From Xanthomonas arboricola pv. guizotiae (GTDB taxonomy: Bacteria > Pseudomonadota > Gammaproteobacteria > Xanthomonadales > Xanthomonadaceae): a DNA stretch of 64,000 nt. Location: assembly GCF_002940205.1 (NCBI RefSeq), contig NZ_MDSK01000005.1, positions 65,629 to 129,628 of the forward strand. The letters are read 5' to 3'. Below, in pieces: positions 1 through 64,000 of this stretch. The stretch's first letter is position 1; each line of letters opens with the position of its first letter. Made by a program: the position numbers and the translations under genes. The notes beneath the pieces are model-generated. The model saw only the letters and a program-made list of their open reading frames with translations, had not been told where the DNA came from and made no database searches.

Positions 1-46
1 AACCATTATTGCCAACTAATAAGCTGCTATCAAGCCTGACGCTGCT

Positions 47-90
47 TAACCTTCGTTGCAATTCAGTTGATAACGGAGGTTTACGCAATG
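47..90 (+). repeat. Leader repeat, copy 1 (shared with 2686-2730)
   Basis: The 44 bases ending at the start codon of the first gene are closely repeated before the traK-like gene. Both copies share TAACCTTCG, then the block TTGATAACGGAGGTTTACG, which contains a strong GGAGGT ribosome-binding site. The repeat ends at or just before each ATG, so it is most likely a duplicated translation-initiation and perhaps promoter segment. Confidence 0.75.
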
Positions 91-321
91 ACGATGGAAG
101 ACACGCTGCTGCAACGCTTCGGCCCGCTGCTGAGCATCGCGCAGCTCGCCACTGTCCTGGATCGTTCGCCTGATGGGTTGCGGATCAGCTTGCGAGCGAC
201 GAACGAATGGACGCAGCGGATCAACAAGGCCCGCTTGAAGATCGGCCGGAGGGTCTACTTCCGAACCTCGCAGATCGCCGAGGTGTTGAGTGACGAGTCC
301 CTGTACGGAACGGGGAACTGA
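88..321 (+). CDS. Small winged-helix/excisionase-like plasmid protein
   Basis: A 77-residue protein that I do not recognise by name. The start at 88 is chosen because GGAGGT lies 8 bases upstream; an in-frame ATG at 67 has no such site. The middle reads as a short DNA-binding fold: a helix around LLSIAQLATVLDRSPDGL, then a basic stretch ending in KIGRRVYFRTSQIAEVL, a pattern seen in excisionase-like or plasmid helix-turn-helix proteins. It ends 3 bases before repA, so it is probably cotranscribed with repA and repC and may regulate the replication operon. The DNA-binding role is inferred from pattern and context only. Confidence 0.6.
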   Translation: MTMEDTLLQRFGPLLSIAQLATVLDRSPDGLRISLRATNEWTQRINKARLKIGRRVYFRTSQIAEVLSDESLYGTGN

Positions 322-324
322 GGA

Positions 325-1203
325 ATGGCGATTGATGTACTGGCGGCGTTCGAGCACGAACCGCCGGTACTGGACTTCATATGGCCCGGCTTCCTTGCGG
401 GCACTGTCGGCGCGCTCGTCGCTCCAGGAGCCACGGGTAAGAGCTTCTGGGCGCTGGAAGCAGCCATGAGCATCGCATGCAGCGTCGCGGGTGGCGACCT
501 CGTTGGCCTAGCTCCCGCGCACACCGGGCGCGTGGTCTATTTGGCCGGGGAAGACCCTCCGCCGGCGCTGGTGCGGCGCATTCATGCCATCGGCCAGCAC
601 CTCGGGCACGCCGCCCGCCAGGCCATCGCAGAGAACCTCGCGCTTGAGCCGATCATGGGCAAACGCCTGAACGTCATGGACGATGCCCACTTGCGCCGCG
701 TCATCGAGTACAGCGCCGGGGCGCGGCTGATCGTGCTGGACACCCTGAGCCGCATTCACGCCCTCGATGAGAACAGCAACGGCAACATGGCCCACCTCGT
801 GGCCGTGCTGGAGCACGTTGCGGCCACCACGGGCGCATCCGTGCTCTACCTGCACCACGTCAGCAAAGGCAGCGCCCGCGAAGGGCAGACCGACCAGCAG
901 CAGGCAGCACGTGGCGCGTCCGCGCTGATCGACAACGCCAGGTGGTGCGGTTACGTCGCCCGGATGACCGAGGACGAAGCAAAGCGCCTCAGCGACCGCG
1001 CCCATGACCGGCAGCCAATCGGCAATGAGCGCCGCAGCTACTTCGTGCGTTTCGGCGTCAGCAAGCAGAACTACGACGCCACGCCGCTTGATCGCTGGTA
1101 CATGCGACATGCGGGCGGCGTTCTGGTGCCGGTGGAGCTGCACGAGGTCAGCAGGAATGAGGAGAAGGGGCGCGATGGCCGGAGGCGAGGCGATGGCTTT
1201 TGA
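325..1203 (+). CDS. repA: IncQ-type replicative helicase RepA
   Basis: A 292-residue RecA-fold ATPase that resembles RSF1010 RepA (279 residues), the hexameric 5'-3' helicase that unwinds the plasmid origin. Visible features are the Walker A GATGKS near residue 36, the phrase YLAGEDPPPALVRRIHA, the Walker B region RLIVLDTLSRIHALDE, and the sensor segment LYLHHVSKGS. Near the end, YFVRFGVSKQNY closely matches the RSF1010 protein. An AGGA site sits just before the ATG. It overlaps repC by 11 bases, the same repA-repC order as in IncQ plasmids. The primase RepB that completes an IncQ replicon is not in the window. Confidence 0.92.
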   Translation: MAIDVLAAFEHEPPVLDFIWPGFLAGTVGALVAPGATGKSFWALEAAMSIACSVAGGDLVGLAPAHTGRVVYLAGEDPPPALVRRIHAIGQHLGHAARQAIAENLALEPIMGKRLNVMDDAHLRRVIEYSAGARLIVLDTLSRIHALDENSNGNMAHLVAVLEHVAATTGASVLYLHHVSKGSAREGQTDQQQAARGASALIDNARWCGYVARMTEDEAKRLSDRAHDRQPIGNERRSYFVRFGVSKQNYDATPLDRWYMRHAGGVLVPVELHEVSRNEEKGRDGRRRGDGF

Positions 1204-2062
1204 CCTCACCCATGCCAGGCACGATCCGATGCACTGCTTGGTTCCCGGTCTGTTCCGCAGCCTCAAGCGCGGCGAACGGAAGAAGCTCAAGCTCGATGTG
1301 ACGTACCACTACGCCGAGAATGAGCAAGCACGGTTCGTCGGCTTCGAGCCTCTTGGCGCTGATGACATGCGGCTTCTGCAAGGTCTTGTGGCTCTTGGCG
1401 GGCCGAAGGGCATCATCCTGACGCCAGAGCCATCAGCGGATTTGCCGAAGCAGCTCCGTCTATTTCTTGAGCCGAAGTTCGATGCGGCAGGGCAGGATGC
1501 GCTTGTCGTGCGCGAGAGCATGACCAGTCTGCTAGGCGAAATCGGCTTGACCGATGGCGGCGACAACATCAGGGCGATCAAGGCGTGTTTGCTGCGCATG
1601 ACAAACGTGACAGTGATGGTCACCAAGGGGATCAGGCACAGATCTTTTCACCTGATGAGCCATGCCTTCGATGAGGGGGATGGACGGCTATTCGTGGCGT
1701 TAAATCCTCAGATTACGGAGGCGATTCTTGGGAGGCGACCGTATACCCGCATCGACATGGCCGAGGTACGGGCGTTACAAACCGACCCGGCCCGCTTGAT
1801 TCACCAGCGTCTATGCGGCTGGATCGACCCGGGCAAAGCCGGACGTGTGGAACTGGATACCCTTTCTGGTTACGTCTGGCCGGACGAGGCGAACGCCGAG
1901 GCCATGAAGAAGCGCCGCCAGAAGGTTCGCAAGGCTCTGGCCGAGCTTGCCGCCGTGGGCTGGAAGGTAAGCGAGTATGCGGTAGGGAAGTGGGAAATCG
2001 GCAGGCCAAAGCCCGTAGTAACGTTCCCCAATCTCCGTAGCAACGCTCCCCTTCACCCGTAG
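1193..2062 (+). CDS. repC: IncQ-type origin-binding initiator RepC
   Basis: A 289-residue initiator that resembles RSF1010 RepC (283 residues), which binds oriV iterons and opens the origin. Matching phrases run along its whole length: HARHDPMHCLVPGLFRSLKR at the N-terminus, PLGADDMRLLQGLVALGGP, and LIHQRLCGWIDPGKAG near residue 210. The start at 1193 is preferred because GGAGG lies 7 bases upstream and the reading aligns with known RepC; an ATG at 1175 is the alternative. Three 22-bp direct repeats begin inside the last codons and run past the stop, so the coding region and its own probable binding sites overlap. Confidence 0.92.
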   Translation: MAFDLTHARHDPMHCLVPGLFRSLKRGERKKLKLDVTYHYAENEQARFVGFEPLGADDMRLLQGLVALGGPKGIILTPEPSADLPKQLRLFLEPKFDAAGQDALVVRESMTSLLGEIGLTDGGDNIRAIKACLLRMTNVTVMVTKGIRHRSFHLMSHAFDEGDGRLFVALNPQITEAILGRRPYTRIDMAEVRALQTDPARLIHQRLCGWIDPGKAGRVELDTLSGYVWPDEANAEAMKKRRQKVRKALAELAAVGWKVSEYAVGKWEIGRPKPVVTFPNLRSNAPLHP

Positions 2063-2073
2063 CAACGTTCCCC
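2013..2073 (+). repeat. Three 22-bp iterons (candidate oriV)
   Basis: Three direct repeats with the pattern CCGTAGYAACGYTCCCC start at 2013, 2035 and 2057, a spacing of exactly 22 bases. The family knowledge is that RepC of IncQ-like plasmids binds iterons of 20-22 bp in oriV. Their position, overlapping the repC stop codon, differs from RSF1010. I infer that they are the RepC-binding sites. Confidence 0.8.
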
Positions 2074-2244
2074 GCCAGAAACTGGAAAATGCAATAACGG
2101 TGCGGGCTTGCGACCAGTCCGCGAATTCCATCCATGATCTTCCAAGATCATCCACTAGGCGCGGCACTTGTCGCCGCCCTTTAGGGCGACGCCAGGCCCT
2201 CGCCGATGAGGCGGCCTTCGGCCTTTAAGTTTTACGCCAGAAGG

Positions 2245-2269
2245 GCGGTCAGCCCCGACCGCTCTTTTT
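2245..2269 (+). terminator. Probable rho-independent terminator after repC
   Basis: GCGGTC and GACCGC form a stem around a six-base loop and are followed by TCTTTTT. It lies about 180 bases after the repC stop. Its T-tract runs into the KorB-type operator at 2267. Confidence 0.6.
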
Positions 2270-2279
2270 AGCGGCTAAA
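2267..2279. promoter_or_regulatory. KorB operator (OB) site 1
   Basis: An exact match to the 13-bp IncP KorB operator TTTAGCGGCTAAA. KorB is the ParB-like global repressor of RK2/RP4. No korB gene is visible in the window. Confidence 0.85.
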
Positions 2280-2286
2280 ACGCTGC

Positions 2287-2302
2287 GCCCCTCAAGTGTC
2301 AA
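2287..2302 (-). repeat. IncP oriV-type (TrfA) iteron, left copy
   Basis: On the minus strand this reads TTGACACTTGAGGGGC, which matches the TrfA-binding iteron pattern of the RK2 origin as I recall it. It is a perfect 16-bp inverted copy of the site at 2510-2525. Confidence 0.7.
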
Positions 2303-2316
2303 TGACTGGCGTTGTA

Positions 2317-2350
2317 TGTTGTATGTTGTAGCGCGCTACAACATACAACA
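2317..2350. repeat. 34-bp perfect palindrome
   Basis: Two 17-base arms, TGTTGTATGTTGTAGCG and its exact complement, meet without a spacer. Each arm contains the heptamer TGTTGTA twice, and one more unit precedes the palindrome. It lies between the two TrfA-type iterons and next to the KorB site, so a role in replication control, partition or resolution is plausible. I do not recognise the binding protein. Confidence 0.85.
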
Positions 2351-2414
2351 GTGCGATTTCGATGCCCGGTCGCATATGAGTCCGGCCCATTTTTTTTGCG
2401 CGCCGACCGAGCTG

Positions 2415-2440
2415 CAGCATCGTCATTTCTGGCGATGCTG
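2415..2440. repeat. GCATCG-N10-CGATGC palindromic repeat, copy 1
   Basis: CAGCATCG and CGATGCTG flank a 10-base spacer. Four more units with the same arms and the same 10-base spacing lie at 7306-7456. Two degenerate relatives follow here, ending at about 2465 and 2495, and share TTTCYGRCGATG. Confidence 0.75.
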
Positions 2441-2509
2441 GCCACCGTCACCATTTCCGACGATGACCACAGCCATCCCCGTTTCTGACGATGGCGACCG
2501 AACTGTCTG

Positions 2510-2525
2510 TTGACACTTGAGGGGC
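2510..2525 (+). repeat. IncP oriV-type (TrfA) iteron, right copy
   Basis: TTGACACTTGAGGGGC on the plus strand. It forms an exact inverted pair with 2287-2302, enclosing the 34-bp palindrome. No trfA initiator gene is present in the window. Confidence 0.7.
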
Positions 2526-2685
2526 CATGCTGGGAATCCCCCTGGGCCTACTCCCTCTTGGCGTTCAACTCTTCCGTGATGCTGACTGGACTGGCCATCG
2601 CTGTTTCGATGGGCGTGCTTGTGCCATCGGCTCCATGTCAACCAATTCGGCCAATTATTGGAATGTTGTGCCGGCCGGCACTCCG

Positions 2686-2730
2686 TAACCTTCGGAGTAG
2701 TTCAATTGATAACGGAGGTTTACGGACATG
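2686..2730 (+). repeat. Leader repeat, copy 2
   Basis: The second copy of the segment at 47-90, ending at the traK-like start codon. It carries the same AACGGAGGTTTACG ribosome-binding block. Confidence 0.75.
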
Positions 2731-3006
2731 ACGACGACAGAAAGCAGTTACCCGGACGAGCTGGCCGCGCGGCTCGCTCATAAGCAGCAGACTTCACAGC
2801 TAAAGCGCAGGGACTACTTGGCCGTGTTCATGGCGGTGCGCTCGGACGTGACGGCAGCGATGGAGGCTGGCTACGCGCTCAAGATCATCTGGGAATACAT
2901 GCGCGAGAGTGGACGCATTCCTTTCCGCTACGAGACCTTTCTGAAATACGTTCGCCAGCACATCACCAATGCGCCGCACGGTTCCACGAGTCAGAACACG
3001 AAGTGA
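2728..3006 (+). CDS. traK: oriT-binding relaxosome protein, TraK family
   Basis: A 92-residue protein of the IncP TraK type. In RP4, TraK binds and bends the oriT region to help the relaxosome open. The phrase FMAVRSDVTAAMEAGYALK followed by IWEYMRESGRIPF and YVRQHI matches the conserved part of that family. It is shorter than RP4 TraK (about 134 residues), lacking most of a C-terminal tail. The position supports the call: it sits directly before an RP4-like oriT, with traJ on the other side, although here both genes point the same way. The start at 2728 follows a GGAGG site 8-10 bases upstream. Confidence 0.82.
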   Translation: MTTTESSYPDELAARLAHKQQTSQLKRRDYLAVFMAVRSDVTAAMEAGYALKIIWEYMRESGRIPFRYETFLKYVRQHITNAPHGSTSQNTK

Positions 3007-3023
3007 GGAAAGAGCCGTGCTCA

Positions 3024-3080
3024 ATCGCTGCAAGCGCACGGCTGATGCACTGTTATTGGTTGTTGGATCGCTGCAAGCGC
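3024..3080 (+). repeat. 14-bp direct repeat pair beside oriT
   Basis: ATCGCTGCAAGCGC occurs at 3024-3037 and again at 3067-3080. Repeats here would suit binding sites for a relaxosome accessory protein such as TraK; that role is inferred from position. Confidence 0.6.
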
Positions 3081-3194
3081 GCGGAAATGGGCCATTTCCT
3101 TCCCGTTTTCACGCTGCGGACGCGCTGTTGCGCAGCAATAGGGCGCTTATAGCGCGAGATTCGATGAATCGTTCGATGCAAAAACAACGCCGAA

Positions 3195-3262
3195 AGGCGG
3201 GCAGGATAGGTGAAGTAGGCCCACCCGCAAGCGGGTTGTCCTTCTTCACTTCCCCTTATTCG
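3195..3262 (-). other. oriT: RP4-type origin of transfer (oriT) with nic site
   Basis: Read on the minus strand this segment reproduces the RP4 oriT core: an imperfect inverted repeat (GTGAAGAAGG ... CCTACTTCAC), which is the TraJ-binding region, followed by CTATCCTGCCCGCC containing the nic sequence TATCCTG|C. The predicted cut is between minus-strand positions 3202 and 3201. Flanking traK and traJ support the call. The relaxase TraI that would cleave here is not encoded in the window, so mobilisation would need a relaxase supplied from elsewhere. Confidence 0.9.
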
Positions 3263-3328
3263 CGCCGGGGGCGCTCAACGGGGCATCCTGCTCTGCGAGG
3301 CTGCCGGCTACCGCCGGCTGGAGAACGA

Positions 3329-3700
3329 ATGGACGACGAGAAGAGGGTCACGCGGAAGAACAGCCCGCCCATCAAGGTGTACTGCCTTCCCGAAGAGCGC
3401 GAGCTGATCGAGGAGAACGCCAAGAGGGCGGGGATTAGCGTTGCGCGTTACCTGCGCGACGTGGGCCAGGGCTACCAGGTCAAGGGCGTCATGGACTACC
3501 ACTACGTGCGCGAGCTGGTGCGCGTGAATGGCGACCTTGGCCGTCTGGGCGGCTTGCTCAAACTATGGCTCACCGACGACCCGCGCACGGCCCGCTTCGG
3601 CGATGCCACGATCCTTGCCCTGCTGGGTCGGATTGAGGCCACCCAGGACGATATGAGCCAGCTTATGAGGTCGGTGGTGCAGCCGAGGGCTAAACCTTGA
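3329..3700 (+). CDS. traJ: Relaxosome protein TraJ (oriT-binding, ribbon-helix-helix)
   Basis: A 123-residue protein, the same length as RP4 TraJ and clearly similar: SPPIKVYCLPEERELIE at the N-terminus, GDLGRLGGLLKLWLTDDP in the middle, then RTARFGDATILALLGRIE. TraJ binds the arm of the oriT inverted repeat next to nic and recruits the relaxase TraI. The start is the ATG at 3329, with GGAG upstream; the reading frame is open further 5' but that part crosses oriT. In IncP plasmids traI follows traJ; here a KorB-type operator and then trbJ follow, which marks a deletion or rearrangement. Confidence 0.93.
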   Translation: MDDEKRVTRKNSPPIKVYCLPEERELIEENAKRAGISVARYLRDVGQGYQVKGVMDYHYVRELVRVNGDLGRLGGLLKLWLTDDPRTARFGDATILALLGRIEATQDDMSQLMRSVVQPRAKP

Positions 3701-3704
3701 GCGT

Positions 3705-3717
3705 TTTAGCGGCTAAA
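3705..3717. promoter_or_regulatory. KorB operator (OB) site 2
   Basis: An exact TTTAGCGGCTAAA, 5 bases after the traJ stop. It could repress a promoter for trbJKL located in the following 250-base gap, or be a remnant of the lost junction. Confidence 0.85.
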
Positions 3718-3964
3718 TTACGGTGTGCTGGACGCGACACAAGGCCCTTCCAGGCCACAGGCCTGAGCGTTATCACCCTCGGGAGGACGCATAAGGCCAG
3801 GGGCACCCCATAAGGGCCGAGAACAGAAACACCGAAGTCCGGGCCTCAGTGCCAAGGGCGATACCGATTGGCTAGTGGCGTAGCTCTTCGATGAAACCTT
3901 GCTATGGGCAAGCGCGAGCTTGGTCAAGGCATTGCCTTTCTTTCATCGAATGGAGATTGCGACC

Positions 3965-4750
3965 ATGAAGCACGTCCGTTTTTTAGCGGCTAAAACCGCG
4001 CTCGCTGCCGTCCTGGCCGGCAGCATCATCATCACCCCGGCGCAGGCCGGCATCCCCGTCATCGACGGCGGCAACCTGGTGCAGAACGTCATGACGGCCA
4101 TCGAGTCGGTGGCGCAGACGCTCAAGCAGATCGAGCAGTACCAGACCCAATTGCAGCAGTACGAAAACATGCTGCAAAACACGATGGCCCCGGCGGCCTA
4201 CATCTGGGATCAGGCTCAGTCCACCATCAACGGGCTGATGAATGCCGTCAACACGCTGGACTACTACAAGAACCAGCTCGGCAGTCTCGACAACTACCTG
4301 GGCAAGTTCCAGGACGTGGCCTACTACCGTGGCTCGCCGTGCTTCTCGGCCGCCGGGTGCTCGGATGCCGAGCGCGCCGCGATGGAGCAAAACCGCAGCC
4401 TGGCGAGCGAGAGCCAGAAGAAGGCGAACGACGCACTTTTCAAGGGCCTGGAGCAACAGCAGCGCAACCTTACCGCCGATGCTCGCCAGCTGGAACGGCT
4501 CCAGTCCGCCGCGCAGGGCGCGACCGGGCAGATGCAGGCCATCGGCTTCGCCAATCAGCTCGCCGCCAACCAGGCAAACCAGCTCCTGCAAATCCGTGGC
4601 TTGCTGATCGCGCAGCAGAGTGCCGCGACCGCCAGGATGCAGGCCCAGGCCGACCTAGAGGCGCAACAGCAGGCCGCCGGCGCGACTTCCAGGGAATCCA
4701 GGATCGAGCGCACGGCCAGCCCGAGAAACTGGCTCGAACTGACCCGCTGA
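3965..4750 (+). CDS. trbJ: Conjugal transfer protein TrbJ (VirB5-like)
   Basis: A 261-residue secreted protein, the size of RP4 TrbJ. It begins with a signal peptide (basic KHVR, hydrophobic run, cleavage after PAQA near residue 28). Next come the TrbJ-type segment IPVIDGGNLVQN, a glutamine-rich helical region with KQIEQYQTQLQQYENMLQN, and two cysteines (SPCFSAAGC) in the middle. In IncP transfer systems it belongs to the mating-pair formation complex at the periplasm or pilus. GGAG lies upstream of the ATG. A complete KorB-type operator is embedded in codons 7-10. It is the first gene of a trbJ-trbK-trbL run; trbA to trbI are absent from the window. Confidence 0.9.
   Translation: MKHVRFLAAKTALAAVLAGSIIITPAQAGIPVIDGGNLVQNVMTAIESVAQTLKQIEQYQTQLQQYENMLQNTMAPAAYIWDQAQSTINGLMNAVNTLDYYKNQLGSLDNYLGKFQDVAYYRGSPCFSAAGCSDAERAAMEQNRSLASESQKKANDALFKGLEQQQRNLTADARQLERLQSAAQGATGQMQAIGFANQLAANQANQLLQIRGLLIAQQSAATARMQAQADLEAQQQAAGATSRESRIERTASPRNWLELTR
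3982..3994. promoter_or_regulatory. KorB operator (OB) site 3, inside trbJ
   Basis: An exact TTTAGCGGCTAAA within the signal-peptide codons of trbJ. Because the core is a 13-bp non-random sequence constrained by coding too, it is unlikely to be chance. Confidence 0.85.
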
Positions 4751-4765
4751 CGGAGGCCCTGCACC

Positions 4766-5035
4766 ATGAAAAAAACGATGCTGCTTGCCGGCTTCGTGGT
4801 GGTGCTGGTGGCCGGCTGCGACAACAAGCCGGCCATCCCGCCCATGCCCGAGGTCAATGACACCAACTGCCAGATCGAGGCGATCAAGAAGATCGAGGAC
4901 AGGGCCACGCGCGAGAAATTCGCCGGGTTGTGCTCGCGCCGGTCGCCGGCCGCCGGCGGCATCGCGCCGACCGAGAAGCCCATGAACTGGCTCGAACTGG
5001 CCGCCCCGAAAGACCAGAAGGAGGCGAAGCCATGA
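4766..5035 (+). CDS. trbK: Entry-exclusion lipoprotein TrbK
   Basis: An 89-residue lipoprotein whose signal sequence ends in the lipobox VAGC (cysteine near residue 18). The mature part is short and charged and includes CQIEAIKKIEDRATREKF, which fits TrbK of IncP plasmids. TrbK sits in the inner membrane of the recipient and blocks redundant transfer into a cell that already holds the plasmid. It lies between trbJ and trbL as in RP4, and its stop overlaps the trbL start (ATGA). If expressed it would protect this host from IncP-like conjugation. Confidence 0.85.
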   Translation: MKKTMLLAGFVVVLVAGCDNKPAIPPMPEVNDTNCQIEAIKKIEDRATREKFAGLCSRRSPAAGGIAPTEKPMNWLELAAPKDQKEAKP

Positions 5036-6693
5036 AAGCACTGCACAAGGCGGCGTTGATCGGCGTCGCTCTCGCGCTCTACTCCACCGCCGCATCGGCC
5101 CAGCTCACCAACCAGGGGATGCTTGACCAGGTGGTGACGGAGTTCGCCACGCGGGCCACGTCCTGGCAGACGGTGGTGATGAATGCCGCGATGTTCCTGT
5201 TCTGGACGCTGGGCACGATCTCGCTGGTTTTCACGTTCGGCTTCATGGCGCTGCGCAAGGCCGACATTGGCGAGTTCTTCGCCGAGTTCATCCGCTTCAT
5301 TCTGTTCTTCGGCTTTTTCCTCTGGCTGCTGCGCAACGGCCCCGCCTTCGCCAACTCGATCATCCAGTCACTGGCCCGGATCGGTGAGCAGGCATCCGGG
5401 GTGGCATCGGTGACACCCTCGGGCATCGTGGATATCGGCTTCATGATCTTGAAGCAGGCATTCACAAACTCGTCGATCTGGTCGCCCGTGGATAGCTTCA
5501 TCGGTGTGGCCTTGAGCGTTGGCATCTTGATCCTGCTGGCAGTTGTAGCGGTGAATATGCTGCTGCTGCTCGTCTCGGGTTGGCTGCTGATGTACGCCGG
5601 CATCTTCTTCCTCGGCTTCGGTGGGTCGCGTTGGACTTCCGACATGGCGCTCAACTACTACAAGACCGTGCTGGGCGTGGCCGTGCAGATCATGACGATG
5701 GTGCTCCTGGTCGGCATCGGGAACGACCTGCTTTCCAGCTTCTACGCCAGGATGAACACCGGAACGCTGAACTTTGAAGAGCTGGGCGTGATGCTGGTTT
5801 TCTGCGTGGCGTTGCTCATGCTGGTCAATCGTGTGCCCCCTCTCGTCGCCGGCATCATCACCGGGTCGGGTATCGGTGGCGCGGGTGGCATCGGCAACTT
5901 CGGCGCGGGTGCTGCCATCGGTGCCGCTATGGGCGCGGCGAGCATGGCCGCCGGTGCGGCAAGCGTGGCCGGCGCGGCCGTGATGGGTGGTGCAGCCTCG
6001 GCCGCCGGAGGTATGTCGGCGGTCAAGGCAGCGTTCGAGAAAGCGGGGTCGAGCGCCGGCGGTGAATCGGGCGGAATGCCCATGCTCGGCGGCGGCTCCG
6101 ACTCCGGCAGCGATGCAGGCTCGTTTGCGCGAGCTGCTGGCTTTGGTGGCGGGTCAAGCTCAGGTGCGGGCACCACTACACCACTTGCACAGGCCGCCGG
6201 TTTCGGCAGCAACTCGGGCAGCGGTGCCAGCGGATCGGGTGGCGGCAATGGGCAGCAGTCCGGTAAATCGGGTGGCGGTTCCATCTCGAAGGGTGGCGAC
6301 GAAGCCGGCAGCAAGAAAGCCCAGCAAGGCGGCCAGCAGGCCGCGCCAGGCAGCACCGGCCCCGGCTTGCTGGCCTCGGCCGCATCGGCGCTTGGCACGG
6401 CGGGCCGCGTGACGGCCGACGCCGGCGCGAACCTGATGCAAGGCGTCGGAGAGGTTGCGAAGGCCAAGGCGACGAGCATCCGCGATGCCGCTGTCGAACG
6501 CATCGCCGACACCACCGGCGGGAAGATCGCGGCGGCGATCAGGGCGAGCGCGGAGAGCGATCAGACCGCCGCTGTCGAGGCGGTGCCGACATTCGGCGGC
6601 AACAACCTGGCAGGGGCTGGTTCGGCCGCAGCCGATCCTGATGATGAAGTGGCCGCATTCGCTAACCGCGAGCACGGTAAATCGGAGGCGTGA
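5032..6693 (+). CDS. trbL: Conjugal transfer membrane protein TrbL (VirB6-like)
   Basis: A 553-residue polytopic inner-membrane protein of the mating-pair formation channel. A signal-like segment ends near ASA, and at least five strongly hydrophobic segments follow between about residues 45 and 290 (for example SVGILILLAVVAVNMLLLLV). From about residue 290 the protein becomes rich in glycine, alanine and serine with repeats of AAGFG type; this low-complexity tail is common in TrbL homologues. The start at 5032 has GGAGG 5-9 bases upstream and overlaps trbK. In the tail, PLAQAAGF and DDEVAAFANREH recur in modified form in the next small gene. Confidence 0.92.
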   Translation: MKALHKAALIGVALALYSTAASAQLTNQGMLDQVVTEFATRATSWQTVVMNAAMFLFWTLGTISLVFTFGFMALRKADIGEFFAEFIRFILFFGFFLWLLRNGPAFANSIIQSLARIGEQASGVASVTPSGIVDIGFMILKQAFTNSSIWSPVDSFIGVALSVGILILLAVVAVNMLLLLVSGWLLMYAGIFFLGFGGSRWTSDMALNYYKTVLGVAVQIMTMVLLVGIGNDLLSSFYARMNTGTLNFEELGVMLVFCVALLMLVNRVPPLVAGIITGSGIGGAGGIGNFGAGAAIGAAMGAASMAAGAASVAGAAVMGGAASAAGGMSAVKAAFEKAGSSAGGESGGMPMLGGGSDSGSDAGSFARAAGFGGGSSSGAGTTTPLAQAAGFGSNSGSGASGSGGGNGQQSGKSGGGSISKGGDEAGSKKAQQGGQQAAPGSTGPGLLASAASALGTAGRVTADAGANLMQGVGEVAKAKATSIRDAAVERIADTTGGKIAAAIRASAESDQTAAVEAVPTFGGNNLAGAGSAAADPDDEVAAFANREHGKSEA

Positions 6694-6695
6694 TC

Positions 6696-6953
6696 ATGAG
6701 ACGTAGTGGCTTTTTCGACTGCCTGGCGCTCGACCAGGTGCAGCGGCCGGCGGTGGAGTTTGAGCGGCCTGGCGATCAATCAACCGAGCTTGATGCAGCG
6801 GCGGAAGTGGCGGCCTTCATTGATCGCCCTGCCGCGTCTGCTATCGAGGCCACCAGACCGGCGGCCAGGTCATCAGGCAACAGCTACAGCGGCAGCAACA
6901 GGAACACGCCGCTGGCCGATGCCGCCGGCTTCTACAGCAGCGGCCAGCGATAA
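6696..6953 (+). CDS. Small protein resembling the TrbL C-terminal tail
   Basis: An 85-residue protein without a known domain. The ATG at 6696 has GGAGG 8 bases upstream; a GTG at 6690 overlapping the trbL stop is an alternative. Two phrases echo the TrbL tail just upstream: AAAEVAAFIDRP beside DDEVAAFANREH, and TPLADAAGFYSSGQR beside TPLAQAAGFGSNSG. It occupies the trbM position of IncP plasmids but does not look like TrbM. It may be a detached copy of the TrbL tail or an accessory partner; the function is unknown. Confidence 0.55.
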   Translation: MRRSGFFDCLALDQVQRPAVEFERPGDQSTELDAAAEVAAFIDRPAASAIEATRPAARSSGNSYSGSNRNTPLADAAGFYSSGQR

Positions 6954-7016
6954 GGCGCGCCGGCCGGCGTGGGGCCGGCCGACACTTCCACAACCCACCT
7001 ACCATAGAGGTGAAGC

Positions 7017-7250
7017 ATGGCAACCTTGAATCCTACCAATGCAATCGCAACCCAGGCAGTTCATCATGCGGCCGCGCAGCTCGCGGCCCTGGACTGGATC
7101 GACCAAGAGGCGGCGCGGCAGCTCTCACCGATGGCTGAAGCCGTCGCCAATATGTTCATGGTGCTGTACTACCAGGCCGAGACGGGCAGAGCCACGCGGG
7201 ACGATTTCCGCCAGGCCCTGGATGCGGTGCGGCAGTCACTCGCCGCGTAG
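7017..7250 (+). CDS. Small conserved plasmid protein, function unknown
   Basis: A 77-residue, alanine-rich, mostly helical protein preceded by TAGAGGTGAAGC, a good ribosome-binding site. No cysteines, no signal and no transmembrane segment are visible. It is the last gene of the trbJ-trbK-trbL run and is followed by a strong hairpin. Its base composition matches the trb genes, so it probably belongs to the same backbone. I do not recognise it. Confidence 0.55.
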   Translation: MATLNPTNAIATQAVHHAAAQLAALDWIDQEAARQLSPMAEAVANMFMVLYYQAETGRATRDDFRQALDAVRQSLAA

Positions 7251-7267
7251 GCTCCACCAGGAACAGC

Positions 7268-7290
7268 AAGGGCGGCCAGTGGCCGCCCTT
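7268..7290 (+). terminator. Hairpin after the trb gene run
   Basis: AAGGGCGGCCA and its complement TGGCCGCCCTT are separated by one base, and GTCGTTTT follows. This is a likely end for the trbJ-to-7250 transcript. Confidence 0.65.
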
Positions 7291-7305
7291 GTCGTTTTCG
7301 GGCCT

Positions 7306-7456
7306 GCATCGCAGTTTTCGACGATGCGCGCCGGCGTGCTCGAGCATCGCCAGTTCGAGCGATGACGGCCGCCCTGTACCTTCCCCTTGGCGTGGATCTC
7401 GCATCGTCATTTCCGGCGATGAGATCCACCTGCAGCACCGCCAGAAATAGCGATGC
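7306..7456. repeat. Cluster of four GCATCG-N10-CGATGC palindromes
   Basis: Units lie at 7306-7327, 7344-7365, 7401-7422 and 7435-7456. Each has six-base arms (some degenerate by one base, such as GCACCG) and exactly ten bases between. The unit at 7401 has longer arms (GGATCT ... AGATCC). With the copy at 2415 they form a five-member family confined to the plasmid-like region. A dimeric DNA-binding protein is the simplest explanation. Confidence 0.75.
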
Positions 7457-7468
7457 TGGCCAGCTTCG

Positions 7469-7927
7469 CTATTTGATGCCGTGCATGGTCCGCGCACGTG
7501 CCGCAACTTCGCGGGCGTGCTCGATATAGGCCTGGTCGCCGGTGGCTTCCGCATCGGCCAGGAGTGCAGCCACAGCTTCGGCATTGGTCAGGTGTTCGGC
7601 CGGATCGAAGGGCGTCAGCACTTCACGGCCGACCGCAGGCGCATCCAGCCATTCCCGCTCCTGCGTAGTCAACTCGGCCGAAGGGGCGCATTGGGCCAGC
7701 AGCTCATCGAGCGTGTAGCGCACCCGGTCAGCCAAGACGGCGCGGGCCGGGCCGGCTTTCAGCGCGTCATGGGCTGGGCCGGCCTTCTCATGCAGCCAGG
7801 TTTCCAGGTTCCCCGGCGTGTCGTCGGCTTTCAGATCGGCCAGCAGCTCATCGACCGAGCTAAACCGCCCGGCAACGCGGCCGGCGCGGCCATCTGCAAT
7901 CGCCTTCTCGGTTTCCTTCCTGCTCAT
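7469..7927 (-). CDS. Mosaic of antitoxin segments (RelB-, MazE/ChpS- and HigA-like pieces)
   Basis: A 152-residue protein on the minus strand; ATG at 7927 with GAGGTG just upstream. Three stretches recall three different antitoxins: GRFSSVDELLADLKAD near the N-terminus (RelB-like), YTLDELLAQCAPSAEL with EREWLDAPAVGREVL in the middle (the C-terminal toxin-binding tail of MazE/ChpS proteins), and FDPAEHLTNAEAVAALLADA followed by EHAREVAARARTM (the start of HigA-type antidotes, cut before their helix-turn-helix). No DNA-binding domain or toxin partner is visible. This could be a decoy that neutralises several toxins, or a fusion of gene remnants. Recognition is by eye only. Confidence 0.6.
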   Translation of the reverse strand: MSRKETEKAIADGRAGRVAGRFSSVDELLADLKADDTPGNLETWLHEKAGPAHDALKAGPARAVLADRVRYTLDELLAQCAPSAELTTQEREWLDAPAVGREVLTPFDPAEHLTNAEAVAALLADAEATGDQAYIEHAREVAARARTMHGIK

Positions 7928-8148
7928 TGAACACCTCATGCTGATGTTGCTCGGCCCGACTCATTTAGATGAGGTCATAGGGGACATGTAATACGTTACC
8001 GGATTCTTCGGGGAAAGCAGCAGCCCATCTTCTTGGCGTACCTCATATCCGGCCTTGGGGCCGAAGCACATGACGTCGCTGACGAACTGGTGCGGTGAGC
8101 TTGCTGCCTTGGCAAAGTTACCGCTTGACCTTGCTACCCTCGCTGCCC

Positions 8149-8172
8149 ATGGATACACATTTGTGTATCCAT
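8149..8172. promoter_or_regulatory. Perfect operator palindrome before the restriction-modification operon
   Basis: ATGGATACACA and TGTGTATCCAT are exact complements around a 2-base spacer. The palindrome covers the expected -35 position of the promoter at 8179, so a protein bound here should repress. The ribbon-helix-helix protein encoded immediately downstream is the obvious candidate. Confidence 0.8.
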
Positions 8173-8178
8173 CTGTGG

Positions 8179-8190
8179 TACAGTGCAAGA
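8179..8190 (+). promoter_or_regulatory. Predicted -10 box for a leaderless transcript
   Basis: TACAGT ends six bases before the ATG at 8191, and there is no ribosome-binding sequence between them. That geometry places transcription start at or next to the A of the start codon. Leaderless mRNAs are known for several restriction-modification controller genes. Confidence 0.5.
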
Positions 8191-8391
8191 ATGGCCATTA
8201 AAGACTCCGGGATGCGCATTCGGGTGGAAAAAGAGTTGCGCGAAGCCTTCGTGCAAGCTTGCCGCGCCCAAGATCGAGCTGCTGCCGACGTGCTGCGCGA
8301 TTTTATGCGCACCTTCACAAGCAAACAGCAACGCGGCCAAGCGGATTTGTTCGCTGGCCCAAGAGCTTCAGTAAATGAACATAATCAATAG
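8191..8391 (+). CDS. Ribbon-helix-helix regulator, likely controller of the R-M operon
   Basis: A 66-residue protein with the ribbon-helix-helix pattern: a strand DSGMRIRVEKELREAF, then helix, turn and helix through QACRAQDRAAADVLRDFM. Such proteins bind palindromes as dimers. A perfect palindrome lies 19 bases upstream, and its stop codon overlaps a possible GTG start of the methyltransferase reading frame, so the three genes look like one operon. Its role would be to delay or balance expression of the endonuclease relative to the methylase, as helix-turn-helix C proteins do. It is not a member of that classical C-protein family. Confidence 0.7.
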   Translation: MAIKDSGMRIRVEKELREAFVQACRAQDRAAADVLRDFMRTFTSKQQRGQADLFAGPRASVNEHNQ

Positions 8392-8405
8392 TGGGCCGCA
8401 TCATT

Positions 8406-9767
8406 ATGGCTGAAAAATACTCTGTAATTTCCCTTTTTTCAGGAGCGATGGGCCTAGATCTTGGCGTCGAAAAGACCGGACGATTTGAGTTGCTAGCCTG
8501 TGTTGAAAAGGAACCAAGTTTCTGTGCCACGATTCGAGCAAATCACGCGAAAGGAAATCTGCCTAAGAATTTAAAGGTGTTTGAAGGAGATATTTCTAAT
8601 CTCGACCCGGCAGTGGTTTTGGCCGCATGTGGTCTTAAACCAGGTGAGCTTGACGTTTTAGTGGGTGGCCCCCCCTGCCAGTCGTTCAGTACGGCGGGGC
8701 GTCGCATGGCCACGCAAGACCCACGCGGTACATTACTTTGGCAGTATCTTCGATTCGTGGAATATATGCAGCCTCGCTTCTTTCTAATGGAGAACGTGCG
8801 AGGCTTGCTGTCTGCTGCGCTCAAGCATCGACCCATTGCCGAGCGACCGGAGAAGGGAGGGCCGCCACTTGAACCAGATGAGCTGCCTGGCTCAGTTGTT
8901 CGCCTATTTGCGGAAGACTTGCAGGCCCTCCAGGGAATAAACGGCAATGGCTACCATGTAGATTGTTTTGAAGTGAATGCGGTGAACTATGGCGCCCCCC
9001 AGTTAAGAGAGCGCGCCCTTTTCATTGGCAATCGCTACAACGCTGTTGTGAATTTCCCTGACCCGACACATGGCGTTGCTCGTGTCCCGAAGGAATCGCA
9101 AGGGAGTCTTTTTGGAAAAACTCAACTAAAGCCATGGCGAACGCTACGTGATGCCATAGGGCATCTGCAATATTCGTCGACTGATGTCATCATGGATTTC
9201 AGCCCGCGAAAGAAATCTTTCCTCAGCCTAGTGCCGCCTGGCTCAAACTGGCGCAGCCTGCCTGTTGATAAGCAGCAGGAGTCAATGGGAAACGCATGGT
9301 TTGCTAAGGGTGGTCGATCAGGATGGTGGCGACGTCTGAGCTACGATTTACCGTGTCCAACCTTGGTGACCATGCCGAACCATGCGAGTACCGCACTTTG
9401 CCATCCGGCTGAAGTGCGGGCACTCTCACTGAAAGAATATGCCGCCATACAAGAATTTCCATCGAATTGGTGCTTTGAAGGAACAGCAAGTCAGCAGTAT
9501 GCCCAAGTTGGAAACGCTGTACCTGTTCGGTTGGGAGAGATAGCAGGTCAGGTAATTGCCGAAGAGCTGGAAAAATTACGCCAGCAGAACTGGCTTTCTC
9601 AGGCTGAGAAGCCTGACGGGTATCGCGTGGTGTATGTTCAATCACACGTCCGCACACGACAATGGTTCAAAGGGGGAAAGACCCTAGTGTGGGAGGATGG
9701 TGAGGATAACTCTATTGCTTCCTATGAGCCCCCGCAAACCCTAAGAAAAATTAGTGCGATTGGATAA
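8406..9767 (+). CDS. DNA (cytosine-5) methyltransferase, type II
   Basis: A 453-residue C5-cytosine methylase. The ordered motifs are clear: motif I ISLFSGAMGLDLG near residues 8-20, motif IV GGPPCQSFSTAG with the catalytic Cys near residue 91, motif VI MENVRG near 128, motif VIII QLRERALFIG near 198, and motif X GNAVPVRLGE near 367. The ATG at 8406 fits the usual short lead before motif I; a GTG at 8391 overlapping the upstream stop is an alternative. It protects host DNA at the site cut by the next gene. Its AT content and codon use differ from the plasmid genes around it, a sign of recent transfer. Confidence 0.95.
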   Translation: MAEKYSVISLFSGAMGLDLGVEKTGRFELLACVEKEPSFCATIRANHAKGNLPKNLKVFEGDISNLDPAVVLAACGLKPGELDVLVGGPPCQSFSTAGRRMATQDPRGTLLWQYLRFVEYMQPRFFLMENVRGLLSAALKHRPIAERPEKGGPPLEPDELPGSVVRLFAEDLQALQGINGNGYHVDCFEVNAVNYGAPQLRERALFIGNRYNAVVNFPDPTHGVARVPKESQGSLFGKTQLKPWRTLRDAIGHLQYSSTDVIMDFSPRKKSFLSLVPPGSNWRSLPVDKQQESMGNAWFAKGGRSGWWRRLSYDLPCPTLVTMPNHASTALCHPAEVRALSLKEYAAIQEFPSNWCFEGTASQQYAQVGNAVPVRLGEIAGQVIAEELEKLRQQNWLSQAEKPDGYRVVYVQSHVRTRQWFKGGKTLVWEDGEDNSIASYEPPQTLRKISAIG

Positions 9768-9771
9768 TAAA

Positions 9772-10863
9772 ATGGCAACTCGTGCAGCGGCGAATCCTTT
9801 TACGGCAGCCCTTAAGTCAAGAACTCACAGATTTAACACCAAAGAGATAGTCGCGCTCTTTGCGAAGGTGACCGAGGAACGCGTTGAGACTCTGGCTCAT
9901 GCCCTGGCTGGTTATATTAGTGTTAATTTGCCTGCCGCTCTTGAGCGGCGCTCACATTTGGCCGATTATCGAACGAATCCGTATGTTTTGATGACCTCGG
10001 CCAGTGTGATGAACCTTGATGATCCACGGGCGTTTGGTACGTTCCTGTTCAATAGCAAGCTCTATATGGGTCTTGAAACTTCCTTTGGAAAATCAATTGA
10101 AGCGGCATTTGTTGGGCAATATCCAGTCGTATCACCAAACAAATGGATTGAGGCTCCCGAGAAGCGTGCAGAGTTTGATGCTCTTATTGGATTAAGCAAT
10201 GAGCAGAAGGCGCAGCGTCGCATCAATTCGGTTTGGAGGGAAATTGACAAATCAGTAGTGGTCGGTGCTAGGCGCTATCTCACCTCCATTAAGAGTGGCC
10301 CCAATACTATCAATGACACACAGGTTCAGGGCATGACCCGAGCCATCATAGATAACTATCGCACTTGGCTTGAACAAACACGAACAACTTATCCGGGCGT
10401 TCAGGAAATTGACGTGGTGCTAGGACTGACCTATGGCACTGACTGCACCACGAATAACAAAGAAAACCAGATTCTGGTGAAGTTGCTGGAAAGCGGGTTT
10501 GAGGAAGAGGATCGAGCGACAAAGCCCGGTGTTCTCATTGACAGTGCCACTCGTTCAGTTCGCGTTTATCGGTGTATTGGGAAGGATTTTTGGGCATTTA
10601 TTGGTCAACCGGATAACCCCATCTCCGCTGATTTCGTGTTTTTAGAAGTGCTGCTTGCTTTGGCGAAGGCTTTGGCCGTTGGTATTGAGACGGCTGACCT
10701 TGAAACGCGCATCAACATCAAATTGCAGCAGCTTGCTACGGCGCTTGGGCAGCTACAGTTCCCGCGAAATAGCTTGCCGGAGTGGATACGTGAAGACTTT
10801 ACGGAAAGCCAGCTATTTTGGTTTGCAACCGCAATGACCGCTTTTTTTGACGAAGGTGTTTGA
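9772..10863 (+). CDS. Type II restriction endonuclease, PmeII/EcoO109I-like
   Basis: A 363-residue protein starting 4 bases after the methylase stop. It resembles the EcoO109I/PmeII group: an early NPYVLMTSASVMNLDDP, then ETSFGKSIEAAF (the TGFGK-like element), the segment YLTSIKSGPNTINDTQ that probably holds the catalytic Asp/Glu-x-Lys core near residue 170, and RCIGKDFWAFIG near 275. EcoO109I itself recognises RGGNCCY and its partner is also a C5 methylase, but the specificity of this enzyme cannot be read from the sequence. An ATG at 9772 is preferred to a GTG at 9754 inside the methylase gene. Confidence 0.82.
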   Translation: MATRAAANPFTAALKSRTHRFNTKEIVALFAKVTEERVETLAHALAGYISVNLPAALERRSHLADYRTNPYVLMTSASVMNLDDPRAFGTFLFNSKLYMGLETSFGKSIEAAFVGQYPVVSPNKWIEAPEKRAEFDALIGLSNEQKAQRRINSVWREIDKSVVVGARRYLTSIKSGPNTINDTQVQGMTRAIIDNYRTWLEQTRTTYPGVQEIDVVLGLTYGTDCTTNNKENQILVKLLESGFEEEDRATKPGVLIDSATRSVRVYRCIGKDFWAFIGQPDNPISADFVFLEVLLALAKALAVGIETADLETRINIKLQQLATALGQLQFPRNSLPEWIREDFTESQLFWFATAMTAFFDEGV

Positions 10864-10864
10864 G

Positions 10865-11086
10865 ATGATGCTTTCCGACATGAAAGAACTAGGCAATGGC
10901 GGCGAGGCCGAGCCGTTTTTCATTACCGAGGATGTGGCGGCCGAGATGATCGCCGCCGGTTACGAGTTCAAGCCGCCCGGCCATGTCAGAACGAAGAGCG
11001 TCCGCGACCTGTTCGGATGGAAGCCCGGTGAGACGCTGGAAGAGGCCATTGCCCGGCACCAGGGCAAGCAGTGTTCATCCCCTTGA
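10865..11086 (+). CDS. Small hypothetical protein after the endonuclease
   Basis: A 73-residue protein starting 1 base after the endonuclease stop, so it is probably cotranscribed. It is acidic in the first half (KELGNGGEAEPFFITED) and then contains MIAAGYEFKPPGHVRTKSVR and DLFGWKPGETLEEAIARHQ. No domain is recognised. Its codon use is GC-rich like the plasmid backbone and unlike the two preceding genes, so it more likely predates the insertion of the R-M genes than belongs to the R-M system. Confidence 0.5.
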   Translation: MMLSDMKELGNGGEAEPFFITEDVAAEMIAAGYEFKPPGHVRTKSVRDLFGWKPGETLEEAIARHQGKQCSSP

Positions 11087-11098
11087 TCTGAGCATGGC

Positions 11099-11152
11099 AC
11101 TTTTCATGGCATCAACTGGACGGTTGATTCGTAAGTTATTGCCATGAAAAGT
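11099..11152. repeat. 13-bp inverted repeat at the junction before the integrase region
   Basis: ACTTTTCATGGCA (11099-11111) and its exact complement (11140-11152) enclose 28 bases. It lies directly after the last plasmid-type gene and could be a terminator-like hairpin or part of a recombination site. Confidence 0.7.
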
Positions 11153-11249
11153 ATTTTTATGCTTATAGACAATCGAGTGGGAGTGAAATCAGGTCCTTCG
11201 GGGACTATCGTCAGCTATCGAAAGTCTGTCATAACGTGTTGCTTTAGAA

Positions 11250-11262
11250 AGAAATACCTCAC
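11250..11262 (+). other. attL: Candidate left attachment core of the island
   Basis: AGAAATACCTCAC matches AGAAATCCCTCAC at 32322-32334 in 12 of 13 positions. It lies between the plasmid-type DNA and the integrase arm repeats, where a core site would be expected. Short and inexact, so tentative. Confidence 0.3.
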
Positions 11263-11301
11263 GGCAGCTATCGGTGACTATCGCCGGCCAGCAAAACGGG
11301 T

Positions 11302-11456
11302 TGACGGTAGAGCTGACGGTAAGAACCGGAGGTCGGATTGAGACCCTCCCGTTTACTATTGAGACCAAACCGGTCTTTGACGGTAAAACACTCCCCTGGA
11401 AAGCTTGTTTCATGCGGCTTTCCGAGCATCAACGGGTCTCCAGGTTCCTGACGGTA
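11302..11456 (+). repeat. Four TGACGGTA direct repeats (integrase arm sites)
   Basis: Exact octamers occur at 11302, 11314, 11378 and 11449, all in the same orientation, upstream of the integrase start. Similar octamers (TGACGGTA at 32284 and CGACGGTA at 32297) lie at the far end of the island. This is the pattern of arm-type binding sites of tyrosine integrases. Confidence 0.7.
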
Positions 11457-11487
11457 AAAGCCGTCACGAACAGGAGTAACATCCTCA

Positions 11488-12747
11488 ATGCTCACCGACA
11501 CAGCACTGCGCAATCTCAAGCCTAAGTCCAAGATTTATAAGGTTTTTGACCGCGATGGCATGTACGCGGCGGTATCGACCGCCGGTACCATCACCTTCCG
11601 CTACGACTACCGTCTCAACGGACGCCGCGAGACGCTCACGCTCGGACGGTATGGGCCGGCCGGCATGTCGCTGGCCATGGCCCGAGAACGGCTGCTCGAC
11701 GCCAAGCGGTCGGTTGCTCAAGGAGACTCCCCGGCGCTGGAGAAGCAGCGGGCCAAGCGGCGACTGACTGCCGCCAGGACCTTCGGCGAGATGACGGAAC
11801 GCTGGCTGGCCGATGCCCGCATGGCCGACAGCACCCGGGCGATGCGCAAGTACATCATCGACCGCGACATCCTGCCGGTCTTCCAGAATCGCAAATTGAG
11901 GGAAGTCACCCCCGACGACCTGCGGGCGCTGTGCAACAAGGTGAAGGCGCGCGGCGCACCGGCCACGGCCATCCACGTCCGGGACATCGTGAAGCAGGTC
12001 TATGCCTTCGCCATCCTGCATGGCGAACGGCTCGCCAACCCGGCCGACGATGTGAAGGCGGCTTCGATTGCGACCTTCGTTCCCAAGGACCGGGCGCTCT
12101 CGCCCGCCGAAATCCGGTTGGCCTTCCACCAACTGGAGACCATTGCGTCCTATCCGACCATCCGGTTGGCCTTGCGTCTGATCCTGCTGACGATGGTGCG
12201 CAAGAGCGAACTGGTCGAGGCAACGTGGAACGAGGTGGATTTCGAAAACGCCACCTGGACGATCCCCAAGGTGCGGATGAAGGGACGTAAGCCGCGCGTG
12301 GTCTATCTGTCGCGGCAGGCGATGGACATCTTCGTGGCCCTACACACCTGCGCGGCTGGCTCGCGATTCGTGCTGCCGTCGCGCTATGACCCCGATCGCT
12401 GCATGTCGCATGCAACGCTCAACCGAGTGACCCAGCTCATTGGCTCCCGCGCGAAGGAAGCCGGTTTGCCGCTGGAGCCATTCACGGTGCATGACCTGCG
12501 GCGCACCGCATCCACGTTGCTCAACGAGGTCGGCTTCAACGGTGACTGGATCGAGAAGTGCCTGGCGCACGGAGAGGGCAGCAGGTCTTCGCGGTCGGTC
12601 TACAACAAGGCTGAGTACGCCGGGCCGCGGCGTCACATGCTGCAGGAGTGGGCAGACATGGTGGAGGCGTGGATCGATGGGCGTACGCATGTGCCGAAGC
12701 TGCTCCCGGAGAACGTGTCGGTCCCGGTGCTCAGCCCGGCTTTGTGA
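11488..12747 (+). CDS. int: P4-type tyrosine recombinase/integrase
   Basis: A 419-residue site-specific integrase. The N-terminal part (MLTDTALRNLKPKSKIYKVF, then RYDYRLNGRRETLTLGRYG) is the DUF4102 arm-binding domain typical of island integrases. The catalytic residues can be seen in order: Arg in LTMVRKSELVEA near 238, HDLRR near 334, His in CLAHGEG, and the nucleophile in SVYNKAEY near 371. It should insert and excise the DNA between its two attachment sites. Arm-type repeats lie just upstream. The gene faces into the AbiE-IS-Wadjet region, which I infer to be its island. Confidence 0.93.
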   Translation: MLTDTALRNLKPKSKIYKVFDRDGMYAAVSTAGTITFRYDYRLNGRRETLTLGRYGPAGMSLAMARERLLDAKRSVAQGDSPALEKQRAKRRLTAARTFGEMTERWLADARMADSTRAMRKYIIDRDILPVFQNRKLREVTPDDLRALCNKVKARGAPATAIHVRDIVKQVYAFAILHGERLANPADDVKAASIATFVPKDRALSPAEIRLAFHQLETIASYPTIRLALRLILLTMVRKSELVEATWNEVDFENATWTIPKVRMKGRKPRVVYLSRQAMDIFVALHTCAAGSRFVLPSRYDPDRCMSHATLNRVTQLIGSRAKEAGLPLEPFTVHDLRRTASTLLNEVGFNGDWIEKCLAHGEGSRSSRSVYNKAEYAGPRRHMLQEWADMVEAWIDGRTHVPKLLPENVSVPVLSPAL

Positions 12748-12890
12748 GGGAGGGGCGCATGATGGCATTGACCGTGATTGCTTCGAATGGACAGCCTGAG
12801 GTTTGCATTTATCCAGAAAGCATCACTCTGAATGATCTTTTCCTAACTTCGTCAAACCCGTCAGTCTTGGGTGTAGTTTATAAAAATGAT

Positions 12891-12917
12891 ATTTTGAGCA
12901 CTATGGATGCTCAAAAT
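12891..12917. promoter_or_regulatory. Inverted repeat spanning the abiEi start codon
   Basis: ATTTTGAGCA and its exact complement TGCTCAAAAT enclose the seven bases CTATGGA, which contain the ATG of abiEi. AbiEi antitoxins are known to repress their own operon by binding inverted repeats. Folded as RNA, the same element would hide the start codon. Confidence 0.7.
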
Positions 12918-13724
12918 CCAGGAAAACTGAACCGCTTGCTAGCCGAACTGGGCGATACGCAACTGGTGTCGAGCCGCTGGCTGCGCGCGCATGACTACTC
13001 CAACAGCTTGGTCGCGCGCTACGTGGGCAGCGGCTGGCTGGTGTCGCCAGCGCGTGGTGTGTACATGCGCGCGGGCGGGCGGCTGCAATGGGATGGGGTG
13101 GTCCGCAGCCTGCAGGTCGGGGAGGGCATGCCGCTGCATGTCGGGGGACGCTTCGCGCTGGCCTTGCAAGGGCACGAGCACTACTTGCGTCTAGGCGATG
13201 CCGGGACGATCACGCTTTACGGGCCGGTGCCGCCGCCGGGCTGGGGCGGCAAGCTATCCATGGAGCAGCGCTTCGAGTACCAGGGCAATGGACCGTTCGA
13301 TCTGCCGGCCGTGTCCTTCACTGCGGAAGTCTCCGAGAAGGCGCTATCCGAGGCGGGCTTGGCCTGGCATTCCGCTGCGCCTGGTGTCGATGCCCTGGTG
13401 TGCGCGACGCCCGAGCGGGCCATGCTGGAGTTGTGCGATGGCGTATCGGATGCGGCAGGGGTCTACGAGGCCGATGCGCTGATGCAGGCCATGACCACGC
13501 TGCGGCCTCAGCGGGTCGGCCTGCTGTTGCGCCACTGCCGCAGCATCAAGGCCAAGCGGCTGTTCCTGGCGCTGGCCGATCGCCACCGGCATGCCTGGCT
13601 GGCGCACGTGCCGATGGAGGGTGTCGATCTGGGCCGGGGCAAGCGTGCGCTGGTGCCCGGTGGGCGCCTGCATCCGACCTACCAGATCACCTTGCCAGGA
13701 GACCTCGATGAGCACCTGGCTTGA
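12903..13724 (+). CDS. abiEi: Type IV antitoxin AbiEi
   Basis: A 273-residue antitoxin of the AbiE system. The N-terminal winged-helix segment begins LNRLLAELGDTQLVSSRWL and ends near VSPARGVYMRAGG; the rest is the AbiEi C-terminal domain needed to neutralise the toxin, including LVCATPERAMLELCDGV. The start at 12903 is preferred over an in-frame ATG at 12759 or 12762: the added upstream codons are AT-rich and do not look like the family, and a perfect inverted repeat sits exactly over this ATG. It overlaps abiEii by 17 bases, indicating coupled translation. AbiE loci give abortive phage infection and stabilise mobile elements. Confidence 0.88.
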   Translation: MDAQNPGKLNRLLAELGDTQLVSSRWLRAHDYSNSLVARYVGSGWLVSPARGVYMRAGGRLQWDGVVRSLQVGEGMPLHVGGRFALALQGHEHYLRLGDAGTITLYGPVPPPGWGGKLSMEQRFEYQGNGPFDLPAVSFTAEVSEKALSEAGLAWHSAAPGVDALVCATPERAMLELCDGVSDAAGVYEADALMQAMTTLRPQRVGLLLRHCRSIKAKRLFLALADRHRHAWLAHVPMEGVDLGRGKRALVPGGRLHPTYQITLPGDLDEHLA

Positions 13725-14652
13725 TCGGTGGGATCGTCGCTACACCGGCCGTGTGCGGCTGCTGGTGGAAATCCTGCCGGTGCTGGCCCAGGAGCCACGT
13801 TTTGCGCTCAAGGGCGGCACTGCCATCAACCTGTTCGAGCATGATCTGCCGCGTCTGTCGGTGGACATCGACCTGGCCTGGCTGCCGGTGCACGACCACG
13901 CCGAGGATGCGAAGCTGATCGCCGAAGCACTCGGACGACTGGCCGACGCGATGTGCGCCTGGCCTTCGCAATTGCAGGTGCAAGCGTCATCGGGCGAAGG
14001 CGGGACGGTCACCCGGCTGGTGGCCAGTCGCGGCCGCGCGCGGGTGCAGATCGAGACGACGCCGGTGATGCGCGGGACGGTCCATCCAGTGCGGACCATG
14101 GTCGTGCGCCCGAAGGTGGAGGAGGCGTTCGGCTTCGCCGAAGTGCAGGTACTGGATTTCGCCGACCTGTATGCCGGAAAGCTGGCGGCGGCATTGTCGC
14201 GGCAGCATCCACGCGATCTGTTCGACGTGGGCTTGCTGCTGGAGGATGAGCGGGCGGATGCAGGTTTTTGGCGGACATTTCTCGTGTACCTGACATGCAG
14301 TCCGAAGCCAGCATGGGAAATGCTGGCGCCGCGTGTACCTGCGGATTTCGAGGCCACCTTCTACGCTCACTTCAAGGGCATGACGGCTGAGCCTATTGAA
14401 GCGACGGCCTTGTTGGAGAGCCGCGAGCGCCTGTTGGCGCGCGTGGCGCATTGGTTGGATGAGCCGTCGAGCGCTTTTCTGCAATCGGTCGAGGATGAGC
14501 AGCCGGATTTCGGGTTGATCGGCCTTGGCAATGCGGCCGGTCTGCCCGGTGTACGGCGCAAGCTGCACAACCTGGGGAAACGCACGGCGGCTAAACGCGC
14601 CGCGGATCGTCGGCAGTTGGCCGAAGTGCTGGCGCGCATCAAGGTGCAATGA
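13708..14652 (+). CDS. abiEii: Type IV toxin AbiEii (nucleotidyltransferase)
   Basis: A 314-residue toxin of the DNA polymerase beta nucleotidyltransferase fold. The hallmark is KGGTAINLF near residue 36, followed by SVDIDLAW near 52, which gives the GG...DxD metal-binding pattern. DLYAGKLAAALSRQHPRD is the second conserved AbiEii block. Relatives add nucleotides to tRNA 3' ends and so stop translation. AGGAGA lies six bases before the ATG. Nothing in the reading frame suggests inactivation, so the pair is probably functional. Confidence 0.92.
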   Translation: MSTWLDRWDRRYTGRVRLLVEILPVLAQEPRFALKGGTAINLFEHDLPRLSVDIDLAWLPVHDHAEDAKLIAEALGRLADAMCAWPSQLQVQASSGEGGTVTRLVASRGRARVQIETTPVMRGTVHPVRTMVVRPKVEEAFGFAEVQVLDFADLYAGKLAAALSRQHPRDLFDVGLLLEDERADAGFWRTFLVYLTCSPKPAWEMLAPRVPADFEATFYAHFKGMTAEPIEATALLESRERLLARVAHWLDEPSSAFLQSVEDEQPDFGLIGLGNAAGLPGVRRKLHNLGKRTAAKRAADRRQLAEVLARIKVQ

Positions 14653-14662
14653 CGTGGCGGCA

Positions 14663-15184
14663 TGGATGCGTCGCTGATGTCCCAGCTCAACGAGCTGCAG
14701 GACGAGAACGGCACCTAAGAAAGATGTACGCCGACGCCCAGCTCAGTGCCGACCTGCTGAAGGAGACGATGGCAAAAAAATGGTGAGGCCATCTCAACGT
14801 CGGGAGATGGCCCGAACTGCGGTCGAAGTCGGACGCACGAACATCCGGCACGCCTGCCAGAGCTTCGAGGTGAGTGAGACCTGCTATCGGTACCAGGCCG
14901 AGGCGTGGGACGAAAACGCACGGATCGCGGACTGGCTGGTGCGATTGACGACGACGTATCGCGACTGGGGCTTCGGCCTTTGCTTCCTGTACCTGCGCAA
15001 CGAGCACATCCAGCCGGGCAAGCCACAACAGAACGCCTACGTCGAACGCTACAACCGCACGGTCCGCTACGCTTGGCTGGCCCGCACCCTGTTCGACACC
15101 ATCGAGCGGGTGCAGGACAAGGCCACACGCCGGCTATGGACTTACAACCATGAGCGCCCGAACATGGCGCTAGGGATGGCCTGA
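14663..15184 (+). pseudogene. IS3-family transposase remnant with internal deletion
   Basis: The end of OrfA (MDASLMSQLNELQDEN, then after a frameshift KMYADAQLSADLLKETMAKKW) is followed by the A7 run at 14774-14780 where IS3 elements normally shift frame to OrfB. The OrfB reading carries the beginning (RREMARTAVEV through LVRLTTTYRDWGFG) fused directly to the very end (QQNAYVERYNRTVRYAWLA). The central part with the first two catalytic Asp residues is missing. The element cannot transpose by itself. It lies 10 bases after abiEii. Confidence 0.85.
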
Positions 15185-15299
15185 TCAACGCGTCGGGAAA
15201 ATGAAGTAAGCCACATCGGCCGCGCTCAAGGCACTCAGATCCTCGATTTTTTGCCGTTTTGGGCGCATTTGCGGGGTATTACCCAGATTACAGGCGCAC

Positions 15300-16277
15300 C
15301 TACCCCGCGGCGGGCATTAACTCTTTGCGCTTCAGCCACAGGTTCGACAGCGCAAACAGCGTCAGCACCTGCGAGGTGTTCTTGGCCAGGCCGCGATAGC
15401 GCACCTTGACGTAGCAAAACTGGCGCTTGATCACACGAAACGGGTGTTCCACCTTCGCGCGCAGGCTGGCCTTGGTGTGCTCCCACCGCTTGACCAACTT
15501 CAATTCGCGTTTGCTCTTGATCTGCTTCAGCTTCGAGGGCTTCTCGGCGATCAGGTAGCGCAACTTGCGCTTGCGCTTCATCTCTCCGCGCTTGTCCAGC
15601 CCGGTGTAGCCGCTGTCGCCGCTCACCGTGTCTTCCTTGCCGTGCAGCAGCTTATGTGCCTGCGTGATGTCCGCTGCGTTGGCCGCCGTGCATTCCACAT
15701 GGTGGACAAGGCCCGACTCATCGTCCACCCCAATGTGCGCTTTCATCCCGAAGAAGTACTGGTTGCCCTTCTTAGTCTGGTGCATCTCCGGATCGCGCTC
15801 GCCATCCTTGTTCTTGGTCGAACTGGGCGCAGCGATGATCGTGGCGTCCACGATCGTCCCGCCTCGCAGACTCTGCCCTTTACGCGACAGGTGCGCGTTG
15901 ACCCGGTTGAACAGCTTGCGCGCCAAATCATGCCGCTCCAGCAAATGCCGGAAGTTGAGAATCGTCGTTTCATCCGGCACCTCGTCCAGCCCGCCGATCT
16001 TCGCAAAACGGCGCATCGACACCGTGTCGTACAAGGCTTCTTCCGCCGAAGGATCGCTCAATGCATACCACTGCTGCAAAAAATGGATGCGCAGCATTGT
16101 CTCCAGCCGATACGGCTGTCGCCCCTGCTGCCCCGACTTTGGATAGTGCGGCTCGATCAGCCCCAGCAGGTCCTTCCACGGCACGACCTGATCCATCTCG
16201 GCCAAGAACACCTCACGCCGCGTCCGCTTGCGCTTGCCGTTGTACTCAGCGTCGCCGAAGGAAAGTTGCATCGTCAT
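15300..16277 (-). mobile_element. IS5-family transposase, apparently intact
   Basis: A 325-residue DDE transposase similar in length and sequence to E. coli IS5 transposase (for example RQPYRLETMLRIHFLQQWYA and RDPEMHQTKKGNQYFFGMKA). Catalytic residues can be placed at Asp in GGTIVDATIIAAP, Asp in VSGDSGYTG and Glu in KVEHPFRVIKRQF. The start is the ATG at 16277, with a second ATG two codons later. A likely right end lies near 16320-16336 (GTTCAGACCTTCC), but I cannot find a matching inverted end on the left, so the element may be truncated there. It sits just downstream of jetD, without breaking it. Confidence 0.88.
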
Positions 16278-16445
16278 CGTCCCGTTGCCTCTGTGCGATT
16301 GTCGCAGGATCATGGGGAATTGTTCAGACCTTCCCTAGGCGGCATCACGCCAGCGATGAAACTGGCGATGGCTGCATAACTCCACTTCTGAAGTCCGCTA
16401 AAAAGGGGGATTACCACCGTAGCTGGAGGCTATGTGTTTTTCCGT

Positions 16446-17480
16446 TCAGCCGTCCAAACCGCGGGTTGGTGTGGCCATGATGTCCATGGCGCCAGAATGG
16501 AGCTGCTCGGTGCCTAGAGCTTCCTGAGGCAGCCACATGCCCGAAGACCAAACTGCTTCGAGCTTTGCAGCCAGCTCTGAGCCGAGCCAAGCAACTGCCA
16601 GCCCTACAGCATAGGTTGCACACTCTGGCTTTTCACGCCGAATCCCGTTTGCAATCAACCAGCGGTACAACGGGAGCGCTGCGGAAACAGTCGGATAGCC
16701 CGGTTCAATGCAGCGGTTGAAGTCCACGGGAATTGACAAGCCTTTCGGGTCCAGGTCCCCGAAGTATTCCGCTGAAGAAGCTCCTGTTTCCAGCATCGCC
16801 TGCTGCAACGCTCGCCCAGTGAGTCTGAAGTTTTCGCCTCCACCGTAGACGACTGCGGTGTATCGTCGCGTGTCCTCGTTCCATTCTGCAAAGCTCCAGT
16901 ATGTGTTGTGATTCTCGACAACGAGTATGGATTTGCCAGGCGTATCAACCTTGCGATACGGCAGCGGTTGGGGTACCCGGAAGCAACCGATGACGGAGAG
17001 TGGGAGTCGTCCGCCAAAGAGAAAGTCCCTGGTGCACATGTTGTCGAGTCGCTTCTCGTCGCCGAAGATTTCCAGGGAACGCTCCTTGATGGGAACTGGA
17101 GAAAAAGTCCCCCGGCGTCGAAGCAGGAAGTCGTTGATGGGCTGCAACGCTGACAACTGCGATGGCCTCAATTCCGGCCAGAATCCCAGCTCCGGTGCCC
17201 AGGTCACGGTGGCGTGGGTCACGGCCACCTTGGAGCGAGGCGTGCGCTTCAAGGTGATCCAGAGCGGAAGAGGCGGCGAACCGGCCTGTTCCCAACTTCC
17301 GGAAGCCGGAAGCGAGATGGCGCCGTCAGCTTCTAGCTTCTTCAGCGCTTCCAGCAGCATCGAACTGCGTTCCGGGCTGTTCTGGACATCCGGGTACAAC
17401 GAGAAGTAGTGTCGGCGCAGCTCGTCCAGCGGCACGCGCTTGCGCGGCGACGACAGCAGGGCTTCAAGGAATGTACTCAA
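16446..17480 (-). CDS. jetD: Wadjet nuclease subunit JetD (TOPRIM)
   Basis: A 344-residue JetD protein, the DNA-cleaving subunit of the Wadjet SMC system that closes and cuts circular DNA. The TOPRIM core is visible: catalytic Glu in ILVVENHNTYWSF near residue 187 and the Asp pair in YFGDLDPKGLSIP near 238. The N-terminal domain (STFLEALLSSPRKRVPL onward) matches the DUF3322-type arm. The start is taken as TTG at 17480 because TTGA overlaps the jetC stop and GAGGAG lies about 8 bases upstream; the frame is open upstream but inside jetC. The catalytic residues are intact. Confidence 0.9.
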   Translation of the reverse strand: MSTFLEALLSSPRKRVPLDELRRHYFSLYPDVQNSPERSSMLLEALKKLEADGAISLPASGSWEQAGSPPLPLWITLKRTPRSKVAVTHATVTWAPELGFWPELRPSQLSALQPINDFLLRRRGTFSPVPIKERSLEIFGDEKRLDNMCTRDFLFGGRLPLSVIGCFRVPQPLPYRKVDTPGKSILVVENHNTYWSFAEWNEDTRRYTAVVYGGGENFRLTGRALQQAMLETGASSAEYFGDLDPKGLSIPVDFNRCIEPGYPTVSAALPLYRWLIANGIRREKPECATYAVGLAVAWLGSELAAKLEAVWSSGMWLPQEALGTEQLHSGAMDIMATPTRGLDG

Positions 17481-20400
17481 GCTGTTAACTCCTCTGGCCC
17501 GTCGTTGAGTTTCAGGTTCGCGAACTCGAGGTGCCAGCGTCTGGTTTTGCTGTTCTGTCCGGCTCGGCGCAAGCGGATGAACCGCTGGAACTCGCCGAGA
17601 GCGTTGAAATCCTGAAGCGCCGTGGCGAATATCAACTGGACGTTCATGGTTTCGGCCAGCAGCCTTTGGGCGCGCCACATGGCGGGGCTAGTGGCCTTTG
17701 CGAAGGGATTGTCGAGGATGAGTGGTCCGCCGGCGATGCGATGCACTTGCGCGTGGTTCTCAGCTCGCAGCTGGTTGATGACCAGGTACAGGAACATCGC
17801 CATGACGACGCCTTCGCCACCGGAGTTCGATACCCGCTCGACTGGTACGTACTGCTCTGTCTCCTCGATGGACATCTTCAGGACTTGCAGTCCCAGCGGA
17901 CGCCCATAAACGCGCATCACGGCATCGGCGATGAGATCCGTGCCGCGCGGCGGGAACACGTTCGTATCGGCCAATGTATCGAGGTAGGCGCTGAGGGTCT
18001 GGCGTCGTGTCTCGACCGGGATCGTGCTGAAATTTGCCCGCATCTTCAGGACTTGCTTGCCACCGACGTATGGGGCGCCCATTGGCACGGACTTGTCCTT
18101 GCTCATCGCGCGATTGAGCGTCGTGATGGCCGAGCGGACGACGGCAAGCACCTCCTCGACGCAGGCGTCGAAATCGGCTTGCATCGATTGCAGCGTCGCC
18201 TCGGTCGTCGCAATGCGGTCGTCCAGGTGTTCCAGGAGGCGCCTGGCGTCCGTGCACGCGGCGCCGAACGCGTTGGCGACCATGTGCTGCGCAACATCGG
18301 GGTCGACCTCGCGGAACGATGGCTGCGACGCAGCTGCCTTGACGAGGTCGAAGGCGGTTTGAGCCTTCTCCTGCAACTTGCTGACGCCTTGATTCTTGCC
18401 TGTGTAGTCCCTCAGCAGCGCGCTGACCTGATTGCTGGCATCGGTCTCGAGAACCAAACTGTCTGGGTCTGGCACTTCCAAGGTCACTCCTACCTGGGCA
18501 CCGATTTCCGCTGCGATGAGCATGGGGTCGGGCTTGTCTGCAAGGCCCATGCTGCTGCGCAGCAGCGCCTCGATCTTTTCGTCGGCCTGCGCTGCCTGGC
18601 GCTTTCGATCTGCCCGGTCTGCGGCCTGGTTCGCGGCTTCGTTGGCCACGCGCATCCGCTCCAGCGCCGAGACCACGCGGCCCTCGGCGTCCACCATGAG
18701 AGCAGCCAGGGCATCCAGGTCCAAAGCTTCGTGAGCGGGCTCTGCGGGTCCGAGGTTGGACTTGTTCGAGTCGAACCATTTCTTTGAATCGCCATTCACG
18801 ACTTGCAGATTCGAGGCGGCATTCACTTGCTCTGGCTTGGCCGCCTCCAGCGCTGCCTTGAAGCCAGCCAGTTCTTCTTCGTGATTAAGGTTCAGGAATG
18901 GAGCAATATCCGACATCTGCACGCCCTTGAACTCGCGGGTGAACTCTCTGGCCTTGTCCTCGCGGCGCTTTCGTGCATCGTCCAGCTTGTGCGCCAGGAG
19001 TCCGAGTCGCTCCTGCTCCTGCGCGTGGTAGGCGGCTTCGGCGTCGCGATAGATGCGGCGCAATGTCTCCACTGGCCGCGGGTTCTGCAGCAACTGCTCG
19101 TGGGCCGGATAGTCCTTGTCATAGTGGGCAATGCCCGCCCGCTCTTCGCCGGCGAGCCCGAGTTCATGGCCTGTGCTCACGCGCAAGCCGTGGTCGCTGT
19201 CGTGTTCCTTCTGTAGTTGTTCAAGGCCCACATCGGCTGCAGACTTGTTTTCCTGTGCAGTAATGATGCTTTGCACGATCTCCGCAAGTCTGCGGACGCG
19301 TTCCTCGTGGCCGGCTTCGTGTTCGCTCTGGAAACTGCGGACTGCTGACGAAGACAGGACTGCGGCCTGGCGTCGCAGATCAGCCGCCTGCGCTTGCAGC
19401 TCCAGTCCTTGAGCCTTCTCATCCAGTTCAAGCGCCTGTGATTCGAGGGACTCCGCGCGCGCTGTCGCCACGGCAGCGTCTTCTTCGAAGGCCAGCTTGT
19501 CGGCTCGTGCATTGCCAAGTTTTCCGTCGCCGAATTCCTTCGCATACGTGTCGAGTTCGTGGATCGCCTTCAGCGTCCGGTCCTGGCGCTCCCGATAGGC
19601 TGACTGGCGCTCATTTTCCTCGACGACGCGAAGTTCGAGGTTGGAGGCCAGCTTGGCCGCAGCCTCGACGTTGAAGGCCGAATCGTCCTCGGCCGCGACG
19701 ATCACGCGCTCGGCCAGTTGTGTCGCAGGCTCAAGGGTTGCCGCGGATACCACCACGGGCCGTGCAGGTCGGCGCGTCTCCCAGGCGAGTGCTCTGGCTT
19801 TGTCAAGTTCCGTGGATGCTACGGAGACGCCGAGGAAGCGGGCGGGATCGCTGGCGACGAGCGTTCGCGCTTTGGAGGCATCGGGCAGAGCGCGGGAGAT
19901 GTACGCATTGTAGGCTTGGGCCGAGCGCACACCTGCCTGTAGAAGCGTCTGGACGACGAGTGCGACATCGGCGCTGTAGCCGGCAACGCCGGTTTCATCG
20001 ATGGCCTGTCTGGTGGCATGCAACTCCGCCAGGCGCACGTCTCCCAGAGACACTTGTCTTGCCGACTCGGAGACGACCTCGCGCAGGCGTGCGGGCAAGG
20101 CCGCGGACAGCGGGTCGACGCGGTCGGATTCAATGGCGTTCAGCAGAGCGGGCAACTGCGCCAGACGCTCAAGCTCGGCTTCCCCTCGGGCGATGAATTC
20201 GCCGGCTGACTGGGCCTTGCCGGCCAACTCGGCGACACGGACGCTTTCCGTTGCGGCGGTCTGCCGACGCTCCCGCGCTTGCTTGGCGCAGTGTTGTTGA
20301 GACGCTCGATGCAGGTCGCGCTCGGCGGTCGCGGTTGCAGCCTCGGTATCGAGGCGTTCGAGCGCTTCGGCGGTGGTTTCCTCTGGCGCCCGAAACGTTT

Positions 20401-21883
20401 TGTCTGCTTGCAATGCGTCACGCCGCCGGGCATACGCCTCCTCGGCCGCTTGAAGCTTCGAGCGTTCTCCCACCAGTCGGAGCTCGTCGGCTTCGGCTTG
20501 ATCTCGTTTCTTGCGAAGGGTGGTCCGTGCCTCCTCACGCGCGGCAGCCCGCTGATCGAGCGTTTGGAGTGCCGCCTTCAGTCGCTGTTCTTCGTTGAAT
20601 AGCGCTCGGCGCAGGAGTGCCCCTTGAATCTCGGCGTGGTCCTTTGTCGGCTTGAGATTTGCGCGTTCGGCTTCGGCTAGTGCGTCAAGCTCTTTGATTT
20701 CTTCGTCGACACCGATGATTTCTTTCTGCAGTCGTGCCGCTCGAATGAGCTGCTCGTCCCGCTCCAGGTCTCTTACCCGGGCATCGGCGGCCTCCTTGCG
20801 CGCTTTGGCTTGCGCACTGCGTTTCTGATGCCAGGCCCAGGTGACCGTCGCTTGCTCCTTAGTGTGGAGCGTCGAATCCGCAAGCGCGGCCGAAGCCAGT
20901 TGTCGCTGGAGCCGCTCGAATTCCGCTTCCTGAGCGTGGTCGAAGCGCAAGGAGATGGCGCGGGCCTGCAGAGCCTGGACCATCTGAGCGCCACGGACCA
21001 GCATCGAGCGCTGCGCAGCCAGTGTCTCGAGATACAGCTGGGCAGCGTCGGCGAACGCGTTCAGTGCCGCCCGGAATCTGGTCAGTTCATCGCGGCGCTT
21101 CTGGAACTGCGGCTTGCGGCGATGCTTTTCGCACACCGCGACCACCAGCTTGCGTGCTTCGTCGGCTTTCGTCGTGTCGCTGGTCAGGTGCAGGAACTTG
21201 CGCAGGAACTCGCCTTCCGTCTTGAAATCGAGGAAACCTGTGTCGAATCCGCCTTCCTGGGCCGAGAAGTTGACCTGCATGCGCAGCATATCCAGGTCGA
21301 TGAGACGCTCGTCTCTCAAGTGCCGTTGCCACTCGGCCTGGCGGTTGTGGCTGATGAAAACGTCGCCCGGGTATTTTTTCTGCCGTGCGTACAGCCAACG
21401 CGAAAACTCCTGCATGGAGGTCGGCGTGGGCTGCGCCAGACCGGGGGCGGGGATATCCGTCAGGCCGAGGTCGGTGTGCTCCTCGAATGAGAAGAACATG
21501 CGGTCGACTTCAGGTGGCTCCGTGTGCGACCTCACTGCGACCGCCTGACCGGTCACCAGGCGGTAGGGTTCTGCTCCCGCCGTTCTGGACGGCATGAGCC
21601 ATTCAACGATGATGAATCCAGGCGTGCCATCATGAGTGAAGTACTGAGAGAAGGTGTTGTGCTTGCTCTGGATGTGCTTGAGAAACTTCTCTTGAGCGGT
21701 CTCGAAGCACGAGAACACGAGGCCGATGAGTGTGGTCTTGCCGCCGCCGTTTTCCAGATTGATGAGCGTGTCGGTCGGGTAGCCGCTGTCCGGGTCGGTC
21801 AGATCGAAGGTCATCCCTTCATACCATGCGGTGCGAAAGCCGCAGTTGCCCAGGTGGAGGCGGGAAATCTTCTGCATGATCAC
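17477..21883 (-). CDS. jetC: Wadjet SMC-like ATPase JetC
   Basis: A 1468-residue SMC/MukB-type motor. The Walker A NLENGGGKTTL is near residues 44-54; a very long coiled coil (alanine, glutamate, arginine and lysine rich, about residues 280-1250) with a central hinge follows; the signature SNSGGEGVVMAMF near 1350 and Walker B GGPLILDNPFAKA near 1386 close the ATPase head. JetC extrudes DNA loops together with JetA and JetB and presents the DNA to JetD. It is longer than the roughly 1100-residue JetC of the best studied type I systems. GTG at 21883 overlaps the jetB stop (GTGA); ATG at 21877 is an alternative start. Confidence 0.93.
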   Translation of the reverse strand: MIMQKISRLHLGNCGFRTAWYEGMTFDLTDPDSGYPTDTLINLENGGGKTTLIGLVFSCFETAQEKFLKHIQSKHNTFSQYFTHDGTPGFIIVEWLMPSRTAGAEPYRLVTGQAVAVRSHTEPPEVDRMFFSFEEHTDLGLTDIPAPGLAQPTPTSMQEFSRWLYARQKKYPGDVFISHNRQAEWQRHLRDERLIDLDMLRMQVNFSAQEGGFDTGFLDFKTEGEFLRKFLHLTSDTTKADEARKLVVAVCEKHRRKPQFQKRRDELTRFRAALNAFADAAQLYLETLAAQRSMLVRGAQMVQALQARAISLRFDHAQEAEFERLQRQLASAALADSTLHTKEQATVTWAWHQKRSAQAKARKEAADARVRDLERDEQLIRAARLQKEIIGVDEEIKELDALAEAERANLKPTKDHAEIQGALLRRALFNEEQRLKAALQTLDQRAAAREEARTTLRKKRDQAEADELRLVGERSKLQAAEEAYARRRDALQADKTFRAPEETTAEALERLDTEAATATAERDLHRASQQHCAKQARERRQTAATESVRVAELAGKAQSAGEFIARGEAELERLAQLPALLNAIESDRVDPLSAALPARLREVVSESARQVSLGDVRLAELHATRQAIDETGVAGYSADVALVVQTLLQAGVRSAQAYNAYISRALPDASKARTLVASDPARFLGVSVASTELDKARALAWETRRPARPVVVSAATLEPATQLAERVIVAAEDDSAFNVEAAAKLASNLELRVVEENERQSAYRERQDRTLKAIHELDTYAKEFGDGKLGNARADKLAFEEDAAVATARAESLESQALELDEKAQGLELQAQAADLRRQAAVLSSSAVRSFQSEHEAGHEERVRRLAEIVQSIITAQENKSAADVGLEQLQKEHDSDHGLRVSTGHELGLAGEERAGIAHYDKDYPAHEQLLQNPRPVETLRRIYRDAEAAYHAQEQERLGLLAHKLDDARKRREDKAREFTREFKGVQMSDIAPFLNLNHEEELAGFKAALEAAKPEQVNAASNLQVVNGDSKKWFDSNKSNLGPAEPAHEALDLDALAALMVDAEGRVVSALERMRVANEAANQAADRADRKRQAAQADEKIEALLRSSMGLADKPDPMLIAAEIGAQVGVTLEVPDPDSLVLETDASNQVSALLRDYTGKNQGVSKLQEKAQTAFDLVKAAASQPSFREVDPDVAQHMVANAFGAACTDARRLLEHLDDRIATTEATLQSMQADFDACVEEVLAVVRSAITTLNRAMSKDKSVPMGAPYVGGKQVLKMRANFSTIPVETRRQTLSAYLDTLADTNVFPPRGTDLIADAVMRVYGRPLGLQVLKMSIEETEQYVPVERVSNSGGEGVVMAMFLYLVINQLRAENHAQVHRIAGGPLILDNPFAKATSPAMWRAQRLLAETMNVQLIFATALQDFNALGEFQRFIRLRRAGQNSKTRRWHLEFANLKLNDGPEELTA

Positions 21884-22611
21884 ACCGCCTTGCGCTCGGT
21901 CGTAGCCAGTTGCGCCATCTCGTAGAGTCGCCGCAACGCCAGCTCTCGCAGTTGCACCCGCAGCCGGAAGGTGGGCGTATAGGTCGCCGCCGCTTCGTCC
22001 TCCGCGTCGCGGTCGAGCCGGACAAGGCCGTTCTGCGCCATATGGTTCAGCGCAATCTTGACGACGCCGACGACCGAGGCGTGCGACGCCCGCTGACCGG
22101 ACGGGATGGCGACGGGCAGTGCTGAAATCGTCTCCCAGCCGGGCGCGAGTTCAAATGGCACGTCCGGCGGGAGGTCGGAGGTCTCCTTCAGGCGTCGCGC
22201 CAGGGCATGAAGCGTGTCGCGGCAGGTGGCCACCGACGCCGGGGGCGGGGAGTAGTTGTCGTCGTCCAGTCCATCGGTCGTCGGGAAGAAGACCGCGGCG
22301 ATGGCGATGTGGGCCAGCACGAGGGCCGCCTTCTGATCCGGCGTCATGCCGCTGCGGATATCCGTGATACGCACCGCGAAGCGGCTGTCCTTGGAGGCTG
22401 GAACCACGATGAGACCGCGCTGCTCGCTCAAGTCGAGAATTTGCAGTTCCATCCCGGCCGCGACATCTTCGACGTACTGTCTGAACGTCGGGTCCGCTCT
22501 GCACAGGGCCAGCAGTTCGCGGTATTCCGCGTCGTTGATGGGTGACAGCGTCGTGTGTAGCGCCTTGTACGTCAGTCGCGCGGCGTTGCGCACGGTAGGT
22601 TCTGCATTCAT
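21880..22611 (-). CDS. jetB: Wadjet kite subunit JetB
   Basis: A 243-residue protein in the position and size range of JetB, the MukE/MksE-like kite dimer that bridges the kleisin and the motor (DUF4194 group). It is predicted to be mostly helical with a winged-helix-like C-terminal part (VVGVVKIALNHMAQNGLVRL). The ATG at 22611 overlaps the jetA stop as ATGA. The reading frame continues upstream to 23004, but that part overlaps jetA and is low-complexity arginine-rich shadow sequence. Assignment rests mainly on position between jetA and jetC. Confidence 0.85.
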   Translation of the reverse strand: MNAEPTVRNAARLTYKALHTTLSPINDAEYRELLALCRADPTFRQYVEDVAAGMELQILDLSEQRGLIVVPASKDSRFAVRITDIRSGMTPDQKAALVLAHIAIAAVFFPTTDGLDDDNYSPPPASVATCRDTLHALARRLKETSDLPPDVPFELAPGWETISALPVAIPSGQRASHASVVGVVKIALNHMAQNGLVRLDRDAEDEAAATYTPTFRLRVQLRELALRRLYEMAQLATTERKAV

Positions 22612-24152
22612 GCTGAATCTTCCTGAGGAACAAATGCGAGGGCGCTGCCCTGAGCGATGTCGAGGTGGAACGTCTCTCCCGTGAGTTCGACGCTCACGTT
22701 CTTGAACTGGTTCTCGGACCGTGCGAACGAGCGGAAAAGGATCAGCACGAGGCACCGCCGCATCGTTCTGTCCAGGCCTTCGTCTTCGGCGGCATCCAGC
22801 AACTGGTCGATGCGCAGCCGCTGGCCGGTGGCGAACTTCCCAGTCAGCCAGTCGTTGGCGCGCTGCACGAGGTCCTTTGGAAACTGGTCGGGCGGAGGCT
22901 CGAATTTCTCGATCGAGCCTGGGTCGGTCTCGATCTCCGTGTCCTCCCCGCGTTGCTCTAGCAGCAGGGTGAACACCGAGTTCATGTCGTACACCTTCGG
23001 CCACACGGGTGGGTACAGCGCACTGATGAAGACGTCCGCTTCTGCCGAGAGTACTCGGGTGGGAAGGTTGACGAGTTGCGGAAGCAGTTGCGGCTCAAGG
23101 TCCGGGAGACCGGTGGGCCTGCGTGCGCGAAAGACTGCGCGCTGTGCTTCGATGAAACGCTCGGGCGCCACGTTGATGTCGGTGACGAGCTGCAGCCGAA
23201 TGAGGCTGGCGCTACGGATGGTTTCCTTCAGCTGCACCAGGCTCGTGCGCGTTTTCGGCTCGTCGGCACCGAGCAGGGCTTCACCAACGGCTTCTTCCAT
23301 CCGCGCGTCTTCCGCTTGGCGCTGGCGCACGTGTGCTCGTGCCTCGTCCAGCCGGCTTGCCATGTCGCGGCTCCAGTTGACGCTGCCGGGCGCCCGGTAA
23401 GCTTGATAGAGCTGGTCACGGATCAGCTGGCGGTATTCGATGGAGTACTTCCGGGCTCGCCGTGCGATCTCGACGGCGGCCTCGAACCGGCCGCGGCGCA
23501 CCAGCAGGTCGAGCATCTTCTCCATCAGCTCCTGCGAATCCTCCGGCGCGAGGTCGAGCATTCCCAGGTAGACGAGGTAGCCCTCGGCGGTGGGACGGTA
23601 GCGGTAGACGTCATCGGCGTCTGGTTCGAAGCGGACCAGTCGATATCGGATCGATCTGGCGGTGCCGGCAGATGCGTCGAAGAACTCCGCGCTGAACTCC
23701 CTGTGGTTGTTGGCTTTGTTGTCGAGCGCGTCAAGGACGACATCCGCGATGCGGCGTGCCTGAGGTGATGTGAGGCCAGGCTTCATGCGGCTGGCGATGT
23801 ATCCCAGGTGAGCCACGACCTCGACCGATGTACTTCCGCTGGAAATGGTCGTCGCTTCCATCATCAGGTCGAGGGCGGACAACGCGAGGTAGTGGGTGTC
23901 GATACCGTGGAACAGTGTCCTGTCCGCATTGCCTTCATCACCAAGCATCGTCTTGTAGCGCTCGAGCTGGAAGATGGGGCGCAGGAGTAGCAGGTTGCGC
24001 TGCTGACGCGACAGGTCAAGCAGGTCTGGGGCGCCGCCATCCAATCGCAGGCCATCCTCGGGGGACGCCCGCGGTCCAGGCTCCGCCGGAACTATCCTGC
24101 GCGACGCAAGGCCCCGTTCCGAGTCCAATGGTGGTTCCTCCTGGTACGGCAT
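22608..24152 (-). CDS. jetA: Wadjet kleisin subunit JetA
   Basis: A 514-residue protein of the JetA (DUF5716, MukF/MksF-like kleisin) type. After a disordered first 45 residues there is a helical N-terminal domain (LLLRPIFQLERYKTML ...), a winged-helix part around YRPTAEGYLVYLGMLD, a long helical middle and a C-terminal domain with RCLVLILFRSFARSE. The kleisin links the two JetC heads. The ATG is preceded by AGGAAGGG and lies 24 bases after the helicase stop, so these genes are almost certainly on one transcript. It is the first of the four jet genes. Confidence 0.88.
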   Translation of the reverse strand: MPYQEEPPLDSERGLASRRIVPAEPGPRASPEDGLRLDGGAPDLLDLSRQQRNLLLLRPIFQLERYKTMLGDEGNADRTLFHGIDTHYLALSALDLMMEATTISSGSTSVEVVAHLGYIASRMKPGLTSPQARRIADVVLDALDNKANNHREFSAEFFDASAGTARSIRYRLVRFEPDADDVYRYRPTAEGYLVYLGMLDLAPEDSQELMEKMLDLLVRRGRFEAAVEIARRARKYSIEYRQLIRDQLYQAYRAPGSVNWSRDMASRLDEARAHVRQRQAEDARMEEAVGEALLGADEPKTRTSLVQLKETIRSASLIRLQLVTDINVAPERFIEAQRAVFRARRPTGLPDLEPQLLPQLVNLPTRVLSAEADVFISALYPPVWPKVYDMNSVFTLLLEQRGEDTEIETDPGSIEKFEPPPDQFPKDLVQRANDWLTGKFATGQRLRIDQLLDAAEDEGLDRTMRRCLVLILFRSFARSENQFKNVSVELTGETFHLDIAQGSALAFVPQEDSA

Positions 24153-24176
24153 GGTTCCCTTCCTGCGAACGTCTGC

Positions 24177-27100
24177 CTAATGTCCTGTCGAATGCACGGC
24201 TTGTTCCAAGCGTACTCGGCTGGAGGCCCGCAGCTGCTGGAGGCCCAGTCTCCGCGCCATTGCGTAATACACAGCTTCGTCTTTCGTTCCTTGTGCGATC
24301 ACAGCACGGGCCAGCGAAGCCAGTTCCTGCAGGCTGATCTCGTCGACCGCCCGCACGCTGTCTTCGTCGGCAGGCGCCCGGAAAGGCGGCTCCGTTGCAG
24401 GATCGAGATGCTCGGGCCAGTAGAACGTGCCGATTTCTTCATCCGTCGTCCGATGGCGGGCTCGAGCAAGTTGGAACACGCGCTCGCGGATCCGCCCGCC
24501 TGTGCGTACCCAGCCGTGGGCACGGGCGATGCGGCGAGCCAGCAGGGCGTCGAGCACGGGGCCTTCATGATCGATGACGTGGGCGATCATGGCCAATAGG
24601 GTGTCGTTGTAATCGTCGTCGAAAAAGCGATCGGGATTGGCGCCGGCGACCGCTTCGGCCGGATGGGTGACCCGATAGAGCGAGGCTTCGGGTGGCGTTG
24701 TTTCTGCCTTACCGGCATGGGCTGGTGCTGCGGAGACCTGGCGAGCAAAGACTTCCTCTACTTGCTGCGATGGAGCTGTCGTCGGGACTTCTGGTGCGAC
24801 CGGACCCGCATCCTGGATTGGGGCCGCCGTTTCCTCGTCTGGCTTCGTTACTGACGCCATAGCTTGCGCGATGGCCGCCTGCGCCAGGCGCTCGGCCTCA
24901 GCTTCGCGCTCGGCCTGTTCGGAGCGCCGCTTGCGCTGGGCCGTGAGCACGGCTTGCAGCCGGGCGTCCAGCCTGTCGAGCGTGCCGGCCGGATCGATCC
25001 ACCAGTCGGTGGACCAGACCCGCACGATGTCCCATCCCAGGCCGCGCAGAACCTGCTCGCGCAGCTTGTCGCGGTCGCGTGCAGTGGCGCTGCGGTGGTA
25101 AGTGGCGCCATCGCATTCCACACCGGCCAGGTAGCGTCCGGGGGCGTCGGGATCGACGATTCCGAGGTCGACACGGAACGAAGAGGCGCCGATCTGCGGC
25201 TGGACGTGCCAGCCGCGCCGGGCCAGGGCGGTGGCCACGGCCTGTTCAAACGGACTGTCGAAGGCCCCCAGGCTGCCGCGGTTGGCTTCTGCCAGCGCAC
25301 GGGCGCCGCGTTCGGCGAATTCCAGGAAGTGTTTGAGATCGCGCACGCCGATGGCTTGCGTTCGCGCCAAATCCATCTGCTCGGCGCGGAAGCTGGCGAA
25401 TACGCGCAGTTCGTGACGCGCGCGGGTGATGGCCACGTTGAGCCGGCGCTCGCCGCCCTGGCGGTTGAGCGGACCGAAGTTCATGGCCAGTTGGCCTGCG
25501 GGGTCCGGGCCGTAGGTGATGGAGAAATAGATGAGATCGCGTTCGTCGCCCTGCACGCTCTCTAGGTTCTTGACGAACAGCGGCTCCAGTTCGCTCTCGG
25601 CGAAATAGGGCTCCAGCCTTGGATCCTGGCGGCGTGCCTCGTCGAGCAGGTCCTCGATCAGCTTCTGCTGCTCGGCATTGAAGGTGACCACGCCGATCGT
25701 CAGTCCGCTTTCGCGGAAGCCAGGCGCGGTCAGGCGCGCCACCACGTCGGCGACCAGCGCCTTCGCTTCGGCCGGGTTGGTCCGTGTACCGCCTTTCTGG
25801 TAGGTGCCTGAGACCGGCTGCAAGCTGACCGCGCGATCGTTGGTGACGGGGGAAGGAAAGGTGACCAGTCCGCCGTCGTAGTAGGCATGGTTGGAGAACG
25901 CGATCAGGCTTTCATGTCGGGAACGGTAGTGCCAGTTTAGATTCCGTGTCGGCAGATTGGCGCCGATGCACTCGTCGAGGATGCTCTCCAGGTCGGCCTC
26001 GACGTCTTCGTCGTCCAGCCCTGATTCGGCGCGGTCGAAGAAGGAGGTCGGCGGCAACTGTTTGGGGTCGCCGACCATGACGACCTGGCGGCCGCGGGCG
26101 ATGGCACCGATCGCATCCCAGACCGGGATCTGCGAGGCTTCGTCGAAGATCACCAGGTCGAACGCGTTGGCCCCGGCCTGGAGGTACTGGGCGATGGACA
26201 GCGGGCTCATCAGCAGGCAGGGCGTGAGCTTGGTCAGCGCCTCCGGAATCTGGGCCATCAGTTCGCGCAAGGGCAGGTGCGCGCGCTTTTTGCCCATCTC
26301 GTGCCGCAGCAGCCCCCATTCGGAGTTGCGGCTGACGTTGTCCTGCGAGGGCAGGTCGGCGCACAGGCGGGCGCGCAGCCAGTCCCGGGTCAGGGCGGTG
26401 AAGCGCTCATCGAGCTCGCGGAAATCGCGGATGCGCTGTTCGTGCTCGGCGCTGACGAAACCGCGAATGACCGGCTCATGATCGACCACGGCGTTGAGCC
26501 ACCAGCGCGCGTAGTTGGTCTCGAAAGTTCGGCGTGCTTGGTCCGGGCCGACCTGGCCTTGCTCGATGCCCAGGACCAGCGTGGTCAGCCCGAGTGCCAG
26601 CGCCTCGTCGCGCGCCTGGCGCCATGCGCACCAACTGCGCAGACTGTGTTCGGCGCGCACGATGGACTGGCTTTGCTCGATCAGCCCTTCGAGTGACATG
26701 GACTGCCACTGCGTCTGGGCGGCCTCGGCAAAATTTCCGGTGGTCGCGAGTGCCTCGCGCCGGGGTAGCAGCTGTTCCCATTTCTCCACGTATCGAGCGC
26801 CGGCCAGCGCGATTCGACCACCGGGCTCCAGCAATGCATTGGCATCGCCCAATAGCGTATGCAGCGGTGCCTTGCAGGCAGAGATCTGTTCGGGCGTGGT
26901 GGCCAGGCGGGCCAGCACGGCAGCCAGATCCTCTCGGAGCTGGCAGGCCTGCTCGAGGTCATCCAGGTGGGTGGCGAGACCTTTCCACAGGCCTGCGGTG
27001 GACTCGCGCAAGTCGTCCAGGGCGGCCAGTGCTTGTTCCGTATCGGCCCGCTGGCGAAGCGTCTGGTGGTCACGTGTCAGCGTGGGGCCGCAAGCGCCTT

Positions 27101-30100
27101 CCTCAACCAAGGTGTGGGCATCCAATGCACCTAGCTGGGCATGGCTGCGCCAGTCGCTCAGGAAGTCGAGTGCGGCACGCAGGCGGTCGACTGGTGTGGA
27201 GTGGCCTGCCCATAGGCCGTCGGTCGCCGTTTCCAGCGATGCCTGTGCCGCAATGTCCTGGTCGAGCTGGCGCAGTCGCCGTGCCCGTTGCAGATCGGCT
27301 TGCAGGGCGGCCCCGCATTGGCCGTTGGCGATGGCATCGAAGCCGTCGTCCTCCCAGGGCTGGCCTTCGCGTACGGCGGCCAGGGCGGTTTGCCAGCGCA
27401 GGGCCGTGCGTATCTTGTCCTCTTGTGTCTCCAGTCCTGCCCAGACGTCCGCACACTGCTGGCCTGGAACGATGGCCCGGATCTGCTGGCGCAAGGCGCG
27501 GATGGCCTTCCAATGCTGCAGATCGTTGGCGACGTCGGGCTGCGCGCCGCCTGTGATAGCGCTGGACAGTTGTGCTGTGACTTTGCGTTTACCCAGCCAG
27601 GACTTGGGCCAGAACGTCTGCTCGGCCTGTTCCCACATTTGCTGCAACTGGGCGACGTCGAGCTGTTCGATCGCCTTGCCGTAGGGAGCCGATATTGCCG
27701 AGTGGTGCTCGCCGAGTTGGGCCAGCAGGCCCAGCCCTTGGTTGAGCTGCACGGTGATGCGTATCGGCCAGGGCTCGCCGAGTTCTGCGCGAGTCTGCCG
27801 GTGCTCGGCGAGCAGGGCCAGCCCGTCGGCGCAGGCGGTCATGACAGAAGCGGGCCACGGCGTGGACAGCTGTATGTTCAGTTCCGCATGGCGGCGCACC
27901 AGTGCCGCGCCTTCCTGAAGGCGTTGGCTCAGGCTGCGTGCGTCGGGCCGCAGGACAAAGCGCCAATCATGTCCCGCCGCCAGAGGCAGGCGTTGGGCCA
28001 GGAGCAGCAGCGCTTCGCAGGTTTCGGGCGTCAACGTGGGAGAGGGCAGGCCGATGGCCTGGACAAACGCCTGGGCGGATTCGATCGTCGCCTGGACGGC
28101 GGGAAGCACATCACGCGCAGTGGCGATCAGTTGCTGCTGCCAGGTGGGCGACCAGTCTCCCTGGCCGACCAGGGCCAGGGGGTGCTGCGCCAGCGCGGCA
28201 TGGCCAATGGCTTGTGCATTGACTTCCAGGCGGTCCACGGCACTGCGCAACTGTTCGATGCCAGCATGATCGTGCTGATCGGCCGAGGGCCAGGCCAAGT
28301 GAAGTGTCGGGACGTCGTGTCCCGCGCTGACGGTGCCGATGGCATCGAACAGGCTCAAGCCGTTGCGGCGACGCTGGTGAAGGCGTTCCACATAGATGTT
28401 CAGCGCATCGCGCAGGCGCTTGAGTTTCTCGGCCTCGGCCCGCCATTGCTCGGCATCGGCCTGGCCACTGCTGGACCAAGCCGATTGCAACTGCGCCAGC
28501 ACGTCGAGCTTGCGGGCTTTGCTCGAGTGCAGCTCCAGGCAGAACTCGCCCAGGCCGATTTCACGCAGGCGCCGGTAGACGACGTCCAGCGCCGCGATTT
28601 TCTCGGATACGAAGAGAACGCGTCGGCCCTGTGCCAGGGATTGTGCGATCAGGTTGGCGATGGTCTGGCTCTTGCCCGTCCCCGGTGGACCGATCAGGAC
28701 GAAGTCCTTGCCCTGCGAGGCGGCCAGCACGGCTGACAACTGCGAGGAATCCGCCGGCAAGGGGCAGAATACCTGCCTGGGGTCGAAGTGCTGGTCCAGT
28801 TCGCGCACTTGCGGGAACGGAGCGCCCAGTGGATAGGCATCGCGCGGGGTGTCCAGCAGGTGGCGCACGACCGGGTTCTCGCGTAACTGTTCGCTGTGCT
28901 CGGCCAGGTCTTTCCACATCAGATACTTGGCGAACGAGAACATGGACAACACCACGTCCTCGGTCACTTCCCAGCCCTTGATGTCCTTGATGGCGTGGCC
29001 GACAGCCTTCCATACCGCAGCGACGTCCAGGCCGGCATCGTCCCGCGGCAGTTCGCCTTCGAGCGTGCCCAGGCTCAGTTCGAAGTCCTGGCGCAGCATC
29101 TCGATCAAGGTCGGATTGAAGCGGGGCTCGTCGTCATGCAGGCTGAGCGTGAAGCCCGAGCGGGCGCTCTTGCGCTGCAGGCTGACCGGCACCAGGATCA
29201 AGGGCGCGCGGTAGCGCTGACCGTCACGGTCTTCGCGGGTCCAGGACAGGAAGCCCAGGGCGAGATAAAGCGTGTTGGCACCGCCTTCCTGCAAAGTCGT
29301 GCGAGCGCTGCGAAACAAATCGACCAGGCGTGAATCGAGTTCGATCTCGGGAACGCCAACGAAAACCTCGCCTTTCTGCAGGGCTTCCAGCGCGTGCGCA
29401 CGGCGCACGTTCTCGCGTTCGCGGGCTTCGTAGATGGCCTGATCGCGCGGATCGGCACCGTCCATCAGGTCCGGACGCGGGCGCAGCTTCAGGGACTGGC
29501 CGCTGGCCAGCAGGTCTTCCAGCGCGCCAGGGTCCGGTGCTTCCAGCTTGAGTGCTTTCTTGCCGGCCTTGAAGTTGAGCAGGTTGTTGCGAAGCGACAG
29601 ATCCAGCAGCTTGCGTTGCCAGCGAAGCAGCCGGTCCTTGGGATCGAGCTGGCTGGCGTCTTCTGTATTGGCTGGCGCACTGTCGGGCAGGTCAGGCGCG
29701 TCTTCGATCACTGATACGGCGGGCGAAGACGGCGGCGCTTCATTGTCTGACACCGCAGCAACTGCCGCCTCCGCACTGGCCAATGGCTTGATGCGCTGCA
29801 GCCGCGCCCGGCGGATGTCCACAGCCAGGCGGAATCCCGCATCCTGAGATTCATCAACCTGCTGGGCACCGCGTTCGGTGGCATAGCTGAAAGGGACGGT
29901 GGGGCGCTGGGTGATCAGGGTGGTCTCGAACAGCACCAGTTCCTTGAGCCTGAGGCGCTTGCGCAAAGCGGTCACGTCGTCGACGACCGTGTTGGAAAAC
30001 TCCTCCGGTTGCAGCCAGACCCCTGCAAAGGCATGGCCCTCTGTGAAGACCAACAGGGGGTTCAACCCTGCCTGCTCGAGTGCGGCGCAGAACAGCAACG

Positions 30101-30809
30101 TGAGGTCGAAACACGTCCCCAGCCCCGAGCTTTCGATCTGGCTGGGACTGCGCACCTTCTGGCCCGACTGCTCGAAGCTGGCCGGGGGCAGTGCATAGTC
30201 CAACTGCATGCCAGCCGTGGCCCCCCAGAGGGCCGAAGCCAGTTCCCAGGCGCGTTTGGCGCCGCCGGTGTAGCCATCCAGTGCGGGGTTGCGATCGTTC
30301 TGCCGCAACACCTCGGCGGTTCTCTTGAGCAGCCGATCCACGGCCGGATCGTTGGGTTGGACGAAGGCGGCGACCAAGTCCGGCAGATGCGAGATGCCGC
30401 CCCATTGGTTGCGTGGCAGCAGCTCCAGATGGCTGTCGCACTGCGCGAGGGCCGGGGTGGAAGCATCCGCGCCCACGGAGCGCAAGGCCAGCGAGACCGT
30501 GGCCGTCTCGGCCTCGGTCAGCCGCGCCAGCAATCCGCCGTCCAGATTCATGTCCAGGTTGCGGATCGGATAGCGGGAGCCCGCGGCCAGCGCGTCGATC
30601 CGCCAACGGCGCGGCTTCAGAAAGGGCGGATCGGACGTCAGGACCAACTCGACCTGCTCATGCTTCTGATCGGTCTCGTTGACCAGCCAGAGATCCCGCA
30701 ACAGCGGGACCGCATTCTGAAAGTCCGCCAAGTTCAATTTGGCGATCAGGGTAACGTCGATTTTCAATTCGGCAGCGGTGGCCGAATCTTCCAGTTGTGT
30801 GTCGTCCAT
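24177..30809 (-). CDS. Giant SF1 helicase-nuclease (DUF4011, AAA_11/12, endonuclease, DUF3320) with transglutaminase-like N-terminus
   Basis: A 2210-residue protein. From the N-terminus: a beta-rich start; a transglutaminase-like segment with Cys in SSGLGTCFDLTLLFCAAL near 233 and His in FTEGHAFAGVWL near 259; the DUF4011 start at RKLLDLSLRNNLLNFKAGKK near 395; Walker A GPPGTGKSQT near 706; DEAS in FDEASQIPVWDAIG near 1556; the AAA_12 block SVQGDERDLIYFSITYG with NVAITRARHELRVF near 1760; a Vsr/DUF559-like nuclease with VECDGATYHRS near 1900; and DUF3320 at about 2050-2210. The parts imply unwinding plus cutting of nucleic acid. As first gene of the jetABCD operon it is probably a functional partner of Wadjet. 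Confidence 0.88.
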   Translation of the reverse strand: MDDTQLEDSATAAELKIDVTLIAKLNLADFQNAVPLLRDLWLVNETDQKHEQVELVLTSDPPFLKPRRWRIDALAAGSRYPIRNLDMNLDGGLLARLTEAETATVSLALRSVGADASTPALAQCDSHLELLPRNQWGGISHLPDLVAAFVQPNDPAVDRLLKRTAEVLRQNDRNPALDGYTGGAKRAWELASALWGATAGMQLDYALPPASFEQSGQKVRSPSQIESSGLGTCFDLTLLFCAALEQAGLNPLLVFTEGHAFAGVWLQPEEFSNTVVDDVTALRKRLRLKELVLFETTLITQRPTVPFSYATERGAQQVDESQDAGFRLAVDIRRARLQRIKPLASAEAAVAAVSDNEAPPSSPAVSVIEDAPDLPDSAPANTEDASQLDPKDRLLRWQRKLLDLSLRNNLLNFKAGKKALKLEAPDPGALEDLLASGQSLKLRPRPDLMDGADPRDQAIYEARERENVRRAHALEALQKGEVFVGVPEIELDSRLVDLFRSARTTLQEGGANTLYLALGFLSWTREDRDGQRYRAPLILVPVSLQRKSARSGFTLSLHDDEPRFNPTLIEMLRQDFELSLGTLEGELPRDDAGLDVAAVWKAVGHAIKDIKGWEVTEDVVLSMFSFAKYLMWKDLAEHSEQLRENPVVRHLLDTPRDAYPLGAPFPQVRELDQHFDPRQVFCPLPADSSQLSAVLAASQGKDFVLIGPPGTGKSQTIANLIAQSLAQGRRVLFVSEKIAALDVVYRRLREIGLGEFCLELHSSKARKLDVLAQLQSAWSSSGQADAEQWRAEAEKLKRLRDALNIYVERLHQRRRNGLSLFDAIGTVSAGHDVPTLHLAWPSADQHDHAGIEQLRSAVDRLEVNAQAIGHAALAQHPLALVGQGDWSPTWQQQLIATARDVLPAVQATIESAQAFVQAIGLPSPTLTPETCEALLLLAQRLPLAAGHDWRFVLRPDARSLSQRLQEGAALVRRHAELNIQLSTPWPASVMTACADGLALLAEHRQTRAELGEPWPIRITVQLNQGLGLLAQLGEHHSAISAPYGKAIEQLDVAQLQQMWEQAEQTFWPKSWLGKRKVTAQLSSAITGGAQPDVANDLQHWKAIRALRQQIRAIVPGQQCADVWAGLETQEDKIRTALRWQTALAAVREGQPWEDDGFDAIANGQCGAALQADLQRARRLRQLDQDIAAQASLETATDGLWAGHSTPVDRLRAALDFLSDWRSHAQLGALDAHTLVEEGACGPTLTRDHQTLRQRADTEQALAALDDLRESTAGLWKGLATHLDDLEQACQLREDLAAVLARLATTPEQISACKAPLHTLLGDANALLEPGGRIALAGARYVEKWEQLLPRREALATTGNFAEAAQTQWQSMSLEGLIEQSQSIVRAEHSLRSWCAWRQARDEALALGLTTLVLGIEQGQVGPDQARRTFETNYARWWLNAVVDHEPVIRGFVSAEHEQRIRDFRELDERFTALTRDWLRARLCADLPSQDNVSRNSEWGLLRHEMGKKRAHLPLRELMAQIPEALTKLTPCLLMSPLSIAQYLQAGANAFDLVIFDEASQIPVWDAIGAIARGRQVVMVGDPKQLPPTSFFDRAESGLDDEDVEADLESILDECIGANLPTRNLNWHYRSRHESLIAFSNHAYYDGGLVTFPSPVTNDRAVSLQPVSGTYQKGGTRTNPAEAKALVADVVARLTAPGFRESGLTIGVVTFNAEQQKLIEDLLDEARRQDPRLEPYFAESELEPLFVKNLESVQGDERDLIYFSITYGPDPAGQLAMNFGPLNRQGGERRLNVAITRARHELRVFASFRAEQMDLARTQAIGVRDLKHFLEFAERGARALAEANRGSLGAFDSPFEQAVATALARRGWHVQPQIGASSFRVDLGIVDPDAPGRYLAGVECDGATYHRSATARDRDKLREQVLRGLGWDIVRVWSTDWWIDPAGTLDRLDARLQAVLTAQRKRRSEQAEREAEAERLAQAAIAQAMASVTKPDEETAAPIQDAGPVAPEVPTTAPSQQVEEVFARQVSAAPAHAGKAETTPPEASLYRVTHPAEAVAGANPDRFFDDDYNDTLLAMIAHVIDHEGPVLDALLARRIARAHGWVRTGGRIRERVFQLARARHRTTDEEIGTFYWPEHLDPATEPPFRAPADEDSVRAVDEISLQELASLARAVIAQGTKDEAVYYAMARRLGLQQLRASSRVRLEQAVHSTGH

Positions 30810-31020
30810 GGAATCCCCAGCAGTGCCCTGTCGTAACGCGCATGACGCCCTGTTACGCCCTGCCAGGATATTAGCGCCAGCTGGCAGAGATGTCGGCTAG
30901 ATAAGAGCCATCGCAGCGAAATAGGGCGGACGGCCTGCACATCTGCCTTCTTGCAGGTGGTGATAGGCGGGTGTATTGTGTAAAAAATATTAGTCATTTA
31001 GCCTAACTATCGCGCCTGTC
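30810..31020. promoter_or_regulatory. Divergent promoter region, helicase-Wadjet operon and XRE/AbiEii pair
   Basis: The only upstream space of both operons. It is AT-rich near the right side (TGTGTAAAAAATATTAGTC), a plausible -10 region for the rightward pair. The motif TTAG/CTAA occurs three times between 30990 and 31006 (TTAGTCATTTAGCCTAA) and could be an operator for the XRE protein. The leftward start is preceded by GGGGA before the helicase ATG. Confidence 0.45.
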
Positions 31021-31512
31021 ATGAACCTCATCGATCTCGGCCATACCGTGCGGACCCGGCGCACTGAGCTGGGCCTGTCCCAGGCGCAGTTGGCGCACTT
31101 GAGCGGACTGTCTCGGCAGACCCTGGTCGGCCTGGAAAATGGCACGCTGAGCGATCTTGGCGTCAACCGTGTGGGGCAGGTGACGGCGGTACTGGGCTTG
31201 GACAGTCCCAAGCTCGATACGCAAGCGAGGCGTAAGAAGCGCGGCCTGTGGATGGCGGCCAAGACGGTTAGCGTCAGCTATGCACGTGAACTGGCGCCCG
31301 AGGCGCTGGAGCAGGCCCTGGCGAGTGGCGAAGTGCCTGCTCCATTTGCCCCTCACCTGACACATTTACTCGACGAGGCGCCTGTGCCCATCGTCGTGAT
31401 GGCCGTGGAAGAGGCGGCCTCGCGTGCACACCTGCCGCCAAGGCAGGTCTGGCGCAACGTGGCGAAGCTGGCTGGGTCCTTGTCCGTGCACCGTCGGGCG
31501 CTGTGGGCATGA
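31021..31512 (+). CDS. XRE-family antitoxin of a nucleotidyltransferase toxin
   Basis: A 163-residue protein with a clear N-terminal helix-turn-helix: VRTRRTELGLSQAQLAHLSG, then SRQTLVGLENGTLSDLGV. The C-terminal half (from about residue 75) is unrelated to common repressors and probably contacts the toxin. Its stop overlaps the toxin start (ATGA), the classic arrangement of a toxin-antitoxin operon with the antitoxin first. It probably represses its own promoter in the gap shared with the helicase operon and could therefore also influence Wadjet expression. Confidence 0.85.
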   Translation: MNLIDLGHTVRTRRTELGLSQAQLAHLSGLSRQTLVGLENGTLSDLGVNRVGQVTAVLGLDSPKLDTQARRKKRGLWMAAKTVSVSYARELAPEALEQALASGEVPAPFAPHLTHLLDEAPVPIVVMAVEEAASRAHLPPRQVWRNVAKLAGSLSVHRRALWA

Positions 31513-32165
31513 AGCCCGTGGCACTGCCCGGCGGTCCATGGGAGAAGCTTTTCCCGCGGGCGTTGGCGCTGATCGACGAGATCAGCCAGTACGGCGGCAT
31601 CACGGACCCGTTCTGGACCCTGGGCGGTGGAACCGTGCTTATGTTCCGTCACTGCCATCGGCTGAGCAAGGATATCGACATTTTCGTGCCCGATCCGCAG
31701 TACCTCGGCTTTGTCACGCCTCGTTTGAGCGACTCGGCGGCGGACTTGACGCAGGACTACACTGAGCAGCCAGGCGCCTTCGTCAAACTGCAGTTCGAGG
31801 AGGGCGAGGTCGACTTCGTTGCCGCTCCCAATCTGCTGAACGACGCCTGGGACACCTGGGATATCGGCGGTCGCGCTGTGAAGGTGGAGACAGCCGCCGA
31901 AATCATTGCCAAGAAGATGTACCACCGTGGCGATCGGGTTACGGCGCGTGATCTTTTCGACCTGGCGCTCGTGATCGAGCGCGAGCCTCAGCAGCTTCTG
32001 GCGGCGACGCCGTTTCTCCTACGCCATCGGGAGGCGTTTCTGTCCCAGATCCAGGCGCCGCATGCCGGCCTGCGCGCCGCGTTCAACGCCATCGCCATGC
32101 TGGATTACACGCCCAGCTTCGATCATTGCGTCGCCGTGGTCGGGGATTTCCTGGGTGAACTGTAA
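31509..32165 (+). CDS. AbiEii/MenT-like nucleotidyltransferase toxin
   Basis: A 218-residue protein of the same toxin superfamily as the AbiEii at 13.7 kb but a different branch. The active-site pattern is LGGGTVLMFRHCHRLSKDID near residues 39-58, with GG followed by DID. Later, AEIIAKKMYHRGDRVTARD is the conserved AbiEii-type second block. It is translationally coupled to the XRE protein and is the last gene before the island's right end, where a toxin-antitoxin pair would penalise loss of the element. Confidence 0.85.
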   Translation: MKPVALPGGPWEKLFPRALALIDEISQYGGITDPFWTLGGGTVLMFRHCHRLSKDIDIFVPDPQYLGFVTPRLSDSAADLTQDYTEQPGAFVKLQFEEGEVDFVAAPNLLNDAWDTWDIGGRAVKVETAAEIIAKKMYHRGDRVTARDLFDLALVIEREPQQLLAATPFLLRHREAFLSQIQAPHAGLRAAFNAIAMLDYTPSFDHCVAVVGDFLGEL

Positions 32166-32283
32166 TCCCTTAGCGTGTGGTCGTTCCCGGTCGTAGTGGA
32201 GCGCGCTAAATCGACAATAAGCCCGGAAGTGTCGACGCCGCGCAGGTCGCTCCATAACCCGCACCAGCATTAAACGCGTGTTT

Positions 32284-32304
32284 TGACGGTAGATCGCGAC
32301 GGTA
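32284..32304 (+). repeat. Right-end integrase arm repeats
   Basis: TGACGGTA at 32284-32291 and CGACGGTA at 32297-32304, in the same orientation as the four copies before the integrase 21 kb away. They mark the probable right arm of the island. Confidence 0.6.
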
Positions 32305-32316
32305 TATATTTGTCGA

Positions 32317-32361
32317 TCACTAGAAATCCCTCACTAGAAATCCCTTAAATCACAGGGATTT
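32317..32361. repeat. attR: Tandem 14-bp repeat and inverted repeat, candidate right attachment site
   Basis: TCACTAGAAATCCC occurs twice head to tail (32317-32330, 32331-32344). The second copy runs into an inverted repeat, AAATCCCT (32338-32345) and AGGGATTT (32354-32361). AGAAATCCCTCAC at 32322-32334 resembles the candidate left core at 11250. The tandem duplication may result from an integration or an imprecise excision event. Confidence 0.45.
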
Positions 32362-32758
32362 ACGAGGCCCGTTGATGACAGAGGGGGAGTGACATCGGCC
32401 TTTCGATGACTGTCGCCAGTCGTCGAGATGATGACGCAAGTATCGATGATGGTGAAATAGTCCGGGTGCGCATGCGCCCGGACCCCGCCGTTGGCGGGGA
32501 AGGGTGAGGCGTTCTGCACTCAGGTACGTTCGACCTTCGCGGATGATGGGATGCTGGCCTGCGCCTGTGCCGTTGCTGGATGCCAGGATCACCCTCTAGA
32601 AGAGCGGGCTGCCTCGCGCCTATGCGTCAAACAAGATCGCACAGCGGGATGCTCTGCGCTTGCCGAAGCGTTTCGACCAGAGCCGCAGCCATGCCTGCAC
32701 GATCAGCACGGCTTCGACACGCAGGATCGCCGTGCACCCCACGCGTCTTGCCCAATGC
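32362..32758. other. Non-coding stretch right of the island
   Basis: No convincing gene. It contains short GC-rich hairpins, such as GGGTGCGCATGCGCCC near 32464 and CCCCGCCGTTGGCGGGG near 32482. It probably represents chromosomal intergenic DNA, possibly with a gene remnant too decayed to recognise. Confidence 0.5.
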
Positions 32759-33502
32759 CTAAACCGCAGCGACACCACCGTCGACGAAAAGCTCATGGCC
32801 GGCGACAAAGCTGCTCTCGCTGGATGCCAGGAAGAGGACTGCCCGTGCTACCTCGTTCGGTTCGGCCAACCGGCCAAGCGGAACACTCTTGCTCAGCGCC
32901 TCTTCAACTTCGGGCTGCGAATCGAGGTAGCTGCGTATCAGGCGCGTCTGCGTGCCACCAGGCGAGACGACGTTCACGCGGATGCCTCGCTCCTTGAGGT
33001 CAGTGGTCCAGCTTCGGGCAAACGAGCGCACCGCGGCCTTGCTGGCGTTGTAAAGAGACTGGCCTGGCAGGCCCTTGCTGCCGGCGATGGAGCCGTTGAG
33101 GACGATAGCGCTGCCCGCAGTCATCAGCGGTAGCGCTTTTTGCACGGTGAACACCATGCCTTTCACATTGACGTCGAAGGTCGTGTCGAAATGCGTAGCG
33201 TCGATCGCGTCGAGGGGGACGACCTCGTAGATGCCCGCATTGGCGAACACGACATCGACCTTGTGGTGATCGCGTTTGATGCGTTCGTAAAGCCGCGCGA
33301 CGTCGTCGGAGTTGGTGACATCGCCTTGCACACCGACTGCTCCGTGGCCGATCTTCTTCACGGCCTCGGCAAGTGTGTCCTGCCGACGCCCGGTGATGTA
33401 CACGTGCGCGCCTTCCATTGCGAACAGCTTCGCCGATGCCAGGCCGATGCCGTCGCTGCCCCCGGTGATCACCACCACTTTGTCTTCGAAACGGTTCGTC
33501 AC
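32759..33502 (-). CDS. SDR-family oxidoreductase
   Basis: A 247-residue short-chain dehydrogenase. The NAD(P)-binding motif ITGGSDGIGLASAK is near residue 12, the NAG motif in VVFANAGIYE near 87, and the catalytic Ser-Tyr-Lys in LNGSIAG and SLYNASKAAV near 137-152. The arginines in TGRRQDTL suggest NADP preference. It ends in SSFVAGHELFVDGG, the usual C-terminal pattern. It is divergent from a TetR regulator with two palindromic operators between them, so it is probably repressed until an inducer binds. The substrate is not evident. Confidence 0.92.
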   Translation of the reverse strand: MTNRFEDKVVVITGGSDGIGLASAKLFAMEGAHVYITGRRQDTLAEAVKKIGHGAVGVQGDVTNSDDVARLYERIKRDHHKVDVVFANAGIYEVVPLDAIDATHFDTTFDVNVKGMVFTVQKALPLMTAGSAIVLNGSIAGSKGLPGQSLYNASKAAVRSFARSWTTDLKERGIRVNVVSPGGTQTRLIRSYLDSQPEVEEALSKSVPLGRLAEPNEVARAVLFLASSESSFVAGHELFVDGGVAAV

Positions 33503-33524
33503 TTGCTGGTGCCTTCTTCAAATA

Positions 33525-33563
33525 TGGAGGATTGCTCCACTTATAATATGGAGGTAGCCTCCA
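33525..33563. promoter_or_regulatory. Two palindromic operators and -10 box, SDR/TetR divergent promoter
   Basis: TGGAG-N5-CTCCA at 33525-33539 and TGGAGG-N3-CCTCCA at 33549-33563 are related palindromes 24 bases apart. TATAAT lies between them at 33542-33547. They are the likely binding sites of the adjacent TetR protein. Confidence 0.75.
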
Positions 33564-33589
33564 CTTGACAAGAATGAAGAGGAAAAAGC

Positions 33590-34153
33590 GTGAGTGATGA
33601 ACCTGCCCTTCGGGCTGACGCGCAGAAAAATCGGGAACTCATCCTTTCTGCAGCTGAAGCGCTTTTTCTGGAAAAAGGAGCTGGTGTCCCGCTCGAGGAA
33701 GTTGCCAAGCGCGCAGGTGTCGGCATCGGTACGCTGTATCGTCGCTTTCCCACGCGCGAGGCACTTTTAGCCGCGACCAGCAACGAGCGTTTCCTGTCGC
33801 TCGCGCAAGCCAGCCGTGCGCGCGACCGAGACCTTGCTCCAGGCGAGGCGGTACGCGCGTACCTGGAAGAACTTGCCAGGAACACGAGCATTTATCAGAG
33901 CCTTGCTGCTTCGATCGGGGCTGTTATCCAATGCGGGACACCCGGCTGTCATGCGATCACCGCGGAAGGGCGCCGGCTGCTTCAGCGCGGGCAGGACGCG
34001 GGTGCGATCCGTGGCGACGTCACGTATGAGGATTTCATTTGCGTGGTGACTGCCATCTCCCTTGCAGTCGAAAATGACCAATCATCGAAATCGCGTATCG
34101 GGCATTTCGTCGACTTGTTCTTGAATGGCATAAGCGTGAAAAGTCTGGATTAG
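33590..34153 (+). CDS. TetR-family transcriptional regulator
   Basis: A 187-residue repressor. The helix-turn-helix is complete: AQKNRELILSAAEALFLEKG, then VPLEEVAKRAGVGIGTLYRR with FPTREALL. The C-terminal ligand domain resembles the SBP/TetR_C_33-like group. It is divergent from the SDR gene and very probably controls it together with its own promoter through the paired operators at 33525-33563. The ATG follows GAGG about 11 bases upstream. Confidence 0.92.
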   Translation: MSDEPALRADAQKNRELILSAAEALFLEKGAGVPLEEVAKRAGVGIGTLYRRFPTREALLAATSNERFLSLAQASRARDRDLAPGEAVRAYLEELARNTSIYQSLAASIGAVIQCGTPGCHAITAEGRRLLQRGQDAGAIRGDVTYEDFICVVTAISLAVENDQSSKSRIGHFVDLFLNGISVKSLD

Positions 34154-34190
34154 CCAGCGATAATTCCGCTATCTCCGCACGAGTGGGCGC

Positions 34191-34216
34191 AAAAAAAAAC
34201 CGCGCAATGCGCGGCT
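34191..34216. terminator. Bidirectional terminator
   Basis: CCGCGC-AAT-GCGCGG stem with a run of nine A on the left, so a T-tract forms on the minus strand. It serves the minus-strand gene ending at 34244 and may also stop tetR. Confidence 0.8.
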
Positions 34217-34243
34217 TGATCCTGAATCTACTGCAGTTGCGCG

Positions 34244-34870
34244 TCAGCGCAGCTTGGCCAGCGCCACGCGCGCATCGGCCATGAATTTCTGCGTTTCCTG
34301 TGGCGTGGAGAGGTTGGCGCCGAGCTGATTGAGCACCTGCTCGATGTCGCTCGATGCGTCCCAGGCTTCGTCGCAGAGCATGCCGGCGATCGGGCCGAGA
34401 TAATTCAGCGCGACTTTTTCCAGTGCATCGCGGACCTGCTCGTCGGGTGCGGCGCCAGCGCCAGCGGATGCAGGTGCTGCGCTCGGTGCGGCGACAGACG
34501 CTGCTGCGGCCGCTGCCTGAGCCGCTGGAACTGCTGCACGCGGCGGTGCCGGCGCACCACCCAGATCCTGTTCGAAACCGCCCAGCAACCACTGTCGCGA
34601 GTCGTCGCTCAGCAGCGAGGGCTTGCCCATGCCGGCGCCGGGGTCGGCCTGGAAGCGGGCCTTGGCCGCATTGACCATGGTGAGGCGTTGCACCGCCTCG
34701 TCATTGCGCAGCATGCGGAACACCACTTCTTCGATCTGCCCGGCGTTGAGGCGGATGATGCAGGAGTGGTTCTCCTCGGTGACGATGAACAGAAAGCCGG
34801 ACGCCTTCTTCAGTGCCAGCGCCTTGAGCTCGCGCAGGACCTCGATCAGCGGACGGAATTCAGTGGACAT
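34244..34870 (-). CDS. Two-domain signalling-type protein with alanine-rich linker
   Basis: A 208-residue protein I do not recognise by name. Residues 1-75 form a compact domain (EFRPLIEVLRELKALALKKA, then ENHSCIIRLNAGQIEEVVFR) reminiscent of DUF4388/PATAN modules found in bacterial signalling. Residues 115-150 are an alanine/proline-rich linker. The remainder is helical (ALEKVALNYLGPIAGMLCDE). It lies 44 bases after a membrane receptor lacking an output domain, so the two probably form an operon and a signalling pair. No signal peptide. Confidence 0.65.
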   Translation of the reverse strand: MSTEFRPLIEVLRELKALALKKASGFLFIVTEENHSCIIRLNAGQIEEVVFRMLRNDEAVQRLTMVNAAKARFQADPGAGMGKPSLLSDDSRQWLLGGFEQDLGGAPAPPRAAVPAAQAAAAAASVAAPSAAPASAGAGAAPDEQVRDALEKVALNYLGPIAGMLCDEAWDASSDIEQVLNQLGANLSTPQETQKFMADARVALAKLR

Positions 34871-34914
34871 GGCGTCTTCCTTGCAGCATCTGGTACGGGG
34901 TGGGTGCGCGCGGC

Positions 34915-36042
34915 TCAGCGTTTGCTGAGCCGCTCCATGGCCAGCCGGACACTGTTGGACAGGCGGGAGATGGCGCGCGCCAGGGTACCAATTTCATCCT
35001 TGAGGTTGACCTCGTCGATGGTGTGGTTCCACTTGCCCAGGCTCAGCTCTTCGGCCACGGTGGTCAGGTGCTGGATCGGGCGCAGCACGCGGCTCCAGAT
35101 CAGCGCCCACTGCAGGCCGAGCAACAGCGCGCACACCAGCAGGCCGATGCCGGCGATCCACAGCGACTGGCGCACGATCACACCATTGACGTCGCTCCTG
35201 GGATAGGCCGAGACCAGGGTGAAGCCCCAATCGGGCACTTCCTGCTTGGTCACCACCCAATCGTCCGGCGTTTCCTTGACGATCCGCTCGATGGTGGCGG
35301 TATCGGTGGTGGCGCCGGTGGTGGACTGGAAGCGCAGCTTGTTCTTGCTATCGAACACGGCGATGAAGCCGGAGTCGAGCACGCGCCGGCTGCTGACCAC
35401 GTTTTCCAGCGCCTGGGTGTCGGCCTTGTAGCCCACGTACCAGGCACCGATCACGCGCTTGTCGTCGCCGGCAAAGATCGGCTCGTAGCCGGTGACGTAC
35501 GGGTTGCCGAGGATATCGACCACGCCGTAGAAGCTTTCGCCGTTGCGCAGCTTGGCGGCGGCCTGGCCGTTGGGATCGAGCACGGTGCCGACGGCGCGGC
35601 TGCCGTCGTCCTTCTTGACGTTGGTGGAGATGCGCACGAAGTCATTGCCGGTACGCGAGAACAGCGTGGCGGTGCCTTCGTGGATGGCGGTGACATCGTC
35701 GAGCATGTCGAAGACGTTGGCCTGCGCCTTCTGGCCCAGCAGCAGGTCGTTGGCGCTGCGATCGCCCACGCGCACTTCGTTGCCGATGCTTGCGGCGCCG
35801 CGTGCGTTGGCGTCCTTGCGCAGCTGGCGCATGGAGGAATTGACGCGATCGAGCATCATCACGCGGGTGACCGAGAACAGGGTCTGCAAGGACACCGACT
35901 GCCGCTCGATCGCGTCGCCGGTCTCGAACTTGACCCGGTTCGCTTCGGTAATGGCCAGAATGACCGTCAGTGCCACCACCACGACCAGCACCAAGGCCAG
36001 CACCGGCAACAGCAGGCGCACCCGCAAAGAGTGACGAAGCAT
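34915..36042 (-). CDS. Membrane receptor with double-Cache sensor and HAMP, no output domain
   Basis: A 375-residue inner-membrane protein. A first transmembrane helix (LLLPVLALVLVVVVALTVIL) is followed by a periplasmic Cache-type domain of about 250 residues with IGAWYVGYKADTQALENV, a second helix (LWIAGIGLLVCALLLGLQWA) and a HAMP domain (LRPIQHLTTVAEELSLGKWN). The protein ends right after HAMP with LSNSVRLAMERLSKR. It therefore resembles a chemoreceptor or sensor truncated before its signalling region, and likely acts through the neighbouring 208-residue protein. Confidence 0.82.
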   Translation of the reverse strand: MLRHSLRVRLLLPVLALVLVVVVALTVILAITEANRVKFETGDAIERQSVSLQTLFSVTRVMMLDRVNSSMRQLRKDANARGAASIGNEVRVGDRSANDLLLGQKAQANVFDMLDDVTAIHEGTATLFSRTGNDFVRISTNVKKDDGSRAVGTVLDPNGQAAAKLRNGESFYGVVDILGNPYVTGYEPIFAGDDKRVIGAWYVGYKADTQALENVVSSRRVLDSGFIAVFDSKNKLRFQSTTGATTDTATIERIVKETPDDWVVTKQEVPDWGFTLVSAYPRSDVNGVIVRQSLWIAGIGLLVCALLLGLQWALIWSRVLRPIQHLTTVAEELSLGKWNHTIDEVNLKDEIGTLARAISRLSNSVRLAMERLSKR

Positions 36043-36338
36043 CGCAATTCCCCTGAACGCGTTTAGTGATTGAAGCGAATGCCGTCGCAGCCCCCCGGCA
36101 GCGGTCGGACCTAGCCGTTATCGGCTGTTGCACACCATGCTGAAGCGGCCCCCGCGCCGCTGGCGGTGTATACGATAGCTCAAGCCGATCGATTTGGAAG
36201 CGCGGCGGTTACGCCAAGTGGCGTGGCGTTCAAGAACGGTCGAGAACGTCACAGGCTTGCGGCGCGATGGGTGTGGCCGACGAACGGCGCGATGGCCTTT
36301 GCGCGCCTGGAAGCCGGCGGCGCCGAGGAGAAACGCAT
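36043..36338. other. Intergenic stretch upstream of the receptor gene
   Basis: No gene found. It should hold the receptor promoter on its left side. It is GC-rich and the apparent reading frames are shadows. Confidence 0.5.
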
Positions 36339-36366
36339 AAAAAAGCCGACTCTCGCGAGCCGGCTT
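36339..36366 (-). terminator. Terminator of the alpha/beta hydrolase gene
   Basis: On the minus strand AAGCCGGCTCGCGAGAGTCGGC forms a stem and is followed by TTTTTT; it starts 22 bases after the hydrolase stop. Confidence 0.85.
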
Positions 36367-36387
36367 GGTGTCGCGAATCGAACCGGA

Positions 36388-37380
36388 TCAGGCTTTGGCG
36401 AAGGCCAACAGGTCCTGGTTGAACTGATCGGCGTGGGTGACGGGCAGGCCATGCGGAGCGCCGGCGTAGATCTTCAGTTCGGCGTTCTGGATGATCTTGG
36501 CCGACAGCTTGCCCGATGCATCGATCGGCACGATCTGCTCGTCGTCGCCGTGCACTACCAGCGCCGGTACATCGATCTTCTTGATGTCAGGCGTGTAATC
36601 GACCTCAGAGAATTCCTTGATGCAGTCGTACTGGCCCTTGTGTCCACCCAGCATGCCCTGCAGCCAGAACGCATCGCGCATGCCCTGGGTGACGGTGTTG
36701 CCGTCGCGGTTGGCGCCGAAGAACGGCGTGCTCAACTCCTGATAGAACTGCGAACGGTCCTTGGCCACACCCTCGCGGATGCCGTCGAACACGCTGATCG
36801 GCAGGCCACCCGGGTTGGTCGGGCTCTTGACCATCTGCGGCGGCACCGCGCCGACCAGCACCACCTTGGCCACGCGCTTGCTGCCATGGCGACCGACGTA
36901 ATGCGCCACTTCGCCACCGCCGGTGGAATGGCCGACCAGGATCGCGTCCTGCAGATCCAGCTGCTCGATCACGGCCGCCAGATCGTCGGCGTAAGTGTCC
37001 ATGTCGTTGCCGTCCCAGGTCTGCGACGAGCGGCCATGACTGCGACGGTCATGCGCGATCACGCGGAAGCCGTGTTGGCCCATGAACAGCATCTGCGCAT
37101 CCCAGGCATCGGCGCTGAGCGGCCAGCCGTGCGAGAACACGACCGGCTGGCCCTTGCCCCAGTCCTTGTAAAAGATGTTGGCGCCATCGGGGCGGGTGAC
37201 GAAATTGGGCATCGGGTTGACTCCGTTGTTGGTCGGATGGGGCGGTGTGGTGGGATGGGCGCGCGCCGCCGCGGCAGCACTGGTCAAGCTCGGCAGCGAT
37301 AACGCCGCCACGGCGGCCGTGCCGGAGATGAGAAAGCTGCGGCGTCCGGCGTCGGCCGGATGCGGCTGGAACGGAGGCAT
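36388..37380 (-). CDS. Exported alpha/beta hydrolase (non-haem chloroperoxidase-like)
   Basis: A 330-residue hydrolase. The N-terminus carries a twin-arginine style leader ([20 protein letters not shown], then alanines), so the enzyme is probably exported folded. The catalytic triad is visible: Ser in [14 protein letters not shown], Asp in [12 protein letters not shown] and His in [10 protein letters not shown]. The fold matches cofactor-free haloperoxidase/esterase enzymes ([20 protein letters not shown]). AGGAGT sits about 6 bases before the ATG at 37380; an internal ATG before PNFVTRPDG would give a cytosolic form. The natural substrate is unknown. Confidence 0.88.
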
Positions 37381-37754
37381 AGAAACTCCTGGGGGAGGGG
37401 GGCATGCATCCCGGACGTCGCGTGACGGCGCAAGCGTGTCACCACGACGCGCCTGCAAAGGCACCACCGCCGCAGGCCGCGAACAGGCCGGTGCATGCGG
37501 CAAGTAAAGCGCTTGGTGGACACCTGCAGATTGCACGCGCGTGCGCAGTGCGGCGCCGGATATGCCGGCTGTGATCCAGGCGCGCACTGGCATGACACGA
37601 CAAGACATCGCATGCGGCCAGGCCGGCCCGGGTGGCTGCGCGCAGTCGGGCAGGGCGTTGCGCCGATCGCTGTGCAGGCGGCACGCGCAATGGACCGTGC
37701 GCGTGTCAGCCTCGACCGCACAGGCCGGTCACTGCGGCCGGTTGCCGGGGCCGA

Positions 37755-39101
37755 TCACTGCAGCGCGGTCTCCCACAGCAGCTTCAGGTTCAAGCCGACG
37801 ATCACCGCCGCAATGACCCAGGCGATGCGCACCAGCCACGGCGGTGCCACCAGCGTACCCATCAATTCACGATCCGACACGAAGCGCACCAGCGGGATCA
37901 CCGCAAACGGCAACTGCATCGACAGCACCACCTGGCTGAGCACCAATAGCCGCGCGGTACCGGCCTCGCCATACAACCAGGTCACGATCACCACCGGCAC
38001 GATGGCGATGCCGCGCGTCAGCAGGCGCCGCAGCCACGGCGGCAAGCGCAGTTGCAGGAAGCCTTCCATCACGATCTGCCCGGCCAGCGTGGCGGTGACG
38101 GTGGAATTGACGCCGGAGGCCAGCAGCGCCACTGCAAACAGCGTCGAGGCCAGGCCCACCCCCAGCATCGGCGCGAGCAGGGCATGGGCCTGTTCGATTT
38201 CCTGCACGTCGGTGCGGCCCTGCGCATGGAACACCACTGCCGCCAGGATCAGGATCGAGGCGTTGATGAACAGCGCGAACATCAACGCCACGGTGCTGTC
38301 GGTCACCGCCCAGCGCAGTGCCGACTGCCGGCCCGGGTCGGTACGCGGATACGCGCGTGTCTGCACGATCGACGAATGCAGGTACAGGTTGTGCGGCATC
38401 ACCGTCGCACCGATGATGCCGATCGCCAGATACAGCGCACGCGGGTCGGTGACCACCTGCGCATGCGGAATGAAGCCGCCCAGCACGGCGGCGATCGGCG
38501 GTGCCGCCAGCGCGATCTGGATGCCGAAGCAGACGAAGATGATCAATAGCAGCGCGATCACGAACGCTTCCAGCGCGCGGAAGCCGCGGTTCATCAGCAA
38601 CAGCACCAGCACCACGTCCACCGCGGTGACGATGGCGCCCACGGTCAGGGGGATGCCGAACAACAGCTTCAAGGCAATGGCGGTGCCGATCACCTCGGCC
38701 AGATCGCAGGCGATGATCGCCAGTTCGCAGATGCCCCACAGCGCCAGGTTCACCCCGCGCGGGTAACGCGCCCGGCAGGCCTGCGCCAGGTCCAGCCCGG
38801 TCGCGATGCCCAGCCGCGCCGACAGGCTCTGCAGCACGATCGCCATCAGGTTGGACAGCAGGATCACCGACAGCAGCAGATAGCCGAATTGCGAGCCGCC
38901 GGCCAGGTCGGTGGCCCAGTTGCCCGGGTCCATGTACCCGACCGACACCATGTAGCCCGGACCCAGAAACGCCAGCAGCCGGAACCACCAGTGGCCGCCC
39001 TTGGGGACCGCGACGCTGGCGTGGTGATCGCCCAGCCCGCCATGGGCCGCGGCCGGCACGGGGAGGGGCGAGGCTGGGTGAGGACGCAGATCGACGGACA
39101 T
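37755..39101 (-). CDS. mntH: Manganese/iron transporter MntH (Nramp)
   Basis: A 448-residue Nramp family proton-coupled Mn2+ importer with about eleven transmembrane helices. The two metal-binding signatures are present: [11 protein letters not shown] in helix 1 (about residue 57) and [14 protein letters not shown] in helix 6 (about 230). The start is the ATG at 39101. An MntR-type palindrome lies 33 bases upstream and the mntR gene is divergent, so import is repressed when manganese is sufficient. Confidence 0.95.
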
Positions 39102-39133
39102 GCGGAGCAGGCTGGCAGGGAGTCGCACCGATC

Positions 39134-39150
39134 ATATAGCAACTGCTATG
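39134..39150. promoter_or_regulatory. MntR box
   Basis: ATAGCA-AC-TGCTAT within ATATAGCAACTGCTATG is a near match to the known MntR operator (core CATAGC...GCTATG). It sits between mntH and mntR. Confidence 0.8.
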
Positions 39151-39230
39151 CTGTTGAGCATTGGCAATTTAAATCGTAATGATCGGCTGCGTGCTTCAAA
39201 CTACGCATCCCGGCACTGGCGCCGGACGTG

Positions 39231-39713
39231 ATGACGGGGATGAGGGTGGGCAAGAGCGAAAAGCTGGAAGCAGCCGCGCCGGCGCTGATCGACGCACAGG
39301 TGCATATGGAAAGCTTCCGTCAGGTGCGCGAAGCGCGCCGCGCCGAGCTGGTCGAGGACTATGTGGAGCTGATCTCCGACCTGCTGGTCGACGGTGGCGA
39401 GGCGCGTCAGGTCGATATCGCCGCACGCCTGGGCGTGGCGCAGCCGACCGTGGCCAAGATGCTCAAGCGGCTGGTGCGCGACGGCTGGGTGGTGCAGCGC
39501 CCGTACCGCGGGGTGTTCCTGACCCCGGCCGGCGAGGCGCTGGCGGCGTCCAGCCGGCAGCGCCATCAGATCGTCGAACGTTTCCTGCTCGCTCTGGGCA
39601 TCGACGAGGCCACCGCGCGCCGCGACGCCGAAGGCATCGAGCACCATGTCAGCGAAGCCACCGTGGCCGCGTTCGCCGCGTTTCTGGATCGCCAGGGCGG
39701 TAGCGCCGCGTGA
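39231..39713 (+). CDS. mntR: Manganese-responsive repressor MntR
   Basis: A 160-residue DtxR/MntR family regulator of the longer proteobacterial form. The winged helix is [20 protein letters not shown] then [20 protein letters not shown]; metal ligands are expected in [13 protein letters not shown]. It senses Mn2+ and represses mntH. The start may be ATG 39231, GTG 39228 or ATG 39240; none has a strong ribosome-binding site. Its stop overlaps the tadA start (GTGA), so the two are translationally coupled. Confidence 0.93.
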
Positions 39714-40225
39714 GCATGCCGGTGGAAACGTCGGTGGATGCGGCGCAGGCGCTGATCGACCAACAGTGGATGCAACGCGCCCTGCAACTGGCCGAGCATG
39801 CCGAACGCGACTTTGACGAGATTCCGGTCGGCGCGCTGCTGATCGATGCCGATGGCACCGTGCTGGGCGAGGGCTGGAACTTCAATATCGCCAGCCACGA
39901 TCCCAGCGCGCATGCCGAGATCATGGCCATGCGCGAAGGCGGCCGCCGCCTGGCCAACCACCGGCTGATCGGCTGCACGCTGTATGTCACGCTGGAGCCA
40001 TGCGCGATGTGCGCGATGGCGATGATCCACGCACGCATCGCGCGGGTGGTGTTCGCCGCCAGCGACCCCAAGACCGGCGCCTGCGGCAGCGTGTTCGATC
40101 TGCCCGCCGACCCGCGCCACAACCACCGCGTGCAGGTCAGCGGTGGCGTGTTGGCCGCCGAAGCCGGTCTGCGGCTGACCAATTACTTCAGGGCCAAGCG
40201 CGGCAAGCCGCCCCTTGCGCCCTGA
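39710..40225 (+). CDS. tadA: tRNA-specific adenosine deaminase TadA
   Basis: A 171-residue zinc deaminase that converts A34 to inosine in tRNA-Arg(ACG). The zinc site is clear: [10 protein letters not shown] (His and catalytic Glu) near residue 58 and [16 protein letters not shown] (two Cys) near 93. [15 protein letters not shown] is the usual TadA C-terminal block. GTG at 39710 overlapping the mntR stop is the likely start; ATG at 39716 is close behind. Confidence 0.94.
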
Positions 40226-40293
40226 GCGGCGCGGCCGCGGTATGATGCGCGCCCTTCAGTTCCGGCCGGCGACGGCTTCCACAGGACGGCGAC

Positions 40294-40878
40294 ATGGCAG
40301 ACACCCTTGCAGGCAACGACCGACTGGTCTGGATCGATCTGGAAATGACCGGCCTGGATACCGATCGCGATTCCATCATCGAGATCGCCACCATCGTGAC
40401 CGATGCGCAGTTGAACGTGCTTGCCGAAGGGCCGGAGCTGGCCATCGCCCACCCGCTGGCGACGCTGGAAGCCATGGACGAGTGGAACCGCAATCAGCAC
40501 CGCCGTTCGGGGCTGTGGCAGCGCGTGCTCGACAGCCAGGTCACCCACGCCCAGGCCGAAGCGCAGACGGTGGCCTTCCTGAGCGAGTGGATCCGCGCCG
40601 GCGCCTCGCCGATGTGCGGCAATTCGATCTGCCAGGACCGCCGCTTCCTGCACCGCCAGATGTCGCGCCTGGAGCGCTATTTCCATTACCGCAACCTGGA
40701 CGTGTCCACCATCAAGGAGCTGGCACGGCGTTGGGCGCCGACGGTGGCCAATGGTTTTGCCAAGAGCTCGGCGCACACCGCCCTGAGCGATGTGCGCGAT
40801 TCGATCGACGAGCTGCGCCACTACCGCCAGTTCATGGGCGCGCTCGGCGGCGATACTGCAGCGGGTGTGGAAGGCTAA
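40294..40878 (+). CDS. orn: Oligoribonuclease Orn
   Basis: A 194-residue DEDDh exonuclease that degrades RNA dinucleotides, including pGpG from c-di-GMP turnover. Motif I is [10 protein letters not shown] near residue 13-22; further on are [10 protein letters not shown] and the final [14 protein letters not shown] with the catalytic His and Asp near 158. The length is normal for the family. It has its own ribosome-binding region (ACAGGACGGCGAC) and follows tadA by 68 bases. A terminator lies 140 bases downstream. Confidence 0.96.
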
Positions 40879-41021
40879 AAACGCCAAGGCGGTATTGCGC
40901 AGTCGGACATGCAGCCGTGCGAGGCGATCGCCGGATATAGGGTGCGGCGCGCAGGTGAGGCGCCTCTCAGCCTCGCTTCTCGCATCCCTCGCAAACCCGG
41001 TTCGGCGCCATCCACGCGCAC

Positions 41022-41055
41022 AAAAAAGGCCGCATCGTCCGATGCGGCCTTTTTT
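41022..41055. terminator. Bidirectional rho-independent terminator
   Basis: A stem of GGCCGCATCG and CGATGCGGCC with a TC loop is flanked by runs of A and T on both sides. It ends orn on the plus strand and mscS on the minus strand. Confidence 0.92.
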
Positions 41056-41087
41056 GTGAGCATGCACTATTGCCAGTGTTACCCGCA

Positions 41088-42049
41088 TCAGCGCGCCAAC
41101 GAAGGTCCCTTGTTCAGGTCGCCATCGTCGGTGATGCCTTTGAGCAACAGATCGGAGATCGGCTTGCCGTCGGCATCGTGATGATACACGTGCAGGTCGC
41201 GCTGCGGGTAGGGGATGTTGAGTCCGTTTTCCAGCAGCTGATTGCGGATACTTTCCAGCGTGGTGCTCTTGGCCGCGCCGAAATTGCCGTTGGTCGCATA
41301 TGCGAACACCATCAGATCCACCGTGCTTTCGCCCAGGTTGGTGACCTGCACGAACGGTGCCGGCGACTGAAGGATGTTCGGATTGTCCTTGGCGATCTGC
41401 AGCAACAGCTGCTGGGCCTTCTTCAGATCGTCGCCGTAGCCCACGCCCACGGTCACTTCCAGGCGCCGGTTGGGCAGGGTGCTGTAGTTGACGATCGGCG
41501 AGGTGGTGATGGTGCTGTTGGGCAGGGTGATCATGCGCTCGTCGAACGCGCGGATCCGGGTCTGGAAGATCCGGATCTCGTCGACGATGCCTTCCTGGCC
41601 GGCAATCACCACATGGTCGCCATCGCGCATCGGCCGCAGCACGATCAGCATCACGCCTGCAGCGATGTTGGACAGCGAGTCCTTCAACGCCAGACCGACC
41701 GCCAGGCCGGCCGCACCCAGCACCGCGATCAGCGAGGTCGGCGGCACGCCGATCTTGCTCAACGCGCTGACGAAGACCAGCACCAGCAACAACGCGTAAA
41801 GCACGTTGCGCAGGAAGTTGGTCAGCGTGATCTCGACGCGCGCGCGGGTCAGCGCACGGTGCAGCCACTGGCTGAGCTGCTTGGCCAGCCACATGCCGAC
41901 CACCACGATCAGCAGGGCCAGCCCCCAGTTGAGCGCATATTGCGCCCACGGGATATTGGCCCAGTTGAACGCCGGCTCCGCCGTCCTGGCCGCCACCGGC
42001 CTTGCAGCGACTGCTCCCGCCGCCGCCAACATCGCACCCAACATGCCCA

Positions 42050-42050
<1 letters not shown>
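41088..42050 (-). CDS. mscS: Small mechanosensitive channel, MscS family
   Basis: A 320-residue channel. Three transmembrane helices precede the pore helix, which shows the glycine/alanine pattern VLGAAGLAVGLALKDSLSNI followed by AAGVMLIVLRPMRDGDHVVI, the start of the beta domain. The cytoplasmic vestibule has RRLEVTVGVGYGDDLKKA. It opens under membrane tension to release solutes on hypo-osmotic shock. The start ATG shares its A with the ppsA stop, so translation is coupled to ppsA, an unusual partner. Confidence 0.93.
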
Positions 42051-44443
<2,393 letters not shown>

Positions 44444-44584
44444 GCGCGATGCTCCGTATGGCCATCGCCCGAGCGGGCTGGATGGCCGCGTCCGTAGGAA
44501 GAAGCCGCTATGATGCAGTGCACAGCGGAATCTGCACAAGCATGAACCCGTAGTTTTGGACACCAGTTCAAAGAGGTGGTCTTG

Positions 44585-45406
44585 ATGTCAACAATTCGAC
44601 CGGTGTTCTACGTCTCCGATGGAACCGGTATCACCGCTGAAACGATTGGGCATAGCCTGCTCACGCAGTTCAGCGGTTTCAACTTCGTCACCGACCGCAT
44701 GTCGTTCATTGATGATGCAGAAAAAGCGCGCGATGCGGCGCTGCGGATACGCGCGGCAGGCGAGCGGTACCAGGTCCGTCCGGTGGTGGTCAATTCCTGC
44801 GTCGATCCCCAGCTGAGCATGATCCTGGCCGAAAGCGGCGCCCTGATGCTGGACGTGTTCGCGCCCTTCATCGAGCCGCTGGAGCGCGAGCTCAATGCAC
44901 CGCGGCATTCGCGCGTGGGGCGTGCGCACGGCATGGTCGACTTCGAGACCTACCACCGCCGCATCAACGCGATGAACTTCGCGCTGAGCCACGATGACGG
45001 CATCGCGCTCAATTACGACGAGGCCGACGTGATCCTGGTGGCGGTGTCGCGCGCCGGCAAGACGCCGACCTGCATCTACCTGGCATTGCATTACGGCATC
45101 CGCGCCGCCAACTATCCGTTGACCGAGGAAGATCTGGAAAACGAGCGTCTGCCGCCGCGCCTGCGCAATTACCGCAGCAAGCTGTTCGGCCTGACCATCG
45201 ACCCGGAGCGCTTGCAGCAGATCCGCCAGGAGCGGCGCGCCAATTCACGCTACAGCGCGGCAGAGACCTGCCGGCGCGAGGTGGCCACCGCCGAGCGCAT
45301 GTTCCAGATGGAGCGCATTCCGACCTTGAGCACCACCAATACCTCGATCGAGGAAATTTCCAGCAAGGTGTTATCCACGCTGGGGCTGCAGCGCGAGATG
45401 TTTTGA
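44585..45406 (+). CDS. ppsR: PEP synthase regulatory kinase/phosphorylase PpsR
   Basis: A 273-residue DUF299 protein that phosphorylates and reactivates PEP synthase using ADP and phosphate. The start [20 protein letters not shown] and the P-loop-like [19 protein letters not shown] are the family signatures. GAGGTGG lies 8-14 bases before the ATG. It is divergent from ppsA with 141 bases between, which must contain both promoters. Confidence 0.95.
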
Positions 45407-45608
45407 GGCGGGATTGGTTGGCGGGATTGGGGATTGGGGTTGGGCCGCGCGTAGCACATTCACGATCCGGAGCTACCGTAACGTGCCACGGTCGGTCGGT
45501 GAGCGTCAAGGACATCAAGCGGGCGGGGCAGGGCTCCGCCAAGGTAGGCCTGCCGGTGGCCGGTCGTCAATGCTGCCCGTGCGGCAGCGCAGCGTGTAGG
45601 ATCGGTTC

Positions 45609-46118
45609 ATGGCGCAAGCACTGAGTAAACTCGAACGCATCCCCAGGTTGAGCCGGTTCGGCTGGCTGATGGGCTTGTACGCAGAAAACTTCCAGCACCT
45701 GACCCGGCTGTTCGCACCGGCCGACCTCGCTCCCGGTTCCTATCTGTCGTCGATCGGCGATGGCCTGGACCTGCGTCTGGACGTGATCGAATGTCACCGC
45801 TATACGGTCGAGCTGCGGCTGACCTACGACCTGTGCGACCCGGTCACCGGCGAGCCGGACCCGTCGGCCTATGTGCGCCTGTACCGCGATGCGCGCCAGG
45901 CCGAGACCACCCATTGCTACGTCGGCCGTCGCTGGCAGGACGTGATGGGCATGTTCCCGCCGCCGGCCGAGCTGATCAGCCACCGCATGCGCATGAACAC
46001 GTTCCTGGGCAAGTGGCTGGACTATCTGGCCGAGCGCGGCCATGGCGTGGCTGCCTTGCGTCTGGATAGCGACTACGTCGCGCCACCGCGTCCCGGCTCG
46101 CAGGCCGCCGTCGGCTGA
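45609..46118 (+). CDS. DUF1249 family protein (YqiB-like)
   Basis: A 169-residue cytosolic protein of the DUF1249 family. The N-terminal LMGLYAENFQHLTRLF and the middle RYTVELRLTYDLCDP are typical. Its function is unknown. In enterobacteria the homologue yqiB lies beside the ADP-ribose pyrophosphatase nudF, and here too a nudix hydrolase gene follows 64 bases later, so the association is conserved. Confidence 0.88.
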   Translation: MAQALSKLERIPRLSRFGWLMGLYAENFQHLTRLFAPADLAPGSYLSSIGDGLDLRLDVIECHRYTVELRLTYDLCDPVTGEPDPSAYVRLYRDARQAETTHCYVGRRWQDVMGMFPPPAELISHRMRMNTFLGKWLDYLAERGHGVAALRLDSDYVAPPRPGSQAAVG

Positions 46119-46182
46119 GGCTGCGCCACGCCGCTTGCGTAGCATCGGGCATACTGATGCGCTCGATTCTAGCGCGCCCGCC

Positions 46183-46671
46183 ATGCCCTATACCCCTATC
46201 GTCGCCACGCTCGGCTACCTGTTGTCGCCCGACGCCACACAGGTGTTGATGATCCATCGCAATGCCCGCCCCGGCGATCAGCACCTGGGCAAATACAACG
46301 GGCTCGGCGGCAAGGTGGAACCGGACGAGGACGTGCTGGCCGGCATGCGCCGCGAGATCCGCGAAGAGGCCGGCGTGGAGTGCGGCGATATGCAACTGCG
46401 CGGCACCATCAGCTGGCCGGGCTTCGGCAAGCACGGCGAGGACTGGCTGGGCTTCGTGTTCCTGATCCACAGCTTCCAGGGCGAGCCGCAGGCCTACAAC
46501 CCGGAAGGCACGCTGGAATGGGTGGCGATCGATCGCATGGACCAGGTACCGATGTGGGAGGGCGACCGCAATTTTCTGCCGCTGGTCTTCGATGGCGACC
46601 CGCGTCCGTTCCATGGCGTGATGCCGTATCGCGACGGGCGCATGCAGTCGTGGACGTATTCGCGTATCTGA
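46183..46671 (+). CDS. Nudix hydrolase (8-oxo-dGTP/ADP-ribose pyrophosphatase type)
   Basis: A 162-residue nudix enzyme. The nudix box is complete: GGKVEPDEDVLAGMRREIRE with EAGVE following, about residues 45-69. Early text ATLGYLLSPDATQVLMIHRN and late text FHGVMPYRDGRMQSWTYS resemble MutT/Nudix proteins acting on oxidised nucleotides. The substrate cannot be fixed from sequence. Confidence 0.92.
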   Translation: MPYTPIVATLGYLLSPDATQVLMIHRNARPGDQHLGKYNGLGGKVEPDEDVLAGMRREIREEAGVECGDMQLRGTISWPGFGKHGEDWLGFVFLIHSFQGEPQAYNPEGTLEWVAIDRMDQVPMWEGDRNFLPLVFDGDPRPFHGVMPYRDGRMQSWTYSRI

Positions 46672-46988
46672 GCGGGAGTGAGGGAGTGCGCAGCCGCCCA
46701 GGCGAGCGCGGCTGTCTGTCTGGCGCGGTCACCGCAGGGCCGGACTTGCGTGTCGTCTCCCTTCGCCATGGATGTCGTTCCATCGGCGCCAATGCGCATG
46801 CGATCGACCTGGCGAGCGCAACCGCAAGCCGGCGCCGCACCCTGTGGCGACATGCCTTCCGCATTCCGCCTCCACGCACTTCTCCACACCGGTTGTGGAT
46901 GAAGTCTGCGCAAGTCTGTGGACAACTGCGCGCGCGCCTTGCGGCGCAAGGCGGCCACGGAAGCTGGTGAAAATTTCGCCAGCCGTGC
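46672..46988. other. Intergenic stretch without a recognised gene
   Basis: No coding signal, RNA or clear terminator is evident. It contains TTGTGGATGA and GTCTGTGGACAACTG, which only superficially look like DnaA-box or replication-type sequence. Confidence 0.5.
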
Positions 46989-47750
46989 TCACTGCGCGGT
47001 CCAGCCGCCATCGATGGCGATCGCCTGCCCGGTGATGTTGCGCGCGGCATGCGACATCAGGAACGCGACCGTGCCGGCGAGTTCGTCGTAGTCGATGAAG
47101 GCGCCCTTGGGCATCGGCTTGAGCATCACATCGCGGATCACCGCCTCTTCGGCGATGCCGCGCGTGCGCGCCTGGTCGGCGATCTGGCGCTCCACCAGCG
47201 GGGTGCGCACATAGCTCGGGCACAGCGTGTTGACGGTGATGTCGCAGTCGGCGGTTTCCAGTGCGATGACCTTGGCCAGGCCGACCAGGCCGTGTTTGGC
47301 GGCGACATACGCGCTCTTGTACGGGCTAGCGACCAGCGAGTGGATGCTGCCGATGTTGACGATGCGTCCGTAGCCGGCCGCGCGCATGCCGGGCAGGAGC
47401 GCGCGGCTGAGCCGTGCGGCGCCGGTCAGCATCACATCCACCAGCAAGGCCCAGCGCTGCATCGGGAAGTCTTCCAGCGCGGACACCTGTTGCAAGCCGG
47501 CGTTGTTGACCAGCACCTGCGGCGCGCGCGTCACGCACGCCAAGGCCTGCGTGATGCCGTGGTCATCGGTCACGTCCAGCGCCAGTGCTTCGGCCGAGCC
47601 GCCGGCGTCGCGCAGGCGCTGCGCGGTGCGTTCGGCTGCCGCCAGGTCCATATCGCTGACGATCAGATGGTGGCCACCGGCGGCCAGCTCGGTGGCGATG
47701 CCGGCGCCAATGCCGCTGCCTGCGCCGGTGATCAGGATGCTGCGCTTCAT
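46989..47750 (-). CDS. 3-hydroxybutyrate dehydrogenase-type SDR
   Basis: A 253-residue SDR. Cofactor motif ITGAGSGIGAGIATEL near residue 7, VLVNNAGLQQVSALED near 83, and the active site in VNIGSIHSLVASPYKSAYVA (Ser about 138, Tyr about 151) with AKHGLVGL. The combination of LQQVSALEDFP and the C-terminal VMLKPMPKGAFIDYDELAGT strongly resembles D-3-hydroxybutyrate dehydrogenases. It lies near phaE/phaC, consistent with use of hydroxybutyrate, though the genes are not in one operon. The start ATG is at 47750. Confidence 0.88.
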   Translation of the reverse strand: MKRSILITGAGSGIGAGIATELAAGGHHLIVSDMDLAAAERTAQRLRDAGGSAEALALDVTDDHGITQALACVTRAPQVLVNNAGLQQVSALEDFPMQRWALLVDVMLTGAARLSRALLPGMRAAGYGRIVNIGSIHSLVASPYKSAYVAAKHGLVGLAKVIALETADCDITVNTLCPSYVRTPLVERQIADQARTRGIAEEAVIRDVMLKPMPKGAFIDYDELAGTVAFLMSHAARNITGQAIAIDGGWTAQ

Positions 47751-47880
47751 GCTGTCCTCGGTGTCGATCGTGCCCGGCCGGAGCGGCCATGCCGATCGCC
47801 AGCCTAGCCGATCGTGCGAAACAGTCGCCTGCATGGCGTGCGCGCGTTACCCTTTGCGCCTTGCTCTTCTCGGGTTCCGC

Positions 47881-48495
47881 ATGAAACGCCATTTCTCGAT
47901 GCTGCGCGATTTCCAACTCGCGGACTGGTTCACCCTGGCCAACGCCTTCTGCGGCACCGGCGCGGTGTTCGCGTCGATGCGCTTCCTGCAGGAAGGCCAT
48001 CGCGGCGACCTGCTGCTGGGCATGGCGCTGATCCCGCTGGCGTTCGTGTTCGATGCGCTGGACGGGCATGTGGCGCGCTGGCGCAAGGCCTCCTCGACGC
48101 TGGGACGCGAGCTGGATTCACTGGCCGACGTGATCTCGTTCGGGGTGGCGCCGGCGGCGCTGGGCTATGCCTGCGGCATGCGCGGCGGCTGGGATTGGCT
48201 GGTGCTGAGCTATTTCGTCTGCTGCGGCGTGAGCCGGCTGGCGCGCTACAACGTGACTGCCGAAGAGATCGCCGGCGAGGCCGACAAGGTGCCGTACTTC
48301 GAGGGTACCCCGATCCCGACCAGCCTGCTGCTGGTGATCCTGCTGGCGGTGGCTGCCAGCAGCGGCCATATCGGCCAGAGCTTGTGGTGGGGCCAGTGGC
48401 AGCTCGGGCCGTGGCAGTTCCACCCGCTGGTGCTGCTGTTTGCAGTGTCCGGTTCGCTGATGATCAGCAAGACGCTGCGCATCCCCAAACCCTGA
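47881..48495 (+). CDS. pssA: CDP-alcohol phosphatidyltransferase (phosphatidylserine synthase type)
   Basis: A 204-residue inner-membrane enzyme. The CDP-alcohol motif DALDGHVARWRKASSTLGRE continues as LDSLADVISF near residues 60-85. Several hydrophobic helices follow. Size and motif suit the small CDP-diacylglycerol-serine O-phosphatidyltransferase. Another headgroup cannot be excluded. It is divergent from the hydroxybutyrate dehydrogenase gene. Confidence 0.88.
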   Translation: MKRHFSMLRDFQLADWFTLANAFCGTGAVFASMRFLQEGHRGDLLLGMALIPLAFVFDALDGHVARWRKASSTLGRELDSLADVISFGVAPAALGYACGMRGGWDWLVLSYFVCCGVSRLARYNVTAEEIAGEADKVPYFEGTPIPTSLLLVILLAVAASSGHIGQSLWWGQWQLGPWQFHPLVLLFAVSGSLMISKTLRIPKP

Positions 48496-48552
48496 CCGGT
48501 ACGGCCGGGCACACGCGGTAGGATGGCTGGTGGACAGTCACGGGAAGGGATC

Positions 48553-49719
48553 ATGGCAACCAGCGGTTCGGACAACGGCAACTTCGAAGACAAGGCGCGC
48601 CAGTACTGGAGCGCCTGGGGAGATGCCATGCGCCACGGTCAGTCCGGCGCCGCTGCGCAGCCTGGTGCCGTTCCCGGGACGGGGCCGGGCAGCGACGCGC
48701 CGCAGGATTGGCGCAAGGCGATGGACTGGTGGTCGCAACTGCTGCCCACCCAGGCCGCACCGCAGGCGCAGGAGGCGATCGACCGCTTCCGTCATCAGGC
48801 CGGCGACTGGTTCGGCACCATGCAGCAGGTGGCCGCGCAGTTCGCCGGGCGCGACACCTCGGCCACCGAAGTCTCCGAAGCCTGGCGACGCGCCGTGCAG
48901 GGGCAGGGCGAGCAACTGATGCAGTGGACGCTGGGCTCGCTGCGTGGCGGCAGCCCGGGCGGCTTCGACCCGTGGCTGCAGGACGCCGCGCAGGCGCTGG
49001 CGAAGTGGCGGGAGGAAAACGCGCCATGGCTGGACATGCCGGCGTTCGGCGTGAGCCGCAATCACCAGGCGCGTCTGCAGACGCTGGCGCGTGCGCAGCA
49101 GGAGTACCAGGCGCAATCGCAGGCCTATGGCGAACAACTCAAGTCGGCCATCGAGCAGGCGTTCGCGCGGTTCGCCTCCAAGCTGGGCGAGCACGAAAGC
49201 AGCGGCAGTCAGCTGACCAGTGCGCGTGCCCTGTTCGACCTGTGGATCGAGGCCGCCGAAGAGTCGTATGCCGACATCGCCTTGTCCGACCGGTTTCGCG
49301 AGGTCTACGGCGGTTTTGCCAATGCACATATGCGCTTGCGCGCCGCGTTGCAGGAAGAAGTGGAGCAGTTGAGCGAGCGTTTCGGGATGCCGACGCGTTC
49401 GGAGATGGACGCCGCGCATCGCCGCATCGCCGAGCTGGAACGTGCGGTGCGGCGCATGCTGCGCACCGCGGCCAGCCCGGCCGGCAAGCCCGCTGCAGCC
49501 GCAGCTGACCCGGTTGCGCCGGCCGCGGCCAGGCGCGCCCCGGCAGCCAGGGCCGACGCCGCGCCCAAGCCGGCAGCGGCAACCAGCCCGGCCAGGAAAC
49601 CGCCAGCGAAAACCGCCCCGACCAAGAACACGAAGACGGCCAAAAGCGCCGCCAGGCCATCCGCCGGCACAGCTTCCGCTAAGCCGGCCGCACGCAAGCC
49701 ACGTGGAGCGCAGGCATGA
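48553..49719 (+). CDS. phaE: Class III PHA synthase subunit PhaE with histone-like tail
   Basis: A 388-residue PhaE-type protein that activates PhaC. The central helical core includes WLDMPAFGVSRNHQARLQTL and LFDLWIEAAEESYADIALSD, the family hallmark. From about residue 303 the protein turns into an 85-residue lysine/alanine/proline tail (KPAARKP-type repeats) similar in composition to histone H1 and to PhaF of pseudomonads. The ATG at 48553 with GGAAGGGA upstream is preferred to one at 48523. It overlaps phaC as ATGA. Confidence 0.88.
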   Translation: MATSGSDNGNFEDKARQYWSAWGDAMRHGQSGAAAQPGAVPGTGPGSDAPQDWRKAMDWWSQLLPTQAAPQAQEAIDRFRHQAGDWFGTMQQVAAQFAGRDTSATEVSEAWRRAVQGQGEQLMQWTLGSLRGGSPGGFDPWLQDAAQALAKWREENAPWLDMPAFGVSRNHQARLQTLARAQQEYQAQSQAYGEQLKSAIEQAFARFASKLGEHESSGSQLTSARALFDLWIEAAEESYADIALSDRFREVYGGFANAHMRLRAALQEEVEQLSERFGMPTRSEMDAAHRRIAELERAVRRMLRTAASPAGKPAAAAADPVAPAAARRAPAARADAAPKPAAATSPARKPPAKTAPTKNTKTAKSAARPSAGTASAKPAARKPRGAQA

Positions 49720-50792
49720 AAGGCCCGTTGGGATTCAGCGCCGAAGACCTGATGCAGGAAACCCTGTCGATGCAGCGCAAGCTGCGCGAGGGGCTCAAAT
49801 TACTGCCGGGCGTGGAAGACGTGGATTACGGCGTGACCGCGCGCGAGGAAATCTGGCGCGATGGCAAGGTGGTGCTGTATCGCTTTGTCGGCGAGCAGGC
49901 GCCGGTGGCCAGGACGCCGCTGCTGATCGTCTACGCGCTGGTCAACCGCCCCTACATGGTCGATCTGCAGGCCGACCGCTCGCTGGTCAAGGGCCTGCTG
50001 AGTCACGGCCAGGACGTCTACGTGCTGGATTGGGGCTACCCGGACCGCTCCGAGCGTTACCTCACCCTGGAGGACTATCTGCTGCGCTATATCGATGGCG
50101 CGGTGGATCACCTGCGCGCGCAGTCGGGGCTGGAGGCGGTCGATGTGCTCGGCATCTGCCAGGGCGGCACGTTTGCGCTGTGCTATGCGGCGCTGCAGCG
50201 GCCGAAGGTGCGCAACCTGATCACCATGGTGACGCCGGTGGATTTTCACACCCCCGACAACATGCTCTCCAACTGGGCGCGCATGGTCGATGTGGATCTG
50301 TTCGTGGACACCATGGGCAACGTGCCGGCGGATCTGATGAACGCCAGTTACCTGATGCTCAAGCCGTTCCGGCTGAATCTGCAGAAATACGTCGGCCTGC
50401 TCGACATCCTCGACGACAAGCAGGCGCTGGAAGATTTCCTGCGCATGGAAAAGTGGATCTTCGATTCGCCCGATCTGGCCGGCGAGGCCTTCCGCGAGTT
50501 CGTCACCCAGTTCTATCAACGCAATGGGCTGGTGACCGGGCAGGTGCGCATCGGCGGGGAGGCGGTCGATCTGCAGGCGGTGGACATGCCGGTGCTCAAC
50601 ATCTACGCCGAACACGATCACCTGGTGCCGCCCGATGCCTCGCGTGCATTGCGCGGCCTGGTCGGCAGCGACGACTACACCGAGCTGAGTTTCCGCGGCG
50701 GGCATATCGGCATCTACGTCTCCGGACGTGCGCAGCGCGAGGTGCCGGTGGCGATCCACCGCTGGTTGCAGGAGCGTGGCGGCAACACGTGA
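49716..50792 (+). CDS. phaC: Class III poly(3-hydroxyalkanoate) synthase PhaC
   Basis: A 358-residue synthase catalytic subunit, the usual length for class III. The lipase-like box GICQGGTFAL holds the nucleophile Cys near residue 148; Asp in IYAEHDHLVPPD near 300 and His in FRGGHIGIYVSG near 330 complete the triad. With PhaE it polymerises hydroxyacyl-CoA into storage granules. The first codon overlaps the phaE stop. Confidence 0.95.
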   Translation: MKGPLGFSAEDLMQETLSMQRKLREGLKLLPGVEDVDYGVTAREEIWRDGKVVLYRFVGEQAPVARTPLLIVYALVNRPYMVDLQADRSLVKGLLSHGQDVYVLDWGYPDRSERYLTLEDYLLRYIDGAVDHLRAQSGLEAVDVLGICQGGTFALCYAALQRPKVRNLITMVTPVDFHTPDNMLSNWARMVDVDLFVDTMGNVPADLMNASYLMLKPFRLNLQKYVGLLDILDDKQALEDFLRMEKWIFDSPDLAGEAFREFVTQFYQRNGLVTGQVRIGGEAVDLQAVDMPVLNIYAEHDHLVPPDASRALRGLVGSDDYTELSFRGGHIGIYVSGRAQREVPVAIHRWLQERGGNT

Positions 50793-50895
50793 TGCGGCTT
50801 CGGGGTGCGCTGAGGGTGAGACAAGCAGCCGCAGCCATCACGACGCGCTGTCCCTGCGCTTTCTAGACTGGGCATCACGTTCGAAGGAGCCTTCC

Positions 50896-51096
50896 ATGGC
50901 CACGACTACCGCATTGTCCCGTTCCCTCAACGACCGCATGATCGCCGGCGTGGTCGGCGGCATCGCCCGCCGCTTCGGCTGGAGCTCCACGCTGTTGCGG
51001 GTGCTGTTCGTGATCGTGTCGATCGCCTCGGCCGCGTTCCCCGGCATCCTGGTCTATCTGATCCTGTGGCTGCTGATCCCCAACCAGGCCGACTGA
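50896..51096 (+). CDS. PspC-domain membrane peptide
   Basis: A 66-residue protein covering one PspC domain: RSLNDRMIAGVVGGIARRFG then STLLRVLFVIVSIASAAFPG and a C-terminal hydrophobic LVYLILWLLIP. PspC proteins sense membrane stress. GAAGGAG lies upstream. No other psp genes are seen nearby. Confidence 0.88.
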   Translation: MATTTALSRSLNDRMIAGVVGGIARRFGWSSTLLRVLFVIVSIASAAFPGILVYLILWLLIPNQAD

Positions 51097-51122
51097 CGCC
51101 TGCCCGGCGCCGGTGGTCGTCC

Positions 51123-51581
51123 GTGCAGGTGCTGGGCGCGTTGTGGACGCTGCCCAATACCGTGCTCGGCCTTGCCATCGGTGCCGCCGGCAGCTGTTTC
51201 GGCGCGCGTCCGCGCTGGTCCGGGCAGGAGCTGGCCGTGGTGTTCCATGCCTGGCCGTGGGGACCGGGCGGGGCGATGACGCTGGGCAATGTGATCCTGC
51301 TCAAGGGCGCCTCGCTGGATCTGCAATGCAGCACGTACGCGCATGCTGCCGGGCGCTGTCAGCACCCGCCGGTGCGCCTGGGCGACCACGAGCGTGCGCA
51401 TGTCTACCAGTACATGCTGCTCGGCCCGCTGTTTTTGCCGGTGTACTTGCTGTGCGGCGGCATCCACGTACGCAATCCGCTGGAACGGGCCGCCGACGCG
51501 TATGCGCTACACGGCCACGGCTGGTGGCCGTGGGGGCCTCAGCGCAACCGCGAGAAACCGAACAGGTCCGACAACGGGTGA
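51123..51581 (+). CDS. Membrane protein with HExxH motif
   Basis: A 152-residue protein of no named family known to me. Two hydrophobic stretches (NTVLGLAIGAAGSCFG and YMLLGPLFLPVYLLCGGI) surround GDHERAHVYQ, an HExxH metallopeptidase-like motif near residue 100. Downstream NPLERAADAYA offers a Glu that could be the third zinc ligand. The GTG at 51123 is the probable start; the frame is open upstream into the PspC gene. The last 43 bases overlap the convergent oxidoreductase gene. The peptidase role is only an inference. Confidence 0.6.
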   Translation: MQVLGALWTLPNTVLGLAIGAAGSCFGARPRWSGQELAVVFHAWPWGPGGAMTLGNVILLKGASLDLQCSTYAHAAGRCQHPPVRLGDHERAHVYQYMLLGPLFLPVYLLCGGIHVRNPLERAADAYALHGHGWWPWGPQRNREKPNRSDNG

Positions 51582-52750
51582 GGCCTGCCTTCCAGTTGCG
51601 CGCGCAATAGGCGTGCGCCGATCGCGCTGTAGGTGATGCCGTTGCCGCCGTACGCCATCGCGAACGACACCCGCGGCCCATGTTCGGGATGCGGGCCGAA
51701 GAACGGCAGCCCGTCGGCGGTTTCGGCGAAGGTGCCGCCCCAGGCGAACACCGGGCGCAGGCTGATGTCCGGCATCGTCTGGTGAATCTTCTTCAACAGG
51801 GTCTTCAGCTTGCCGTTGACGCGCGCATCGCGACGCGCGGGCAGATCGATGTTGTCGTCTTCGCCGCCGGCCACCACGCGTCCATCCGGCGTGCTGCGCA
51901 GGTAGAGATAGGGACGCGCGGTTTCCCACATCATGGTGTGCTTGAGCGCGCCCATCTCGCCGTCGTGCAGCGGATCGGTCACGAATGCGTAGCTGCTGCG
52001 GTTGCGTGCCACGCGCTGCGACAGCCACTGCTGGTTTGCGTAGCCTGCGGCCATGATGACGTGCCGGGCGCGCAGCGTGACCCCGTCGCGGGTGCGCAAC
52101 GCGACATGCCGGTCGTGGGGTGTGAGGGTGGCGATCGCGGTGCGGTCGTAGATGCGCGCGCCGTAATGCTCGCCTTCTGCAAACAGGCGGTAGCACAGCC
52201 GATACGGATCGACGCTGGCGGCCAGGCGGCTGAGGATCGCACCCTCGGAGCGTACGCCGTAGTTGTGCCACAACGGCGCGCGCTCGATCCATTCGACCGG
52301 AAGAGTGTGGGTTTTTCGCACCTGCAGTTCGCTGCGTAGGTCGTCGAGATCCCGCGACCGGCTAGCGTAGTACAGGCTGTCCTGACGGCTGAAGTCGCAA
52401 CCGCCCAGCGTATTGCAGAGGCCTTGCAGGTCGAGGATGGCTTGCGCGCATGCAGCGTAGGCCAGCGCGGCCGCAGGTTCTCCATACCGGTTGGCCAGCG
52501 CGATCATCGGCGTGTCGATTTCGTACTGCAGCAAGGCGGTGCTGGCCGAGGTGCTGCCCCAGCCGATCTCGCGCTGCTCGAGCACCACCACCTCGTGCCC
52601 GTGCTTGAGCAGTTCATGCGCGATCAGCGCGGCGGTGACACCGCCGCCGACGATGGCGACCTCGCAATCGGTGTCCTGCTCCAGGCGCGGATAGGCACGC
52701 ATCAACCCGTTGCGGATCGACCAGAACGGGTAGCCACTTTTGAAGTCCAT
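51539..52750 (-). CDS. FAD-dependent oxidoreductase (DAO family)
   Basis: A 403-residue flavoenzyme. The Rossmann motif VAIVGGGVTAALIAHELLKH is near residue 31 with Glu at the strand end in VVVLEQREIGWGSTSAS. The C-terminal FAD contact is MAYGGNGITYSAIGARLL near 370. It resembles DadA/glycine oxidase-like enzymes that oxidise amines or amino acids. The ATG at 52750 is chosen because the upstream extension is not protein-like. The substrate is unknown. Confidence 0.88.
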   Translation of the reverse strand: MDFKSGYPFWSIRNGLMRAYPRLEQDTDCEVAIVGGGVTAALIAHELLKHGHEVVVLEQREIGWGSTSASTALLQYEIDTPMIALANRYGEPAAALAYAACAQAILDLQGLCNTLGGCDFSRQDSLYYASRSRDLDDLRSELQVRKTHTLPVEWIERAPLWHNYGVRSEGAILSRLAASVDPYRLCYRLFAEGEHYGARIYDRTAIATLTPHDRHVALRTRDGVTLRARHVIMAAGYANQQWLSQRVARNRSSYAFVTDPLHDGEMGALKHTMMWETARPYLYLRSTPDGRVVAGGEDDNIDLPARRDARVNGKLKTLLKKIHQTMPDISLRPVFAWGGTFAETADGLPFFGPHPEHGPRVSFAMAYGGNGITYSAIGARLLRAQLEGRPHPLSDLFGFSRLR

Positions 52751-52942
52751 GCGCTGTCGTACGTGCGGGCGGAGCGCAATTGGACAGGCAGGCGGGGTGA
52801 AGCGCTCGTGCACACAGGCGAGGGGATCGTGTGGTCACCGAACCGCAAACAGCCGGCGTTAACGTGCGTGGAAAGCTCCTCACGGCACGGTCGTTATGCT
52901 CGCGCCACTAACGTAGTCACAGTTGTTAACGAGGGTGTGGGC

Positions 52943-53170
52943 ATGTCGATCGTTCTGTACGTCGGTGGCAGCAAAGATGGCGACAAGGGCGTTGTGCCTT
53001 ACGGGTTCAGCAAGTCGCGCGCGATGACCGACGCCGGCCCGGAGATCTATGTCGAGCGCATGGTGCCGTTGAAGGATGTCGGCAAGATCCGCGTGATGGC
53101 GCTGGAATCGCTGCACGAAAGCATCCTGGTCGAGCGCGCGGCGACCCTTTACGCAGGTCGCGCCAGCTAA
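52943..53170 (+). CDS. Small conserved hypothetical protein
   Basis: A 75-residue cytosolic protein beginning MSIVLYVGGSKDGDKGVVPY; GAGGGTGTGG precedes the ATG. It contains no cysteine, signal or membrane segment. I do not recognise it. It stands alone between two longer genes and looks like a genuine gene from its codon use and good start site. Confidence 0.6.
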   Translation: MSIVLYVGGSKDGDKGVVPYGFSKSRAMTDAGPEIYVERMVPLKDVGKIRVMALESLHESILVERAATLYAGRAS

Positions 53171-53413
53171 GCAGCTGACCGGACGACGGCGCTCACCGCC
53201 AGTGGGCGCCAAGTGCCCACTGCTGCAGGTATCGCAACGGTACTTCAGCTCTTCCGCACCACCGGTAACCACCTGACGATCGCCCGCTGGAGCTCGTCAG
53301 CCGTCGAAGGACGCGTCGGCATAGGGTGATGGCGATCCTGTCAACGGGTTCCCGCGGCGGGCCAGCACTGCGAAAATGCTTTTTTTCAGTGAAGCGGCTC
53401 CGGCCGCGCCGCC

Positions 53414-55780
<2,367 letters not shown>

Positions 55781-56069
55781 GCCAGCGTGCGCGGCGGCTG
55801 TCCTGGCACGGCTGGGCAGTGTAGATAGACCCGTTCGCAAGGCGGCGGGTCCGCTGCTGTGAGTGGATCGCGCTGGGGCAGGCTGATCTGCAACTTGGCC
55901 GCGGGGGGCGTGCCCTCCGACCACCGCGGTGCGCCTATGCGGATACGATCAGTCGTAAGGCGGCTGGTCTGAGGCATTGCCGCAGGCAAGGACCGGTCGG
56001 GATGGTCGGTGTGTGTGATGCAAACAGCAATTGGTTGACCACCCTGTTTTATTGCGTTTCCAGGCGATC

Positions 56070-59000
56070 TCACGCCTGGCTGCGTACCGCGCGCGTCGGC
56101 AAGATCAGGCGTTCGATCAGGTCGACCAGGCCGGGTGGTTCCACCGGCTTGCCCATATGCGCATCGAATCCGGCGACCACTGCGCGGTCGCGGTCTTCTT
56201 CGCGCACATAGGCGGTGAGGGCGATCGCGGGGATGTGCCGCGGCAGGTCGGCGCGGCCGGAGCGCACCGTGCGGATCAAGTCGTAGCCGTCGCGCACCGG
56301 CATGGCGATATCGCTGACCAGCACGTCGAAGGGCGCCTCTGCCAGGCATTGTTCGGCCGCTTCCACCGAGCCGGCCGCCTGCACCTGCGCGCCGGCAAGC
56401 ATCAGGAACTGCACCACCGCCTCGCGCGAATCCTGGTCGTCGTCGACCAGCAGCAGGCGCACGCCATCCAGGCGCCCGAGGCAGTCGCTCGGCAGCGGAC
56501 CGACCTGCAGCGACTCGGCCGACGCGGGACGCAGATCGCTGACTCCGTGCTGGAACGGCAGCACGATGGTGAAGGTCGACCCCTTGCCTTCGCCCGCACT
56601 GGATGCCCCCAGGCTGCCGCCGTGCAGATCCACCAACTGACGCGAGATCGACAAGCCCAGCCCCAGCCCACCCACGCGCCGCGTGGTGCCGGCATCGGCC
56701 TGCCGAAAGCGGTCGAACACGTGCGGCAGGAATTCGGCCGCAATCCCGATGCCGGTGTCCTGCACGCACAGTCGCAGCCGCTCGTCCTCGATGTCCAGCG
56801 CCACCCGCACCGTTCCGCCGGGCGAGGTGAACTTGAGTGCGTTGCTGAGCAGGTTGGACAGCACCTGCTGCAGCCGCCCGGCATCGCCGAAGAACCACAG
56901 CTCGCCTTCGCCGGGCGCATCCAGTTCCAGCGCGATGTCGCGCGCCAGTGCGGACGGTTGCATCAACTCCACCGTGCTGCGCATCAGGCCTGCGATATCG
57001 AAGTGCTCTGCGTGCAGGCGGATCTTGCCGGACAGGATCGCACTCATGTCGAGCAGGTCGTCGATAATCTGCGTCTGCGCACGCGCACTGCGTTCGATGA
57101 TGACCAGCCCCTTGCCCACGTTGGCCGGGTCGAACACCTCCGACTGCATCAACCGCGACCAGCCCAGGATGGCATTGAGCGGGGTGCGCAATTCGTGGCT
57201 GAGCGTGGCCAGGAACTCGTCCTTGATCCGGCTGGCATGCTCGGCCTGGCTGCGCGCGGCGGTCTCTGCCTGCAGCGATTGCTTGAGCTTGGCATCCACG
57301 CGCGTGCGCTCGATGACGATGCCGGCCAGGTGCGATGCAGAGCGCGCCATCGCCTGTTCGCGCAACGAGGGCAGGTGGGCGCGGTCGTAGTGGATGTTGA
57401 GCGTGCCCAGCACTTGGCCGTCGCTGTCCAGGATGGGCGTCACGCAGCAGCCGACGATGCCCAGCGCCGCCGCAATCGCGTGGTGGTCGCCGAAGCCTGG
57501 GTCTGCCCGGATGTCCTCGCAGATCAGCTGCTGCCGAAGGTAGGCCGAGCGCGCGCAGGGCGGCCCGTTCGGCCCGATCGGCGAAGCTTCGAAATGTCCG
57601 CGGTATTCGACCGGAAAATGCGGCGCCGAGCCGAAGCTCAGCGTCTTGCGTACGTCATCCAGCACCATCACCGCGCAATACAGCGCAATCTCGCCACGCG
57701 CCTCCACGCTCGCTGCGATGGCGTCCAGCACCACCGACAGCGGTGCGCCGGTGGTGATCAGGCTCAGGATGGCGCGATCGGAGGCGGTTTCGTCCTCGAT
57801 CAGCTTGCGCTCGGAGATATCGGTCAGCGAGCCGATATGGCCGAGGAAGCGGCCGTCGCTGGCGAAATGCGGCGACGCGGTATCGATGCACCAGCGGTAT
57901 TGCCCGTCGTGACGACGCACGCGGTACTCGGCCAGGAATTCGCCGCGTTGCGCCAAGGCCTGTGCGAATGCGTCGCGTACGCGCGCGGCATCGTCCGGAT
58001 GCATCACATCCCACCAGCCCTGATCCATTGCCTGGTCTTCGGCCTGCCCGGTGAAGTGGTACCAGCGCGGATTCCAGTACACGCAGTCGCCCTGCGCATC
58101 GGCCATCCAGATCATCGCCGGCACCGTCTCGCACAACGCGCGGAAGCGCGTTTCGCTTTCGCGCAGCTGCTGCTCGAACGCACGGCGGTCATGGATATCG
58201 GTATAGGTGCCGATCCACTCGCTGATGCTGCCGTCGTCGCCGCGCACCGGCAGGGCGCGCGCCAGGTGCCAGCGCCTCTGGCCGTCGTGGCGTCGCAGCT
58301 CGCACTCCATTTCGTAAGCGCATTCGCCTTCGGTGGCCAAGGCCCAGGCCTGCGCGGACAGTCGCAGGCCATCGGCGGTGTGTGCCTGATGCCACGCAGC
58401 GGTCTGGTGGTCGGCAGGATACAGTCCGGTGTATTCGTGCCAGCGCCGGTTGAAGTAAAGCGGCTCACCTTCCGGATCGGCAATGAAGATGATTTGTGGA
58501 AGCGTGTCGGCCAGTCGGCGCAGCCGCGCCTCGTTGGCGGCCAGTTGCTGCTGCGCCTTGGCCCGTTGCATGGATTCCCAGCAGCGCGCCGCCACCAGCC
58601 GGACCAGCTCGATCTCGGCAGACAGCCAGCGCCGGGGTGCGCGCTGATGCACGCCGATGGCCGCGACCAGGCGGTCGTGTTTGTGCAGCGGAATCGCCAG
58701 CGACGCGCGCAGGCCGGAGCGTCGATACTGCTGTGCCACGTAGTCCGGCGCGCCGAGCGCCATCGCGTCGGTGGTGAACCAGGGGCGGTTCTCCAGCAAG
58801 GCGTCGCGCAGGCCTTGCGCCACTTCCAGCGGAAAATCGCCCTGCAGGCTTGGCATGTCCTGCACATGGTCGCTGATCACGTGCATGGTTCTGCCGTCGG
58901 CCGCCGCCAGACCGAACGCACAGCGATTGACCTGCAGGTGTTCGCCCAGCAATCGCACGCTGGTATCGATGATCTGACGTGGATCTGAAACGTGTTGCAG

Positions 59001-59843
59001 CGCGTCTTCGAGCATCAGCAGGAAACTGTCGCGACTTGCCATGCTGCGTTGCTGGGTGACATCGAATCCGTGCACCAGGATCGCGTCGATGCGGCCATCG
59101 CGCTCGCGCAGCGGCTGATACAGGAAATCCACGAAGGTCTGATCGGGCGCATTGCCGGGCGTGCGCTGCAGATAGGCCGACATCGACTCGCCGATGAAGG
59201 GACGGCCGCTGCGTCGTACCTCATCGAGCAGCTCGAGATAGCCCTGGTCGGCGATTTCCGGCATCGCCTCGAGCAAGGGACGGCCGAGCAACGCTCGCCG
59301 GCCGACCAGCTCGTGGAAGCGTTGGTTCGCGCTTTCGACGATGTAGCCGGGTCCACGCAGCACCGCCATGAAGGCCGGCGACTGGTCGAGCCAGGTGGGC
59401 ACCGCTGCGGGCGCAGCCTCGCGGCGGGACGGCCCTGCAGCAGGGGAGGGCGTGCTGGCGACATACAGCATGCCAAGGCGTCTTCCGGCCTGCAGCACCG
59501 GGCTGCACGACCACGTCGACAGCGGCAATGCTGCATGCGCATCGGTTCCGGTGTGGTTGGCTTCAACGCTGTCTGCACGTTCCGCCAATGGCTGGCCGAA
59601 TGCTGCCGGGTGGCGTTCGCCCAATAGCGCGATGCAGGCATCGTTGTAGATGCAGTGCGACTGGTCGCCCCAGACCAGCAGCATCGGTACCTGCGCATGC
59701 AGGCACAGCGAAAGCGTCGTCCGCAGCGCCGGGCTGTCGTGCAGCAGCGGGTCGGCGGCGCACGCGGACGACGCCAGCAACAACCCGGCTGTCTCGCACG
59801 CCTCCGGCAACAGGCCGGCGAATGGCGACGCGGCGATATCCAT
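56070..59843 (-). CDS. Hybrid sensor histidine kinase, multiple PAS and GAF domains with receiver
   Basis: A 1257-residue soluble hybrid kinase. Approximate order: two PAS-like regions (40-130, 150-280), GAF (290-440), PAS with PAC (455-575), PAS (580-700), GAF (715-870), HisKA with phospho-acceptor in ATLSHELRTPLNAILGWSRL near 910, HATPase with DTGIGIAAEFLP and GGLGLGLSIS near 1080, and a receiver with LLLVDDDQDS, phospho-Asp in VLVSDIAMPVRDGYD near 1190 and Lys in AHMGKPVEP. No membrane segment is seen, so the cues are cytoplasmic, perhaps light, redox or a small ligand. The start is ATG 59843. Confidence 0.93.
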   Translation of the reverse strand: MDIAASPFAGLLPEACETAGLLLASSACAADPLLHDSPALRTTLSLCLHAQVPMLLVWGDQSHCIYNDACIALLGERHPAAFGQPLAERADSVEANHTGTDAHAALPLSTWSCSPVLQAGRRLGMLYVASTPSPAAGPSRREAAPAAVPTWLDQSPAFMAVLRGPGYIVESANQRFHELVGRRALLGRPLLEAMPEIADQGYLELLDEVRRSGRPFIGESMSAYLQRTPGNAPDQTFVDFLYQPLRERDGRIDAILVHGFDVTQQRSMASRDSFLLMLEDALQHVSDPRQIIDTSVRLLGEHLQVNRCAFGLAAADGRTMHVISDHVQDMPSLQGDFPLEVAQGLRDALLENRPWFTTDAMALGAPDYVAQQYRRSGLRASLAIPLHKHDRLVAAIGVHQRAPRRWLSAEIELVRLVAARCWESMQRAKAQQQLAANEARLRRLADTLPQIIFIADPEGEPLYFNRRWHEYTGLYPADHQTAAWHQAHTADGLRLSAQAWALATEGECAYEMECELRRHDGQRRWHLARALPVRGDDGSISEWIGTYTDIHDRRAFEQQLRESETRFRALCETVPAMIWMADAQGDCVYWNPRWYHFTGQAEDQAMDQGWWDVMHPDDAARVRDAFAQALAQRGEFLAEYRVRRHDGQYRWCIDTASPHFASDGRFLGHIGSLTDISERKLIEDETASDRAILSLITTGAPLSVVLDAIAASVEARGEIALYCAVMVLDDVRKTLSFGSAPHFPVEYRGHFEASPIGPNGPPCARSAYLRQQLICEDIRADPGFGDHHAIAAALGIVGCCVTPILDSDGQVLGTLNIHYDRAHLPSLREQAMARSASHLAGIVIERTRVDAKLKQSLQAETAARSQAEHASRIKDEFLATLSHELRTPLNAILGWSRLMQSEVFDPANVGKGLVIIERSARAQTQIIDDLLDMSAILSGKIRLHAEHFDIAGLMRSTVELMQPSALARDIALELDAPGEGELWFFGDAGRLQQVLSNLLSNALKFTSPGGTVRVALDIEDERLRLCVQDTGIGIAAEFLPHVFDRFRQADAGTTRRVGGLGLGLSISRQLVDLHGGSLGASSAGEGKGSTFTIVLPFQHGVSDLRPASAESLQVGPLPSDCLGRLDGVRLLLVDDDQDSREAVVQFLMLAGAQVQAAGSVEAAEQCLAEAPFDVLVSDIAMPVRDGYDLIRTVRSGRADLPRHIPAIALTAYVREEDRDRAVVAGFDAHMGKPVEPPGLVDLIERLILPTRAVRSQA

Positions 59844-60032
59844 TCGGTAACCTGCCCATCATGCCTGGATGCACGATTCTAGTGGCAAGCGGGCCGTGAT
59901 CGAGGGGTGCGGCCGCGCGAAGGGTCTAGGTTAAGCGCGGCAGACGGGCAGTCGGCCGCTGTGGCTGACCGTGAAGAGCGTCGAAGAACGGCCGCGCCTA
60001 GCTGCTGGCGCCGCACCCGCTTGCGCTGTCGC

Positions 60033-60413
60033 TCAGCTGGAGGCGCCGCTCAGCTGCCGTGCCCTGGACAGCGCGCTGATCAGTTCGTCTGACAAGTAGG
60101 GCTTGGTCAGGATCACACCGCGCTCGAGGCCGCGGGGGATGGTGCCACTGGCAACACCGGTCGCCAGCACGAACGGAATCCCGAGCTCCGACAGCAGCCG
60201 GGCGACCGGCTCGCTGGTCTCGCCATTGCCGAGGCGGTAGTCGAGCACTGCGATCTCCGGCGCATCGGCCTGGATCAGGGTCAGCGCTTGCGCAACGTCC
60301 CCGACCGGACCCAGCACGACCGCGCCAGCCTGGGCGAGCTGCAGGTCGAGCAGCATGGCATTCATCTGGTCGTTCTCGACCACCAGTACCCGAACTCCAC
60401 GCAACACCGACAT
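60033..60413 (-). CDS. Stand-alone response regulator (receiver domain)
   Basis: A 126-residue single-domain receiver. VLVVENDQMNAMLLDLQLAQ has the acidic pocket (Glu-Asn-Asp, unlike the usual Glu/Asp-Asp), the phospho-Asp lies in IAVLDYRLGNGETS near residue 57, and Lys in VILTKPYLSDEL near 105. It has no output domain. It lies 190 bases before the large hybrid kinase in the same direction and may be its phosphotransfer partner. Confidence 0.9.
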   Translation of the reverse strand: MSVLRGVRVLVVENDQMNAMLLDLQLAQAGAVVLGPVGDVAQALTLIQADAPEIAVLDYRLGNGETSEPVARLLSELGIPFVLATGVASGTIPRGLERGVILTKPYLSDELISALSRARQLSGASS

Positions 60414-60552
60414 TGCTTACTCCTTCACCTAAGTCGGCCAGTATATCGACACAGCCCCAGCGCAGCGCCGCCGCCGCCTTTCGCAGCTGAATTCGTCAGG
60501 CGCGTTCTGACACTGTTCGTTTCATGCGCGAGTGGCTATACTGCGCGGCCAC

Positions 60553-60639
60553 GCCGAAGTGGCGGAATCGGTAGACGCAGCGGATTCAAAATCCGCCGCC
60601 CTTAAAAGCGTGTGGGTTCGAGTCCCACCTTCGGCACCA
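60553..60639 (+). tRNA. tRNA-Leu (anticodon CAA)
   Basis: An 87-base class II tRNA with acceptor GCCGAAG/CTTCGGC, the anticodon stem CGGAT/ATCCG around TCAAA (anticodon CAA), a long variable arm, TTCGAGTC and an encoded CCA. Confidence 0.95.
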
Positions 60640-60659
60640 GGATGTAGCGGCACAGGCAG

Positions 60660-60695
60660 AGCCCTTCTGGCGACGGTCAGAGGGGCTTTTCTTTT
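60660..60695 (+). terminator. Terminator of tRNA-Leu
   Basis: AGCCCTTCT pairs with AGAGGGGCT (with G-T pairs) and is followed by TTTCTTTT, 20 bases after the tRNA. Confidence 0.7.
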
Positions 60696-60985
60696 GTGCG
60701 CTCGACAATCGTCGGAACCGGCGATTGTCCGCCGGCTGTCGCATCCGCGCGCTTCGATGTTGCCTTCGCGAATGGAGCGCGCTGTCTTCGAGGTGACACG
60801 ACAGCGGGTGCAACTGCATCATGTTCTTCGTCGCATGGCGGCGTGTTCCATGCATCGCATCGATGATGCGTGTTCACTGAAAATCTCGGCGAGACGAGCG
60901 CGGGTTGCTGCCGGGCGCCTGCAGGCACGCAGCCATCACGCGCGATGCGTACCTTGGAAAGCTCTTTTCAAGCAGGTGGCTTTCC
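60696..60985. other. Intergenic stretch before the 58-residue gene
   Basis: No gene recognised. Contains ordinary GC-rich sequence and presumably the promoter of the gene at 60986. Confidence 0.4.
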
Positions 60986-61162
60986 ATGGATTTCGATTCC
61001 TCGCAGCAACTACGCATCTTGCGCGACATCCATGACACCACGCCGGTCGCCGACGAAGAGGCCAACTGGGCAGTGCGTGCCGGCTATGCAACACAGGCCG
61101 AAGACGGCGATATCGATCTCACCCACGAAGGCCGCAAGGCGCTGGATGTCGGCCAGACCTGA
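60986..61162 (+). CDS. Small conserved hypothetical protein
   Basis: A 58-residue acidic protein starting MDFDSSQQLRILRDIHDTTP with AGGTGG upstream. It ends DLTHEGRKALDVGQT and looks like a compact winged-helix-like fragment (helix, then DGDIDLTHEGRKAL as a wing). I do not recognise it. A weak resemblance to short regulatory domains is all that can be said. Confidence 0.5.
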   Translation: MDFDSSQQLRILRDIHDTTPVADEEANWAVRAGYATQAEDGDIDLTHEGRKALDVGQT

Positions 61163-61192
61163 TCCCTCGTTGCGCGGCTTCGTTCGATTCGT

Positions 61193-61203
61193 GGGGGGGG
61201 GGG
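61193..61203 (+). repeat. Run of eleven G
   Basis: An uninterrupted G11 tract lies 30 bases after the 58-residue gene. Such runs vary in length by slippage. It is not inside a recognised gene. Confidence 0.8.
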
Positions 61204-61336
61204 TAAGGGCTCATCGTGGAGTGCATGACACCGTCGATCCGCGTGTGCGGGAGTGTGGATGGAGTGCCACGATGCGCGCCTATCGTGCCGCCACCGTCTG
61301 CATACGGTGGAACAGGGTGCCCACTGAATTCCAGGC

Positions 61337-61366
61337 AAAAAAAAGCCCCGGCAGTGCCGGGGCTTT
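61337..61366 (-). terminator. Terminator of tRNA cassette 1
   Basis: GCCCCGGCAGTGCCGGGGC stem with an eight-base A tract on the left (T tract on the minus strand). The same hairpin follows cassette 2. Confidence 0.92.
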
Positions 61367-61374
61367 CAGATGAT

Positions 61375-61450
61375 TGGCGTCCCCACGGGGATTCGAACCC
61401 CGGTGTCCACCGTGAAAGGGTGGTGTCCTAGGCCTCTAGACGATGGGGAC
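61375..61450 (-). tRNA. tRNA-Glu (anticodon TTC), copy 1
   Basis: 76 bases with GTCCCCA/TGGGGAC acceptor stem, anticodon loop CTTTCAC (TTC) and encoded CCA. It lies 48 bases downstream of tRNA-Ala copy 1 on the same strand. Confidence 0.96.
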
Positions 61451-61498
61451 GCGTATCAAAACCTGGTTGTAGATTCCAGACGGCCTATGTCGGGAATG

Positions 61499-61574
61499 TG
61501 GTGGAGCCAGGCGGGATCGAACCGCCGACCTCCTGCATGCCATGCAGGCGCTCTCCCAGCTGAGCTATGGCCCC
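61499..61574 (-). tRNA. tRNA-Ala (anticodon GGC), copy 1
   Basis: 76 bases with GGGGCCA/TGGCTCC acceptor stem, stem CTGCA/TGCAG around the anticodon GGC and encoded CCA. It is the first tRNA of the cassette. Confidence 0.96.
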
Positions 61575-62014
61575 ACGATGCTGCGAGCCGGCAATCATAG
61601 CGACATCGATGACACTTGGGAAGTGGTGTGTGCAAAAAAGTTTGCGCGACCGAGTGACGCGTGGCTTCGCAAGCAATCGATGAGTGCGCGCGTCGCAAAC
61701 TGATCGACCTGGATGTCGTCTGCATCCACGAATGTCTGATTGCGTAGGGTGTGACGATGCAATGGCCGTGGCATATTTTGCACGCCGGTCATGTGCAACA
61801 GTCTGCGCACAACATTCGATCGGCATCGCAACATCCTGCGTTTGCTTGCACCGCCATCTGCGTAGCCGTGCCGGCAACCGCAGCAGGTGAGGTGCAAAGC
61901 TCCAGGTCGCACAACGCTGATGCGGAGCAGTTGCATCATCGATATCGACAGATGACACGCCACGCGCACCGCGTGCAGATAAACTGCGCACTCAATCGAC
62001 GCTGAAAAACACGC
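61575..62014. other. Spacer between the two tRNA cassettes
   Basis: About 440 bases with no gene recognised. It contains the promoter region of cassette 1 on the side next to 61575. Otherwise nothing distinct is seen. Confidence 0.5.
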
Positions 62015-62041
62015 AAAAAAAAGCCCCGGCAGTGCCGGGGC
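62015..62041 (-). terminator. Terminator of tRNA cassette 2
   Basis: The same stem as at 61345-61363 with an eight-base A tract, directly after cassette 2. Confidence 0.92.
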
Positions 62042-62052
62042 TTTCAGATGAT

Positions 62053-62128
62053 TGGCGTCCCCACGGGGATTCGAACCCCGGTGTCCACCGTGAAAGGGTG
62101 GTGTCCTAGGCCTCTAGACGATGGGGAC
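62053..62128 (-). tRNA. tRNA-Glu (anticodon TTC), copy 2
   Basis: Identical in sequence to copy 1 as far as I can compare, with the same flanking terminator, which shows a recent duplication or gene conversion. Confidence 0.96.
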
Positions 62129-62173
62129 GCGTATCAAAACCTGAGTTGTCATCCTGACGGCCTAAGCCAGGAG

Positions 62174-62249
62174 TGGTGGAGCCAGGCGGGATCGAACCGC
62201 CGACCTCCTGCATGCCATGCAGGCGCTCTCCCAGCTGAGCTATGGCCCC
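62174..62249 (-). tRNA. tRNA-Ala (anticodon GGC), copy 2
   Basis: Identical to copy 1. The spacer to the following tRNA-Glu (45 bases) differs in sequence from the 48-base spacer of cassette 1, so only the tRNA bodies and terminator are conserved. Confidence 0.96.
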
Positions 62250-62353
62250 ACGAAACTGAGAAAGAAATGATAGCGGCCTGTTAATGTTCGCGCAAGTGCT
62301 TTTTCATTTCGCATGAGACGCAGCGTGCGCGGGGCACGCTGCGCATTGGCAAC

Positions 62354-62815
62354 TCAGTTGACGCCGTGCAGGTCGCGCAGTTGCGTCTGTCGAGCGCCGA
62401 AGTAGGCGGCCAGGTCGGCGATGTCCTGATCGCTCAGCGCGGTGGCCTGCGCCGTCATCAGCGGGTGCTGGCGATCGCCGCTGCGGTAGGCCTGCAAGGC
62501 ATGCGCAAGATAGTCGCCGTATTGGCCGCCGAGCTTGGGATAGCTGGGGTCGATGGGGGCGTTGCCGTCGGCGCCGTGGCAATCGACGCAGCTCTGGCCG
62601 GTGGCCTTGCCTTTCGCGTGCGCCAGCTTGTCGCCGGCGTCGGCGCGCCCGGTCGGCAGGCCGGCAGACGAGCCGGAGCCATGTTCGCCGCTGGCGTGGC
62701 CGGCATCGCCGGCGGAATGATCGGTGGACTCGACCTGGGATTGGGAGCAGGCCGCCAACATCAGGGCGGCGACCAGGGCGATGGCTAGACGCGGAGCGTG
62801 CAGGGCGTTCGGCAT
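62354..62815 (-). CDS. Lipoprotein cytochrome c, class I
   Basis: A 153-residue exported monohaem cytochrome. The signal ends with the lipobox LAAC near residue 22, so it is probably membrane-anchored. A His/Gly/Ser-rich linker (SAGDAGHASGEHGSGSSAG) follows, then the haem motif GQSCVDCHGADG near 75 and a late Met in QHPLMTAQA as the axial ligand. It follows another cytochrome c gene by 8 bases, so they form an operon. Likely an electron carrier to a terminal oxidase. Confidence 0.92.
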   Translation of the reverse strand: MPNALHAPRLAIALVAALMLAACSQSQVESTDHSAGDAGHASGEHGSGSSAGLPTGRADAGDKLAHAKGKATGQSCVDCHGADGNAPIDPSYPKLGGQYGDYLAHALQAYRSGDRQHPLMTAQATALSDQDIADLAAYFGARQTQLRDLHGVN

Positions 62816-62823
62816 GTGGGCGC

Positions 62824-63216
62824 TTATTTGAGGGTGGACAGGTAGGCGGAGATATCGGCGATGTCCTGCTCGGAAAAACTCTGCGCCTGCGCTTGCATGG
62901 TGGGATGCCTGCGCTTGCCCTGTCGGTACTCGGTCAACGCCTGGGTCAGATACTGGCTGGACTGGCCGCCGATCTTGGGCACGCGATAGCTGGGATAGGC
63001 GTTCTTGTAGCCGGTGACGCCGTGGCAGCCCTGGCAGGTATAGGCCAGCAGGCGGCCGTTGGACGGATTGCCGGCAGGCGCTGCTGGTGTGGTCGCTGCA
63101 GCGGCGGGCGCAGGCGTGGCGGGTGCGGCTGGCGTGACTGACGGTGTCGCTGATGCGCCCCCAAACGGCAGGAAGACGACCAGAGCGAGACAAGCGGCGA
63201 GCGGCTGCGGGCGCAT
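62824..63216 (-). CDS. Periplasmic cytochrome c, class I
   Basis: A 130-residue exported cytochrome. After the signal (ALVVFLPFGGASA) there is an alanine/proline/threonine-rich linker, the haem motif TCQGCHGVTGYKNAYPSY near 62 and the axial Met in RRHPTMQAQAQSF. The pattern PKIGGQSSQYLTQALTEYRQ recurs in its neighbour as PKLGGQYGDYLAHALQAYRS, so the two cytochromes arose by tandem duplication. Confidence 0.93.
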   Translation of the reverse strand: MRPQPLAACLALVVFLPFGGASATPSVTPAAPATPAPAAAATTPAAPAGNPSNGRLLAYTCQGCHGVTGYKNAYPSYRVPKIGGQSSQYLTQALTEYRQGKRRHPTMQAQAQSFSEQDIADISAYLSTLK

Positions 63217-63420
63217 GGTTTCGTATCCGGAGGACTGATTGAGCGTCCGCACGTGGGGGCGTGGCGGAACCGGTCCGAGTATGCCTGCGATTTGACGCCG
63301 CGCAAACCGGGTGAATACGCGAACTTGAACAGACCATGACCTTTGGCGCATTGGCGGCATTATCGTTCTGGTGGTCTACTTACCTACAACACCTGTTAAC
63401 GCATCCACTAGGACACGACG

Positions 63421-64000
63421 ATGTCGCCATTCTCCTTCCTGCCCGGCCGCAGCGGAACCTGCGCCGCCGCATTGTTGATCACCACGAGCCTGTTGTTGGG
63501 CGGCTGCAAGGCAGGAGATGGCGAGGCCAAGGCCGCCGAGGAAAAGAAAACCGTCGATGCGGTACCGGTGGAAATTGCCAAGGCCGCACGCCGTGCGGTG
63601 GCGGCCAGCTATACCGGCACCGCCGCCCTGGAGCCACGTGCCGAGGCGCAGGTGGTGGCAAAGACCTCCGGCGTGGCACTGGCGGTGATGGTGGAAGAAG
63701 GGCAGAAAGTGTCGGCGGGCCAGGCCCTGGTGCGCCTGGATCCGGACCGTGCGCATCTGGCGGTGGCGCAGAGCGAGGCGCAGTTGCGCAAGCTGGAAAA
63801 CAGCTATCGCCGTGCCACCCAGTTGGTGGGGCAGCAGCTGGTCAGTGCCGCCGATGTCGACCAGCTCAAGTTCGATGCCGAAAACAGCCGCGCGCAGCAT
63901 CGGCTCGCATCGCTGGAGCTGTCCTACACCACGGTGCAGGCGCCGATCTCCGGGGTGATCGCCTCGCGCTCGATCAAGACCGGTAACTTCGTGCAGATCA
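63421..64000 (+). CDS. RND efflux periplasmic adaptor (partial)
   Basis: The first 193 residues of a membrane-fusion protein, cut by the window edge. A lipoprotein signal ends in LLLGGC near residue 29. The lipoyl half-domain (ASYTGTAALEPRAEAQVVAK then VEEGQKVSAGQALVRLDP) and the coiled coil (SEAQLRKLENSYRRATQLVG) are typical of AcrA/MexA. The inner-membrane RND pump gene should follow to the right. The 200-base gap before it, shared with the cytochrome genes, holds the divergent promoters. Confidence 0.93.
   Translation, partial: MSPFSFLPGRSGTCAAALLITTSLLLGGCKAGDGEAKAAEEKKTVDAVPVEIAKAARRAVAASYTGTAALEPRAEAQVVAKTSGVALAVMVEEGQKVSAGQALVRLDPDRAHLAVAQSEAQLRKLENSYRRATQLVGQQLVSAADVDQLKFDAENSRAQHRLASLELSYTTVQAPISGVIASRSIKTGNFVQI

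Follow-up and report, generated by a model that had tools for sequence, protein, structure and literature searches.

Five genes follow one another on the minus strand from 30809 to 16446 of the window, by which we mean the whole 64,000-nucleotide stretch of DNA analysed here: a giant helicase-nuclease gene, then jetA, jetB, jetC and jetD (Table 1). Recomputed coordinates bear out the spacing given in an earlier note on this DNA, which had placed the helicase 24 bases before jetA and had read ATGA, GTGA and TTGA overlaps between successive jet genes. Its claim of a complete Wadjet system also stands: the four jet genes lie in A-B-C-D order on one strand, and PADLOC assigns them to type III. Judging by this spacing, the five genes (16446-30809) likely form one transcription unit; a promoter scan of 16300-31200 returned zero sigma-70-like sites anywhere, a result that is uninformative on a single transcript.

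Table 1. Features of the gene run and the surrounding island, in window coordinates
Feature	Position	Strand	Remarks
Tyrosine integrase of the island	11488..12747	+	Block common to G400
AbiEi/AbiEii genes beside the integrase	12648-14652		Block common to G400
Likely IS5-like insertion	15175..16334	-	Transposase 15300-16313; G400 and G423 lack it here
Right border of exchanged stretch, likely an IS3-family remnant end	16335..16418	.	Common to G400 and G423
jetD, type III (TOPRIM nuclease)	16446..17480	-	344 aa; TTGA overlap with jetC; PADLOC JetD3 375 bits, Pfam JetD_C
jetC, type III (SMC-like ATPase)	17477..21883	-	1468 aa; GTGA overlap with jetB; PADLOC JetC3 2192 bits
jetB, type III (likely KITE)	21880..22611	-	243 aa; ATGA overlap with jetA; JetB3 match
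jetA, type III (kleisin)	22608..24152	-	514 aa; PADLOC JetA3 797 bits
Gap from helicase stop to jetA start	24153..24176	-	24 nt, measured
proA-like helicase-nuclease	24177..30809	-	2210 aa; NCBIfam NF058533 and domain matches
Divergent HTH gene	31021..31512	+	5' part in stretch shared with G423; whole in stretch shared with G1263
AbiEii-type nucleotidyltransferase toxin gene	31503..32165	+
att-like repeat, role inferred	32210..32393	+	Related repeats lie on both sides of the helicase-Wadjet unit in G1263, and one comes after jetD2 in G400

The encoded proteins

The PADLOC type III models match JetA, JetC and JetD with the scores in Table 1, and match JetB weakly, at 23 bits in its true frame. 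One JetB3 model matches 14 of the 17 JetBs of this subfamily, including that of the window. A Foldseek search with a model of JetB (pLDDT 63) was weak, with a best E of 0.06 and no match at E 0.001; its ranks 1 and 3-6 are chains from MukE-MukF/MukBEF and JetABC entries, which we take to be KITE subunits, while rank 2 is an unrelated acyltransferase. JetB is likely a KITE subunit. JetC has no sequence relative in the PDB.

All active-site motifs had been thought present, and this proved correct with one exception. The helicase carries Walker A (GPPGTGKS at 707) and DEAS (at 1556), JetC carries Walker A (GGGKTT) and the signature (NSGGEG), and JetD carries the TOPRIM glutamate (in VVEN) and DxD (GDLD), both of which are kept in all five JetD relatives examined, one having IVEN. 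The exception is the Walker B of JetC, LILDNPF, which has Asn at the position of the usual catalytic Glu. Asn is a family trait: every one of the 17 type III JetCs that can be read has it, that of the window among them (L009 is excluded, as its sequence ends before the motif); the type II JetC of the same-genus relative G400 keeps the Glu.

Descriptions of Wadjet give it four genes, and we predict that the window jetABCD is a type III Wadjet that restricts circular plasmids. It has the gene order, the overlapping starts and the SMC-like, kleisin, likely KITE and TOPRIM subunits of that type, but where some jet loci elsewhere have a divergent WYL regulator or a type I restriction subunit upstream, the window has the ProA gene.

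The helicase matches NCBIfam NF058533 ('anti-phage protein ProA') at 2447 bits, above the equivalog cut-off of 1500 bits, which is also passed by all four relatives scored (L043, L045, L086 and L103), and matches PADLOC PDC-S37 at 1290 bits. By these profile scores it belongs to the ProA anti-phage family, and phage protection at this locus is predicted. What sets it apart from the known family is that it heads a gene run with Wadjet; some distant plasmid members adjoin Mre11/Rad50-like genes. The Hhe anti-phage protein is likewise a DUF4011 helicase, but the Hhe model scores the window protein at 881 bits, below its equivalog cut-off of 2000 bits. The domains recognised are a beta-sandwich and a likely transglutaminase-like part (C233/H259/D277) at the N-terminus, DUF4011, a split SF1 helicase core (AAA_11/AAA_12), an MTES_1575 (Vsr-type) nuclease and a DUF3320 wHTH. 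The MTES_1575 giant proteins, as described in PMC3710099, combine helicase, Vsr-type nuclease and wHTH, all of which the window helicase shares; a HEPN domain is also described for them, to which the window helicase showed no match.

Helicase and Wadjet genes in other genomes

The earlier note had inferred that the helicase is a fifth component of the Wadjet system, one that could process linearised plasmid DNA or extend the range to phage. In none of 16 other type III loci, with JetA 41-87% identical to that of the window, does the helicase lie directly upstream, nor does it in the jet locus of a Polaromonas plasmid; the helicase is therefore not a standard component of Wadjet of this type. 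At least six of the 16 have a divergent WYL-regulator gene in the upstream position; one of the 16, like the Polaromonas locus, has a type I restriction subunit there. A ProA match at E <= 1e-50 was absent from 12 of the 14 jet III genomes searched, and type III Wadjet thus appears to manage alone. JetA3 was present in one of 398 genomes of the phylum and one of 61 relatives, in both cases the window's own. Scans of viral contigs with JetA and JetA2 gave no matches, nor did the E. coli genomes searched give a near match.

As a unit, the helicase and type III jet genes were found in the window only, and the helicase with type II jet genes in two genera of one family. The same-genus relative G400 has the same island: its flanks match those of the window at 94-96% identity next to the helicase and at 90-92% next to the integrase. 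Its slot is filled by a type II Wadjet, which starts 1 base after a 94% identical helicase. In a second genus (G1263) a helicase-type II unit of 15.9 kb at 93.5% identity lies in a different setting, bracketed by related direct repeats. In both genera the type II Wadjet (JetA2-D2; DUF2397/2398/3323/2399) is complete and follows the helicase after 1 nt, and its PADLOC and Pfam families differ from those of the window's type III set. In yet another genome of the window's genus, the third, a DUF6119 gene occupies the slot, separated from the helicase by 23 bases. Altogether, three of 35 genus genomes have the helicase at 93% identity or more and ten others only a relative roughly 44% identical; two of the five closest helicases (at least 82% identity) are followed by something other than Wadjet. 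The exchange junction lies at the 3' end of the helicase gene, within its final 30 or so codons and the 24-nt gap; the right border of the exchanged stretch is at 16335-16418.

The helicase is not directly upstream of the type II loci of G427 and a Cupriavidus plasmid, and those of G421 (at a contig end) and G404 (a fragment) are uninformative on this point. A JetA2 search of 300 Burkholderiales genomes gave no match, but this is no evidence of absence, given that the positive control was also silent and that Burkholderiales JetA2 proteins are listed separately.

Among more distant ProA relatives, Mre11/Rad50-like genes or remnants adjoin the helicase in 12 of the 19 plasmid loci read, these plasmids being related to each other. 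In seven of the loci an Mre11-like gene, one a fragment, lies directly downstream of the helicase, followed in six of the seven by a Rad50-like gene (one partial); in five further loci an Mre11/Rad50-like pair lies just upstream. Relatives 42-63% identical, in 15 chromosomal or viral loci, have no type II or III jet genes beside them, with about 1 kb downstream covered for two (L088 and L069). Scanning viral contigs with the helicase yielded three loci, two without a type II or III jet on examination and one that ends at the match. One ProA relative is followed after 367 nt by a Dsr2-like gene.

The comparison supports a helicase-Wadjet pairing that is probably real and non-random, in a form wider than type III alone. 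What survives of the original proposal is the link itself, seen in the helicase 1 nt before type II Wadjet in two genera and in the Mre11/Rad50-like neighbours of distant relatives; the type III fifth component does not.

Cooperation or co-residence

Since a near-identical helicase stands before another Wadjet type or another gene, it is likely a common partner of exchangeable DNA-cutting machines. Our preferred reading, which we hold tentatively, is that ProA forms a mobile unit whose SMC/Rad50-class partner can be exchanged and likely cooperates with it, the helicase being predicted to attack DNA that its partner opens. JetABC would extrude invader DNA and JetD would cut it where circular; ProA would load on the ends left by JetD, unwind and degrade them, and so put the cut plasmid beyond rescue, while by itself it would act against linear phage DNA. 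The Rad50/Mre11-like pairs beside distant relatives may fill the same role of machine and first cutter, and docking is predicted to take place at the C-terminal tail, where ProA varies most from allele to allele.

We count for cooperation the gene order and overlaps, the ProA score, the same-site exchange of type III for II, the second genus, the DUF6119 allele, the plasmid Mre11-like neighbours and the tail identities given below. We count against it the 16 type III loci, the type II loci of G427 and the Cupriavidus plasmid, the 15 chromosomal or viral loci and two of the five closest helicases. The 12 jet III genomes lacking a ProA match also count against it, as do the lack of agreement between JetA clusters and helicase tail types described below and the fact that genes may become linked on a mobile island although their products do not work together.

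If an anti-phage-family helicase-nuclease shares an operon with Wadjet, with Wadjet types replaceable behind it, then both the fate of JetD-cut DNA and the cooperation of Wadjet with anti-phage enzymes become directly testable. The repeated association with Mre11/Rad50-like genes would then point to 'SMC-class motor plus ProA' as a design of general use.

Nearly as likely as cooperation is the stacking of two independent defences, in which a stand-alone anti-phage ProA and a stand-alone anti-plasmid Wadjet travel on one mobile island under one promoter. Cargo would then be exchanged at a recombination hot spot behind proA, and the proteins themselves would not cooperate. Both parts do occur alone in the type III and the chromosomal or viral loci above; the integrase, IS remnants, AbiE genes and direct repeats around the unit, and the Dsr2-like defence gene behind another ProA relative, fit such stacking as well. 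It accounts less readily for gaps of only 1, 23 and 24 nt, for a helicase-type II unit that stays together across two genera, and for SMC/Rad50-class neighbours in 12 of 19 plasmid loci, interrelated though these plasmids are.

A stronger form of cooperation, which we think unlikely, would make ProA a universal helicase-nuclease adaptor of bacterial immunity, on whose variable C-terminal tail Wadjet II, Wadjet III and Mre11/Rad50-like DNA-sensing motors dock interchangeably; an anti-plasmid loop extruder would thereby become a shredder of plasmid and phage DNA alike.

The full-length helicases of the four Xanthomonadaceae are 93-94% identical. Over the last about 60 residues, the two type II-linked helicases are 81% identical to each other and 57-68% identical to those that have other partners; the latter show 67-72% identity among themselves. 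Of the 40 listed helicase clusters (P0121-P0160), three are cut short of the tail; many of the tails are similar to one of the three Xanthomonadaceae types, but several are similar to none of them. Comparing JetA clusters with helicases of the same tail type by the length of their longest contigs gave no agreement, and we therefore claim neither a fixed pairing of tail and partner nor a tail that codes for the partner. That the tail lies close to the exchange junction accounts for its variation equally well.

We consider it very improbable that the helicase is a bystander, a DUF4011 gene forming the conserved flank of a defence hot spot beside which Wadjet landed. In P. aeruginosa, PMC10250203 reports that a conserved DUF4011 gene flanks core defense hotspot 1 (cDHS1) on the right. 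Here, however, the helicase is no core gene, being found at 93% or more in the three genus genomes counted above, and it accompanies type II Wadjet in a second genus and leads its runs at 1-24 nt; this scarcity, the exchange in the slot and the second genus likewise disfavour a chance neighbour at a core site. Least probable of all is a dedicated fifth subunit of type III Wadjet, for which adjacency in the window speaks, but which is contradicted by the 16 other type III loci, and by the Polaromonas plasmid likewise, and sits badly with the pairing of the same helicase with type II Wadjet and with DUF6119.

The probable operon and its components

Re-reading of the sequence (63.6% GC in the window; 4.93 Mb in the whole genome) gave exactly the coordinates that the earlier note had assigned to a run of five consecutive genes, in which the helicase-nuclease lies 24 nt before jetA and the jet genes are joined by ATGA, GTGA and TTGA overlaps. 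AbiE-type toxin-antitoxin genes flank this unit on both sides. A match to a C-5 cytosine methylase, in a frame outside the coding-signal picks, is perhaps a decayed gene.

Positions of the five-gene run and of other features named in the text
Sequence	Feature	Position	Strand
Window	Helicase-nuclease (2210 residues), jetA, jetB, jetC, jetD	30809 to 16446	minus
Window	jetC	21883-17477	minus
Window	AbiE-type genes	12648-14652; 31021-32165	
Window	Methylase match	8391-9767	plus
Window	Repeat, roughly 100-190 nt	32210-32393	
G1263	Same repeat, two copies	858226-858391; 876054-876225	
G400	Same repeat	1097446-1097549	
L012	Helicase of 1652 residues	3742-8700	minus
L004	Protein of 2614 residues	1587-9431	minus
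L089	Dsr2-like gene	7909-11697	plus

Domain matches in the helicase are DUF4011, a split SF1 core, an MTES_1575 nuclease and DUF3320. It scores 2447 bits against the NCBIfam family 'anti-phage protein ProA' (cut-off 1500), a cut-off also exceeded by all four of the relatives scored, and does not reach the NCBIfam cut-off for Hhe. The paper behind the name ProA was not found in our literature search. Very large proteins that combine HEPN and transglutaminase domains with an SF1 helicase, a Vsr nuclease and a wHTH, this last overlapping DUF3320, have already been described in passages of PMC3710099, and their likely role is restriction without modification. Residues C233, H259 and D277 are invariant in the helicase N-terminus, and a model of residues 1-390 (pLDDT 71) gave weak structural matches, including transglutaminases and one putative protease, none of them at E 0.001 (best, a carbohydrate-binding module at E 0.0014).

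PADLOC assigns the Wadjet genes to type III (JetA 797, JetC 2192 and JetD 375 bits), with JetB alone scoring weakly at 23 bits; JetB3 is matched by 14 of 17 JetBs of the subfamily, including that of the window. Foldseek found no match at E 0.001 for a model of JetB (pLDDT 63), and the weak matches at ranks 1 and 3-6 are chains of MukE-MukF, MukBEF and JetABC entries (E 0.06-0.46), rank 2 being an unrelated acyltransferase. In the Walker B motif of JetC, LILDNPF, Asn replaces the usual catalytic Glu, as it does in all 17 readable type III JetCs (the window and loci L004-L008, L010-L019 and L047); the Glu is present in the type II JetC of G400, a genome of the same genus.

Wadjet exchange behind close helicases

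The earlier note had taken the helicase for a fifth component of the system, to be expected upstream of comparable jet loci. A pattern from a JetA alignment, run over genome contigs, yielded 346 stretches and 16 confirmed type III loci, and in none of the 16 does the helicase lie directly upstream, which does not support that reading. Directly upstream of jet there is instead a divergent WYL gene in at least six (L009, L010, L012, L013, L014, L018); in L016, as in a Polaromonas plasmid, a subunit of a type I restriction system is encoded 61 nt before jet. The sole helicase relative in the available flanks is on the opposite strand in L012, where one WYL gene separates it from the Thauera jet operon; it has an MTES_1575 nuclease and no DUF4011 match. 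A ProA relative occurs in 2 of 14 type III jet genomes searched, both times on another contig than jet. Adjoining the Pelomonas locus L004 is a protein with a DnaG-type zinc finger, primase core and Toprim, and a reverse-transcriptase match slightly below the Pfam cut-off.

Among 35 genomes of the genus, the helicase is present at 93% or more in three: the window, G400 and G423. The first two share one island at one site, with 94-96% identity on the helicase side (core genome, HTH-AbiEii, helicase) and 90-92% on the other (integrase and AbiE genes). In the stretch from the end of the helicase to what is likely a remnant of an IS3 element, the window has type III jetABCD and G400 has type II (JetA2 674, JetB2 473, JetC2 1510, JetD2 472 bits), beginning 1 nt after the helicase stop. 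In G423 a DUF6119/TIGR04141 gene follows after 23 nt; the helicase of this genome matches a cluster under the name X. campestris pv. trichodesmae at 100% identity (rounded), which points to Xanthomonas as the genus.

Of 149 genomes drawn from the family, three reach E 1e-250 or better, namely that of the window, G1301 (57%) and G1263. The last, from another genus, holds a G400-like helicase and type II unit (15.9 kb, 93.5% identical) in other surroundings, bracketed by two direct repeats that share 82% identity; this repeat may be the attachment site of a mobile unit. On a Comamonas plasmid the helicase is 82% identical, and the next gene, 139 nt further on, has no family match. Among the five helicases with at least 82% identity, three thus have a Wadjet behind them (type III in the window, type II in G400 and G1263) and two do not (G423 and Comamonas).

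Cooperation or stacking

Wadjet is known, mostly from type I systems, to linearise small circles. The five genes probably form one transcript; Wadjet would linearise small circles here too, and ProA, whose partners may be exchangeable, would process ends or attack linear invader DNA. Linearisation of small circles is described in passages of two reviews (PMC10586767, PMC12904381). That ProA and Wadjet cooperate is the reading we tentatively favour, at just under an even chance. Divergence along the helicase is greatest in its last stretch, the last 60 residues being 81% identical between the two type II-linked helicases versus 57-68% between these and helicases with other partners, a pattern compatible with a docking tail and equally with a recombination junction. 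Stacking of the two without cooperation is a serious alternative, which we place somewhat below an even chance.

Both kinds of part are already known. No published description of a ProA-Wadjet operon, nor of a same-site swap of Wadjet types behind ProA, was found in a search that covered few subscription papers; the passages of PMC10250203, found for Wadjet with DUF4011, are unrelated to such an operon.

Neighbours of wider helicase relatives

Plasmid records matching the helicase number 330, and we read 19 loci hand-picked among 40 listed matches, most of the other 21 being near-copies found in Klebsiella, Raoultella and Enterobacter. An Mre11-like gene is directly downstream in seven of the 19 (L103, L104, L108, L109, L111, L116 and, as a fragment, L107), with a Rad50-like gene in all but L107 (partial and beside IS21 in L111); the pair lies upstream, within 1.1 kb, in five (L101, L113, L114, L115, L118), and neither gene was found in seven (L045, L046, L102, L105, L110, L112, L117), counts that are not independent because the plasmids are related to each other. 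Both families were confirmed by Pfam in L101, L103, L104 and L116; elsewhere they are assigned from the similarity of translated sequence and from the annotation of the records.

Among 369 genomes of the class, five, counting that of the window, have a helicase relative at E 1e-200 or better; in the order to which the Burkholderia locus L008 belongs, 10 of 399 have one at E 1e-300 or better. Type II or III jet genes were found in none of 15 chromosomal or viral helicase loci whose contigs continue downstream of the gene (L069, L083, L084, L086-L089, L091-L093, L095, L098-L100, L123; only ∼1 kb in L069 and L088), after we dropped L085, L090, L094, L096 and L097, which end at or near the helicase. 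L123 has Mre11/Rad50-like genes 3.7-6.4 kb off on the opposite strand. In L089, a Dsr2-like gene (450 bits, under the cut-off of 1400) lies 367 nt behind the ProA relative.
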